A DNA stretch of 57,500 nt from Pseudomonadota bacterium (GCA_021821365.1 JAKACN010000002.1:1-57500); one strand, 5' to 3'. Shown: positions 1 through 57,500, counted from the stretch's first letter. Numbers and translations: made by a program. Notes: generated from the sequence alone by a model not told the origin.

Positions 1-254
1 CCATGCACGTCACGCGCAACGGCGAGCAGATTGCCCTGTCGGCGCGCGAATGCGCCGTCTTGACCGACCTGCTGGAACATCGCGGCACGGCACTCTCGCG
101 CGCGCGGCTGGAAGAAAGCCTGTACGGCTGGAACGAGGAAGTGGAAAGCAATGCGGTGGAAGTGCACATCCACAACCTGCGCAAGAAGCTCGGCAACGAC
201 CTCATCAAGACCATCCGCGGCGTCGGCTACCTGATCCGGAAGGACACGCCATGA
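1..254 (+). CDS. OmpR/PhoB-family response regulator, C-terminal winged-helix domain (5' end outside window)
   Basis: Translation ...LSARECAVLTDLLEHRGTALSRARLEESLYGWNEEVESNAVEVHIHNLRKKLGNDLIKTIRGVGYLI is a typical OmpR-type DNA-binding domain; overlaps the start of the downstream kinase. Confidence 0.93.
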   Translation, partial: MHVTRNGEQIALSARECAVLTDLLEHRGTALSRARLEESLYGWNEEVESNAVEVHIHNLRKKLGNDLIKTIRGVGYLIRKDTP

Positions 255-1612
255 AACCGTTCTCGATACGGCGCCGCCTGGTCGCGCTGCTGCTCGGCAG
301 CCTGGTGGCGGTATGGGCGGCGATGATGACCTACGGGTATATCGAGTTGCGCGAGGAAGTCGGCGAGCAGGCGGATGCGCGCATGGAGCAAAGCGCGCGC
401 ACGCTGCTCCTGCTCGACCTCAAGCGCCTGCATGCGCTGGTGGGCCTGGACGACGGTCACGAAGACGGCCATGAAAACGAGCACCGCGGCGAACACGACG
501 ACAACCATGCGGAGTATGTCGACTTCCAGGTGTGGGGCAGCGACGGCACGTTGCTGCTGCACGCGCCGGGCGCACCCGAAGCCGGCTACGACCCGCGCAT
601 CGGCCACGGCTGGATCGCCGCCGGCGACAGCGAGTGGCGCACCTTCGCCTTGCGCGATCCGAAACGGGGCTACCAGGTGCGGGTCTTCGAAACTGCGCAC
701 GCGCGCAACCGCCTGGTCAACAAGCTGGCCTTCCGCATGGCGCAAATGTTGCTGCTGGCGTTGCCGGTGCTCGCGCTGCTGGCCTGGCTCAGCATCCGGC
801 GCGGACTGGCGCCGCTGACGACCGTATCGCACGCCATTGGTTCGCGCAGCGCGGACAATCTGCAGCCGCTCGACCTGGCAAGCGTGCCGGACGAAGTGCA
901 ACCGCTGGTCGATGCATTGAACAAATTGCTCGAACGCTTGTCGGAATCCATCGACAGGGAGCGCTCATTCACCGCCGATGCCGCCCATGAACTGAGAACG
1001 CCGCTGGCTGCGATCAAGGTGCAGGCCGAGGTCGCACTGGCTGCCGACGAGGAAGACCAGCGACGTCATGCGATCCAGCAGGTCATCGCCGGCGTCCAAC
1101 GCACGACTTACCTTGCGCAGCAATTGCTGCTGCTGGCACGGCTCGATCATGTCGATGCGGAGCCATTGCAGGTGGTGGACCTTGGCCATGTCGCCGCCGG
1201 CAGTGCCGCGCGCTACGCGGATGCCGCCGACGACAAGGGTATCGAACTGGAGGTCGAAGCGCAAGACGATTGCCGCCTGCGGGGCGATCCGTTCGCGCTC
1301 TCCGTCCTGCTCGACAACCTGCTGGACAACGCCATCAAGTATGGCCGCGACGGCGGACGCGCGGTGGTGAAGGTATGGAAGGAACACGGGCAGGTCATGC
1401 TGCGGGTGCAGGATGATGGCCCCGGCGTTCCTGCCGCGGAGCGCTCGCGCCTGACCGACCGCTTCTTCCGCGTCGCCGGAACCGGCGTCGCGGGCAGCGG
1501 ACTCGGCCTGTCCATCGTCGACCGGATCGCAAAACGATATCGCGGCGAGGTACGCGTCGGCGAAGGCCTGGACGGAAAGGGCCTGGGCGTGACGGTTGTT
1601 TTTCCGGTTTGA
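251..1612 (+). CDS. Sensor histidine kinase (two TM segments, His-rich periplasmic loop, HisKA + HATPase_c)
   Basis: Start MKPFSIRRRLVALLLGS; H-box FTADAAHELRTPLAAIKVQAE; N-box LLDNLLDNAIKYG; G-boxes DDGPGVP and GSGLGLSIV; ATG overlaps the stop of the response regulator. Confidence 0.95.
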   Translation: MKPFSIRRRLVALLLGSLVAVWAAMMTYGYIELREEVGEQADARMEQSARTLLLLDLKRLHALVGLDDGHEDGHENEHRGEHDDNHAEYVDFQVWGSDGTLLLHAPGAPEAGYDPRIGHGWIAAGDSEWRTFALRDPKRGYQVRVFETAHARNRLVNKLAFRMAQMLLLALPVLALLAWLSIRRGLAPLTTVSHAIGSRSADNLQPLDLASVPDEVQPLVDALNKLLERLSESIDRERSFTADAAHELRTPLAAIKVQAEVALAADEEDQRRHAIQQVIAGVQRTTYLAQQLLLLARLDHVDAEPLQVVDLGHVAAGSAARYADAADDKGIELEVEAQDDCRLRGDPFALSVLLDNLLDNAIKYGRDGGRAVVKVWKEHGQVMLRVQDDGPGVPAAERSRLTDRFFRVAGTGVAGSGLGLSIVDRIAKRYRGEVRVGEGLDGKGLGVTVVFPV

Positions 1613-1732
1613 AATGTCAATGCCAAAGTGGAAATTCGGTAAAAAAAACAGGCCGCCGAATGATAGGAATTAGGGATGCTTTGTCGGCGCGAATCGTTTA
1701 CAGTGTTCTGAACTCGCGTCTCGAAAGGCCAT

Positions 1733-1762
1733 GCGGCGTTGCGAACCAACGCCGTATTTTTT
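1733..1762 (+). terminator. Hairpin followed by T-tract (Rho-independent terminator candidate)
   Basis: cggcgtt-gcgaacc-aacgccg then tatttttt; lies between the kinase stop (1612) and the next start (1811). Confidence 0.5.
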
Positions 1763-1810
1763 GGGTCTGCCGTACCGTTTTCGTTTGATCGCTTTCGTCG
1801 TTTTTTGCAC

Positions 1811-2569
1811 ATGAAACCCGTTGCACCCGGCACCGTCATCTTCCATCGCTTCCGCGGCTATGGCGTCATCACCTCGGTCAACCTGCTGACCGGCTGGGTG
1901 TCCGCGCGCTTCGGCGATGAAGTGCGCAACCTCGATCTGAACCTGTCGCACGATGAATTGCAGCACGCGGACGGCGAGCCGATCCGCTTCCGCCGCGACC
2001 CGCCCGATCGCATGCCGCATGCGCGTCTGATGGCGATGGTGCGCGAACTGCATCGCGCCGGTTATCAACGCCTGTATCTCTACAGCTGGCCGAAACCCTC
2101 GGGGCTGCACTGGCGCTGGCACCTGTTCACCGGGCGCCGCAACTGGATGGATCGCGCGTGGCGCGAAGGCTGGTACGGCTCCGGCGCGGATTACAACTTC
2201 AATCCGATCCTGGGATGGGGCGACCAGCCAGGCGCGACCGCGCAGGAACTGGTGCGCGCGCTGGCGCAATTCGATCCGCAGGGCCTGGCACTGGCGCTCA
2301 GCCGCGACGAGGACCACACCGCATGGTTCGACCAGATCTGCGAAGCCCTGCTGCCGAATTACGCCTATACGCTCGGCTGGGATTTCCGCGACGGTCCGCT
2401 GCCCGAGCATCTGCCCGTCATTCCCGTGCGCCGCGGCGTGCCGGCCTACGCGGGCCCGCCGCTGCCATGGCCGCCGGGATGGACGCGCATGTGGACCGGC
2501 GGCAGCGCGCTGGTGCGCACGAGCTTCAGGACGGAGCGTGCCGACGCCCAACCCGGCGTCGTTCGTTGA
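1811..2569 (+). CDS. Hypothetical protein with a short beta-rich N-terminal segment (GTVIFHRFRGYGVITSVNLLTGWVSARFGDEVR)
   Basis: ORF in good coding context; alternative in-frame start at 1739; family not recognised. Confidence 0.7.
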   Translation: MKPVAPGTVIFHRFRGYGVITSVNLLTGWVSARFGDEVRNLDLNLSHDELQHADGEPIRFRRDPPDRMPHARLMAMVRELHRAGYQRLYLYSWPKPSGLHWRWHLFTGRRNWMDRAWREGWYGSGADYNFNPILGWGDQPGATAQELVRALAQFDPQGLALALSRDEDHTAWFDQICEALLPNYAYTLGWDFRDGPLPEHLPVIPVRRGVPAYAGPPLPWPPGWTRMWTGGSALVRTSFRTERADAQPGVVR

Positions 2570-2572
2570 CGC

Positions 2573-3745
2573 TCAGCACTTGCATGCAATCTGCGCCATG
2601 CGCCGCCGCTTCAACAGATTCGCGGCGAACAGCGACACGGCTATGGCCGCCGCCATCGGCAAGGCGCCGAAATACGGCAGGTCTGCCGTGCCGTCCGCGC
2701 TGACGATCAGGCCGCCGACCCAGGCGCCGGTCGCCTGGCCGAGGTAGATCGCGGACGAATTCATGGATACCGACGCCGAAGCGAGCTGCGGCGCCATCGA
2801 TACCAGGCGCGCCTGCTGCGCGCTGTTGACCGCGAAACATCCCAATCCCCAGACGAGGATCAGCACGATGGTGACCGGCAGCGAATTGCGCGTGAGCGGC
2901 CACAGCAGGATGGCCGTCAGCATGCAGCCCATCGCCGCCACACCGACACGCACCGGCCCGATGCGGTCCATGAAGCGCGCGCCGAGCACGTTGCCGATCA
3001 CTCCAGTGGTACCGAAGCAGAGGAACAGCAGGCTGATGGTGGTGGCGTTCGCGCCGATGAAATCCTTGAGCAGCAGGGCCATGTAGGAAAACATGGTGAA
3101 CATGCCGAGCGCCTGGATGGCCGTGACCGAAATGGCGAGCAGGAGCGGCCTGTTGGCGAACAGCGCCCTCCATGCCGCGCGGTCCATCGGCGCAATGAAC
3201 AGCTTCGGCGGAATCTGCATCCACACGCCGAGGGCGAACAGTGCAGCCAGCAGTGCGACCAGGCCGAACGTCGGGCGCCAGCCGATATGCGCGCCGAGGT
3301 AGGCACCCATCGGCGTGCCGACCACCGCGGCGATGGACCAGCCGAGGAACACCAGGCTGATCGCCTTGCCGCGCGTCTCGGGCGGCACCATCAGGCCGGC
3401 GGTGGCGGCGGCCTGCGCGGTGAAGAGCGCCGCACCGATGGCGGTGACCATGCGTGCCGCGATCAGCATGCCGTAATCCGGCGCGAAGGCGGCCAGCATG
3501 TGCATCAGCGAATAGAGCAGCAGCGACGCGACCAGCAGCTTGCGGCGATCGATGGCGCTGGTCCAGCTCGCAAGGAAGGGGCCGGTGATGCAGATCGTCA
3601 TGGCGAACGCAGAAATCAGCATACCGACCTTTGCGGGCGCGATCGCAAGGTCGGCGCTCAGCTCATTGAGCATGCCCGGCACGATCATTACGCCGGTGCC
3701 GATGGCAAAGTTGCCGAGTGTCAGTGACCACAGTCTGGTTTGCAT
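2573..3745 (-). CDS. MFS transporter (DHA1/AraJ-like)
   Basis: MQTRLWSLTLGNFAIGTGVMIVPGMLNELSADLAIAPAKVGMLISAFAMTICITGPFLASWTSAIDRRKLL; multiple hydrophobic segments; start placed at 3745 inside the longer ORF. Confidence 0.9.
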   Translation of the reverse strand: MQTRLWSLTLGNFAIGTGVMIVPGMLNELSADLAIAPAKVGMLISAFAMTICITGPFLASWTSAIDRRKLLVASLLLYSLMHMLAAFAPDYGMLIAARMVTAIGAALFTAQAAATAGLMVPPETRGKAISLVFLGWSIAAVVGTPMGAYLGAHIGWRPTFGLVALLAALFALGVWMQIPPKLFIAPMDRAAWRALFANRPLLLAISVTAIQALGMFTMFSYMALLLKDFIGANATTISLLFLCFGTTGVIGNVLGARFMDRIGPVRVGVAAMGCMLTAILLWPLTRNSLPVTIVLILVWGLGCFAVNSAQQARLVSMAPQLASASVSMNSSAIYLGQATGAWVGGLIVSADGTADLPYFGALPMAAAIAVSLFAANLLKRRRMAQIACKC

Positions 3746-3801
3746 GGGAGCTCCGGAAGGGAATGCTCCAGTGTAGCGAAATGCGAACGACCGTGCCGCA
3801 G

Positions 3802-4788
3802 CTACCCAAGTGCTTCCGGATTCAGCACATGCTTCGGCGTGCCGTTGGCGAAGTCGACGATGTTCTGGAACGCGGCGCGGAAATACAGCTCGTAGCTGTC
3901 TTTCTCCACGTAGCCGAGGTGCGGCGTGGCAAGCACCGTGGGAATGCGCAGCAGCGGCGCGTTCGCTGGCAGCGGCTCGCTGTCGAACACATCGAGCGCT
4001 GCGAAGCCGGGCCGGCCGCGCCGAAGCGCCTCTTCCAGCGCGCCGGCCGCCACGAGCTCGGCGCGGCTGGTATTGACGAAGAGGGCGTCGGGCTTCATGC
4101 GCGCCAGATCGTCCGCAGTGACGAGGTCGCGCGTGGCATCGGACAGGCGCAGGTGCAGCGTCAGGACATCCGCTTCTTCGAAAAATCGCTCCCTGGACGG
4201 CGCCGCCTCGAAGCCATGATCGGCCGCCGCCGCGCGGCTGGCATCGCTGCCCCAGACCAGCACCCGCATGCCGAAGGCCTTGCCGTAGCCGGCCACCAGG
4301 CGGCCGATGCGGCCGTAGCCCCAGATGGCGAGCGTGCGCCCCTTCAGCACGCGCCCCGGCGTGTTCAATTCCGGATTGATGGACGCGGTCTGCCATAACC
4401 CGTCCCGCAGGTTGGCCGCGTATTGCGGGATCTTGCGCGAAGCCGCCATGATCAGCGCCCAGGTCAGCTCAGCCGGTGCGGTCGGGTCGCCCACGCCTTC
4501 CACGATGGCAATGCCGCGCTGCGTGGCGGCCGCGACATCGATATGACCGCTGACCTTGCCGGTCTGGGAAATCAGTTTCAGCCTGGGCAACTTGCCGAGC
4601 AGCGGCGCCGGCAGGCGGGTGCGTTCGCGGATCAGCACCAGCGCGTCGAATTCCGCCAGCCGTACCGCGAGCTGGCCAGTCCCCCTGGCACTATTGTTGA
4701 AAATGCGGACTTCGTGGCCGTCGAGCAAGGAAAAACAGTCGAGGTGCCGCACACAGTCCTGATAGTCATCAAGAATCGCAACTTTCAT
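3802..4788 (-). CDS. D-isomer specific 2-hydroxyacid dehydrogenase family protein
   Basis: Rossmann segment GRTLAIWGYGRIGRLVAGYGKAFGM; LFVNTSRAELV; DVFDSEPLP...LATPHLGYV. Confidence 0.92.
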   Translation of the reverse strand: MKVAILDDYQDCVRHLDCFSLLDGHEVRIFNNSARGTGQLAVRLAEFDALVLIRERTRLPAPLLGKLPRLKLISQTGKVSGHIDVAAATQRGIAIVEGVGDPTAPAELTWALIMAASRKIPQYAANLRDGLWQTASINPELNTPGRVLKGRTLAIWGYGRIGRLVAGYGKAFGMRVLVWGSDASRAAAADHGFEAAPSRERFFEEADVLTLHLRLSDATRDLVTADDLARMKPDALFVNTSRAELVAAGALEEALRRGRPGFAALDVFDSEPLPANAPLLRIPTVLATPHLGYVEKDSYELYFRAAFQNIVDFANGTPKHVLNPEALG

Positions 4789-4899
4789 ACGAATTTTTCA
4801 ATCAATGGAGAATTCAGTAAAAAAACGACGATTAACCGGAGGCATCAAAATGGCCTACTACATCGCTCAACAATTACTACTACATTTTCTTCAGAATCA

Positions 4900-4928
4900 T
4901 TGAGTTACGTACATCCGCCGTGTACAAT
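4900..4928 (+). promoter_or_regulatory. Putative sigma70 promoter for pckG
   Basis: TTGAGT - 17 nt - TACAAT, about 200 nt upstream of the pckG ATG. Confidence 0.5.
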
Positions 4929-5136
4929 CGGCGGCTTATTTTCTGCAAATTTCGTAGGATTTTCGAACCCATCGGCCCGAGCATTATTCCCGTTTTCGGG
5001 TAGCGCGGTTACACGAAACCGCCGTCGACAAGACCGCCGTACCGCTAGCCCAAACGGAACTAGCCGAGCCACAAGCTGACGACGATCCTGCCGTGAAGGA
5101 CATGACTGAACTCTTTATTGGCACTGGAGGTAGTTT

Positions 5137-7005
5137 ATGAATCAGCCCGTTATGGGAGGCATCGCGCCATTGAATGCGCCATCTTACGTCAAACAGCGCA
5201 AACTGATCGGCTGGGTCGCGGAAATCGCAGCACTCACCAAGCCGGACCGCATCCACTGGTGCGACGGTTCGCAGGAAGAATACGATCGCCTGTGTGCGGA
5301 GATGGTCGCTGCCGGCACCATGAAAAAGCTGAATGAGGCCAAGCGGCCGAACAGCTACCTCGCATGCTCCGACCCGTCCGACGTGGCGCGCGTCGAAGAC
5401 CGCACCTTCATCTGCTCGGCCAGGCAGGACGACGCCGGCCCGACCAACAACTGGGTCGCCCCGGCCGAGATGCGCATCACCCTCAACGGGCTGTTCGACG
5501 GCTGCATGCGCGGCCGCACCATGTATGTCGTCCCGTTTTCCATGGGCCCGCTCGGCTCGCCGATCGCCCATATCGGCGTCGAACTTTCCGATTCCCCCTA
5601 TGTCGCCGCCAACATGCGCATCATGACGCGCATGGGCAAAGACGTGTACGACGTGCTGGGCGCCCACGGCGAGTTCGTGCCTTGCGTGCACTCCGTCGGC
5701 AAGCCGCTGCAGCCGGGCGAGAAGGACGTCGCCTGGCCGTGCAACGCGACCAAGTACATCGTGCATTATCCCGAAACCCGCGAGATCTGGTCCTTCGGCT
5801 CCGGCTACGGCGGTAACGCGCTGCTCGGCAAGAAGTGCTTCGCGCTGCGCATCGCCTCCAACATGGGCCGCGACCAGGGCTGGCTGGCCGAACACATGCT
5901 GATCCTCGGCGTCGAATCGCCGGAAGGGAAAAAGCATTACGTCGCCGCCGCCTTCCCGTCGGCCTGCGGCAAGACCAATTTCTCGATGATGATTCCGCCG
6001 GCTGCCTTCAAGGGCTGGAAGGTCACCACCATCGGCGACGACATCGCCTGGATCAAGCCGGGTGCGGACGGCCGCCTGTACGCGATCAACCCGGAAGCCG
6101 GCTACTTCGGCGTGGCGCCGGGCACCAACACGGCGACCAACTCCAACTGCATGGCCTCGCTGACGGCGAACACCATCTTCACCAACGTCGCGCTGACCGA
6201 TGACGGCGACGTGTGGTGGGAAGGCATGACCAAGGAGCCGCCGGCGCATGCGATCGACTGGCAGGGCAAGGACTGGACGCCGGAAATCGGCAAGGAAACC
6301 GGCCGCAAGGCAGCCCATCCGAACGCACGCTTCACCGTGACCGCGACCCAGAACCCGGTGATCGATCCGGCCTGGGACGACCCGGACGGCGTGCCGATCT
6401 CGGCCTTCATCTTCGGCGGCCGCCGCTCGACGACGGTACCGCTGGTGACCGAAGCCCGCAACTGGGTGGAAGGCGTCTACATGGCCGCGACCATGGGCTC
6501 CGAAACCACTGCGGCCGCAGCCGGCCAGCAGGGCGTGGTGCGCCGCGATCCGTTCGCGATGCTGCCGTTCACCGGCTACAACATGAGCGACTACTTCCAG
6601 CACTGGCTCGACATGGGCAAGAAGATCGCCGCCGCATCTGGCAAAGGCGCGGCGGAGCTGCCGAAGATCTACTGCGTCAACTGGTTCCGCACCGATGAGA
6701 ACGGCAAGTTCGTGTGGCCGGGCTTCGGCGACAACATGCGCGTGCTGAAGTGGATGCTGGACCGCATGGCAGGCACCGCGGGCGGCGTCGAGAACGTCTT
6801 CGGCATCACGCCGCGTTACGACGATCTGACCTGGGACGGCCTCGACTTCACGCTGGAGCAGTTCAACACGATCACTTCGATCGACAAGGCGGCGTGGGAA
6901 GCGGAACTGAAGCTGCATGCCGAACTGTTCGACAAGCTGAAACACCGGCTGCCGAAGGAACTGGATGCGGCCAAGGCGCAGCTCGAGAAGCGCCTGGCGG
7001 CCTGA
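5137..7005 (+). CDS. pckG: Phosphoenolpyruvate carboxykinase (GTP)
   Basis: Motifs [63 protein letters not shown] ggaggt upstream. Confidence 0.97.
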
Positions 7006-7033
7006 CCCGCTCTTCCGCACGGAAAGACCCATG

Positions 7034-7070
7034 AACAGCGCGGCGGGGAAACCCGCCGCGCTGTTTTTTT
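7034..7070 (+). terminator. Rho-independent terminator of pckG
   Basis: Perfect 14-bp stem aacagcgcggcggg/cccgccgcgctgtt with GAAA loop, followed by a T-run. Confidence 0.93.
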
Positions 7071-7350
7071 ATGGTCAAACGGGCTTGAGGCGGAATAGGC
7101 GGCGTCTTGTCCAACTCCGGTGGCGACCATCATGCGCGAAAAGTAAAAAGCATTGCTGTTTTGCTATCGGCGTAACGATTCATTACAAAATAAATCTTGC
7201 CGTACGGCAATATTGTGGGAGAATGGGCGCACTGTCCCGCATCATTACGGCAATTTCCATCCGCGAACTTTCTTGCAGATCCAGCTTGCGAGAAGGAAAG
7301 ACCGGAACCCTTGCGGTTCGATTTTTAACCAACATTCAGTCGGCAAGGAA

Positions 7351-9528
7351 ATGGCTTCCCCCACGTCCGCAGACGCACAGCATCCGGTTCCCGCCGCCAC
7401 GCGGGCCGAGATCCTGCAGGAGCTTGTCGAAATCGGTTCGACTGTCGCCAACGCGCAGATCGAAGGATTTACCAGGCGCCTGTCGGATGCCTTGCTGCGC
7501 GTGTCGCAGGCATGCGTCGACGCCAACGAAGCCAGGCTGCATCTTGATGCGGCCAATCTGCTGCGGCAGAACCGTTATCCGTTCTACTTTGTTCTCTCCT
7601 CGCGCCTGTCCGCCGCGCTGGAGCGCGAGGTGCGGGCGCTCGACAAACCGGATGCGAAAAAGGCCGACACGCCGGGCAGCTTGCCGCCGGACGTGGAGAT
7701 CGACAAGAAGCTGTGCCTGATCAAGGCCAGCCGTTCGATCGAAAGCGAGCATGCCGACCGCTTGAGCGCGCTGAATGTCCGCCTGGCACGCCTGCTCGGC
7801 CAGGAACAGCTGACCAATGCGCACAACCCGTTCCGCCCGCAGGTTTTCCTGTCGGTGATCCACGATGCGTGGTGCGAATTCCATCCGGATCAGGGGTCGC
7901 ACCACCTTGTTTTCCCGCTGCTGCAGCCGAAACTGTCGTTCGACATGGCGCCGATCCTGCATGCGCTGAATGCCGCCCTGGTCAAGCGCGGCATCGTCCC
8001 GATGCTGCTCGAACCGCAGCAGTCCGAGGCCGCCCGGCCATCCGTGCAGGCAGCCGCGCCCGAAGCGCCCGCCGAAGAAGACGACGCGCTCCGGCAGCAG
8101 CTGCGCCGCCTGTTCCCGGCGGAGGAGGCGGTTGCAGCACCCAGGCCCGCCAGCCGTCCGCTGGAAGGCGCGTTCCCGACATTGTTCCAGGAAGAGGCGG
8201 TGCATGCCGCCGCCGCGCGCAACGAATTGCTGGACTACCTGAGCAGCCTGCAGCGGGCCGATGCCGATGCGCGGGCTCCGCTGGTCGGGGTGGATTCGCC
8301 GAAATACATGCCGCTGGCCGACATGCAGCGCCGCATGCCGCATGGATTAATGTCGCCGGCGGACGAACACACCTTCGAGCTGGTCGGCAAGATCTTCGAT
8401 GCCCTGTTCGAGAACCGGAACATTCCGGACCAGATGAAGGAGCTGATCGGCTCGCTCCAGGTGCCTGCCGTGAAGGCCGCCCTGATCAACAAGGATTTCT
8501 TCTTCAAGGAGTCGTTCCCGGCACGCCGCAGTATCGAACTTCTTGCCAGGATCGGCGTCGGCTGGGATCCGGAGAAAGGCGTCAACGACCCGATCTACCT
8601 GCTCGTCCAGCGCAGCGTGCAGCGCATCCACCAGGAAGCCGATCACCGCATTTCGGTATTCGCCGACGTGGCTGCCAGCCTCGACGCCTTCATCAAGCGC
8701 GACGAGGCCGCCGTCGCGCAGACCCTGTCGGCCTCGATTTCCCATGCCTTGCAGCAGGAGAAGCTGAGCGAAGCAACCAGGGCCGCGAAGCATGAGGTGG
8801 CGCTGCGTATCGGCACCGGCGAGGTCGTCGCCTTCGTGGAGACCTTCCTCGAAGACCGGTGGGTGCCGGTGCTGACGCTGGCCTACACGGTGAAGGACGA
8901 AAAGCCGGAAGCCGTCGAGAGCGCGATCAAGACCATGGACGATCTGTGCTGGAGCGTCAAGCCGAAGATCACGATGGCCGAGCGCAAGGAACTGCTGGCC
9001 AAGCTGCCGCCGATGCTGGCGATGCTGAACAAGTGGCTCGATCTCATCAAGTGGAACGACGACGAACGCACTCGCTTCTTCGCCGAGCTCGCGCGCTGCC
9101 ATGCCTCGATCGTGCGCGCGCCGCTGGAACTCTCGCCCGAGCGCCAGATGCAGATCGCGCTGCAGGTCGCCAAGCGGGCTGCCGAACGCCGCGTGATGCG
9201 CCAGGCAAGGCAGAAGCCGGAACCGGTGCCGGACGCATTCGACGAACAGGTTGCACGATTGGAACGCGGCGCCTGGGTCGAGTTCAAGCGCCTGAACGGC
9301 GCGACGATGAAGGTCAAGCTGGCCTGGATCAGTCCGCTGCGCAACCTCTATCTCTTTGCCACGCGCGACCGGCACGAAGCCTTGTCGATGCCGGCCGAAG
9401 AGCTGGCGCAGAACCTGCGCCTGCGGCGCGCGCAGATCCTGTCGGTCGAGGGCTTCGTGAATCAAGCCCTGGCAACGGCGCTCGGCGTGAACGAAGCCGG
9501 CAACGAGGGCAACCGGTCTGCGGCATAA
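7351..9528 (+). CDS. DUF1631 family protein
   Basis: Segments ADMQRRMPHGLMSPADEHTFELVGKIFDALFENRNIPDQMKELIGSLQVPAVKAALINKDFFFKESFPARRSIELLARIG match my memory of the DUF1631 family; start could be further upstream in frame. Confidence 0.85.
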   Translation: MASPTSADAQHPVPAATRAEILQELVEIGSTVANAQIEGFTRRLSDALLRVSQACVDANEARLHLDAANLLRQNRYPFYFVLSSRLSAALEREVRALDKPDAKKADTPGSLPPDVEIDKKLCLIKASRSIESEHADRLSALNVRLARLLGQEQLTNAHNPFRPQVFLSVIHDAWCEFHPDQGSHHLVFPLLQPKLSFDMAPILHALNAALVKRGIVPMLLEPQQSEAARPSVQAAAPEAPAEEDDALRQQLRRLFPAEEAVAAPRPASRPLEGAFPTLFQEEAVHAAAARNELLDYLSSLQRADADARAPLVGVDSPKYMPLADMQRRMPHGLMSPADEHTFELVGKIFDALFENRNIPDQMKELIGSLQVPAVKAALINKDFFFKESFPARRSIELLARIGVGWDPEKGVNDPIYLLVQRSVQRIHQEADHRISVFADVAASLDAFIKRDEAAVAQTLSASISHALQQEKLSEATRAAKHEVALRIGTGEVVAFVETFLEDRWVPVLTLAYTVKDEKPEAVESAIKTMDDLCWSVKPKITMAERKELLAKLPPMLAMLNKWLDLIKWNDDERTRFFAELARCHASIVRAPLELSPERQMQIALQVAKRAAERRVMRQARQKPEPVPDAFDEQVARLERGAWVEFKRLNGATMKVKLAWISPLRNLYLFATRDRHEALSMPAEELAQNLRLRRAQILSVEGFVNQALATALGVNEAGNEGNRSAA

Positions 9529-9939
9529 GGTCGTGAACACCTTACAGGCGCCGGCGCACCAAGAAGCGTCGAGATGGATGTGGTCCACGCCGGACGCGAT
9601 GCAAGGCGCCCGGCCCGACGCCATGCGAGCACTGCCAGGGGCGCGCCGCAGCAGCGCGCCGGGTTGGGCCGCGGACACGCATCGTGTTATCTGCACCGGC
9701 ACTTGAGACCATATAAGACCATATCCCTTCGCGTGCGTTCGCACGCCTCCCTTCAGTGCCCGCGCCTTGCCGCCGGCTTCCCCGCCGATGCGCTGACGCA
9801 TCCGGATTCCATTCCTTGCTCCCCGTCAGGCACGTAAAAAATTACGGGCACAAATCCGCGGCAACGTTGTCACATTTCGTAGCAAATTCATCAGACTTCC
9901 AACCACACACTGGGCTCCCGCCCCGGAGTCCGACGGAGC

Positions 9940-10977
9940 ATGAAGATAGCCCAAGTATCCCCGATCTTCGAGAGCGTCCCGCCGAAAGCCTATGGCGGCA
10001 CCGAACGTGTCATTTCCTATCTCACGGAGGAACTGGTCAAGCAAGGACATGAAGTCACCTTATTCGCCTCGGGCGATTCGGTCACCGCCGCGAGGCTGGT
10101 TTCCCCGATCGCCCAAAGCCTGCGCCCCGACCTGGCGCGCCCCAGCTGGCTGTCCTACCACGCGATCGAGATGGACCTCCTTGCCGAACTGGCCCACAGC
10201 TTCGATGTGATCCATTTCCACACCGATTTCCTGCACTTTCCCCTGGCAAGGCAATTGAACGTTCCGCATGTCACTACCCTGCACGGACGGCTCGACCTGG
10301 CGGACCTGCAACCGCTGTTCCGGCACTTCCACGACGTGCCGGTGGTCTCGATCTCGGACAACCAGCGCACGCCGTTGCCGGAGGCCAATTGGCAGGACAC
10401 GGTTTATCACGGCCTGCCGGCGGACCTGTATGCGTTCCAGGAAAAGCCGGGGGACTATTTCGCGTTCATTGGCCGCATCTCCTATGAAAAGCGGGTCGAC
10501 CGCGCGATCGATATCGCCAGGCAGTGCGATGTGCCGATCTACATCGGCGCCAAGATCGACAAGGCCGACGAGCCCTACTTCAATGAGCGCATCAAGCCCT
10601 TGCTGCGCCATCCGCTGGTGCAGTTCGTGGGCGAGGTCAACCAGCAGGAAAAGCGGGAACTGCTGGAGCACGCGCGGGCCCTGCTGTTTCCGATCGACTG
10701 GCCCGAACCATTCGGTCTGGTCATGATCGAAGCTTTCTCCTGCGGCACACCGGTGATTGCCTATCGGCACGGCTCGGTGCCCGAGATCATGGAAGACGGC
10801 GTGACCGGCTTTGTCGTGACGAACCAGGATGAGGCAGTGCGCGCGGCGAAAGACATCGATACGGTCGACAGAAAAGCCTGTCGCGCCGTGTTCGACCGGC
10901 GCTTCACCGCTGCGCACATGGCGCAGCATTACCTGCGCGTCTACCAGCGGCTGCAGGGGCAGCGGAGACAGCAATAA
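9940..10977 (+). CDS. Glycosyltransferase family 4 protein
   Basis: MKIAQVSPIFESVPPKAYGGTERVISYLTEELVKQGHEVTLFASG; PEPFGLVMIEAFSCGTPVIAYRHGSVPEIMEDGVTGF. Confidence 0.93.
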   Translation: MKIAQVSPIFESVPPKAYGGTERVISYLTEELVKQGHEVTLFASGDSVTAARLVSPIAQSLRPDLARPSWLSYHAIEMDLLAELAHSFDVIHFHTDFLHFPLARQLNVPHVTTLHGRLDLADLQPLFRHFHDVPVVSISDNQRTPLPEANWQDTVYHGLPADLYAFQEKPGDYFAFIGRISYEKRVDRAIDIARQCDVPIYIGAKIDKADEPYFNERIKPLLRHPLVQFVGEVNQQEKRELLEHARALLFPIDWPEPFGLVMIEAFSCGTPVIAYRHGSVPEIMEDGVTGFVVTNQDEAVRAAKDIDTVDRKACRAVFDRRFTAAHMAQHYLRVYQRLQGQRRQQ

Positions 10978-11051
10978 GCGCAGTGCGCCCGCTTTCATCG
11001 CGCAAGGCAGGACGAAGACCAGGCCCATCACGCAAGCGAACGGGAGACGCA

Positions 11052-13220
11052 ATGGTTGAAAAGATCCAACTCGGCGAGCAATGGTACATCCTCGCCACCT
11101 CTTCGCCGGCCGATGAACGCCGGCGCGTGCTCAAGCATAACGACACCTTCGCCATGTTCGACCGCTTTGGCGATGTGCAGCCGATGGGGCTGGGCGAAGA
11201 AGGCATCTACGACGGCGATACCTGCTTTCTTTCGCAGCAGGAGCTGCTGATCGAAGGCGTGCGGCCCATGCACCTGAACTCGACGGTGCGCGACGACAAT
11301 GGCCTGTTCATTGTCGAGCTGATGAACCCCGACCTTTATCCGCCGGGGAAGGACCACATACCGAAGGGCGAGCTGCACATCTTCCGCGCCAAGCTGCTGC
11401 TCGACGGCAGCTGCTACGAGCACGTGCGCATCGTCAATTTCGGACTGACGCCGATCCGCGCGAAAGTGTCGATGGAGTTCGGCGCCGACTTCAAGGACAT
11501 CTTCGAAGTGCGCGGCTTCAAGCGCGAGCGGCGCGGCACCTACCTGCCGCCGCAGATCGGCGACCGCGAACTGGTGCTCGCCTATCGCGGACTGGACGAG
11601 GTGGTGCGCCGGACCCGCATCTATTTCGACCCGGTGCCGCAAAAACTGACCGAGCGGCAGGCCGACTACGAAGTGGCGCTCGAGCCCAAGGGCGAGGTGC
11701 ATTTGTATGCCACCGTCACCTGCGAGCGCAACGAAGAGAAGCGGCCGCCGCCGAGCGACTATTTCACCGCGTTCACGCAAGTCAACCGCACGGTCAGCTG
11801 TGCGCTGCAGAATCGCTGCAAGGTAACCACCTCCGACCCGCTGTTCAACAACTGGCTGGATCGCTCGACCGCCGATCTGGTAATGCTGACCACCAGCCTC
11901 GCGCAGGGCGATTATCCCTACGCCGGCCTGCCCTGGTATTCGACCACCTTCGGCCGCGACGGCATTCTCACCGCGCGCGAATATCTGTGGATCGATCCCT
12001 GCCTGGCGCGCGGCGTGCTCGCTTTCCTTGCCGCCACACAGGCGGACGAGTTCGATCCCGAGCGCGACGCCGAGCCCGGCAAGATTCTGCACGAGGCGCG
12101 CAACGGCGAACTGGCCGCGCTGAATGAAATCCCGTTCGGCCGCTACTACGGCACCGTCGACGCGACGCCTCTGTTCGTCGGCCTGGCGGGCGCCTATTAC
12201 GAACGCACCGGCGACCTCGAATTCATCCGCAGCATCTGGGACAACATCCAGCGCGCGCTGACCTGGATCGACGAGTACGGCGACCGCGACGGCGACGGCT
12301 TCGTGGAATATGCGCGCTACAGCGAAACCGGGCTGGCGCAACAGGGATGGAAGGACTCGCAGGACTCGGTGTTCCACGCCGACGGCCGACTGGCCGATGC
12401 GCCCATCGCGCTGTGCGAAGTGCAGGGCTATGTGTACGAAGCGAAACTGCGCGCGGCCGAACTGGCGCGTCTGCTCGGCGACGCGCCGCTGGCAAAGCGG
12501 CTGCACGAGGGCGCCATGCTGCTGAAAAAGAATTTCAACGAAGCCTTCTGGTGCGAACGCATCGGCATGTATGCGCTCGCGCTCGACGGCGAGAAGCGCC
12601 AATGCGAGGTGGGCTCGTCCAATGCCGGGCATACCTTGTGGAGCGGAATCGCCACGCCGGAATACGCGGCGCGCATTGCCGACCGCATGCTGGACGAAGA
12701 CTTCTTCTGCGGCTGGGGCATCCGCACGATCCCGATCAAGGAGGCGCGCTACAACCCGATGGCCTACCACAACGGCTCGGTCTGGCCGCACGACAACGCG
12801 CTCATCGCCGACGGCATGGCGCGCTACGGCTTCACCGCGAAGGCGATGGCGGTCTTTGCCGGCCTGCGTTCGGCGAGCCTGTACATGGACCAGAACCGCA
12901 TGCCGGAGCTGTTCTGCGGATTCGAACGCCGCCCGGACGAAGGCCCCACGCTGTATCCGGTGGCCTGCTCGCCGCAGGCATGGGCGGCGGCCAGCGTGTA
13001 CTCGCTGCTGCAGGCCTGCCTCGGCCTGTCGTTCGACCCGGGCAAGCCCGAGATCCGCTTCCGCCATCCGCAGCTGCCGCCCTTCCTGGAGACGGTGGAG
13101 ATTCACGACCTGTCCATCAACGGCGCCACGGTCGACCTGCTGTTGCAGCGTTATCCGAATAATGTGGGCGTGAACGTGATCCGCAAGGATGGAAATGTCG
13201 AGGTGGTGGCGGTGGCCTAG
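11052..13220 (+). CDS. Amylo-alpha-1,6-glucosidase (glycogen debranching-type)
   Basis: TTFGRDGILTAREYLWIDP, WKDSQDSVFHADG, MAYHNGSVWPHDNALIADGMARYG; family typical for standalone debranching-like glucosidases. Confidence 0.92.
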   Translation: MVEKIQLGEQWYILATSSPADERRRVLKHNDTFAMFDRFGDVQPMGLGEEGIYDGDTCFLSQQELLIEGVRPMHLNSTVRDDNGLFIVELMNPDLYPPGKDHIPKGELHIFRAKLLLDGSCYEHVRIVNFGLTPIRAKVSMEFGADFKDIFEVRGFKRERRGTYLPPQIGDRELVLAYRGLDEVVRRTRIYFDPVPQKLTERQADYEVALEPKGEVHLYATVTCERNEEKRPPPSDYFTAFTQVNRTVSCALQNRCKVTTSDPLFNNWLDRSTADLVMLTTSLAQGDYPYAGLPWYSTTFGRDGILTAREYLWIDPCLARGVLAFLAATQADEFDPERDAEPGKILHEARNGELAALNEIPFGRYYGTVDATPLFVGLAGAYYERTGDLEFIRSIWDNIQRALTWIDEYGDRDGDGFVEYARYSETGLAQQGWKDSQDSVFHADGRLADAPIALCEVQGYVYEAKLRAAELARLLGDAPLAKRLHEGAMLLKKNFNEAFWCERIGMYALALDGEKRQCEVGSSNAGHTLWSGIATPEYAARIADRMLDEDFFCGWGIRTIPIKEARYNPMAYHNGSVWPHDNALIADGMARYGFTAKAMAVFAGLRSASLYMDQNRMPELFCGFERRPDEGPTLYPVACSPQAWAAASVYSLLQACLGLSFDPGKPEIRFRHPQLPPFLETVEIHDLSINGATVDLLLQRYPNNVGVNVIRKDGNVEVVAVA

Positions 13221-13267
13221 TCCGCGCGGCGGCAGCCAGGCAACGCGTGCAGGCACGCCGCATCGTC

Positions 13268-13804
13268 CTACTTCATGCGCGAACGCAGCTTGATCGTTTC
13301 GCCGGCCACCATGAAACGGCCGTATCCCCGGTGATGCAGCGTGCGCGGATCTTTCACGGCGCTGTCAACCCAGGCCTGCAGGACTTCCAGGACGAAGATG
13401 CCGTATTTCGCGACCATGCGCGTGTCGGCCAGGCGGCATTCGAGGCTCGCGTAGCACTCGTCGATCAGGGGCGCATGCACGAATCGCGCAGGAAGCGGCG
13501 TCAGGCCGAAGCGTTTGAACTTGTCGGTCCTGGCGCCGGTGGTGTTGCCCACGCTGACGACCTTCTTTGCGATATCGACCGTGGGGATGTTGATCACGCA
13601 TTCCTTCGAGGCCATCAGAAGATCGCGGGAATAACTCTGGCCGCCGATGACGCAGCCGATCAACGGCGGCTCGAATTCGAGCATGGTTTTCCATGACAGC
13701 GTCATCACGTTCCGCCGCTCGCCCTGCGCGGTTGTCAGCAGGACGACCGGTCCGGGTTCGATCAGCGTGTAGACCTTGGCGAGGGGGAACGGTTTCCTGG
13801 ACAT
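13268..13804 (-). CDS. Flavin reductase family protein
   Basis: PGPVVLLTTAQGERRNVMTLSWKTMLEFEPPLIGCVIGGQSYSRDLLMASKECVINIPT. Confidence 0.88.
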   Translation of the reverse strand: MSRKPFPLAKVYTLIEPGPVVLLTTAQGERRNVMTLSWKTMLEFEPPLIGCVIGGQSYSRDLLMASKECVINIPTVDIAKKVVSVGNTTGARTDKFKRFGLTPLPARFVHAPLIDECYASLECRLADTRMVAKYGIFVLEVLQAWVDSAVKDPRTLHHRGYGRFMVAGETIKLRSRMK

Positions 13805-14147
13805 GATCGCGCATCCTTCTTCGGTGGAATAACTCACGAACATCACATACCCCGGCCTTGCAATCGCGCCATGGGCCTGCCAGCAACGATCAGCAATCCG
13901 GCGCCTGGCAACCCCTCGGCATTATAGGATGCGAAAACGGCCTGTCCATTGAGCAAGATCGAGTCGCCGCGCACATGCGGCGCGATGCCACCGGGCTTCG
14001 AACAACTTGAATGACGGGAAATGCCTGCGGGGTGGAAATTTCTTGATCTGGGAAAAGCGCCTGCGCCAAAAGCGTTTGCCTAATTCACCCGACCGGATAA
14101 CATCGATTCAGGATCCCATACAGGCTGTAACAATCCAGGAGGTTTCC

Positions 14148-14348
14148 ATGAACATTGTTGCCAGACCTCGTCCCGAGGTTCTTGTTGAATTCAACAAGTT
14201 TTGCGCGGTGCTCGGCGAAAAGTCCGACCGGCACCCCTATGACATCGACAACCTGCTCGCAGCGGGCCTGGTCGAACAGGTTCCCGGCAGGTCGGTCTAC
14301 CGGCTGACCCAGACAGGCGAAGCGCTGCGCGCCGCGCGCCAGGAGTAA
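14148..14348 (+). CDS. Small (66 aa) hypothetical protein with winged-helix-like C-terminus
   Basis: Strong RBS aggagg 7 nt before ATG; MNIVARPRPEVLVEFNKFCAVLGEKSDRHPYDIDNLLAAGLVEQVPGRSVYRLTQTGEALRAARQE. Confidence 0.65.
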   Translation: MNIVARPRPEVLVEFNKFCAVLGEKSDRHPYDIDNLLAAGLVEQVPGRSVYRLTQTGEALRAARQE

Positions 14349-14420
14349 GCAGATCCGCCCCCAGTGCCTTCAGCGCAAGGGGCGGGATGAATTTGTCCGG
14401 TGCGCGACGACCGTTATTGA

Positions 14421-14481
14421 TGTCCACGGAAAACACGGAAAGCACGGAACATATTCCTGAAATTTGTGCTTTCCGTGGACA
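14421..14481. repeat. Dyad made of 9-nt tandem units (cacggaaaa/cacggaaag/cacggaaca), copy 1
   Basis: tgtccacggaaaacacggaaagcac ... gtgctttccgtggaca. Confidence 0.85.
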
Positions 14482-14523
14482 TCTCAGGCGTTCCGCCGCA
14501 CGGTTCAGGTTCATCTGGACGTA

Positions 14524-16401
14524 CTACTGCTTGCGCGCGATGAAGCCGCCGACCACGGCCGCCTTGGTCGTGCCGTTCGACAGCGAAAAGCTGCCGCCGA
14601 TTTCGGCGGGGCCGGCGCCGCTGTTTCCCGTCGTGACCACCGGGCCGAAGAAACGTCCGCCCAGGCCGCCGCTCAATGACGCATTGCTGATTGCCCCCGT
14701 CAGGTAATTGGCGACATTGCTTCCCGCCGCGCCCATCATTGTCGTGCCGCTCATGGCGACCGGCACCTCGGTCCATGCCGCGTCCCAGGTATGCGTGTTC
14801 TGGATCGACACACTGACGGCGCGCGTGGCGAAGTCGACGGTGACCAGCGCGGAGCCGCGGAAGAAGGAAGCGTCCTGCGTACCGTTGGGCGCATACCAGC
14901 CGTAGACGATGCCGGCGTAACTGGCCGAACCGGAAGCGGGCACGTTCGCCGGGTCCGTCACCTGGCCGAAGGCCACCATGCCGGTGCGGGACTGGTTGTG
15001 TTCATCCGTGCCCGCGCCGCCCGTCCATTCCACGATGCGCACCGTGTCCTGCGTGAACCACGCGCCGAGATTGGCGTAGCGGTAGCTCCAGTTGGTGAGC
15101 TGGCGATAGCCTTTCGATCCGGGGAAGGGTACGCCGAAGCCGCTCCCGCCGGGCAGAATGGTCGGATTGCCGTTCGCATCCGGCAGCCCGTTCCCCGCAT
15201 GCACGTCGCCGTCTTCATGCAGGCGGCTGACGTCAGCGATATTCGGCTCGATGCCGCCACTCTGCCAGTCCCCCGCCTGGTTCTTCAGGCCCTTGGTTTC
15301 CACGGTCGGACAGGGCACCATCTCCGGCGGGCAGCGCGACGGCTCGCTGCGCGGGAAGTAGCTGTTGTTGGCATAGTTCGACTGCGTGCCGCCGACACCC
15401 TTGCTCGCGACGTTGTAGAAGCCGAGGTCGGAACTCGGCGGCAGGGTGGCGGCGCTGATGGCGCCGGAGGCATCGACCAGCATATGGCCTTGCGTGGCGC
15501 GGAAGGTTTCGATGATGAGCGGGCGCTCGACCTTGCCGTCCCAGGAAATGCCGAGGTTCGACAGCAGCATGGCCGGGTTCGAGACGACGCCGTCGCTCGC
15601 CTTGAAGGCGCGGATTTCCGCCAGTCCGCCGGAGGCTGGCATCAGGCCGTAGGCGGCCGTCGCGTTCGCGATCGGCACGGCGAGATCGTTGGTGGATTTG
15701 CCGTAGGCCTGCACGCCGGAACTCGTCAACGTCACGCCGTTTTCAATGCGGATGATGGACCTGCCGCTGCACTGCGTATTCGCGCCTTCGATGCAGGACA
15801 TGGTCATCGGCGTGCCGTCGGGAACGGGCGCGGGCTGTCCCGTGACCGGAGCGGGCGAGGTGGAGGCATATTCGCAGATCTTGTCGGCGCCGGGCAACGG
15901 ATCGCCGAACACGCCGTTGTCGCAGCCGATCGCATTCGTCGCGGTGAGCGTAACCCAGGTACCGTTCAGGCCGTAGCGCACCTGCGTCGTGCCAGGCACC
16001 GTGCAGGTCTGGTTTTCGTTCGCGCACTTCGTCCAGGTCGTATCGGTCGGCGGCGGAGGCGGCGGCGGCGTGGTGGTGACGGTGAGGAATTCGCAGATCT
16101 TGTCGGCGCCGGGCAATGGATCGCCGAACACGCCGTTGTCGCAACCGATGGCGTTGGTCGCAGTGAGCGTGGCCCAGGTGCCGTTCAATCCGTAGCGCAC
16201 CTGTGTCGTGCCGGCGAAGGAGCAGGTCTGGTTCTCGTTCGCGCACTTGGTCCAGGTCTCGGTCGTGCTTGCGGCGAGCAGTGTCGACGAGGACGTGGAT
16301 TGTTTGGCAGCCGACGGCGACTCGGCGCTGCCTCCGCATCCGCTCAACGCAACGGCGAGCAGCATGGCAAAGGCCAGGACGCCACCTCCCGATTTGATCA
16401 T
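14524..16401 (-). CDS. Secreted lipoprotein with two Cys-containing tandem repeats and a large C-terminal domain
   Basis: Signal/lipobox FAMLLAVALSGCGG; two copies of WTKCANENQTC..GTTQVRYGLNGTW..LTATNAIGCDNGVFGDPLPGADKICE. Confidence 0.85.
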   Translation of the reverse strand: MIKSGGGVLAFAMLLAVALSGCGGSAESPSAAKQSTSSSTLLAASTTETWTKCANENQTCSFAGTTQVRYGLNGTWATLTATNAIGCDNGVFGDPLPGADKICEFLTVTTTPPPPPPPTDTTWTKCANENQTCTVPGTTQVRYGLNGTWVTLTATNAIGCDNGVFGDPLPGADKICEYASTSPAPVTGQPAPVPDGTPMTMSCIEGANTQCSGRSIIRIENGVTLTSSGVQAYGKSTNDLAVPIANATAAYGLMPASGGLAEIRAFKASDGVVSNPAMLLSNLGISWDGKVERPLIIETFRATQGHMLVDASGAISAATLPPSSDLGFYNVASKGVGGTQSNYANNSYFPRSEPSRCPPEMVPCPTVETKGLKNQAGDWQSGGIEPNIADVSRLHEDGDVHAGNGLPDANGNPTILPGGSGFGVPFPGSKGYRQLTNWSYRYANLGAWFTQDTVRIVEWTGGAGTDEHNQSRTGMVAFGQVTDPANVPASGSASYAGIVYGWYAPNGTQDASFFRGSALVTVDFATRAVSVSIQNTHTWDAAWTEVPVAMSGTTMMGAAGSNVANYLTGAISNASLSGGLGGRFFGPVVTTGNSGAGPAEIGGSFSLSNGTTKAAVVGGFIARKQ

Positions 16402-16605
16402 TTTTGTTCTCCGCAGGGACACAGTTGATGCAGTGTACGAATCGCGGGCATGGAGAAGCTTGAGTGGCGTCAATGGCAGGGCGCGTGAACACAGGAAATG
16501 CGCTGCCGTTCCACCGGACCGGGTGCTTCATCTGCACGACAAATTGATGTGTCGCCATGGAACTGATAACAAGTTTCCGCACCTAATGATTCCACCGGGA
16601 ATAAT

Positions 16606-17016
16606 ATGCAAAACAGAAAGGAAGCCATGGCACAGCCCCTCAATGGCAAGGAAATTACGTCGGACGATCTGCTCGCGCTTGTCGACAAGGCAACGCGGGC
16701 GATCGAACAGCTGCAGGAAGACAATGCGCGCCTGTTGCGCCAGGTGAACGACTGCAGGCTGGCAAGCGAAGCCGCGGCATTCACGCTGGCCGAAAAAGAA
16801 AAGCGCATCGAAGCGCTGGAACAGGCGGAAGCCGCGATGCTGAAGGATGCGCGATGGTATCGATGGTTTCGCGCGAAGTACGCTGATTCGACGTTCTTTG
16901 CCTACATCGAGCGCGAATTCCTGCTGTCGATGCACGCATCGGATGAACAGGAACCACCGGCTGCTCCGGTGATAGTCGGCACCGTCAACGGCGCTGCGCA
17001 GGGCGCGGGGAATTAG
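16606..17016 (+). CDS. Hypothetical coiled-coil protein
   Basis: Heptad-like ATRAIEQLQEDNARLLRQVNDCRLASEAAAFTLAEKEKRIEALEQAEAAML; alternative start at 16627. Confidence 0.65.
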   Translation: MQNRKEAMAQPLNGKEITSDDLLALVDKATRAIEQLQEDNARLLRQVNDCRLASEAAAFTLAEKEKRIEALEQAEAAMLKDARWYRWFRAKYADSTFFAYIEREFLLSMHASDEQEPPAAPVIVGTVNGAAQGAGN

Positions 17017-17070
17017 CGCTGGCGAGTCCACGGACAGAACAAAGACCCTTGTCCACGCAAAATACTCGGC

Positions 17071-17125
17071 GTGCCCCACGAAACACACGAAAATTTTTTC
17101 CATTTTTTCGTGTTTTTCGTGGACA
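17071..17125. repeat. Dyad of cacgaaaa-type units, copy 2
   Basis: gtgccccacgaaacacacgaaaatttttt ... attttttcgtgtttttcgtggacac. Confidence 0.8.
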
Positions 17126-17208
17126 CCCTCAATGCCCTGAACACGACGGCGATGCGTCGCCCGGCGCAAGGCACCGCGGCTGCGTTCTGTCGGGTGGCCG
17201 TGATCCGG

Positions 17209-17862
17209 TCAATGCTTGCGCGGGCAGGCAAACAGCACAAACCGATCGCCCTGCATTTCGGTTCTCAGCCGGCCAGTCCGCACCATGGTGGCTAGTGCAC
17301 GGTACAAGGCTTCATGCGTTAATCCGAGTTCCGCCGCCCAGGACTTCCTGGACTGGCGCAATTCCAGCCGTCCGCCCTGACCTTCCGCTTCGATGTAATG
17401 CTCGATCCGCTCCGCCGCGCCGTGCAGGCTGAGCCGTTCGCACTGCGCCCGCAGTTTCCTGACTTCCTGCGCAAGCCGGCTCATCCACGCCGCCTGGAAC
17501 GCCGCATCCTCGCGAAGGGCCTCGCGAAAGCAGCCGATCGGAAAGCGCAAGAGCCTGGTGCTTTGCGCCGCCACGATGTCGCAGTGGTAACGTGACGTCT
17601 CCAGGCTGGCTTCCGCAACGAAGCCGCTGGCAGACCTCTGCAGGATCACTTCCGCGCCGTTCTGGGCGCGACGCGTCAATCTCAATTCGCCCGCCGTCAC
17701 GAACAGCATGAATTGCGGCCGGTCTCCAATCGCGTACAGGCGCTCGCCTGCCTTCGTCTGCTGTTCGGTCGCGGCATCACGCAGGGATTGCGGCATGGCG
17801 GCGAGTTCCGGATGCGCGCGGACCCGCTCATTCCATTCTTCTTCACTGAGATGCGGTGTCAT
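17209..17862 (-). CDS. Crp/Fnr-family transcriptional regulator
   Basis: cNMP-binding-like fold (GERLYAIGDRPQFMLFVTAGELRLTRRAQNGAEVILQRSASGFVAEASL) and C-terminal HTH SRKSWAAELGLTHEALYRALATMVRTGRL. Confidence 0.93.
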   Translation of the reverse strand: MTPHLSEEEWNERVRAHPELAAMPQSLRDAATEQQTKAGERLYAIGDRPQFMLFVTAGELRLTRRAQNGAEVILQRSASGFVAEASLETSRYHCDIVAAQSTRLLRFPIGCFREALREDAAFQAAWMSRLAQEVRKLRAQCERLSLHGAAERIEHYIEAEGQGGRLELRQSRKSWAAELGLTHEALYRALATMVRTGRLRTEMQGDRFVLFACPRKH

Positions 17863-17918
17863 GCCTGTGCTTCATCGTGGGCGCTCGTGTGGACCGGACG
17901 GGCCGAATCATTATCGGA

Positions 17919-17938
17919 GATATGATCTCAATCATATC
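17919..17938. promoter_or_regulatory. Perfect FNR/CRP-like palindrome GATATGAT-CTCA-ATCATATC
   Basis: 8-bp arms, 4-nt spacer, in the divergent intergenic region between the Crp/Fnr regulator and the DUF4395 gene. Confidence 0.75.
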
Positions 17939-17991
17939 AGTTGCGCATCGCAGCGGACTAATATCCTTTCGTTGCACACGAGAGGAAAAGC

Positions 17992-18735
17992 ATGGGCACG
18001 ATTTTCTGCTTTGGCGAAGAGATCGACGGTTACGATGTCCGCGTCCTGAATGAACGGGAAGTCCGGGCGAGCGCCGGCATACTGTTTTTTTGCGCGATCA
18101 TCGCCTTCATGAATGCGTGGCTCGTCGGTCATTTCGAATGGACGCGGGTGTTCGTGGTCGCCTTCCTCATCGATTTCTCGATCCGGGTGTTCGTCAACCC
18201 GAAATATTCTCCGAGCATGGTCCTCGCCGGCTTCATCGTCAGAAACCAGGCGCCGGAATATGTCGGCGCCACCCAAAAGCGTTTTGCCTGGAGCATTGGC
18301 CTGGCACTGTCCGTGGCGATGCTGTGGCTGGTGGTGATCAACCGCGTCATCGGTCCGATCAACCTCCTCATCTGCGCCACCTGCCTGCTGCTCCTGTTCT
18401 TCGAGTCGGCATTCGGCATTTGCATCGCATGCAAGGTGTACAACCTGTTTCACCGCGAGAAAGCCGGCCTGTGTCCCGGCGGAGCCTGCGAAGTGGACGC
18501 GAGGCACAAGAGCCAGAGGACCGGCACCGTGCAAATGCTGGTTCTCCTGTCGTTTGTTTTCGCGATGACGTACGTCGCAAGATTCTTCGTTGTCGGCGCA
18601 GCCGAGGCCGCCCCGGCCACACCAGCCGCCGGGCCGTCACACGAACCGGCCGGCAGCGACGATTGCACGGTGCCGGACTGGGCGAAATCCATGGGCCATG
18701 CCGAACAGTGGAAGCTGCATCACAACTGCATGTAG
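17992..18735 (+). CDS. DUF4395-family integral membrane protein
   Basis: MGTIFCFGEEIDGYDVRVLNEREVRASAGILFFCAIIAF...RVFVNPKYSPSMVLAGFIVRNQAPEYVGATQKRFAW; Cys-rich loop GICIACKVYNLFHREKAGLCPGGAC. Confidence 0.85.
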   Translation: MGTIFCFGEEIDGYDVRVLNEREVRASAGILFFCAIIAFMNAWLVGHFEWTRVFVVAFLIDFSIRVFVNPKYSPSMVLAGFIVRNQAPEYVGATQKRFAWSIGLALSVAMLWLVVINRVIGPINLLICATCLLLLFFESAFGICIACKVYNLFHREKAGLCPGGACEVDARHKSQRTGTVQMLVLLSFVFAMTYVARFFVVGAAEAAPATPAAGPSHEPAGSDDCTVPDWAKSMGHAEQWKLHHNCM

Positions 18736-18755
18736 CCGCGCGTTACTGCCGCGCG

Positions 18756-21539
18756 TTACTTCCGAACCGGCAATTCCTGCTGCGCGATCAGCGCGACCGG
18801 CAGCAGCGACAATGCATCCCGTAGCAGCAGGCGGCCGGCTTCGATGGATGCCGGCCTGCCGGTGAGGATGTCGGTGGGCGCCTCCGTCGCATCCGGCAGC
18901 AGTACCGCGGTGTCCTCCCATGCCTCGGCGGGTATCACGGGCATGCGCTGGCCGGCCAGGAGCGCGCAGGGAAGATGCGCGGCGATCACGATGATCGAGC
19001 GGTCCTGGTGGCGGCGCATGAACGCGATCGCGTGCGTCGCATACGCGCCTTTCACTTCCAGCGGCAGGTAGTCGCCGAGCGCGAACAGTTCCGGAAACTG
19101 CGCGCGGTAGTTCAGCGTGTGGCGGATGACCTGCTGCTTCACGATGCCGCTTTCCCAGCCCTCCATCCCGGCGAGCAGCGGCGCCGCTTCCCGCATCGCC
19201 CTCTCGCGGTCTGCGTAATCGACCGGCCTGCGATTGTCGGGGTCGACCAGGCTGAAATCCCAGAAGTCGGTTCCCTGGTACAGATCGGGCACACCCGGCG
19301 CGGTCATGCGCAGCACGATCTGCACGAGGCTCTTGACCGCGCCGGCGGGAATGAGCCGTTCGAGCCAGTCGAGGAAGCCTGGCAGGAACAGATTGTCGGG
19401 GCCGGGCGTGAGGATCGCCTGCAGGAATGCGCTGCATGTCGCTTCGTATTCCTCGTTCGGCAGTACCCAGTCGCTCACCTGCTTGGCCTCGCGCAGGGCC
19501 TTGGTCTGCCAGCCATCGACACGCTCCGCAAAACGCCGCAGGCCTGCCGCATCCTCCGCCGACAGGCCGATGGGCCATGCGCCGGCAAGGGTCTGGTACA
19601 GCATCAGTTCGTCGGCGGGTTGCGGCTTGGCCATGCCGGGCGGTTGCAGCTGCATCCATTCGCGTACCGCGTCGCCCCACGCCTCCGGCATTTCGCTCAG
19701 CGCGGCAAGGCGGGCGCGCACGTCTTCGCCGCGCTTGTGGTCATGCGTCGCGGTGGCGAGCATCGCATGCGGGAATTGCTGCGCGCGCTGCATGCAGGCC
19801 TCATGGAAGGCTTGAACCGGCAGAGAGAAACGGCCGGGATCGGCGCCCACTTCGTTGCGCGACAGCAGGCGTCCGTAGCGGTAGAACGCGGTGTCCTCGA
19901 CCGACTTCGCGGCCAGCGGCGGCGTCAGTTGCTGAAAGCGGGTGATGGCGGCCTGATGCAGGCGCCTCGCCCGCGTGTTGCCGTAATCGCGCGGCGCGTC
20001 GCCGCCGAGCCAGCGCGCCAGCATGTCGAGAAGAGGGACTTCGGTGCGCTCGACCGTATTGCGCGCCTGCTCCAGTGCGCGGTCGATGATGCACTGGTCG
20101 AGTTCGTCGCGCCCGTTCGCGTCAGCATAGGTGCGGTACACCGGAAAATGCACCAGCAGTTCGGCGAAGACGCGACGAATGGCGGCGAGCGAGAAATCGC
20201 GCGTGCGCAGATCGGTGCGCGCCACCGCGTGCAGGGCGCGCACCGCGCTTTCGAACTCGCCGGCAAGATTGTTCGCCAGCAGCTGCCGACGCGCCTGCCG
20301 CACTTCCTCCCCGAAGCCGCGCTGCAGCCCGCTTGTTTCGGACCACAGTGCATCGAGCGCCGCTTCACCCGCTCCGTCATGCAGCAGCGCACCGGCCTGG
20401 TCCATGAAGTCGTAGCCGGTGGTGCCGTCGATGCGCCAGTCGCTGCGCAAGCGCTCATCCGGCGCAAGAATCTTTTCCACGATCAGGTAGGCCGGCGCGG
20501 GCGGCAACTCGGGAGGACGTTGCGAACTCAGTGCTTCCAGCCGGGCGCGCAGCTTGCGGCAGTAGGCGCCGGGATCGGCCAGGCCGTCGACATGGTCGAT
20601 GCGCACGCCGTCGATCAGACCCTCGGTGTAGAGCCGGAAAATCAGCGCGTGCGTGGCTTCGAACACATCGTCCTGCTCCACGCGCACGCCGGCCAGGTCC
20701 GTCACTTCGAAGAAGCGCCGCCAGTTGATGCCGTCGGCGGCGCAACGCCACCACGCCAGGCGGTAATGCTGGCGTTCGAGCAGGCCGTGCAGCGCATCGA
20801 AGCCCTGCGGCGTCTCGACCGAAAAGGCGGCCAGCGCGGCATGCACGGCGCTCGCGCCTTCGCTGTCGCGATACAGCTCGCGCAGCAGGGCGTGGCCGGC
20901 ATCGGCTTGCTGCTGAGTCATTTCTCCATCGCCCCGCTCGAAAGCCTGGATCGCGGCGTCCAGCCGCGGGGCATCGGCGGCCCGCAGCACGCGCGGATAA
21001 TCCGCCGGCGCAATCGGAAAACGCTGCGCGTAGTAGCCGACGAACAGCTTGCCGCGCGCCGCATCGAACTGCAGCCTGATGTCGCCGGATGCCAGCGTGT
21101 CGCCGTAGGGCTGGCCGAGAAAGGGCGCGAGCAGCTTGCCGTGCAGGGTTTCGTCGGCGGGATGCCAGTCGATGTCGAACCAGCGCGCGTAGGGGCTGGC
21201 CTGCCCCCACTCCAGCACATGCTGCCACCACGGATTCTCGGTGCCGATGCCCATGTGGTTGGGCACGATGTCGAGGATCAGGCCCATGTTCGCCGCACGC
21301 AGGCGGGCGACGAAGCGGCGCAGGCCTTCCTCGCCGCCGAGCTCGGGGTTGATGTGCGTCGGATCGACGATGTCGTAGCCGTGCGTCGAGCCGCTGCGCG
21401 CGGTCAGGATCGGCGACGCGTAGACGTGACTGATGCCGAGTTCGTGGTAGTACGCCAGCGTCGCGGCAGCGTCGTCGAAGTTGAAGTCCTTGTGCAGTTG
21501 CAGGCGGACGGTGGCACGCGGTATCGACATCGGCGCCAT
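18756..21539 (-). CDS. treY: Malto-oligosyltrehalose synthase
   Basis: IPRATVRLQLHKDFNFDDAAATLAYYHELGISHVYASPILTARSGSTHGYDIVDPTHINPELGG; VPDLYQGTDFWDFSLVDPDNRRPVDY. Confidence 0.96.
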   Translation of the reverse strand: MAPMSIPRATVRLQLHKDFNFDDAAATLAYYHELGISHVYASPILTARSGSTHGYDIVDPTHINPELGGEEGLRRFVARLRAANMGLILDIVPNHMGIGTENPWWQHVLEWGQASPYARWFDIDWHPADETLHGKLLAPFLGQPYGDTLASGDIRLQFDAARGKLFVGYYAQRFPIAPADYPRVLRAADAPRLDAAIQAFERGDGEMTQQQADAGHALLRELYRDSEGASAVHAALAAFSVETPQGFDALHGLLERQHYRLAWWRCAADGINWRRFFEVTDLAGVRVEQDDVFEATHALIFRLYTEGLIDGVRIDHVDGLADPGAYCRKLRARLEALSSQRPPELPPAPAYLIVEKILAPDERLRSDWRIDGTTGYDFMDQAGALLHDGAGEAALDALWSETSGLQRGFGEEVRQARRQLLANNLAGEFESAVRALHAVARTDLRTRDFSLAAIRRVFAELLVHFPVYRTYADANGRDELDQCIIDRALEQARNTVERTEVPLLDMLARWLGGDAPRDYGNTRARRLHQAAITRFQQLTPPLAAKSVEDTAFYRYGRLLSRNEVGADPGRFSLPVQAFHEACMQRAQQFPHAMLATATHDHKRGEDVRARLAALSEMPEAWGDAVREWMQLQPPGMAKPQPADELMLYQTLAGAWPIGLSAEDAAGLRRFAERVDGWQTKALREAKQVSDWVLPNEEYEATCSAFLQAILTPGPDNLFLPGFLDWLERLIPAGAVKSLVQIVLRMTAPGVPDLYQGTDFWDFSLVDPDNRRPVDYADRERAMREAAPLLAGMEGWESGIVKQQVIRHTLNYRAQFPELFALGDYLPLEVKGAYATHAIAFMRRHQDRSIIVIAAHLPCALLAGQRMPVIPAEAWEDTAVLLPDATEAPTDILTGRPASIEAGRLLLRDALSLLPVALIAQQELPVRK

Positions 21540-23638
21540 CAGCTCTTCGTCCTGCAGGAGCGCGAGCGGTTGAGAATGGCAAGGCGCTTCGCGGCCGTGG
21601 GCGCATCGAGCAGCGCATCCACCGTTTGCGGCAGGCGGCGCCGCCAGTTCGGATGCGTGTCGATGGTGCCGGGAATATTGGGCTGCTCGGGCAGGCCGAG
21701 CGCATCCTCGATGGGCAGCATGACCAGCGGCGCGGGCGTGGCGGCAATGAAGCCGGTCACGTCGTCGAGCGGCGCGGCATCGGCGCGGCCTTCGGGCGCG
21801 TTGCCGCTGCCGAAGCCGGCATCCTTCAGGCTCTGCCACATGGCCTTGCGCTCGTGCTCGCGCTGCTGCCGCACGTTCGCTTCGCTTCTGCCGCGTTCGA
21901 GCAGATCGAGCTGCGCCGCCCAGTCGATGTCACGCCCCTGCCACCAGCCTGCGATGGTGGGCAGATCATGCGTGGTGGTGGTGGCGATGGCGTCGCCCGA
22001 CCATTCGCCGGGGCTGAGGAAGCGGCCGCTGTGCTGCTGGAACAGCAATACGCGGATGCCGAGCAGGCCGTGTTCCGCGATGATGCGCTCGAAGCCGGGC
22101 GGCACGGTGCCGAGGTCTTCGCCGATGACGATGGCGCGATGCCGCCACGACTCCAGCGCAATCAGGTGCAGCAGGTCGTACATCGGGTATTTCAGGTAGG
22201 CGCCATGCTCGGGCGATTCGCCCTGCGGCACCAGCCACAGGCGGCTCAGGCCGAGCACGTGGTCGATGCGCACGCCGCCCGCGTGGGCGAAGGCGGCGCG
22301 CAGCATTTCGATGTAGGCGCCGAAGCCCCTGGCCTTCATCGCCTGCGGCGAGAATGCGCCGAGGCCCCAGCTCTGGCCGCGCGTGTTGAGCACATCCGGC
22401 GGCGCACCGACCGACAGCCCGTTGATGATTTCCGCCTGCCGGCTCCATGCCTGGCTGCCGCCGTTGTCGGCGCCGACGGCAAGGTCCGAGATCAGGCCGA
22501 TCGGCATGCCGGCCTCGCGCGCATCCTTTTGCGCGCCGGACAGTCCGCGCGCCGCCTGCCATTGCAGGAACTCATGGAAGGCCACTTCCTGCGCATGCGC
22601 ATGGGCGAATTCCTCCACCGCGGTGCCGCGCGGATTGCGCAGGCCCTCCGGCCAGGTGCGCCAGTCGCCGCTTTCGCCGTTCGCCATCCGCCACGCATGC
22701 AAGGCTTCGAAGCGCGCATGGTCCTGCACCGCCGTGCCGCCCTGGGCGCGGAAGGCGGCGAATTCGGTCTGGTTGCCGGCGGCATTGAACTGTTCGTACA
22801 GGCGCCGCAGCACCATCAGGCGCAGCACGCCGGCCGCCGGCCAGTTGATGAATTCTTCCTGCTCCAGCCGCGCCATGTTGCTGGCGGCATCGTCGCCCAG
22901 CGAAGCCAGCGCCGTCGCCAGCGCGTCCCGTCCGAGCACGCTGGCCGGATCGATATGCAGCACGTTGAACTGCAGGCGGCTGGACGGGCTGTACGGGCTG
23001 AAGCGGGTCACGTCGGCACTGAACATGGCATGCACCGGGCTGATCGCGAGTGCCGCTGCACCATGTGCCGCCGCCGCACGCGCGAGCCGCGACAGGGCGG
23101 TGAAATCGCCGATGCCGCCGTCGCCCTGCCGGCGCAGGGAATAGAGTTGCACGCCGAGGCCCCACACGCGCGCGTCGCACTTGCCCTGCAAGGCATCCGC
23201 CACGCTGAAGCAGCGCTGCGGCGCAACCGCCAGCGTGATCTCGCGCTCGCCCGCCAGCAGCCGATGGTAGCCGTAACGGTCGATCGGCGGCAGTTCCACC
23301 GCGGCGGCACCGTCATCCGGAAAGCGGCCGTCGACACGCCCGCCGTTTTCCAGTTCGATCCGGTAGTTCTTTCCCGCGAATGCGCGCACGCCGGGCACGC
23401 GCAAGGGCTGGCCGACCACGCCGCTGACGAGCGGCGGCAGCACGTCCTCGCCCTGGATGTCGGCCAGCCGTCGATGGCTGTCGCGGCATTGCTCCTCGGT
23501 GGCGCAGGGCAGGCCGAGCGCATCCAGTATCGCCGCCAAGGCCTCCGGCGCGACCTGCATCTGCTCGCCCTTGGCGCTGGTCCATTCGCGCGCCAGTCCG
23601 GAGGCGCGCGCAAGATTGAAAACATCCACGTCATTCAT
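21539..23638 (-). CDS. malQ: 4-alpha-glucanotransferase (amylomaltase)
   Basis: MSADVTRFSPYSPSSRLQFNVLHIDP; GLISDLAVGADNGGSQAW; FGAYIEMLRAAFAHAGGVRIDHVLGLSRLWLVPQG; VIGEDLGTVPPGF. Confidence 0.95.
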   Translation of the reverse strand: MNDVDVFNLARASGLAREWTSAKGEQMQVAPEALAAILDALGLPCATEEQCRDSHRRLADIQGEDVLPPLVSGVVGQPLRVPGVRAFAGKNYRIELENGGRVDGRFPDDGAAAVELPPIDRYGYHRLLAGEREITLAVAPQRCFSVADALQGKCDARVWGLGVQLYSLRRQGDGGIGDFTALSRLARAAAAHGAAALAISPVHAMFSADVTRFSPYSPSSRLQFNVLHIDPASVLGRDALATALASLGDDAASNMARLEQEEFINWPAAGVLRLMVLRRLYEQFNAAGNQTEFAAFRAQGGTAVQDHARFEALHAWRMANGESGDWRTWPEGLRNPRGTAVEEFAHAHAQEVAFHEFLQWQAARGLSGAQKDAREAGMPIGLISDLAVGADNGGSQAWSRQAEIINGLSVGAPPDVLNTRGQSWGLGAFSPQAMKARGFGAYIEMLRAAFAHAGGVRIDHVLGLSRLWLVPQGESPEHGAYLKYPMYDLLHLIALESWRHRAIVIGEDLGTVPPGFERIIAEHGLLGIRVLLFQQHSGRFLSPGEWSGDAIATTTTHDLPTIAGWWQGRDIDWAAQLDLLERGRSEANVRQQREHERKAMWQSLKDAGFGSGNAPEGRADAAPLDDVTGFIAATPAPLVMLPIEDALGLPEQPNIPGTIDTHPNWRRRLPQTVDALLDAPTAAKRLAILNRSRSCRTKS

Positions 23639-25419
23639 GTCACAGACTCCAGCATGGCAATGCAGGCGCGGGCAGGCAATCTTCCCTGCGGCACGGCGTC
23701 GAGCACGCCTTCGGTTGCAAACAGGATGCGGCCGGCCTGCCCGTCGGATACATGCTCCGGCGTGACCGGCACCGGCGCGTCGGCAAGATTGATGGCAATC
23801 ATCAGCACCATGTCGCCGGCCATGCGCCAGCGTGCCCGCACCGCCGCGCGGCCGAGCACGTCGACGCCGAGCGCCTGCACGCCGCCCAGCCTTGGCATGA
23901 TCTCTTCGCGCCGCAGCGTCAGCAGGGTCGTGATCCAGTCGCGCCACGCCTGGGCGGTGCTGTCCTGCGCGCGCGGCATCGAATCAAGCCAGGTTTGCTG
24001 CGCGTTCGGATCGGGAATGCGCTCGCGCATGGCAGGATCGGAAAAGCCGGCGAAGCGCGCAAATTCCTGCCGGCGTCCCTCGCGCACGGCATCGGCCAGT
24101 TGCGGCGTGAGGTGGCTGGTGAAATACAGGAAGGGTTGTGTCGCGCCGATTTCCTCGCCCATGAACAACAACGGAATCTGCGGCGACAGCAGCAGCAGGG
24201 CATAGGCCGCGCGCAGCGCGTCCGGATGGGCGAGCGAGGTCAGCCGCTCGCCGAAGGCACGGTTGCCGACCTGATCGTGGTTCTGCAGGAAGGCGACGAA
24301 GGATGTCGGCGGCAGCTGCGCGCTCCGCTCGCCGCGCGGCTTTCCTTCACGGAAGGGCGAGGGCTCGCCCTGGTAGATGAAACCTTCGGCAAGCGCGCGG
24401 GCAAGCTTCTCGCCGGTCTGATTCGCATAATCCGCGTAATAGCCTTCGCGCTCGCCCGTCAGCAACACATGCAGCACATGATGCAGATCGTCGTTCCACT
24501 GCGCGTCGTACAGGCGTTGCGGCGCCAGCAGGCGCGCGGCGTTGTCGTCGTTTTCGAGCACCAGGTGCACATGGCGCGGCGGCGGGATGGCGGTGCGCAC
24601 GCGCTGCGCCAGTTCCACCAGGAAGTCCTTGTCGCTGATTGCATGCACCGCGTCGAACCGCAGTCCGTCAAAGCGGAATTCGGTGAGCCAGTACAGCGCG
24701 TTCTCGATGAAGAAGTCGCGCACCGGCTGCTTGCGGAAATCGATCGCCTGTCCCCAGGGTGTGTGGATATCGTCTCGGAAGAAGGCGCTGGCATAGCTGC
24801 CGAGGACATTGCCGTCCGGGCCGAAGTGGTTGTAGACCACGTCGAGGAAGACGCTGAGGCCGAGGCCGTGCGCGCTGTCGATCAATGCCTTGAGGTCGTC
24901 TGGCGCGCCGTAGGCCGCATCGGGTGCGTAGGGCAGCACGCCGTCGTAGCCCCAGTTCCGCGGGCCGGGGAAATCCGCCACCGGCATCAGCTCGATCGCG
25001 GTGATGCCCAACTGGGCCAGCGCAGGCAGCCGGCGCGTCACGCCGGCAAAGCCGTCGAGCAGGCCGGCATGCAGTTCGACCAGCACCGTTTCATGCCATG
25101 GGCGTCCCGGCCAGTCCGTGTTCACCCAGCGATAGGATCGCGGGTCGCAGACGATGCTGGCGTCGTGCACGTCGCCGGCCTGCGCGCGCGATGCGGGGTC
25201 GGGTACGGAGAGTTCGTCGCTGATGCGGTAGCGGTACAGCGTTCCCGCGCCGCAGTCGGCTTCCGCTTCGAACCAGCCTTCGCCGTACGGCGTCATCGGT
25301 TGCGGCGCCCTGCCGCCGAGTTCCAGCGCGACCTGCCGACAATCAGGCGCCCACAGGCGGAAGCGGGTACGGTCGGGTGCGATCAATCGCGCGCCGAAGG
25401 AAGGTTCACAGCGTGACAT
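23635..25419 (-). CDS. treZ: Malto-oligosyltrehalose trehalohydrolase
   Basis: FRLWAPDCRQVALEL; HETVLVELHAGLL; VYNHFGPDGNVLGSYASAFFRDDIHTPWGQAIDF; LRFDAVHAISD; PLLFMGEEIGATQPFLYFTSH. Confidence 0.96.
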   Translation of the reverse strand: MSRCEPSFGARLIAPDRTRFRLWAPDCRQVALELGGRAPQPMTPYGEGWFEAEADCGAGTLYRYRISDELSVPDPASRAQAGDVHDASIVCDPRSYRWVNTDWPGRPWHETVLVELHAGLLDGFAGVTRRLPALAQLGITAIELMPVADFPGPRNWGYDGVLPYAPDAAYGAPDDLKALIDSAHGLGLSVFLDVVYNHFGPDGNVLGSYASAFFRDDIHTPWGQAIDFRKQPVRDFFIENALYWLTEFRFDGLRFDAVHAISDKDFLVELAQRVRTAIPPPRHVHLVLENDDNAARLLAPQRLYDAQWNDDLHHVLHVLLTGEREGYYADYANQTGEKLARALAEGFIYQGEPSPFREGKPRGERSAQLPPTSFVAFLQNHDQVGNRAFGERLTSLAHPDALRAAYALLLLSPQIPLLFMGEEIGATQPFLYFTSHLTPQLADAVREGRRQEFARFAGFSDPAMRERIPDPNAQQTWLDSMPRAQDSTAQAWRDWITTLLTLRREEIMPRLGGVQALGVDVLGRAAVRARWRMAGDMVLMIAINLADAPVPVTPEHVSDGQAGRILFATEGVLDAVPQGRLPARACIAMLESVT

Positions 25420-27544
25420 GGTCGGCCACCAGCAATACCGCGCTGTGCGCGGCGACAATGATCCTGTTCTGCTCCGGCTGCCGATGCGGCGCCGCGCCGC
25501 CGCGACCTGCGGTTTCCGCCGCGTCGAGCACGGCATGCCATTGCATGGCCGGCCGCGGCAGAATGAATTCGCGATCCTCGCCGGAAGCATTCAGCAGCAG
25601 CAGCGAGGCGGACACCTGCGCCGAATTGGCGTCCTGCCGCTCGCCGACGATGCGGCGCAGCGCGAGCAGTCGCCCTTCGGGGAAGTTCCACCGCTCCGGC
25701 GTCATCTCGCTGCCGGTCTCGTCGAACCAGCCGGTATCCGGCACGCCCTGCAGCGTGCGCGAACTGGCCGTGAGGAAGCGCGTGCTGCGCAGACTGGGTC
25801 GGGACAGGCGTGCGGCAATGCAATGGCGCGCGAAGTCGAACAGCGCCCGGCCAGCATCCGTCTTCGCCAGTTCCCAGTCGAACCAGGAGATCTCGTTGTC
25901 CTGGCAGTAGGGATTGTTGTTGCCGTACTGCGTGCGTCCGAATTCGTCGCCGCCGAGCAGCATCGGCGTGCCGTTGGAAAACATCATCGTCATCAGCATC
26001 GCGCGCTTGATGCGCTCCCGCGTGGCGCGGACCCCGGCATCCTCGGTCGGGCCTTCCGCGCCCCAATTGCTGCTGCGGTTGTCCTGGCTGCCGTCGCGGT
26101 TGTCCTCGCCGTTGGCCTCGTTGTACTTGCGGTTGTAGCTGACCATGTCCTGCAGCGTGAAGCCGTCGTGCGCGGTGACGAAATTCACCGACGACCATGC
26201 GCGCCGGCGATGATGGTTGAACAGGTCGGCGGAGCCGAGCAGGCGCGCTGCGATTGCGCCGCGCATGCCGGCATCGCCGCGCCAGAAACTGCGCACGTCG
26301 TCGCGGAAGCGATCGTTCCATTCCGCGATGCCGGCCGGGTGGTTGCCGACCTGGTAGCCGCCCGGGCCGATGTCCCACGGTTCGGAGATCAGCTTGACCT
26401 GCGACAGCACCGGGTCCTGCAGCAGCGCGTCGAAGAAGCCGCTGCCGGGATCGAAGCCGTAGTGCTCGCGGCCGAGGGTTGCGCCAAGATCGAAGCGGAA
26501 GCCGTCGACATGGAATTCCGTCACCCAGTAGCGCAGCGAATCCATCACCATCTGGATCACGCGCGGATGCGACAGGTTGAGCGTGTTGCCGCAACCGGTG
26601 TCGTTGACGAGATGGCGATGGTTGCCGGCCTGCAGGCGGTAGTAGCTGGCATTGTCGAAGCCGCGGAAGGAAATGGTCGGGCCGAGTTCGCTCTCCTCGC
26701 AGGTGTGGTTGTAGACGACGTCGAGGATCACTTCGATACCCGCGCCGTGCAGTTGCCGTATCGCATGGCGCAGCTCATCCGGCGAACCGTCGGCAAGGTA
26801 GCGCGGTTCGGGCGCGAAGTAGGCCATGGTGTTGTAGCCCCAGTAATTGCTGAGGCCGTTCATCACGAGCCGGCGGTCTTGCAGGTAGGCGAACACGGGT
26901 AACAATTCCAGCGCGGTAATGCCGAGGCGCGACAGGTAGTCGATCACGAACGGATTGGCGAGCGCGGCAAAGGTTCCGCGTTCGCGCGGCGGGATGCGTT
27001 CCGCCAGCATGGTGAGGCCGCGCACATGCGCTTCATAAATGACGGTTTTTTCCCACGGCACATGGGGCGGACGGTCGCCGTGCCAGTTGAAGGCGGTATC
27101 GGTGACGACCGCTTTCGGCACGGCCCAGGCGCTGTCGCGGCGGTCGAAGGACAGGTCGGCTTTCGGCGAATGGACGCGGTAACCGAACAACGCGTCGGTC
27201 CAGCGCACATGGCCATGCAGCTGCTTCGCATACGGATCGAGCAGCAGCTTGTTGGGATTGAAGCGATGCCCGTGCTCGGGCCGGTACGGCCCGTAGGCGC
27301 GGAAGCCGTAGAGCGCGCCGGCATGCACGCCCGCGAGATAGCCATGCCACACTTCGTTGGTGCATTCCGGCAGCGGAATGCGCGCGATCTCGTGCCGCCC
27401 TTCCGCATCGAACAGGCAGACCTCGACCTTGACGGCATGCGCGGAAAAAACGGCGAAATTGGTCCCGAATCCATCGTAGCTTGCGCCCAGGTGAATCGGT
27501 GAGCCGGGCCTGATGGGTGGCAATGGAAGCTGGACGCTCGCCAT
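25406..27544 (-). CDS. glgX: Glycogen debranching enzyme GlgX (copy 1, inside operon)
   Basis: LGASYDGFGTNFAVFSAHAVKVEVCLFD; VIYEAHVRGLT; DVVYNHTCEESELGPTISFRGFDNASYY; GDEFGRTQYGNNNPYCQDNEISWFDW. Confidence 0.96.
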   Translation of the reverse strand: MASVQLPLPPIRPGSPIHLGASYDGFGTNFAVFSAHAVKVEVCLFDAEGRHEIARIPLPECTNEVWHGYLAGVHAGALYGFRAYGPYRPEHGHRFNPNKLLLDPYAKQLHGHVRWTDALFGYRVHSPKADLSFDRRDSAWAVPKAVVTDTAFNWHGDRPPHVPWEKTVIYEAHVRGLTMLAERIPPRERGTFAALANPFVIDYLSRLGITALELLPVFAYLQDRRLVMNGLSNYWGYNTMAYFAPEPRYLADGSPDELRHAIRQLHGAGIEVILDVVYNHTCEESELGPTISFRGFDNASYYRLQAGNHRHLVNDTGCGNTLNLSHPRVIQMVMDSLRYWVTEFHVDGFRFDLGATLGREHYGFDPGSGFFDALLQDPVLSQVKLISEPWDIGPGGYQVGNHPAGIAEWNDRFRDDVRSFWRGDAGMRGAIAARLLGSADLFNHHRRRAWSSVNFVTAHDGFTLQDMVSYNRKYNEANGEDNRDGSQDNRSSNWGAEGPTEDAGVRATRERIKRAMLMTMMFSNGTPMLLGGDEFGRTQYGNNNPYCQDNEISWFDWELAKTDAGRALFDFARHCIAARLSRPSLRSTRFLTASSRTLQGVPDTGWFDETGSEMTPERWNFPEGRLLALRRIVGERQDANSAQVSASLLLLNASGEDREFILPRPAMQWHAVLDAAETAGRGGAAPHRQPEQNRIIVAAHSAVLLVADHVTL

Positions 27545-27546
27545 GC

Positions 27547-29805
27547 TTAACCTGGTTTAAGGATGAGCGCCGACAGCGGCGGCAATGTCAGCAGGAGCGA
27601 CTGTTGCTTGCCGTGGCTGGCCACCGGTTCGCTGCCGACCGCGCCCGCGTTGCCGAGGCCGGAACCGCCGTAGACGGCGGCATCGGTGTTCAGCAATTCC
27701 CGCCAAACTGCCGGCGTGCGCGGATCGTGCGAGGGTACGCCGATGCGATAGGCCTCGCGCGGCACCGGGGTCATGTTCAGCACCACCAGCAGCGGGGCAT
27801 CTTCCGCTTCGCCCTTGCGCAACCAGGCGAACACGCTGTTGCCGCTGTCGTCGCCGATCACCCACTCGAAGCCTTCATGCGAGACATCCTTGCGATGCAG
27901 CGCCGGCTCGCTCGCATAGAGCCGGTTGAGGTCGCGCACCAGGCGCTGCACGCCGCGATGCGCGGGGCTGTCCAGCAGGTTCCAGCCCGGCGATCCGTCG
28001 TGGTTCCACTCCGAGTCCTGCCCGAACTCGCAGCCCATGAAGAGCAGCTTCTTGCCGGGATGGGTCCACATCATGCCGAGATAGGCGCGCAGGTTGGCGA
28101 GGCGCTGCCACTGGTCGCCAGGCATGCGGCCGAGCAGCGATCCCTTGCCGTGCACCACTTCGTCATGCGAGATCGGCAGGATGAAGCGTTCCGACCAGGC
28201 GTACACCAGGCCGAAGGTGAGGTCGTTGTGGTGATGCTGACGGTATAGCGGGTCGGTGCCGATGTAGCGCAGCGTATCGTGCATCCACCCCATGTTCCAC
28301 TTGTAGTTGAAGCCGAGGCCACCTTCGGAAACCGGCACCGAGACGCCCGGCCAGGCAGTCGATTCCTCGGCGATGGTGATCGCGCCGGGACAGCGTTCCT
28401 CGATCACCTGGTTGAGATGGCGCAGGAAACCGATCGCTTCCAGGTTCTCGCGGCCGCCGTAAATGTTGGGAACCCATTCGCCTTCCTTGCGGCTGTAGTC
28501 GCGGTAGAGCATCGAGGCCACGGCGTCGACGCGCAGGCCGTCGACGTGGAAATGCTCCAGCCACTCCAGCGCGCTGGCGATCAGGAAGCCGGACACCTCG
28601 TTGCGCCCGAGGTTGTAGATCATGGTGTTCCAGTCCTGGTGGTACCCCTCGCGCGGGTCCTGGTGTTCGTACAGCGCGGTGCCGTCGAAGCGCGCCAGGC
28701 CGTGCTGGTCGGCCGGGAAATGCGCCGGTACCCAGTCGAGGATCACGCCCAGCCCGGCCGCGTGGCAACGATCGACGAAGGAGGCGAAGGCGGCCGGCGT
28801 GCCGAAGCGCGCGCTGGGCGCGAACAGGCCGAGCGGCTGGTAGCCCCAGGAGCCGCCGAAGGGATGCTCCATGATCGGCAGGAACTCGACGTGCGTGAAG
28901 CCCATGCCGAGCGCGTACGGAATCAGCCGGTCGCCCATCTCATGCCAGTTCAGGTTGCGCCCGCCGTCCTCTAATATGCGCAACCAGGAGCCGGGATGCA
29001 CTTCATAAATCGAGATCGGCGCATCGGGGCGGTGCCGCCTGGCGCGGCTCGCCATCCAGGCCTCGTCGCTCCATGCGAACGGCGTATCGGAAGCGACCAC
29101 CGATACCGTCGACGGCGGCGCCTCGGTGGCGCGCGCCACCGGGTCGGATTTGAGCGGCAGCAGGTTGCCGTCCGGCCCGACGATCTCGTACTGGTAGCGC
29201 GCTCCCGGACCGATGCGCGGAATGAACAATTCCCACACGCCGGCGTCATGCCGCAAGCGCATCGGATGCCGCCGCCCATCCCACAGGTTGAAGTCGCCGA
29301 CCACCGACACGCGCTGCGCGCTCGGCGCCCATACCGCGAAGCGGGTGCCGGCCACACCGCCAATGGTCATCGGATTGGCGCCGAGGCAGCGGCCGAGTTC
29401 GCGGTGCCTGCCTTCAGCCAGCAGGTGCAGATCGAGTTCACCGAGCAGCATGCCGAAGCTGTATGGGTCCTCGGTGTAGCTCACGTGCTCGCCGCTTTCA
29501 TCCTCGGGCCAGGTGATGCGCAGCAGGTACGGCATACCGGCCGGCAGCGTCGGCGCGCTGCTGACGAAGAAGCCGCTGTGGTGCAGGTTGTAGAGGGAAT
29601 CGACCACCTCGCCGGCGCCATCGCCGCGTTTGTCTCTCGTCATCACATCCACCGCCCAGGCGCCTGGCTGGAAGGTGCGCACCATCGCCCTGTCGCCTTC
29701 GGGATGCGGCCCGAGCAGCGCGAACGGATCGCGCACGCGGCCGTGCAGCAGCGCCTCGACACTTTCCATGTCGATGTCCGGGAATTCTTCGATCTGCTCA
29801 GTCAT
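27547..29805 (-). CDS. glgB: 1,4-alpha-glucan branching enzyme
   Basis: [88 protein letters not shown]. Confidence 0.97.
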
Positions 29806-32800
29806 TCGGCGATTCTCCTTGCGTCGTGCCCAGCACCTGTTCCGCGACCTTGGCCATGCCGTTCACCGGAACGGGAATCCAGTCGGGACGGTTGGCGGCC
29901 TCGTAGCAGACTTCGTAGGCGGCTTTTTCCAGCACGAACATCTGCAGCAGGGCGCGCTCCGCCTCTTCGGCGGGCGAGCGCGCGCCGCCGTAGGCCGCCT
30001 GCTGGTAGGCCTGCAGGAAATTGCGCTGCGAGGTGGGCACGAAGTCCTTGATGATCTGCTGCTTGCGCAATTCAGCCGCCTCGCTCAGGTCGCCCGGCCC
30101 GGCCTTGCCGGCGAATGCCGCGGCGTAGTCGAAGGAACGCAGCAGGCCGGCCACATCGCGCATCGGGCTGCTCTTGGCGCGCCGCTGCGCGAGCGGCTTG
30201 ACCGGCTCGCCTTCGAAATCGACGATGTAGACGTCGCCATGCGCCACCAGCACCTGCCCGAGATGGAAATCGCCGTGGATGCGCGTGCGCGGCGCGCCGA
30301 CGCCGGCTGCGGCCAGCTTGTCGATGGTGTCCATCAGCAGTTCGCGCTGGCCGATCAGGCGTGCCACGCGGCGTTCCTCGTCGGCGTTGCTCCAGTCCTT
30401 CTTGCGGCGCAGGACATCGAACGCGGCTTCCAGCTGGCCCCGGGCATCCGCCGCCCAGGCCTTCGTATCCTCGTCGGTCGCGGTCTGCGGCGCAAAGTCC
30501 GGATTGTCGGTCGGCCGTGCCAGGGCAGCGTGCATTTCGCCCAGCCGGCGGCCCAGCATGGTGGCGAGTTCGTTCAGTTCGGCAAGCGGATCGGAGAGTT
30601 CGCTGACCAGTTCCGCGGCCGGCGGCGTTTCGGCCGGAGGCGGCGGCGCGGTGGCAGGCGCGGCGCCTTGCGCGGTCGTCTGCTGGATCGCGCGCGCCAA
30701 TGTGTCGAGCGTCCATTGCCAGGCATCGTCCTGGTTGTGGATGTATTGCTGCAGGATCGCCATGGTGACCTGCGTGCCGTCCGCGGCGAAGCGCGTCACC
30801 TCGCCCAGCATGAGCGGCGTGTTGGCAAAGCCGATGGCGGTCAGGTAGCGGCCCATTTCCGCTTCCGGATGCACGCCGGGCGCGAGACGGCGAATCAGCT
30901 TCAGCACCATCTTGTCCTCGATCACCAGCGAACTGTTCGACTGTTCCGTCGCCATGCGCCGGACAGCCGGCTCCTTCGGCAGCTCGATCGCATCCAGCGC
31001 ATCGGTCGGAATGAAGCGGATTTCGCCATCGGCGGATGGCAGGACGGTGCGCGCGCGCAGCAGCTCCAGCAGCACGAACGAGAAGGAATCCAGCACGTAG
31101 GCATCGGTCAGGAATCCCACATGCCGTCCGCGCCGCACGCGTGCCAGCGCGAGCTGTTGCGGCAGGGCGGTGACGATATCCTCTTCACGGATGAAGCCGA
31201 ACGGCAGCAGGTAGCGGTCGCTGCCGCTGGGCGTGCTGGCTTCGATCTCGACCAGCATGGTCGGCAGCACATGCGGCCGTGCGGTGGATGCCGGCAGCGT
31301 GGTGGCGAGCGCGATGCGCGCCGACAACAGCCTCTCCTGCTTGGCCGCATACCAGCGGCGCTTGGGCAGGTAGGCCGGCAGGGCTTCGTTCTCGATGATC
31401 GTGCGCCGCGCCGGCTCGAGAATTTCCGAGAGGCCGTAGCGCAGCACCAGCGTCGAGAGCTCCGGCAGCGCCTCCGGCGCGGGCGTATGCCAGGCGGGCA
31501 TGCGCGCCTTGGGCGCCAGCAGGAACCAGTAGAAACCGTAGGGCGGCAGGGTCAGCAGGTAGGACAGCTGGCCGATCGGCGGGAAGGCGGAGCCGCCGAT
31601 CATCTCGACCGGCACGCGGTCGGCGAAGGAAGACAGGTCGAGCTCGACCGCCTGCGCCGAGCGCGACACATTGGCAACGCACAGAATGGTCTCTTCGCCG
31701 TCCTCGCCTTCCGCATAGCGATAGTGGCGCAGGTAGGCGAGGATGCGGCGGTTGGTCGGATACAGCAGGGTCAGGCTGCCGCGCCCGAAAGCGCAATGCT
31801 GCTTGCGCACCACCAGCATGCGCCGCATCCAGTTCAGCAGCGAATACGGATCGGCGCTCTGCGCTTCCACGTTGACCGCCTCGTAGCCGTACAGCGGGTC
31901 CATGATCGGTGGCAGCACCAGCCTGGCGGGATCGGCGCGCGAGAAGCCGCCGTTGCGGTCGGGCGTCCATTGCATCGGCGTGCGCACGCCATCGCGGTCG
32001 CCGAGGTGGATGTTGTCGCCCATGCCGATTTCATCGCCGTAATAAATCACCGGCGTGCCGGGCATCGAGAGCAGCAGGCTGTTGAGCAGTTCCACGCGGC
32101 GGCGGTCGCGCTCCAGCAGCGGCAGCAGGCGGCGGCGGATGCCGAGATTGATGCGCGCGCGCTTTTCGGAAGCGTAATAATTCCAGAGGTAATCGCGCTC
32201 CCGGTCGGTCACCATTTCCAGCGTCAGCTCGTCGTGATTGCGCAGGAAGACGGCCCACTGGCAGTTCGGCGGAATCTCCGGCGTCTGGCGCAGGATGTCG
32301 GTGATCGGGAAGCGGTCTTCCTGCGCCAGCGCCATGTACATGCGCGGCATCAGCGGAAAATGGAAGGCCATGTGGCATTCGTCGTTCTCGCCGAAATACG
32401 GCAGCACGTCTTCCGGCCACATGTTCGCTTCCGCCAGCAGCATGCGCCCCGGAAAACCGCGATCGAGCTCGGCGCGGATTTCCCTGAGGATGGCATGCGT
32501 TTCGGGCAGGTTCTCGTTGCTCGTGCCTTCGCGCTCGATCAGGTAGGGCACCGCGTCGAGCCGCAGGCCGTCCACGCCGATGTTGAGCCAGAAGGCCATG
32601 ATGGAAAGCACCGCGCGACGCACTTGCGGATTGTCGAAGTTCAGATCGGGCTGGTGCGAATAGAAGCGATGCCAGAAAAAGGCGTTGGCCACCGGGTCCC
32701 AGGTCCAGTTCGATTTTTCCGTGTCGCAGAAGATGATGCGCGTGCCGGCGTAGGCGGCATCGTTGTCCGACCAGACGTAGAAATCGCGCGCGGCCGAACC

Positions 32801-33244
32801 GGGTTTCGCGGCGCGCGCGCGCTGGAACCACGGATGCTGGTCGGAGGTATGGTTGACGACCAGCTCGGTAATGACGCGCAGCCCGCGCTTGTGCGCCTCC
32901 GCGATGAAGCGCCGGGCGTCGGCCATGTTGCCGTAATCCGGATGCACGCCGCGATAGTCGGCGATGTCGTAGCCGTCATCGCGCCGCGGCGACGGATAGA
33001 AGGGCAGCAGCCAGATGGTGTTGACGCCGAGGTCGGCGATGTAGTCGAGTTTCTCGATCAGTCCGGCGAAATCGCCGATGCCGTCGTTGTTGGAGTCGTA
33101 GAAGGACTTGACGTGCACCTGGTAGATGATCGCGTCCTTGTACCACAGCGGATCCTCGTTGAAGAGGATGCGCCGCTTTGCGGCAGGCACGCTGCGTACC
33201 GACTTGCGCCGCTCGAGTTTGATATTGCCGATCTCCATGCTCAC
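29798..33244 (-). CDS. treS: Trehalose synthase (GH13_16-type) fused to maltokinase
   Basis: N-term [59 protein letters not shown]-term maltokinase with [30 protein letters not shown] start overlaps glgE stop (ATG alternative at 33238). Confidence 0.95.
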
Positions 33245-36200
33245 ATCCCCTTGTGTCGCACGCGCCAGATGGCGTAAGGATTGCTGAACGGATCCAGCCT
33301 GAGATGCTGGAACTTCCCGTGCCAGGTCAGGCGTCGCCCGTTCACCAGATCGTCCGCGTCGAGCGCTGCGCCGTCCGGCAGGCCGAGTTCCCGGAACGGC
33401 AGTTCGATGCTGGCCTCATGTGCCGCGAACGGATCGAGGTTGATGGCGACCAGCACGATGTTGTCGCCGACATGCCGGCTGCCGCCGACCGGTTCGGTCG
33501 ATTTCACGAAATACAGAATGTGTTCGTCCGACGCGTGCAGGAAGCGGATGCCGAGGTGCGACTGCAGCGCGGGATTCTCGCTGCGAATGCGATTCAGCAT
33601 GCTGATCTCCTGCACGATGTTGCCGGGGCGCTGCCAGTCCCACGCGCGAATCTCGAACTTCTCCGAGTCGAGGTATTCTTCCTTGCCCGGAATCGGCGTC
33701 GCCTCGCACAGCTCGAAGCCGCTGTACATGCCCCACAGCCCCGACAGCGTGGCCGCGAGCGCGGCGCGGATCAGGAAACCGGGACGGCCGGAGCGCTGCA
33801 GGAAATACGGGTTGATGTCCGGCGTATTGACGAAGAAATGCGGGCGGAAGAATTCGCGCACCCCGGTGGCCGTCAGCTCGGTCAGGTAGTCGGTGAATTC
33901 GGCCTTGGTGTGGCGCCAGGTGAAATAGGTGTAGGACTGCGCGAAGCCGACCTTGGCGAGACGGTACATCATCTTCGGCCGCGTGAAGGCTTCGGACAGG
34001 AAGATCGTGTCGGGGTGGCGTCCGCGTATATCGGCGATCAGCCATTCCCAGAACGGCAGCGGCTTGGTGTGCGGATTGTCGACGCGGAAGGTGCGCACGC
34101 CTTCATTCACCCAGAACAACACCACGTCGCGCAGCGCGGCCCACAGGCCGGGCACCGCGCCTTTCGCATAGAAGTCCACATTGACGATGTCCTGGTACTT
34201 CTTCGGCGGGTTCTCGGCATAGCGGATCGTGCCGTCAGGACGCCACGCGAACCACTCGGGATGCGTCTTCAGCCAGGGGTGGTCGGGCGAGCACTGGATG
34301 GCGAAATCGAGCGCCAGCTCCATGCCGTGCCGCGCCGCTTCGTCGCGCAGGCGGCGGAAATCGTCCAGCGTGCCGAGCTGCGGATGGATGGCATCGTGCC
34401 CGCCTTCCTCGGCGCCGATCGCATACGGGCTGCCGGGATCGTCCGGCGCCGGCGTCAGGCTGTTGTTGCGTCCCTTGCGATGCTTGCGTCCGATCGGATG
34501 GATCGGCGGGAAGTACAGCGTGTCGAAGCCCATCGCCTGGATCTCGGGCAGGCGCCGGATCACGTCGGCGAAGGTGCCGTGCCGCGCCGGATCGCCGCTC
34601 TGCGAGCGCGGGAACAGTTCATACCAGCTGGAAAAGCGCGCCGTCGCGCGGTCGACATCGATGCGCAGCGGCGGCTCGCGGCGTACCGCGAAGGGACGCG
34701 TATCGGCCAGGCGCATCGCTTCGGCGGTCGGTTCCGCGAGCAGCGCCGCAATGCGTTCATGGTCGCGCGCACCGGCGTTGTCGCCGGAACCCAGTTCCTT
34801 CAGTGTTTTGGCCAGCGACTTCAAGGGCGCCGCCGCCTGCGCGATGCGTCGCCGGTCGGCGGAGCGCGCCGCCGTCTCGACCATCTGCCGGCCTTCTTCC
34901 AGTTCGAGGCCGACGTTCAGGCCGGCGGTGCTTTTCTTTTCCAGCTCGTCGCGATAGGTCGCGAAGGCATCCTTCCATGCCTCGACGGTGAACAGGGTGC
35001 GGCCGATGCGCGTCATTGGCAGCGTGGCGCACCAGCGGTCGTTGCCGAGCGGATGCATGCGGGCTTCGTGCCAGTCGGGTTCGTCGGCGGCGCGCCACAG
35101 CAGGCAGACGGTGAGCTTTTCATGGCCGTCGACGAACACATCGGCTTCAATATGCACCACATCGCCGAGGATGCGCTTGATCGGAAAGCGGCCCTCGTCC
35201 ACCGCGGGCGTGACGGCTTCGATGGCGATGCGCGGCGCGCGCGCCGCCGCGCTGACCGGTTGCTCGCCTTCCGGCAAGGGCGTCAGAATGGGCGGCAGGC
35301 GGCGCGTGCTGAAGATCTGCAGGCCGGCGGCGGGAAGCTCCAGCGGCTGCAGCGGCGCATCGGTCGCGGGCCAGATGCGCTCGTAGGGAACGTAACCTTC
35401 GGCCCGCTCCAGCAACTGGTTTTCGCTCACGCTGCAGGCATGCGACACATCCGCGTTGGCGACGATCAGGAGCGCCTTGCCGCCGGCGTCGGGGCGCTGC
35501 ACCGTACTGCGCATGAGCACGGCGAGCCCGGAATCCTCGCCGCTCAGCATGTGCAGCCGCGCCGCACAGAAGGTGCCCATGCCGGCCGCGATGAGATCGT
35601 TCACGCGCCTGACCTCGTCAGAGATATCGAACGCGGCGCGCTCGTCCAGCGATTCCGGCAGGGATGCGTCCTCCGCCGCGCCGGCAGGCCACGCAATGCC
35701 GTACTCGAAGCCCATCGGCATCAGGATGCCGTTACCGATCGCCGCCGCAAGCCCGAGCGCACGCAGATGCAGGGGGCGGCGCAAGGCGACGTCCTCGTAG
35801 CCGGCCGCACGCGCGATCACCGGCTCGTCCGGGCTGTCGGGAAAGGCGACCGGCGGCGCGACCATGTTCAGCCGCGCATATTCCTCCGTCATCCAGTGCG
35901 TGCGGTAATCCCACCATGCCGACGAGGAAAACGTGGCATCGAACCCGCAGCCCGCGAGCGCCTGTATCTGCTGCGGCGGGCAGCCGGGTGTCCATGCGAG
36001 GAAGCATGCCGCCGCGTGCGCCGTCTTCACCGTGCCGATGAATTGTTGCCAGAAGGATGGCGGCACGGCAGCGACTTCCATGCAGCGAAACCCGGTGACG
36101 CCGGCCTGCATCCACGGCTGCATGCGCTGATGCCAGTAACCGGCAATGGCGTCGGCGACTTCCGGCTGCATGAAGCGCAGCGCGCGTGCGCGTTGCTGCC

Positions 36201-36561
36201 TTTGCTGCGATAGCGGCCAGCGCGGGTCGGGCAGGTCATCGAGGTCGCCGCTGGAAAACCAGTCGGGATGGCTTTCCGCAATGGAATCGTCCGCGCCGAT
36301 GGCAGCGATGTCGAGATCGAGCAGCAGGCGCAGCTTCTTCCGCACGCACAGGCGCGCGAGTTCGGCGACGGCATCGTCATGCAGGCGGACGCTATCGCCA
36401 TGCGCGTGGCGATGCACGGCAGGCATGGAAACAAGCACGTGGTCGAATCCCATCGCGATGCATCGGTCCAGGTGTTTTTCGAGTCCGGACGCCGGACCGG
36501 CAAGCTGCGGGGGAAGGCAATAGATTCTGGGCAGGAAAGGCGTCGATGGAACAGTCGTCAT
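33241..36561 (-). CDS. glgE: Alpha-1,4-glucan:maltose-1-phosphate maltosyltransferase with about 430-aa N-terminal extension
   Basis: C-terminal about 670 aa canonical: [123 protein letters not shown]. Confidence 0.95.
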
Positions 36562-36894
36562 GAACCGGTTCGCTCAAGGTGAAAACAGCGGTGGCAAGCA
36601 GGGGCCTGATATTCCTTATTGGGTGTTATAGGCGACGCGCCGCGTCTTTCCAAATAGAGCATCCGGACCGGCAATTTGTTCTCAAGACGATATGCAGAAA
36701 TCGCAAGCTTTCGCGCGCGATTGCATGCTCTGCACTGTCGTTCTCGCAAGTCCGTTGCTGTCGAGGAACAAACGCACTCTTTTGCAGTCTATGCTGCTTC
36801 ACAATTCCTTCCGGCAACAGCAATACTGTCGTTGCGGAGGCAGTGTCGCGCAGAGTGCAAGCTGCCGGAACGATGTCGTTTTGCGAGACAGTCA

Positions 36895-38448
36895 ATGATC
36901 ATTTATCAGGTTTACCCGCGCAGTTTCTTCGATGCGAACAACGACGGCATCGGCGACCTGGCGGGCATCGAGAAAAAGCTTTCCTACATCAAGAGCCTCG
37001 GCGTCGATGCGATCTGGATCAGCCCGTTCTTCAAGTCGCCGATGAAGGACTTCGGCTATGACGTGGCCGACTACCGCGCGGTCGATCCGATCTTCGGCAC
37101 CATGGACGATTTCAAGAGCCTGCTGCGCAGCGCGAAGGTGATGGAGCTCGGCATCATCGTCGACATGGTGATCTCGCATACCTCGGAGGAGCATCCGTGG
37201 TTCAGCGCGAGCCGCGCGAAGGAGGGCAACAAATCCGACTGGTACCTGTGGGCCGATCCGAAACCGGACGGCACGCCGCCCAACAACTGGGTGTCGGTAT
37301 TCGGCGGTCCCGCATGGCAATGGGATGCCGGCCGCCGCCAGTATTACTTCCACTCCTTCCTGCCGAGCCAGCCCGACCTCAACATGCACAACCTCGCGGT
37401 GCAGGACCAGGTGCTGGCCGAGATGCGTTTCTGGCTGGAGATGGGCGTATCTGGCTTCCGCTTCGATGCCTGCAATCACATCTTCCAGGACCTGCAACTG
37501 CGCAGCAATCCGCCGAAGGAAGACAACGGTGCCGCGTTGCATCCCTACGGCTACCAGGTGCATGTATATGACCAGGCGCAGCCGGAGATGCTGCCCTTCC
37601 TCGAGCGGATTCGCGGCCTGCTCGAGGAATACGGTGCATTCAGCCTGGCCGAAGTCGGCGGGCATGACGCGCTCAGGCTGATGGGCGAATACACCGGCGC
37701 GACGCGCCTGCATTCCGCCTACAGCTTCGCGATGATGCGCCCCGAGAGCAGCGCGGCTTATGTGCGCAACGTGATCGCCACACTGGAGGAACACATCAGG
37801 CCGCCGGCCAACGCCTGCTACGCATTGAGCAACCACGACAAGCCGCGCGTCGCATCACGCTGGCTGAACGGACGCGACCGCGAGCAGTTCGCAAAGGAAA
37901 TGCTGGCGCTGCTGTTCGCCATGCGTGGCGACATCTGTCTTTACCAGGGGGAAGAGTTGGGTCTGCCCGAGGCAAACGTGCCCTTTGAACGCCTGCAGGA
38001 CCCCTTCGGCAAAAACTTCTGGCCGAAATTCAAGGGTCGCGACGGCTGCCGCACGCCGATGCCGTGGACCAACCATGTGCATGGCGGATTCAGTCAAGCT
38101 GAGCCGTGGCTGCCGGTGGACGAACTGCATCGCGAACTGAACGTCGACAGCCAGCAAGCGCGACCGCACTCGGTGCTGAACTTCGCGCGCGAGATGATTG
38201 CGCTGCGCAAGGCACGTCCGGAACTGGGCCGCGGAACGCTGTGCCTGTTCGATGCGCCGGAAGGCGTGCTCGCTTTTTCAAGACAGCATGAAGGCCATGA
38301 GCTGGTATGCCTGTTCAACATGGACGTCACGGCGAAACAGGTGCCGGTGCCGGCGTTCAGGAATGCGGTGTTGAGCCGCAATGCAATGGCCGGCAAGCGA
38401 ACCGTGGCGCTGGAGGTGTGCGGGTTCTGTTTGTTGGAAGTGGCCTAA
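36895..38448 (+). CDS. GH13 alpha-amylase family glycosidase (alpha-glucosidase-like)
   Basis: IIYQVYPRSFFDANNDGIGDLAGIEKKLSYIKSLGVDAIWISPFFKSPMKDFGYDVADYR; GFRFDACNHIF; SLAEVGG; SNHDKPR; start uncertain because the frame is open upstream to 36676. Confidence 0.92.
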   Translation: MIIYQVYPRSFFDANNDGIGDLAGIEKKLSYIKSLGVDAIWISPFFKSPMKDFGYDVADYRAVDPIFGTMDDFKSLLRSAKVMELGIIVDMVISHTSEEHPWFSASRAKEGNKSDWYLWADPKPDGTPPNNWVSVFGGPAWQWDAGRRQYYFHSFLPSQPDLNMHNLAVQDQVLAEMRFWLEMGVSGFRFDACNHIFQDLQLRSNPPKEDNGAALHPYGYQVHVYDQAQPEMLPFLERIRGLLEEYGAFSLAEVGGHDALRLMGEYTGATRLHSAYSFAMMRPESSAAYVRNVIATLEEHIRPPANACYALSNHDKPRVASRWLNGRDREQFAKEMLALLFAMRGDICLYQGEELGLPEANVPFERLQDPFGKNFWPKFKGRDGCRTPMPWTNHVHGGFSQAEPWLPVDELHRELNVDSQQARPHSVLNFAREMIALRKARPELGRGTLCLFDAPEGVLAFSRQHEGHELVCLFNMDVTAKQVPVPAFRNAVLSRNAMAGKRTVALEVCGFCLLEVA

Positions 38449-38690
38449 CTGCCACCCCTTTAAAGGTCTCGGTTAACAATCCCGTCTTTGTGCACACGCG
38501 CCATCGATACATGACGGCGCGCGACTTCCGCAAAAAACTTCATCTCCTGGTTGGCATGCCGCCAAAGAAATAGATGCGTTCCCTTCGAGACGGCAGTATC
38601 AATTCTTCCATTTGCAAATCAAATTGAGCGCGCCTCTCTCGCGCGCACTAATTCAACGCCGGTAAGTTTGCACGGACGCACCGTTCCGCC

Positions 38691-40793
38691 TCACGCCCTC
38701 GGCCTCCGATTCGCCAACACCACCACACTGCGCCCCTGCACCTCCACCGCAGGCTCCTCCACCACCCGCACCTCCGCCCCCGGTACCGCGCTATCCACCA
38801 GCAAATACCACTTCACCGCTGGCAATGGAAAACCGAACCGCATCGCCTCATGCCCTCCATTGATGAACATCAGCACCATCTCCACCTCGCCAGCCGCAGA
38901 TACGCTCGCGCGTTGCACCGCGAGCGCGCGAGCTTCGGGGTTTTGCCATGCTTCTTCCGACAATCCTTGTCCCTGTTCGTCGAACCACGCGATGTCCTTC
39001 ACGCCGGGCGCTATTTCCTGGCCGTGCCGGAAGGCGTGCGATTGCAGCGCGGTGAATTCGTGGCGTAATGCCGCGAGGCGGCCCACGTAGTCGATCAGCG
39101 CCTGGCCTTCCGGCGTGTGGGCGGCGGCCCAGTCGACCCACGAGATGTCGTTGTCCTGGCAATACGCATTGTTGCTGCCGCGCTGCGTGCGCCCGAATTC
39201 GTCGCCGGCGAGCAGCATCGGCGTGCCTTGCGCGAGCAGCAGGGTGGCGAGCATGGCGCGCTTGACCCGGTCGCGCAATTCACGAATCGCGGGGTCGTCC
39301 GCCGGACCTTCGGCACCCCAGTTGGCGCTGTAATTCTCGTTGTGCCCGTCGTTGTTGTCTTCGCCGTTGGCCTCGTTGTGTTTCTGCGCGTAGCTCACCA
39401 GGTCCTGCAGGCTGAAGCCGTCGTGCGAGGTGACGAAATTGACCGAGGCCCAGGGTTTGCGGTGGCGGCGGTCGAACAGGTCGGCGGAGCCGCTCAGGCG
39501 CTGGGCGAGTTCGGCGCGCTGGCCGGAGTCGCCGCGCCAGAACTGCCGCACGCAGTCGCGGTATTTGTCGTTCCATTCGGCGAAGCGCGGCGGATGATTG
39601 CCAAGCTGGTAGCCGCCGAGGCCGACGTCCCAGGGTTCGGAGATGAGCTTCAGGCGCGACAGCACGGGATCCTGCAGGATCGCGTCGAAGAAGCCGGCGC
39701 CCGGGTCGAAGCCGGTGCCTTCGCGGCCGAGGGTGGCGCCGAGGTCGAAGCGGAAGCCGTCGATGTGGAAGGATTCGGCCCAGTAGCGCAGCGAGTCCAG
39801 CACGAGTTGCAGCACGCGCGGATGCGAGATGTTGAGCGTGTTGCCGCAGCCTGTCTCGTCGATGTAATGGCGCTCGTTGCCCGGCATGAGACGGAAATAG
39901 CTCACGTTGTCGAGGCCGCGAAAGCAGATGGTCGGGCCGAGCTCGTTACCGCTTCCGGTGTGGTTGTAGACCACGTCGAGGATGATTTCGATGCCGGCGG
40001 CATGCAGGCGGCGCACGGCGAAACGCATGTCGTTCAGGCCGCCGCCCGAGAGGTAGCCCGGCTCGGGCGCGAAGAAGGAGAGCGGGCTGTAGCCCCAGTA
40101 GTTGCGCAATCCCCGCTGCAGCAGGAAGTGGTCCTGCAGGAAGGCCTGCACCGGCATCAGTTCGATGGTGGTGATGCCGAGCTTGTGCAGATGTTCGATG
40201 AAGCGCGGGTTGGCCAGCGCGGTGAAGGTGCCGCGCAGGTCGGGGCGCAGGTCGTCGCGCAGCATCGAGATGCCGCGCACATGCGCTTCGTAGATGACGG
40301 TGTTCGGCCACGGCACGCGCGGACGGCGGTCGTCGCCCCAGTTGAACAGGTCTTCCACCACGACGGCTTTCGGCATCGCGGCCGCGCTGTCGCGCCGGTC
40401 GAAGCTGAGGTCGCCGCGCGAGGAGCCGATGCGGTAGCCGAACAGCGCGTCGGTCCAGCGCAGCGGGCCGGAGAGCAGGCGCGCGTAGGGGTCGAGCAGC
40501 AGCTTGTGGTGGTTGAAGCGATAGCCGCGCGGCGGATCGTAGGGGCCGTAGGCGCGATAGCCGTACTGCAGGCCGGGGCCCGCTTCGGGCAGGTAGCCGC
40601 ACCACACTTCGTCGGTGCAGTCGGGAAGCGGCAGGCGGGCGAGCTCCTTGCGTCCGGCGGCGTCGAACATGCACAGCTCGACTTTTTCCGCGCTCGCCGA
40701 GAACACGGCGAAGTTGACGCCCGTGCCGTCATAGCTTGCGCCGAGCGGGTGGGGATGCCCGGGCATCAGTCGATCCGGAATGTCAAAGAACAT
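38691..40793 (-). CDS. glgX: Glycogen debranching enzyme GlgX (copy 2)
   Basis: HPLGASYDGTGVNFAVFSASAEKVELCMFD; DVVYNHTGSGNELGPTICFRGLDNVSYFRL; GDEFGRTQRGSNNAYCQDNDISWVDW. Confidence 0.95.
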   Translation of the reverse strand: MFFDIPDRLMPGHPHPLGASYDGTGVNFAVFSASAEKVELCMFDAAGRKELARLPLPDCTDEVWCGYLPEAGPGLQYGYRAYGPYDPPRGYRFNHHKLLLDPYARLLSGPLRWTDALFGYRIGSSRGDLSFDRRDSAAAMPKAVVVEDLFNWGDDRRPRVPWPNTVIYEAHVRGISMLRDDLRPDLRGTFTALANPRFIEHLHKLGITTIELMPVQAFLQDHFLLQRGLRNYWGYSPLSFFAPEPGYLSGGGLNDMRFAVRRLHAAGIEIILDVVYNHTGSGNELGPTICFRGLDNVSYFRLMPGNERHYIDETGCGNTLNISHPRVLQLVLDSLRYWAESFHIDGFRFDLGATLGREGTGFDPGAGFFDAILQDPVLSRLKLISEPWDVGLGGYQLGNHPPRFAEWNDKYRDCVRQFWRGDSGQRAELAQRLSGSADLFDRRHRKPWASVNFVTSHDGFSLQDLVSYAQKHNEANGEDNNDGHNENYSANWGAEGPADDPAIRELRDRVKRAMLATLLLAQGTPMLLAGDEFGRTQRGSNNAYCQDNDISWVDWAAAHTPEGQALIDYVGRLAALRHEFTALQSHAFRHGQEIAPGVKDIAWFDEQGQGLSEEAWQNPEARALAVQRASVSAAGEVEMVLMFINGGHEAMRFGFPLPAVKWYLLVDSAVPGAEVRVVEEPAVEVQGRSVVVLANRRPRA

Positions 40794-40927
40794 GCATTGG
40801 GTCTCCCGCGTGCGTTGAACCTGCTTGCCATGTCGGCAACAGGTTCGAGCTTGCGGGCGGGCATATCGTTCCCCGAAGCGAACAGGATCGATGTGCGATT
40901 GCCCTTGCGGAATGTTTTCCGTGCGGC

Positions 40928-41560
40928 TTAGCGGCGTTCCTTGCCTTGGCCGGGATCGGCGAAACGGATGGGCGAGGCCAGCTCGTGCCGCAGCCCGCGC
41001 GTGCTGCTGTACATCTCGCGGATGCGCGTGAGATCGGTTTCAAGGTCGCCGGACAGCGTGAGGTAATTCACCAGGCGCACTTCCTTGCGCTGGTAATCGA
41101 TGCAGGCGATGCCGAGCGGCACACCGGCGGTCAGCGCGATGTGATAGAAGCCGCTGCGCCAGGTGTCGCGGTATTTGCGCGTGCCTTCCGGCGCGAGCGC
41201 GAGCCAGTAGCGATCGGCGTCCTTGATGCTTTGCGCAAGGCGCTCGATGGCGCCGGTGGACGTGCCGCGCTCGACGGGCACGCCGCCGCAGGCGCGGAAG
41301 AATGGTCCCAGGATCATGCCGCACGCGCCGCGGAACAGGGCTTCCTTGCCGAGCCAGCGGAAGGGAACGCCGACCACCCATTTCGCGAACAGGCCGATGA
41401 CGAAGTCCCAGTTGGAGGTATGCGGGTAAACGATCACCACGCCGCGCGGCCCGGGCAGGGGCGCGAAGTTCACGCGCCAGCCGAACAGGGCGAGCACGTG
41501 GACGGCGAAGCGTTGCAGGGGAGTGGAGACGGAGCGGACAGTCTGATAATGATCGGCCAT
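40928..41560 (-). CDS. 1-acylglycerol-3-phosphate O-acyltransferase-like protein
   Basis: VIVYPHTSNWDFVIGLFAKW (HX4D-like), ALAPEGTRKYRDTWRSGFYHIA. Confidence 0.85.
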   Translation of the reverse strand: MADHYQTVRSVSTPLQRFAVHVLALFGWRVNFAPLPGPRGVVIVYPHTSNWDFVIGLFAKWVVGVPFRWLGKEALFRGACGMILGPFFRACGGVPVERGTSTGAIERLAQSIKDADRYWLALAPEGTRKYRDTWRSGFYHIALTAGVPLGIACIDYQRKEVRLVNYLTLSGDLETDLTRIREMYSSTRGLRHELASPIRFADPGQGKERR

Positions 41561-41709
41561 GATGTTCTCGCAGCAGCCGAAATATTATGCCTGTTTACGT
41601 GAGGAAATGTTTCCCCTGCGCCCTGAACGGCGCGAATCTGTTTCAATCGGTAATGTCGCTGCCGGAGACGAAGCGCAGCCGGTAAGCTATTGCGGACTTT
41701 CGGGGAAGA

Positions 41710-42000
41710 ATGATGAAGAACGTTTGCAGATTGCTATGGCCGACCGTGGTGTTGCTCACCTTGCCGCTCGTCGCGATGGCGGATTCGTGGAAAGACGAAG
41801 GCGGCCACGGCCGCGAGTACAAGGAAAAGTACTGGGACGGGAACTGCAAGGTGGAGCGCAAGTTCAAGAAGCACGGCGAGGTCGAGGAAAAGCGCAAGTG
41901 CAAGGGTCACGTCGAGCCGGAAGTCATGTATGCGCCCGCGCCGCCGGTAATCGTCACGCCCGGCATCACCATCCATGGCACGGTGCGGATTCCGCAGTAG
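41710..42000 (+). CDS. Small secreted hypothetical protein
   Basis: Signal-peptide-like MMKNVCRLLWPTVVLLTLPLVAMA; charged middle; PPVIVTPGITIHGTVRIPQ tail. Confidence 0.7.
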   Translation: MMKNVCRLLWPTVVLLTLPLVAMADSWKDEGGHGREYKEKYWDGNCKVERKFKKHGEVEEKRKCKGHVEPEVMYAPAPPVIVTPGITIHGTVRIPQ

Positions 42001-42006
42001 ACCGAT

Positions 42007-42948
42007 CTATTCGAAGCGCCCCGTTGCCGCCAGATGGGGCGACGGTTCGCGCAATGCCCAACGCATCGGCAGTGCCCCGCGTCGGAATACATAACGTCCG
42101 ATGACAAAGCGGAGCATGCGCCTGGCGCCCGGAAATCCCGTCACCTGCGGGCCATCCCACACCACCTCCGTGCGGCCGCCCAGGTGCAGCAGGTCGCCTT
42201 GTTCGAAGTCGATGAACAACAGGCCGGCACGCGCATCGACGAGCAGATTGCCGATGCTGTTGAAGAAATTGTTGCCCTGGAAGTCCGGCCACATCAGGAC
42301 GCCATCCGTGTCGACCTGCACGAAACCCGGCCGCCCGCCGCGATGCGAGACGTCGGCGGCGTCGCCTGCGGCGCTGGCGATGAAGAAGGTATCGGATCGG
42401 CGGATCAATGCCCTTGCCGCAGCGGGCAATGCCGCGCCATCGCCCGCCGTCATGTCCGGCATGCGCGGCTCCGGTGCGTCGATCCGTTCGCGCGTCTGGA
42501 TGTACTTTGCGCAATTGCCGAAGCTTTGCCGCACGTCCAGCGTGAAGCCTTCCGCATCGGCGGTGCTCACGATGCCGTTGACGCGGTTGCGCCGCCGCGT
42601 CTCGAATTGCAGGCCGAGACCGCCGAGCGCATGGCCCGGGCGGATGGCGGATGCAATCGGATCGCCCGGCTGCAACTGCGCGCCGACGCGCAGGCTGACC
42701 GGATCGGGCGACCGCACAAAACCCGCTTCGCCCCACAAGGCGGATGCCCACACATCGCCTTGCCCGTCGCGCGCGCCGACGAACAGCATGGTCAGCAAGG
42801 GAAAGAAATCGCGGTGCTGCTGCGGCATGTAGTCGCGCAGCGCAATCGCACCGACCTTTTCCATTTGCGCGCGCACCCCGGCGCGCTCCTGCGCGGCGGT
42901 CTCGCCGGCATGGAATGGGCCGGAATGTATCGAACGAGGAGCATCCAT
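42007..42948 (-). CDS. Pyridoxamine 5'-phosphate oxidase-family FMN-binding protein
   Basis: FFPLLTMLFVGARDGQGDVWASALWGEAGFVRSPD; RGGRPGFVQVDTDGVLMWPDFQGNNFFNSIGNLLVDARAGLLFIDFEQGDLLHLGGRTEV. Confidence 0.88.
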   Translation of the reverse strand: MDAPRSIHSGPFHAGETAAQERAGVRAQMEKVGAIALRDYMPQQHRDFFPLLTMLFVGARDGQGDVWASALWGEAGFVRSPDPVSLRVGAQLQPGDPIASAIRPGHALGGLGLQFETRRRNRVNGIVSTADAEGFTLDVRQSFGNCAKYIQTRERIDAPEPRMPDMTAGDGAALPAAARALIRRSDTFFIASAAGDAADVSHRGGRPGFVQVDTDGVLMWPDFQGNNFFNSIGNLLVDARAGLLFIDFEQGDLLHLGGRTEVVWDGPQVTGFPGARRMLRFVIGRYVFRRGALPMRWALREPSPHLAATGRFE

Positions 42949-42958
42949 GCCGCTCCCC

Positions 42959-43594
42959 TTATGCCGCCTTCGCGTTGAAGGGCGGCAGTTCGATCATCGG
43001 CACGAAGCGCGGCAGGGCCTCGATGCGCGCAAGCCAGGCGCGTATCGCCGGATAGGGATCGAGCGGAATGTCGCCCTCCGGGGCGCGCACGATGTAGCTG
43101 TAACACGCGATGTCGGCAATGGTCGGGGCGTCGCCCAGCAGGAAGCTGCGCGCCTGCAGCTGCGTTTCCATGATGCCGAACAGGCGTTGCGCGCGCTGTT
43201 GCGCGGCCTCGATATCGACCGGCCTGCCAAAACGCTTTCCGATCCGCGCCAGCGCAGGGCCGAAGGCAATCTCTCCCGCTGCCACGGACAGCCAGCGCTG
43301 CACTTGCGCGGCATGGACGGGATCGCGCGGCAGCCAGTGTTCATCGCCGTAACGCAGGGCGAGGTAGACCAGGATCGCATTCGAATCGGCCACCACCGTG
43401 CCATTGTCGTCGATCACCGGCACCTGTCCGAAGGGATTGAGTTTCAGGAATTCCGGGTTCTTCTGCTCGCCGGCGCGCAGGTCGATGTCGACGGTTGTGT
43501 AAGCCAGCCCCAGCAGGGAAAGGAACAGCTCGGCGCGGTGCGCATGGCCGGAAACGATGCTGCGGTAGAGCGTGATCGGGGACGAGGCTTGCAT
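42959..43594 (-). CDS. Glutathione S-transferase family protein
   Basis: [68 protein letters not shown]. Confidence 0.94.
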
Positions 43595-43670
43595 GGCTGT
43601 TCTCCTTTTGCGTGGGACTGGACGATGCCGGATCGGCGGCGCAACGAAGCACCTATTCTGCATGGACGGC

Positions 43671-43690
43671 ATTGCTGAATAAATAGCAAT
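43671..43690. promoter_or_regulatory. LysR-type dyad ATTGCT-N8-AGCAAT
   Basis: Perfect 6-bp arms containing T-N11-A, in the GST/LysR divergent intergenic region. Confidence 0.55.
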
Positions 43691-43746
43691 AAACGAAGCA
43701 AATTACTTCATAATATGGAGTAATCAACTCGCATGGAAATGTCCCC

Positions 43747-44649
43747 GTGGACAAGCTCAGGAGCATCCGGACCTTCGTCGAGATCGCCGAGCGCGGCAGC
43801 CTCACCGCCGCCGCCAATGCACTCGACACGTCGCTTCCCACCGTGGTGCGCAAACTGGCGGAACTCGAGGGCAGCCTCGGCGTCAGGCTGTTCAACCGCA
43901 CCACGCGCCGCATCCGGCTGACCGACGAAGGACACCGCTACCTCGCGATCTGCAAGACGGCGCTCGGGCAGCTGGAGGAAGCGGAGGAAGCCTTGTTCGA
44001 AGCCAAGGCAAGGCCGTCCGGCAAGCTGGTGGTGACGGCTCCTTCGCTGTTCGGCCGTCTGCATGTCGCGCCGCTGGTGACGCGTTTCCTGCGCATGCAT
44101 CCGGAGCTGAACACGGAACTGCTGCTGCTCGATCGCAGCATCGACCTGATCGAGGAAGGCGTGGATGTCGCGGTGCGCATCGGACATCTTGCCGACTCGA
44201 CCCTGCACGCGGTGCCGGTCGGCGTCCTGCAGCGCGTGATCTGCGCGAGCCCCGCCTATCTCAAGGAGCATGGCGTGCCGCGGCATCCGTCGCAGCTGGC
44301 ACAGCATGCAGCCATCCGCTTCACCGGCCGCAGCGTGCTGAGCGAGTGGAAATTTCGCGAGGACGGACGCGATCTCAATGTGCGCATCGCGCCGCGCATC
44401 ACCACCAACTCGGTAGATGCCGCGCTCAATTCCTGCCGCGACGGCATGGGCATCGGCGCCTTCCTTTCCTATATGGTGCAGGCGCCGGTCAGGGCGGGGG
44501 AATTACGGCCCATCCTGCGCAAGTTCGAGGCGGAACCCTTGCCGATCACGATGCTGTATCCGCATTCCAGGCTGGTGTCGGCGCGGGTGCGCGCCTTCAT
44601 CGATTTCGCCGCGCCGCTGTTGCGGACACAGAATTTCACGAAGCTGTAA
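43747..44649 (+). CDS. LysR-family transcriptional regulator
   Basis: MDKLRSIRTFVEIAERGSLTAAANALDTSLPTVVRKLAELEGSLGVRLFNRTTRRIRLTDEG; GTG start. Confidence 0.95.
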   Translation: MDKLRSIRTFVEIAERGSLTAAANALDTSLPTVVRKLAELEGSLGVRLFNRTTRRIRLTDEGHRYLAICKTALGQLEEAEEALFEAKARPSGKLVVTAPSLFGRLHVAPLVTRFLRMHPELNTELLLLDRSIDLIEEGVDVAVRIGHLADSTLHAVPVGVLQRVICASPAYLKEHGVPRHPSQLAQHAAIRFTGRSVLSEWKFREDGRDLNVRIAPRITTNSVDAALNSCRDGMGIGAFLSYMVQAPVRAGELRPILRKFEAEPLPITMLYPHSRLVSARVRAFIDFAAPLLRTQNFTKL

Positions 44650-44721
44650 CCCCTGCCGCCGGAGTTGCCTCTCACTTCGCTGCCGGTGCTAGAATGCTCG
44701 CTTGCCCACCGGACGTCAGCC

Positions 44722-46020
44722 ATGAACGTCACTTCCAAGCCCTATCACATCGTCATCGGACAACTGCGCGTCGGCATGTTCGTCATCCTCGACCTGAGCT
44801 GGCTGCAGCATGATTTCCCCCGCAACAGCTTCAAGGTCAAGACCGAAGAACAGCTGGCAAAAATCCGCGCCCTCGGACTCAAGCGGGTGCGCATCGACCC
44901 GGCGCGCAGCGATAGCGCGCCGGAACCTCTCGCCCCCGGCGAATCCATGGCGCCGGATCCCGCCGCCAATGCCGCCAATGCCGCCGATCCGGTCGAGAGC
45001 CCGTTGGCCAAGGCCAAGCGCGAGCGCATCGAGCGCATCAACCAGCAGCGCGCGGCGGTGGTGGAGTGCGAGTCGCAATTCGTGCGCACGGCGAATACGC
45101 TCAAGCACATCAACAACAACCTCTTCGCGCGGCCGCAAGAAGCCTACCAGCGCGCCAACGAACTGGTCGACCACCTGGTCGATTCGGTGCTGACCGACCG
45201 CGACATTGCGATCCACCTGATGAAGGACAAGATCGGCGGCGAGGAAATGTATTTCCATTCGCTCAACGTGTCGGTGCTGGCGATGATGCTCGCCAAGCAG
45301 ATGAACCTGCCGAAGGAGCAGGTGAAGGAACTCGGCTTCGGCAGCCTGTTTCACGATATCGGCAAGCTCGATATTCCGGCTCGCGTGCTGCACAAGACGA
45401 CGCCGTTCACGCGCGCCGAGCAGAACCTGATGGAAATGCACTGCGCCTACGGCGAGGCGATCGCGAAAAAGCTGGAGCTGTCGAAGCCGGCGGTCGACAT
45501 CATCATGGAGCACCATGAATGCATGGACGGCAGCGGCTATCCGGCCCGCCTGAAGGGCGAGCAGATCTCGCCGCTGGCGCGCATCGTGGCGGTCGTCAAT
45601 ACCTACGACAACCTGTGCAACCGGCCGAACCCGGCCGAATCGCTCTCGCCTTACGCGGCACTGGCGCACATGTTCGCGCGGCAGCGCAACCAGCTGGACG
45701 GCGGGCCGCTCGGCATCTTTATCCGTTGCCTCGGCGTGTATCCGCCGGGTACCGTGGTGCGACTGTCCGACGGCACGCCCGGCCTCGTAGTCGCGGTCAA
45801 CTCGGCCAAGCCGCTGCGCCCGAGCGTGCTGATCTACGATCCGGGCGTGCCGAGCAGCGAGGCGATCATCCTTGACCTGGAGCATGAGCCGGAGCTCAAC
45901 ATCGCCGAATGTCTCAAGCCGATGCAGCTGTCGCGCGAGGCGCACGCCTACCTGAATCCGCGCAAGCGCATGAGCTATTACTTCAACCTGCCGCATTCGC
46001 GTCCCAAGGCACGAAGCTGA
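44722..46020 (+). CDS. HD-GYP domain protein with DUF3391-like N-terminus (putative c-di-GMP phosphodiesterase)
   Basis: IVIGQLRVGMFVILDLSWLQHDFPRNSFKV; FHSLNVSVLAMMLAKQ; SLFHDIGKLDIP; EHHECMDGSGYPARLKGEQIS. Confidence 0.93.
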   Translation: MNVTSKPYHIVIGQLRVGMFVILDLSWLQHDFPRNSFKVKTEEQLAKIRALGLKRVRIDPARSDSAPEPLAPGESMAPDPAANAANAADPVESPLAKAKRERIERINQQRAAVVECESQFVRTANTLKHINNNLFARPQEAYQRANELVDHLVDSVLTDRDIAIHLMKDKIGGEEMYFHSLNVSVLAMMLAKQMNLPKEQVKELGFGSLFHDIGKLDIPARVLHKTTPFTRAEQNLMEMHCAYGEAIAKKLELSKPAVDIIMEHHECMDGSGYPARLKGEQISPLARIVAVVNTYDNLCNRPNPAESLSPYAALAHMFARQRNQLDGGPLGIFIRCLGVYPPGTVVRLSDGTPGLVVAVNSAKPLRPSVLIYDPGVPSSEAIILDLEHEPELNIAECLKPMQLSREAHAYLNPRKRMSYYFNLPHSRPKARS

Positions 46021-46128
46021 CGCCAGGCAAGGGCTTGCGGCCATCTCCCGCGCGGGTCTTGCGCCGCACGCTTGCGATGCTGCCGCAATGTGGTGTAATG
46101 GTCTTCCGCCACCCACAAGGAGCGCCGC

Positions 46129-46695
46129 ATGGAAATCCTCGTTGCAGGACTCGTCGTGTTTCTCGGCATTCACCTCGTCCCCGCCGTGCCGGGCTTGCGC
46201 AATGCGCTGTTCAGATCGCTTGGCGAGAAAAAATACAAGGGCCTGTTCTCGCTGGTGTCGGCCATCGGCCTGGTGCTCATTGTCGCGGGATATGGCCGTG
46301 CGCCCGGCGAACCGCGCCTGTTCGATCCCTTCCCCGTCGCAATCCGGATTGCTCCCTTCGCGATCATGGTCAGCTTCGTGCTGTTCGCCGCCGCCAACAT
46401 GCGCACTTATATCCGTCGCGCCGTGCGGCATCCGCAACTGATCGGCCTCGGCATCTGGTCGGCCGTCCACCTGCTGGCGAACGGGGAGCTGAGAGCGACG
46501 GTGCTGTTCGGTGCATTCCTTGCCTATGCGGTCGTCGACCTGGCATCGGCCATCGCGCGACATGCCACCAAGAATTTCACGCCCGTGGCGCGCCAGGATG
46601 TGATGGCCATCGTCGGGGGCGTTGTGCTGGCGCTGATTGTGATGACCTTCCATCGCGCCTTGTTCGGTGTGCTGGCCGTGCCGTGGGGACGATGA
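46129..46695 (+). CDS. NnrU family membrane protein
   Basis: MEILVAGLVVFLGIHLVPAVPGLRNALFRSLGEKKYKGLFSLVSAIGLVLIVAGYG; PQLIGLGIWSAVHLLANGEL. Confidence 0.9.
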   Translation: MEILVAGLVVFLGIHLVPAVPGLRNALFRSLGEKKYKGLFSLVSAIGLVLIVAGYGRAPGEPRLFDPFPVAIRIAPFAIMVSFVLFAAANMRTYIRRAVRHPQLIGLGIWSAVHLLANGELRATVLFGAFLAYAVVDLASAIARHATKNFTPVARQDVMAIVGGVVLALIVMTFHRALFGVLAVPWGR

Positions 46696-46724
46696 GATGC
46701 AGTGGCGGAAGCCGGCGGCGCATC

Positions 46725-46740
46725 ACTGGTTGGACCAATT
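46725..46740. promoter_or_regulatory. LldR-like operator candidate, copy 1: ACTGGTTGGACCAATT
   Basis: 14/16 identical to the site at 47485-47500; contains TGGT-N3-ACCA typical of FadR-type GntR operators. Confidence 0.55.
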
Positions 46741-47456
46741 CACCTCTTACCTGCCGCCGGCACCAGGCGGGTGCGCACGTAATCGATGTGTGCCTGCATG
46801 GCGGTCCGGGCCTCCTCGGGGCGGCGCGCGCAAATGGCGTCGCATACACTGCGATGCTGCAGCAATAGCTGCTCGGGAATCGATACTTCCAGCTCGCGCA
46901 GGCCGGCGACATTGAGCGTAATGTGTTCGCGCAGCATGCTCATGATGCTGCTGTGCAGGTGCAGGAACATGCTGTTGCGCGAGGCCAGCGCGATCGCATC
47001 ATGCAGCCGGGCGTCGATACTGGATTCGGTCTCCTTGTCGTCGCTGTTGCGGGCGCGCTCCAACCCATCCATCAGGCCGCTGATGCGCTCGATATCCTCG
47101 GCGCTGCCGCGCAAAGCGGCGAAGTAAGCGGTCGCTCCTTCCAGCACCCGCCGGAACTCGAGCATGTCTTCCCGCACGGCCGGATGGTCGGCGATCAGCT
47201 GGCCCCACGGCGAGGCGATGCCGGTGCGCAGCTGGTCCGATACGAATACGCCGGCACCGCGGCGGCTGCGCACCAGGCCGCGCGCCGCGAGCCGCTGGAT
47301 CGCCTCGCGCACGGTGTTGCGCGACACCCCGTAGCGCTCGGCCATTTCCCGCTCCGCCGGGAGTCGCGCGTTGGCCGGAAAGCTGCCATCCAGCATCGCC
47401 GTCTCCAGCCGACGCATGACTTCCTCCACCCGCCCGCTCGCTTGCCTGCCGCCCAT
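46740..47456 (-). CDS. lldR: FadR-subfamily GntR regulator, probable L-lactate regulator
   Basis: LPAEREMAERYGVSRNTVREAIQRLAARGLVRSRRGAGVFVSD plus FCD domain; divergent to an L-lactate permease; alternative start 47498. Confidence 0.87.
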   Translation of the reverse strand: MGGRQASGRVEEVMRRLETAMLDGSFPANARLPAEREMAERYGVSRNTVREAIQRLAARGLVRSRRGAGVFVSDQLRTGIASPWGQLIADHPAVREDMLEFRRVLEGATAYFAALRGSAEDIERISGLMDGLERARNSDDKETESSIDARLHDAIALASRNSMFLHLHSSIMSMLREHITLNVAGLRELEVSIPEQLLLQHRSVCDAICARRPEEARTAMQAHIDYVRTRLVPAAGKR

Positions 47457-47484
47457 TGCTGTCTCCTGTGCCTGCCAGTGTTCG

Positions 47485-47500
47485 ACTGGTCCGACCAATT
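47485..47500. promoter_or_regulatory. LldR-like operator candidate, copy 2: ACTGGTCCGACCAATT
   Basis: Located just upstream of the lldR start, in the lldR/lldP divergent intergenic region. Confidence 0.65.
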
Positions 47501-47756
47501 TGCGTCGTCCAGTCGTCTGCTGGGATTATGCGGGCACAAAAAGAAATACGCAAAGACACGCCTCGACCGACGCCCTGCGGCGAGGCTCCCAGGAGACGAT
47601 TCACGGAACACCCCCATCCCCGCTGCGCCTTGCCACCCGGCTGAACCGCCGCGCCGACGCAATCGGCCGCGGAGCACATTCGACCGAGCCTCCGCGCAAG
47701 GACGCCCTACGCACCGATTCTTTAATTCATTGATTGATTTGCTGGAGGAGAGCTTC

Positions 47757-49415
47757 ATGGTTTGGCAACAGGTTTACGACCCATTCGGGAACATGGTCAT
47801 CTCGACCCTGCTGGCGGCGATACCAGTCGTGGTCATGCTGGTATCGCTGGGTTTTCTGCACATCAAGGCGCATCTCGCCGCCGGCCTCGGCCTGCTGGCG
47901 GCGTTCGTCGTCGCCGTGTTTGCATACGGCATGCCGGCGGCGATGGCGGGCAAGGCGGCCCTGCTCGGCGGCTTCACCGGCCTGCTGCCGATCGGCTGGA
48001 TCGTGCTCAACATCATCTTCCTGCAGCAACTGTCGGAGCAGAACGGCAGCTTCAAGGTCCTGCAATCGTCGCTGTCGGGCATCACCGATGACCGCCGCCT
48101 GCAACTGCTGCTGATCGCATTCTGCTTCGGCGCATTCTTCGAGGGCGCGGCCGGCTTCGGCACGCCGGTCGCCGTGACCGCCGGCATCCTGATCGGGCTG
48201 GGTTTTTCGCCGCTGGCCGCATCGGGCCTGAGCCTGATCGCCAATACCGCGCCGGTGGCCTTTGGCGCGCTGGGCACGCCGGTCATTACGCTGGCCAAGG
48301 TGCACGGCTACGATCTGATGGACGTGACCGCGATGATCGGCCGCCAGCTGCCGTTCTTCTCGTTGCTGGTGCCGTTCTGGCTGATCTGGGCCTTCGCCGG
48401 GCGCAAGGCGATGATGGAGATATGGCCGGCGCTGCTGGTGACGGGCCTGTCGTTTGCCATTCCCCAGTACCTGGTATCCAACTTCATCGGCCCGGAACTG
48501 GTCGACATCATCGCGGCGATCGTGTCGATGGTCTCGCTGATCCTGTTCCTGCGCGTGTGGCAGCCGAAAAAGATCTGGCTCTCGCCCAACCTGAAAGGCC
48601 ACGAGAACGATGGCGGCCACGTATCCGCCCCCGAGCCTGTCCAGCACTACTCGCGCGCAGAACTGGTTCGCGCATGGACGCCGTGGGCCATCCTGACCGG
48701 CTTCGTGTTCGTCTGGGGCCTGCCCCCGGTGAAGACCTTCCTGGACAAGGTTTTCGTCGCCAAGTTTCCCATCGACGGCCTGCACAACCTGATCATGAAG
48801 ATGCCGCCGGTGGTGCCGAAGGCGCATCCGGAAGCCGCGGTCTATGTGCTCAACCTGCTCTCCGCCACCGGCACCGGCATCCTGCTGGCAGCCATCGTCG
48901 GCGCGCTGGTCATGAAATACAGGCCGGTCGAGATCGTGCGCACGTTCGGTCGCACCTTCTGGCTGGTGCGCTATTCGCTGATCACGATCGTGCTGATGCT
49001 GGCGCTCGGCACGCTGACGCGTTTTTCCGGCACCGACACCACGCTCGGCCTGGCCTTCGCCAACAGCGGCGTGCTGTATCCCTTCTTCGGCACCCTGATG
49101 GGATGGCTGGGGGTGAGCATGACCGGTTCCGACACCGCATCGAACGTGCTGTTCGGCGGCATGCAGCGCGTGGCGGCCGAGCAGCTCGGCCTGTCGCCCA
49201 ACCTGATGGGCGCCGCCAACAGCTCCGGCGGCGTGATGGGCAAGATGATCGATGCGCAATCCATCGTGGTGGCGTCCACCGCCACCCGCTGGTTCAACCA
49301 CGAAGGCGACATCCTGCGCTATGTGTTCTTCCACTCGATCGCACTCGCCTCCCTGGTTGGCCTGTTCGTGACATTGCAGGCATACGTCTGGCCCTTCAGC
49401 GCCATGGTCAAGTAA
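47757..49415 (+). CDS. lldP: L-lactate permease (LctP family)
   Basis: LLIAFCFGAFFEGAAGFGTPVAVTAGILIGLGFSPLAASGLSLIANTAPVAFGALGTPV; FSGTDTTLGLAFANSGVLYPFFGTLMGWLGVSMTGSDTASNVLFG. Confidence 0.96.
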   Translation: MVWQQVYDPFGNMVISTLLAAIPVVVMLVSLGFLHIKAHLAAGLGLLAAFVVAVFAYGMPAAMAGKAALLGGFTGLLPIGWIVLNIIFLQQLSEQNGSFKVLQSSLSGITDDRRLQLLLIAFCFGAFFEGAAGFGTPVAVTAGILIGLGFSPLAASGLSLIANTAPVAFGALGTPVITLAKVHGYDLMDVTAMIGRQLPFFSLLVPFWLIWAFAGRKAMMEIWPALLVTGLSFAIPQYLVSNFIGPELVDIIAAIVSMVSLILFLRVWQPKKIWLSPNLKGHENDGGHVSAPEPVQHYSRAELVRAWTPWAILTGFVFVWGLPPVKTFLDKVFVAKFPIDGLHNLIMKMPPVVPKAHPEAAVYVLNLLSATGTGILLAAIVGALVMKYRPVEIVRTFGRTFWLVRYSLITIVLMLALGTLTRFSGTDTTLGLAFANSGVLYPFFGTLMGWLGVSMTGSDTASNVLFGGMQRVAAEQLGLSPNLMGAANSSGGVMGKMIDAQSIVVASTATRWFNHEGDILRYVFFHSIALASLVGLFVTLQAYVWPFSAMVK

Positions 49416-49430
49416 GCAAGGAGAAAAACA

Positions 49431-49883
49431 ATGAGCAAGCGTATTTTTGTCGCCATCGACGATAGCAGCACGTCGCAGAAGGCGCTGGATGAAGCGGTCC
49501 GCCTGGCCAGTGCGCTGGGTGCGGACCTGTGCATTGCAACGGCCATCGACGAAGGCCCGTTGATGCAGCACGGGATGGGGCTCGGCTCCTTTGTCGACGT
49601 CGACAAGGTCAAGATGGAGATGCGCGAAGTCGGCATGACGCTGCTCGATCAGGCAGTCGCCAGCGCGACCGCGGCGGGCTGCCGGGCCGAGCGCATGCTG
49701 ATCGAACCTTCCCAGCGCAGGGTTGCGGAAATGATCGCCGAGGCAGCCAGCCAATGGCATGCCGATCTGGTCGTCGTCGGCACGCACGGCCGGCGCGGAT
49801 TCGAACGCATGCTGGTCGGCAGCGTTGCCGAGAACCTGGTTCGCATCGCCACGACATCACTGATGCTTGTCCGGGAGAATTGA
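49431..49883 (+). CDS. Universal stress protein (UspA family)
   Basis: MSKRIFVAIDDSSTSQKALDEAVRLASALGADLCIATAID; DLVVVGTHGRRGFERMLVGSVAENLVRIATTSLMLVRE. Confidence 0.94.
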   Translation: MSKRIFVAIDDSSTSQKALDEAVRLASALGADLCIATAIDEGPLMQHGMGLGSFVDVDKVKMEMREVGMTLLDQAVASATAAGCRAERMLIEPSQRRVAEMIAEAASQWHADLVVVGTHGRRGFERMLVGSVAENLVRIATTSLMLVREN

Positions 49884-49920
49884 GCCGGGCAGGGAGGTCC
49901 CGTCCCGTTGCGGCGAGGAT

Positions 49921-49958
49921 CCGGCATTCGCCGTCAGGTTGCCCATGGCGAATGTCGG
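49921..49958. promoter_or_regulatory. Long inverted repeat CCGGCATTCGCC-N14-GGCGAATGTCGG overlapping a putative promoter
   Basis: 11/12 complementary arms; overlaps TTGCCC-N18-TAATAT (49939-49968) just before the DUF2946 ORF. Confidence 0.6.
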
Positions 49959-49974
49959 ATGTTAATATCATGCA

Positions 49975-50373
49975 ATGGGGATGAATCTTTTGACGCGCCG
50001 GATCGCTGCCTGGATCGCATGTTTTGCGGTCCTGCTGGCAGCGCTCGCGCCGTCGATTTCCCATGCCATTTCCGCAGCGCGGGATGCTTCCGATCCGTGG
50101 GGCGACATCTGCTCGCAGACCGGCTACCAGCAGGTCCACACGCACGGCGGGCACCACCACTCGGCGCCCTCTCCGCTCAAGAAAGGCCTGCACTTCGAAC
50201 ACTGCCCGTTCTGCTTCACCCATGGCGGATCGGTCGGCCTTCCGCCCGTCGCGGCCATGTCGCTGCCGGTCGTCACTGCCACGCAGGAACGGCCATTTCT
50301 CTACTACCAGTCCCCGCGCCCGCTGTTCATCTGGGCCGCAGCGCAATCCCGCGCGCCTCCTTTCATTTCCTGA
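49975..50373 (+). CDS. DUF2946 domain-containing protein (candidate copper-responsive upstream ORF)
   Basis: MGMNLLTRRIAAWIACFAVLLAALAPSISHA; VHTHGGHHHS; HFEHCPFCFTHGG; first ORF before tonB/TBDR genes. Confidence 0.85.
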   Translation: MGMNLLTRRIAAWIACFAVLLAALAPSISHAISAARDASDPWGDICSQTGYQQVHTHGGHHHSAPSPLKKGLHFEHCPFCFTHGGSVGLPPVAAMSLPVVTATQERPFLYYQSPRPLFIWAAAQSRAPPFIS

Positions 50374-50588
50374 TTTCCGCCGTTGCCGGTAGCGGTGCGT
50401 AAGCACCGGCTGCCGCTCGCTGCAAGACGTGGCCGGACTGCATCGTCCATCGCTTGCGCGCGCGCCTATCGCATTTCGCGGCCTGTCCGCCGTCATGCGA
50501 CTGCCCGCCGCGCGGCATGCACGCGCCGCCGGCGACGTTCCGGCCGGCACACGCATTGATTTCAGCGCCAGATACCTGTGAGGTTTCA

Positions 50589-51293
50589 ATGATCGTCAGA
50601 CCATTCGTCTTCGATAGCAAGGAGCACGCGTCACGCACGTCGCATGCCGCGCACATCGGCACCTTCGGCATCGCCCTCGGCCTGCATGTCGCGCTTGCGG
50701 CATGGGTGTCGCAGGCAAGATTCGACACACCGTCCAGGCCAGTTCCGGTCCGGATGGAAGTGCGCACCATCGCGATGTCCATGCAACGGCAGGAAGTTTC
50801 GGTGCCCGTCGCGCAGCAGCCGAAGCCGCTTCCGCAAGCGGCGCGACCCGATGCTCGCCCCATCGTCCGGCACATTCCGACGCCCCCGCAAACCGCGCCG
50901 GCGGCAGCACCTAAAGCCGAATCCGCGCCGGCAAGCCTCACTACCGCCCCACAGGCATCGCCTGCCAGGGAAGAGGCCGTCCCCGCTCCGGTTGTTGCGC
51001 CTGCTCCAGTGACCGCTGCGCGTTTCGATGCCGACTACCTGCAAAATCCGCCCCCGGCATTTCCCATGCTGTCCCGCAAATTGCATGAAGAAGGAAAGGT
51101 GTTGCTGCTGGTGCAGGTGTCCGCCCGCGGCGAAGCTGGCGCGATCCAGATCAAGCAGAGCAGCGGCTATCCACGCCTCGACGACGCCGCCATCAGTGCG
51201 GTCCGCACATGGCGATTCATCCCTGCGCGCCGGGGTACGGAGCCCGTCGCCAGCAGCGTCGTCGTGCCGCTGGTCTTCCGCCTCGACAGCTAA
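50589..51293 (+). CDS. TonB family energy transducer
   Basis: One N-terminal TM, Pro/Ala-rich spacer, C-terminal PPPAFPMLSRKLHEEGKVLLLVQVSARGEAGAIQIKQSSGYPRLDDAAISAVRTWRFIPARRG. Confidence 0.93.
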   Translation: MIVRPFVFDSKEHASRTSHAAHIGTFGIALGLHVALAAWVSQARFDTPSRPVPVRMEVRTIAMSMQRQEVSVPVAQQPKPLPQAARPDARPIVRHIPTPPQTAPAAAPKAESAPASLTTAPQASPAREEAVPAPVVAPAPVTAARFDADYLQNPPPAFPMLSRKLHEEGKVLLLVQVSARGEAGAIQIKQSSGYPRLDDAAISAVRTWRFIPARRGTEPVASSVVVPLVFRLDS

Positions 51294-51327
51294 CCGCATT
51301 CAACGAATTCAAACCAGGAAATACAAA

Positions 51328-53454
51328 ATGAAAGCCACCTATCCACCTCTCCATCTCGCCCTGATGGCCGCCTTGGCGGGATCGGGCAACACTGCCGTCG
51401 CGGCAAGCGAAGCGCCGGTGCTCGACGAAGTCGTCGTCAGCGGATCGCGCGCGGCGACGAAACTGAACGACACGCCGCAAGCCATCGGCGTCGTGAAAGA
51501 AGAAGCCCTGAAACGCGACAAGCCCAAGACCATGGGCGAGGTCATCAATCGCATTCCGGGCGTCTACTGGAACGACCTGGGCAATGAACAGCACAGCATG
51601 GGCATTCGCCAGCCGATCAGCACCAACGCGGTGTACCAGTACCTCGAAGACGGCATCCCGATTCGTCCGCTGGGCGTGTTCAACCACAATTCACTCAACG
51701 AAATGAATCTTGCCGGCACCGACAGCGTGGAGGTGGTGAAGGGGCCGGCCTCCTCGCTGTACGGCAGCAATGCGGTCGGCGGCGCCGTCAATTTCCTGAC
51801 CGCCGCACCGTCGCCCACGCCGACTGCCAGCGTGGGCGTGCGCCACGACGACACCGCCGGCTTCACGCGGTATGACACGTCCGCCAGCAACACCTGGGGG
51901 CCGCTCGGCCTGCGCTTCTCGCATTACAGCTCGCGCCGCACGCGCGACAACTGGCAGGAGTACAGCAATGGCAGCAAGGATTCCTTCTCGCTGCGCGGCG
52001 ACTATGCCTTGAGCGTTTCGTCGCAACTGCGCGCCACGCTGGTGCACACCGACCTCGACTCGGCCATGACCGGCAGCCTGTTCGAGAACGATTACCGCGC
52101 CAATCCCGGCAAGAGCCTCAACACCTTCACCTATCGCAAGGACAAGACCACGCGCGCCAACCTGGCGTGGGAAGGAGAGACGACGCACAACGGACTGACC
52201 ACCGTCACGCTGTTCAGCCGCAGGAACGACCATGGGCAGATCCCGAGCTATACGATCGGCAGCTGCGTGGGCAGCACCTGCAAGGGCACGATCAACAACA
52301 ATCATGTCGATTCGCTCGGGCTCGATGTGAAGCACCAGCAGGAATTCGACTGGCTGGCATCGCGCCTCATCGCCGGCGTGTACATCGACCGGAGCGACAA
52401 TCCCTATGTCAGCGACAATCTGAACATCACGCGCGATCCGGTGAGCGGACGATATGTCAGCTACACGCTCTCCAGCGCGACCGACCCAAAGGGCGTGCGC
52501 GACTTCCAGGCCGACATCGACAACGTGGCGGCCTTCGCACAATGGGAGCTGTCGCCGTTGGCACGGACGCGCGTCGTCGCGGGCGGGCGCATCGATACCA
52601 TCCGCTACGACTACCACAACAAGCTTTCGCCGGCAGGCAGCGTCAATTTCGGCGCACCGGACGAAGCGCGCAGTTTTTCCCACTTTAGTCCGAAGATCGG
52701 CGCCACCTATGCGCTCAGCAAGGACGCCAGCGTCTATAGCAACATCAGCGAAGGCTTCACGCCGCCGGAGGTGCTGCAGTTATATGGCAAGACCGGCATT
52801 CCCAACCTGAAGCCGTCCACCTACGACAACTACGAGCTCGGCCTGCGCATGGCCTTCCTGAACGGCGCGCTCAAGCTCGATTCGGCGCTGTACCGCCTCG
52901 ACGGGCGCGACACGCTGGTGAACTACACCGTCTCTCCCGGCAACACCGAATACCGCAACGCCGGCAGCACGCGCAGCCAGGGCCTGGAACTTGGCCTCAC
53001 TTATGACGCCGGCGCAGTCGATGCGCGTTTCGGCACCACGATCGCCTCGCATCGCTTCCGCAGGTATCAGGTCTCCGGCACGCTGGATTACAGCGGCAAG
53101 GACATGCCGCAGGCGCCGCGCGACATCACGACTGCCGAGCTCGGCTACAAGCCGATGGCCGGCGCGCGCATTGCGCTGGAGCTGGTGCACCAGGGCGAGT
53201 ACTGGATGGACAACGCCAACACCGTGAGGTATCCGGGCCACACGCTGCTCAATCTGCGCGGCCGCTACCAGTTCGCGAAGGGATGGGAGGCCTGGCTGCA
53301 GGCGCGCAACCTGGCCGACAGGCGTTATGCGGACTCCGCGTCGAGTTCCTACTCGGGCGTCGGCGCCTATTCGCCGAACACGCAAAACCAGTACACGCCC
53401 GGCGCGCCGCGCAGCGTGATGATCGGCCTGGCCTACACCTACGGCGCCCCATAA
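51328..53454 (+). CDS. TonB-dependent outer-membrane receptor
   Basis: TonB-box region LDEVVVSGSR; plug GEVINRIPGVYWNDLGNEQHSMGIRQP; VEVVKGPASSLYGSNAVGGAVNFLT; beta-barrel C-terminus. Confidence 0.96.
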   Translation: MKATYPPLHLALMAALAGSGNTAVAASEAPVLDEVVVSGSRAATKLNDTPQAIGVVKEEALKRDKPKTMGEVINRIPGVYWNDLGNEQHSMGIRQPISTNAVYQYLEDGIPIRPLGVFNHNSLNEMNLAGTDSVEVVKGPASSLYGSNAVGGAVNFLTAAPSPTPTASVGVRHDDTAGFTRYDTSASNTWGPLGLRFSHYSSRRTRDNWQEYSNGSKDSFSLRGDYALSVSSQLRATLVHTDLDSAMTGSLFENDYRANPGKSLNTFTYRKDKTTRANLAWEGETTHNGLTTVTLFSRRNDHGQIPSYTIGSCVGSTCKGTINNNHVDSLGLDVKHQQEFDWLASRLIAGVYIDRSDNPYVSDNLNITRDPVSGRYVSYTLSSATDPKGVRDFQADIDNVAAFAQWELSPLARTRVVAGGRIDTIRYDYHNKLSPAGSVNFGAPDEARSFSHFSPKIGATYALSKDASVYSNISEGFTPPEVLQLYGKTGIPNLKPSTYDNYELGLRMAFLNGALKLDSALYRLDGRDTLVNYTVSPGNTEYRNAGSTRSQGLELGLTYDAGAVDARFGTTIASHRFRRYQVSGTLDYSGKDMPQAPRDITTAELGYKPMAGARIALELVHQGEYWMDNANTVRYPGHTLLNLRGRYQFAKGWEAWLQARNLADRRYADSASSSYSGVGAYSPNTQNQYTPGAPRSVMIGLAYTYGAP

Positions 53455-53478
53455 CGTCACCAGGAAAGGAGTTGCATC

Positions 53479-54216
53479 GTGAATGAAAAACTCGGAATCG
53501 CCCACTTCTGGGCACAAGGCGATGCCATATCGCACGGCGTCGCCCTCGCGCTGCTGCTGATGTCCGTCGTCAGCTGGACCATCATCATCGGCAAGGTCGT
53601 CGCGCAGCTGCGCGCCCGCGCATCGATCATGGCTGCCATGCAGTCGTTCTGGAATGCGTCCTCGCGCACGCAGGCATTGGAGACGATGCGCAAGGACGAC
53701 AGGACCGGCGTCTTCGCGATGGTCGCAACGGATGCGGTGCTGGCTGCACAGGCATGGGAAGAGAGGGCGGAAAACGGGATCAATACCGGCGGCGTGGATG
53801 CCGGCGAGTTCATCGGGCGCACGCTACAGCAATCGACGCTGCTCGCGCAGGCGCGCGTCGAACGCGGCCTGACCTTCCTCGCCTCGGTGGGATCGACCGC
53901 GCCCTTCGTCGGCCTGTTCGGTACGGTGTGGGGCATCTACCACGCGCTGGTCGGGCTGTCCGGCGCCACGCAGGTGGTGCTGGACAAGGTGGCCGGTCCG
54001 GTGGGCGAGGCGCTGATCATGACGGCGGCGGGCCTGTTCGTCGCGATTCCGGCCGTGCTCGCCTATAACGCGTTCACCCGCGCCAATCGCCTGGTGCTGG
54101 CGCAGCTCGACGGCTTCGCGCACAGCCTGCATGCCTGGCTGGTGGCCGGCGTGCGGCTCGACGGGCAGGCGCGTGCCGCCACAGTGACGGCATTGCACGC
54201 GGCGCAAGCGCATTGA
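53479..54216 (+). CDS. exbB: MotA/TolQ/ExbB proton channel family protein
   Basis: LTFLASVGSTAPFVGLFGTVWGIYHALVGLS; VGEALIMTAAGLFVAIPAVLAYN. Confidence 0.95.
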   Translation: MNEKLGIAHFWAQGDAISHGVALALLLMSVVSWTIIIGKVVAQLRARASIMAAMQSFWNASSRTQALETMRKDDRTGVFAMVATDAVLAAQAWEERAENGINTGGVDAGEFIGRTLQQSTLLAQARVERGLTFLASVGSTAPFVGLFGTVWGIYHALVGLSGATQVVLDKVAGPVGEALIMTAAGLFVAIPAVLAYNAFTRANRLVLAQLDGFAHSLHAWLVAGVRLDGQARAATVTALHAAQAH

Positions 54217-54225
54217 GGAGCGGCC

Positions 54226-54654
54226 ATGGCATTCAACAACAAACCCAACAGCGGCGGCATGGCGCAGCCGATGGCGGAAATCAACACCACGCCACTGGTG
54301 GATGTGATGCTGGTGCTGCTGGTGATTTTCATCATCACCGCGCCGCTCTTCAACCAGGCGATTCCGATCGATCTTCCGCGCGTCGATGCCGGTCGCGTCG
54401 ACGACAAGCCGCGCATGGTGCAGGTGGCGCTCGATGCCGAAGGCAAGATCTTCGTCGACGGCAAGGAGGTGCCTTTCACCGCGCTGGATGAGCGGCTGCA
54501 TGCGATGGCGGGAACGCCCGCGCTGGAGATGCACCTGCGTGCCGACCGTGGCACGCGCTACGATCGGGTCGCCGCCATCATGGCCGCGGCGCAAAAGAAC
54601 GGCATCAGCAGGATTGCTTTCGTGACGGAGGGAGAAGACCATGCGCATCAATAA
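54226..54654 (+). CDS. exbD: ExbD/TolR biopolymer transport protein
   Basis: MAEINTTPLVDVMLVLLVIFIITAPLFNQAIPIDLPRVDA. Confidence 0.95.
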   Translation: MAFNNKPNSGGMAQPMAEINTTPLVDVMLVLLVIFIITAPLFNQAIPIDLPRVDAGRVDDKPRMVQVALDAEGKIFVDGKEVPFTALDERLHAMAGTPALEMHLRADRGTRYDRVAAIMAAAQKNGISRIAFVTEGEDHAHQ

Positions 54655-55867
54655 TAGCGTCAACTGCGGCGTCACGGCGTTCTGCATGCTGGCGGCCAGT
54701 GGAGCGGCTTTCGATGCCCACGCGCAGGCCGGGCACATGCATCACAACATGGCCGCCGGCAAACGGATCGAACTGGGCACCACGGTCGCCGCAGATGCGA
54801 GCGGGCGCCTGTGGGCAGCCGGCAAGGAAGCCGACGGCGATGGGCAGTACGTGATACTGCAGTCATCGGACGACGGCGGCAAGACATGGTCTTCTCCGCA
54901 TCGCATCCAGCAGCAGCCGGAACCGGTCGCGGCCGATGGAGAAAACCGGCCGAAGCTGGCGTTCGGCACGCAGGGCGAGCTCTACATCTCGTACACGAAA
55001 CCGCTGGCGAAGCCATACACCGGCGAGATCCGCTTCGTGCGCTCGCTCGACGGCGGGAAAACCTTCCTGCCGCCGGTGACCGTGCACGCCAACCGCGACG
55101 AGATCACGCATCGCTTCGACTCGATGGTTGTCGATCGCAGCGGACGCATCTACATCGCCTGGATCGACAAACGCGACGGCATCGCGGCGGCGGCACGCAA
55201 GGAGAAGTATGCCGGCGCCGCGCTGTACTACGCGGTGTCGGAAGACCATGGCGCGAGTTTCCGGGGCGACTACAAGATTGCCGACCATTCCTGCGAATGC
55301 TGCCGCATTGCGCTCGCGCTCAACCCGGACGGCAATCCCGTCGCCATGTGGCGCCATGTCTTCGCGCCCAATATACGCGACCATGCGATGGCAGAGCTGC
55401 GGCCCGACGGCAAGGCCGGAGCGTTGACGCGCGCAAGCTTCGACAACTGGCGCATCGACGCCTGCCCGCACCATGGACCGTCGCTCGCCTTCGACAGCGA
55501 TGGCACGCGCCACCAGGTGTGGTTCAGCATGAAGAATGGCGACGGCGGCATTTTTTATGCGAAGGCGGCTCCCGACGGAAAACCGGGCACGCCGATACGA
55601 CTCGGCGCCGCCAATGCGGAACATGCGGATGTGGCCGTGGATGGCAAGCACGTCGTGCTCGCATGGAAGCAGTTCGACGGAACGTCGACAGCGATCTTCG
55701 GCAAGGTATCGATCGATGGCGGCACGACCTGGAAGGAAACTGAATTCGCGCGCACCGCGGGCGCGTCGGACCAGCCGCGCCTGCTGAAAACGCCCTCTGG
55801 GATCGTGCTCGCGTGGCGCACGCAGGCGGAAGGCATCCGCATCGTGCCGGCGGGCGGAGGGAAATGA
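54641..55867 (+). CDS. Secreted Asp-box (sialidase-like) beta-propeller protein with CECC motif
   Basis: Signal peptide; Asp boxes SSDDGGKTW, SLDGGKTF, SEDHGASF, SIDGGTTW; motif HSCECCRIAL; start overlaps exbD. Confidence 0.85.
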   Translation: MRINNSVNCGVTAFCMLAASGAAFDAHAQAGHMHHNMAAGKRIELGTTVAADASGRLWAAGKEADGDGQYVILQSSDDGGKTWSSPHRIQQQPEPVAADGENRPKLAFGTQGELYISYTKPLAKPYTGEIRFVRSLDGGKTFLPPVTVHANRDEITHRFDSMVVDRSGRIYIAWIDKRDGIAAAARKEKYAGAALYYAVSEDHGASFRGDYKIADHSCECCRIALALNPDGNPVAMWRHVFAPNIRDHAMAELRPDGKAGALTRASFDNWRIDACPHHGPSLAFDSDGTRHQVWFSMKNGDGGIFYAKAAPDGKPGTPIRLGAANAEHADVAVDGKHVVLAWKQFDGTSTAIFGKVSIDGGTTWKETEFARTAGASDQPRLLKTPSGIVLAWRTQAEGIRIVPAGGGK

Positions 55868-56352
55868 TCATGCGTCGGTTGATCGCATCGCTGCTGGCAG
55901 CGCTAGCCATCCTTGTTCCCGCTGCGGCGCGCGCAGGCCAGGTACTGCAGGCGTTCGAGCCGGACAGCCTGGCGCGCATTGTCGCCACGCAGAAGGGCAA
56001 GCCGTTCGTCCTGATCGTGTGGTCGCTCGACTGCGTGTACTGCCAGGCCAGCCTGAAAACACTGGCGCAGGAGAAGCGCAGGCACAAGGAATTGACCGTG
56101 GTAACGATTTCCACCGACGCGGTGGATGATCCGGATGCCGTGGCGCTCATGCAAACGCGGCTGGGAGCGCTCGGCATGATGCGCCATGCCTGGGCCTTCG
56201 GCATGGCGCCGCCGGAACAGCTGCGCTATGCCATCGATCCCGCATGGCACGGCGAGAAGCCGCGCAGCTACTGGTTCGACGCGCGCGGCGGAAAGACGGG
56301 CTATTCGGGCGTGATCACGGCGGCGATGATCGAACGGTTCTCGCCCCGTTGA
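55864..56352 (+). CDS. Thioredoxin-fold (TlpA-like) secreted protein
   Basis: ATGATCATG start overlapping the upstream stop (second ATG 55870); signal peptide MRRLIASLLAALAILVPAAARA; KPFVLIVWSLDCVYCQASLKTLAQEKRRHKELTVVTIS. Confidence 0.83.
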   Translation: MIMRRLIASLLAALAILVPAAARAGQVLQAFEPDSLARIVATQKGKPFVLIVWSLDCVYCQASLKTLAQEKRRHKELTVVTISTDAVDDPDAVALMQTRLGALGMMRHAWAFGMAPPEQLRYAIDPAWHGEKPRSYWFDARGGKTGYSGVITAAMIERFSPR

Positions 56353-56362
56353 TGGCACGCCT

Positions 56363-56881
56363 TCACCGTTGCGCCTCCAGCAGTTGCTTCAGGTTGCCGA
56401 GGCCGGCTGCGAAAATGCCGCTGATCGTCTTTCTTGCCGCTTCATCGTCCATCGCGGCACCTTCCTTGCGGCGGAAACGCGCCTGCCATGTCACCACGGA
56501 TCCGCTGCCCTCGCCGGGCACGACGGCAAGCGACGCTTCATAGTCGGTGACAGGCAGGGGAGAATCGAGCATGACGTAGTGCTGGGCCATGTGCGCATCG
56601 TCTTGTTCGCGCAGCTGCTCCGTCATCTTCGCGCCGTCCTTGAGCGTGAGCAGGCGGACTGCCTGGCTTTCGTTGTGGCGGCCTGCGGTCAGCTGCGTCG
56701 CGGCCACTGCCGGATGCCAGGCCATGTTGTCGAAATTCTTCACGGCTTTCCAGGCCGTTTCCGGCGCGACGCCGACGGCGATGCTTTCCCGGACATCGAG
56801 CAGCGAAGCCGATGCCGCAACGCCGTGGGCGAGCACACCCAGGCCAAGCGCGGTGAATTGCCATAGTGCGCGAAACTTCAT
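56363..56881 (-). CDS. Secreted SRPBCC (polyketide cyclase-like) family protein
   Basis: LLDVRESIAVGVAPETAWKAVKNFDNMAWHPAVAATQLTAGRHNESQAVRLLTLKDGAKMTEQL. Confidence 0.87.
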   Translation of the reverse strand: MKFRALWQFTALGLGVLAHGVAASASLLDVRESIAVGVAPETAWKAVKNFDNMAWHPAVAATQLTAGRHNESQAVRLLTLKDGAKMTEQLREQDDAHMAQHYVMLDSPLPVTDYEASLAVVPGEGSGSVVTWQARFRRKEGAAMDDEAARKTISGIFAAGLGNLKQLLEAQR

Positions 56882-56919
56882 GAACACGTCCTTTCTCTGG
56901 ATATCGAGGGCGCTTTCGG

Positions 56920-57373
56920 TCACGGCGAAAGCGTACCCGGAATCGTGGCAGAGACGGGGCGCGGCGTATTGTAAAAATGCGTCTTCAGGCGTGCCTGGCT
57001 GAGATACGCCAGCGGGGAGAGCGATGTGAGGGACTGGAATTCGCGGACGAAATGCGACTGGTCGTAGTAGCCGTGCGCGAGGGCGGCATCCGCGCAGGAC
57101 GCGGACGACTCGAGCAGAAGCGTCCGCGCGGTTTTCTGGAAACGGCCCAGACGCCGCGCTTCCACCGGTGTCAGCCCTGTGGACTGCAGGAAGCGCCGCT
57201 CGAGCTGCCGCTTGCCGAGCTGGAGACGCGCGGCCAACTGCTCGATCGAGAGCGTGTCGCAATGGCGATAGAGCGCTGTCGCCGCGGCACCGACGATCAT
57301 GTCGGATATCCTGTTTTCCAGTTGCACGAGCAGGAAGGATTGCAGCAGCGCGACGCGCTCGTCATTGGAGCGC
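56920..57373 (-). pseudogene. AraC-family regulator, C-terminal part only; 5' region apparently displaced by an IS element
   Basis: HTH LSIEQLAARLQLGKRQLERRFLQSTGLTPVEARRLGRFQKTARTLL...GYYDQSHFVREFQSLTSLSPLAYL; upstream sequence switches to transposase coding in another frame. Confidence 0.75.
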
Positions 57374-57500
57374 TGAGGTTCCCTCTGTTTTTCGTCTTCC
57401 AGCAGGTGTCCTTTATGCAGCCAGTCTTTCCTGACTCTGCTCACTGATCCAGCGGTCCAGATACTGGATTGGTGATCGATAACCGAGGGTTGAATGTTGC
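57374..57500 (-). mobile_element. Right end of an IS3-family insertion sequence (transposase C-terminus, stop at 57413)
   Basis: Minus strand 57500->57413 reads ..QHSTLGYRSPIQYLDRWISEQSQERLAA*, characteristic IS3-family OrfB C-terminus; putative IS terminus 5'-TGAGGTTCCCTCTG at 57374. Confidence 0.82.

Follow-up and report, generated by a model that had tools for sequence, protein, structure and literature searches.

A candidate CruR-controlled copper-import operon containing a conserved beta-propeller and thioredoxin-like pair

We examined a seven-gene cluster at positions 49975–56352 of the window (the whole 57,500 nucleotide stretch of DNA from a Pseudomonadota bacterium) and conclude, with a probability of roughly 0.7, that it is a copper-import operon under CruR-type control, in which a secreted beta-propeller and a thioredoxin-like protein would accept, reduce and relay the incoming copper. 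Regulation by CruR and copper uptake that depends on TonB are already known; the propeller and thioredoxin pair is new and apparently undescribed. Seven open reading frames were confirmed, all on the plus strand and in the order and spacing first described for the locus. The features are as follows:

49975–50373, plus strand: DUF2946/cruR-type leader ORF, 132 amino acids, CPFC at residues 77–80 (Pfam DUF2946, 83 bits)
50110–50580, plus strand: C>G-rich stretch (C exceeds G from ~49990 onward), a candidate Rho-dependent terminator region covering the end of cruR and the 215 nt gap
50589–51293, plus strand: tonB, dedicated energy transducer (Pfam TonB_C, 66.8 bits)
51328–53454, plus strand: TonB-dependent receptor (TBDR), 708 amino acids (Pfam Plug and barrel)
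53479–54216, plus strand: exbB, GTG start (Pfam MotA_ExbB, 103 bits)
54226–54654, plus strand: exbD (Pfam ExbD, 110 bits)
54641–55867, plus strand: secreted Asp-box beta-propeller (AlphaFold2 pLDDT 84; Foldseek matches to sialidase and PLL-lectin propellers)
55864–56352, plus strand: secreted TlpA/ResA-like thioredoxin-fold protein with CVYC (AlphaFold2 pLDDT 89; Foldseek matches to MPT53, ResA, CcmG and TlpA)

The leader is followed by a gap of 215 nt before tonB, and the subsequent gaps are 34 nt (TonB/TBDR), 24 nt (TBDR/ExbB) and 9 nt (ExbB/ExbD); ExbD and the propeller then overlap by 14 nt, and the propeller and thioredoxin by 4 nt (ATGA). The exbB gene begins with GTG, while the close relative L004 has ATG at the same place. 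The ORF calls and Pfam matches thus agree with the initial annotation of a compact plus-strand cluster, and the motifs it had singled out (CPFC and HTHGGHHH in the DUF2946 protein, CECC and HMHHNM, the latter within GHMHHNM, in the propeller and CVYC in the thioredoxin) are all present. Its description of a TonB-ExbB-ExbD set dedicated to one receptor was likewise confirmed: TonB_C, MotA_ExbB and ExbD all exceed their Pfam cut-offs, as do Plug and barrel, and the three genes are contiguous with a single receptor gene. An NCBIfam search assigned no family to the DUF2946 protein, the propeller or the thioredoxin. A scan of positions 49700–56600 found no promoter, and terminator-like sites within it did not exceed the level in shuffled sequence, with no intrinsic terminator above chance; an Rfam search of the locus gave no match, and a tRNA search of the window found none.

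The operon is preceded by a UspA-like gene (49431–49883) and an L-lactate permease-like gene (46923–49415), whose L004 homologue has a match to Lactate_perm. A gene for a GntR-like regulator (46740–47498) lies on the opposite strand. Further upstream, a mostly minus-strand block at ~25400–40800 resembles glycogen/trehalose metabolism (GlgX-, GlgB- and TreS-like, from translations judged by eye).

The leader ORF combines a CXXC motif with a C-terminal RAPP, 45 residues between the two and three residues after RAPP, a spacing identical to the values published for Bp2923/CruR (PMC9426467). It is the first gene of the cluster and is followed by the long intergenic gap. In 78 nt sliding windows, C exceeds G throughout the candidate terminator region, and the excess is strongest where the ORF ends (C 44% versus G 21% at 50290–50367). 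CXXC is found in 23 of 23 cruR-like ORFs examined, most of which carry RAPP or RGPP at 45–46 residues, with divergent members retaining a PP end. On this sequence anatomy, the DUF2946 gene is a CruR-type copper-sensing regulatory leader ORF. The initial annotation had regarded its product as an accessory for metal uptake or capture; we rejected that role, since every CruR feature that we examined is present, with exact spacing.

In Bordetella pertussis, CruR (DUF2946) is an upstream ORF whose nascent chain senses copper through its CXXC motif; copper bound there relieves stalling at the C-terminal RAPP, and Rho then ends transcription within the gap downstream (PMC9426467). That mechanism was demonstrated in Bordetella, and the identical anatomy suggests that it operates here as well. 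Under copper scarcity, ribosomes would stall at RAPP and keep Rho off, so that the operon is transcribed; in the presence of copper, the nascent CXXC would bind the metal, stalling would be relieved, and transcription would end in the 215 nt gap.

The source genome contains a second DUF2946 gene above cut-off, at locus L163 (G000:C142). There, in the stretch 4578–7264 on the minus strand, a CruR-like ORF that ends in SHGPPAFS lies directly upstream of an OprC-type receptor (TIGR01778, 755 bits; OprC structures, 658 bits), and no propeller or thioredoxin gene was seen at that locus. With a CruR-type gene heading OprC, the CruR-type leaders of the source genome are linked to receptors for copper.

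The receptor of the studied locus is harder to place. Its best match among solved structures is YncD/PqqU (117 bits), with CrtA_Bp (9RVQ, identified as such in PMC12914433) ranking 12th at 57 bits. It falls below the cut-off of every curated NCBIfam TBDR family, its better matches there including general siderophore and hemin receptor models. We considered three specific assignments. The PqqU model NF041535 scores 134 bits, far below its cut-off of 1200, and identity to the solved PQQ receptor is low. Membership of CrtA is unsupported, given the weak 9RVQ match and the fact that a PepSY_TM search of the source genome gave no match anywhere; the region of the ligand-site His358, invariant in CrtA, did not align reliably with the receptor. 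OprC was rejected, since TIGR01778 is absent from the receptor's best 25 NCBIfam families and no OprC entry appears among its PDB matches, in contrast to the L163 receptor.

Within the receptor's own group, plug residues His89 and His120 are invariant in 30 of 30 sequences and His575 is conserved in 29; both plug histidines align with non-histidine residues in YncD/PqqU. Judging from this conservation, we infer that His89 and His120 are candidate copper ligands. In a separate case, the receptor of a Candidatus Nitrotoga cassette (L015, 4992–7547) has a sub-threshold resemblance (355 bits) to ZnuD, a zinc receptor. We regard it as improbable that copper acts merely as the regulatory signal while the receptor of the studied locus takes up something else, such as zinc, a siderophore or a PQQ-like cofactor. 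The YncD/PqqU and siderophore/hemin matches, the ZnuD-like relative and the scatter of the pair's receptors over at least seven groups would all fit such a role, but the sub-threshold family scores, the group-invariant plug histidines and the recurrence of copper-related neighboring genes argue against it.

The propeller reaches Pfam BNR_2/BNR at or just below cut-off. Its AlphaFold2 model (mean pLDDT 84.3, with 13–14 relatives as input) is matched best by Foldseek to sialidases and Photorhabdus PLL lectins (TM 0.62/0.71), with 11–18% identity to the solved relatives listed. A His-rich N-terminal tail follows the signal peptide, and two further segments, Cys218-x-Cys220-Cys221 and Cys275-Pro-His277-His278, probably lie in loops entering neighboring blades on the same face, according to the predicted strand order. 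All four cysteines are invariant across 97 of 97 propeller sequences, remote homologues included; among the histidines, His291 is conserved in 94, His277 in 90 and His157 in 85. The cysteines could form disulfides instead of a metal site. Databases name the protein ‘sialidase family protein’, and comparison with GH33 confirms an Asp-box propeller fold. That it is an ordinary carbohydrate-binding or sialidase-type protein, present at the locus by chance, is nevertheless very improbable: although the Asp-box motif, the Foldseek matches and the database name point that way, the identity to solved relatives is low, the RIP motif of GH33 sialidases is absent from its sequence, and the four invariant cysteines are accompanied by conserved linkage to a thioredoxin and a TBDR.

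The thioredoxin-like protein matches Pfam AhpC-TSA below cut-off, and its AlphaFold2 model (mean pLDDT 88.6, again with 13–14 relatives as input) is matched by Foldseek to structures that include the TlpA-ScoI and TlpA-CoxB complexes. Cys57, Cys60 and Pro133 are invariant in 13 sequences, and the features of the TlpA/ResA/CcmG type (secreted thioredoxin fold, CXXC and candidate cis-Pro) are present. From its model, the protein folds like a TlpA/ResA/CcmG-type protein and is a putative reductase. TlpA acts with ScoI and CoxB in copper-site maturation.

Sampling of the order gave the propeller in 63 of 399 genomes; the samples of the class and the phylum gave it in 28 of 369 and 9 of 299, and each tally includes the source genome. 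We assembled 94 loci (the studied locus, 13 from named genomes and 80 from the samples), which span several orders as well as other classes. The thioredoxin gene immediately follows the propeller in 80 of them, a TBDR gene immediately precedes it in 73, and 69 have all three without interruption; these counts come from phylogenetically related genomes, are not independent, and include at least one duplicate (L013 = L053). Because the pair and its upstream TBDR recur in most of the 94 loci, the cluster is not a chance arrangement, and propeller and thioredoxin are true conserved members of it. TonB is present in 35 loci, ExbB in 25 and ExbD likewise in 25. Receptor, propeller and thioredoxin form the conserved core, and TonB-ExbBD lies outside it, since only about one locus in four has ExbB and ExbD.

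A neighborhood search for DUF2946, TBDR and propeller genes had been suggested; cruR was detected in 24 of the 94 loci and undetected in the remaining 70. Of 61 propeller genomes, 24 have DUF2946 above its cut-off, and in 18 of those 24 it lies no more than 5 kb from the propeller; the expectation for random positions is well under 1% in genomes of this size. PCuAC is encoded in 11 loci, an Fer4_5 polyferredoxin in nine and a DsbD_2 membrane protein in six, and the 25 families seen most often in a Pfam scan of 70 other operon neighbors included no additional recurrent one linked to copper. PepSY_TM was found within ~6.5 kb of the propeller in only two of 61 genomes.

Several individual loci differ in their surroundings. 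PilS-like histidine kinase genes adjoin the cassette in L136 (2661–4462) and L142 (2750–4015), where there is no cruR; perhaps they act as an alternative regulator. In L097 and L102 (genomes G340 and G311), alone among the sampled loci, a PepSY_TM gene lies ~6 kb upstream of the propeller, with a DUF2946 gene 9–11 kb upstream; these two loci may combine the CrpH route with that of the propeller. A protein of ~300–337 amino acids is encoded beside polyferredoxin and DsbD_2 genes in L064, L066, L067, L074 and L075; a Pfam search with the L064 member gave no match.

Remote propeller homologues (24–27% identity) keep the four cysteines and are sited in copper gene clusters. On Sulfitobacter/Pseudosulfitobacter plasmids they lie amid copper oxidase, copper-binding and azurin-family genes, with DsbA and P-type ATPase genes also nearby and no TBDR; in Methylomagnum, the propeller gene adjoins CopC and is near amoBA. 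These settings, together with the PCuAC neighbors, would suit a copper operon in which the pair, while not part of the import route, helps to mature cuproproteins or to protect against copper (through folding, disulfide repair or Cu(I) sequestration). We consider this unlikely, since the TBDR lies directly upstream of the propeller in so many loci and CruR repression by copper suits acquisition, not detoxification (PMC9426467).

The genes of the locus appear to differ in ancestry. Its cruR, propeller and thioredoxin are closest to those of other Oxalobacteraceae loci, the propeller being 78% identical to that of L004 and then 63–68% to those of L005–L010. The receptor, in comparison, shares 64% identity with its counterparts in L136 and L072 but has almost no relation to the L005–L010 receptors, and ExbB/ExbD are closest to L049/L058/L059/L061/L082 (59–66%). 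Because these nearest relatives differ, the receptor and its TonB-ExbBD set were probably exchanged, as judged from sequence identities, between cruR and the propeller pair. That the pair is found with at least seven groups of receptors argues for a role after import instead of recognition of one ligand.

The reading of the locus as a copper-uptake operon is consistent with the CruR anatomy, the OprC neighbor of the second CruR-type gene, the recurrent copper-related genes and the four invariant cysteines. In the proposed pathway, the TBDR, energized by its own TonB-ExbB-ExbD, would carry a copper chelate over the outer membrane. The propeller would act as periplasmic copper acceptor through its invariant CxCC + C site and histidines, while the thioredoxin would keep the propeller cysteines reduced and/or supply electrons, thereby maintaining copper as Cu(I); where polyferredoxin or DsbD_2 neighbors are present, they may be sources of reductant. 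The most likely next recipient would be PCuAC/Sco, which would pass the copper into the assembly of heme-copper oxidases; the source genome has one PCuAC and, above cut-off, 12 COX1-family matches. The original idea of metal capture, reduction and release may thus hold, and is now better grounded by the invariant cysteines, the TlpA-like partner and the PCuAC, DsbD_2 and polyferredoxin neighbors.

More tentatively, and at somewhat less than even odds, the propeller may be the founding member of a widespread periplasmic copper family (CxCC + C) that forms, with its TlpA-like partner, a modular reduction and relay station that could serve several unrelated TonB receptors and replace the PepSY_TM (CrpH) route. 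Outer-membrane copper acquisition and the fate of copper just after entry are poorly known, and the pair, whose propeller is labeled a sialidase in protein databases, is a concrete conserved candidate for the step following import. Where they adjoin a propeller, the ‘AhpC_TSA peroxide-detoxifying’ genes of CruR operons may encode TlpA-like reductases. The system lends itself to direct tests, since it offers conserved residues, a redox partner and leaders that respond to copper.

The initial suggestion that the system was undescribed holds, within the literature searched, for the propeller and thioredoxin combination but not for the operon type, since CruR-TBDT copper operons have been published, some with TonB/ExbBD or AhpC_TSA genes (PMC9426467, PMC12914433). 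Our literature search found no description linking a propeller or sialidase with copper and TonB, although the supplementary tables of the CruR/CrtA papers may list it. The Bradyrhizobium pcuABCDE operon is induced by copper starvation and combines a TBDR, PCuAC and periplasmic proteins, and the passing accounts of it in PMC12617631 and PMC8424229 report no propeller. The OprC locus L163 shares with the studied locus a CruR-type gene upstream of a TBDR; the studied locus differs in a receptor matching neither the OprC structures nor, among its best 25 families, TIGR01778. The Bradyrhizobium TlpA-ScoI-CoxB system shares a TlpA-like reductase acting on periplasmic copper-binding cysteines, a likeness reflected in the thioredoxin's matches to TlpA complexes, but the partner here would be the propeller and not Sco or CoxB.

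The closest comparison is with the Bordetella pertussis cruR-crtA(bfrG)-crpH(bp2921) operon (PMC9426467, PMC12914433, PMC13038864). Both have a CXXC/RAPP leader with identical spacing, a long GC-rich gap after it and then a TBDR, and a downstream periplasmic redox step has been proposed there as at the studied locus. The studied locus differs in having its own TonB-ExbBD and a receptor that is not demonstrably CrtA. More than 75% of crtA loci carry a PepSY_TM gene (PMC12914433), whereas the studied locus has no PepSY_TM protein CrpH and encodes instead the propeller and its TlpA-like thioredoxin, a pair that would fill the place of CrpH in operons of the Bordetella type.
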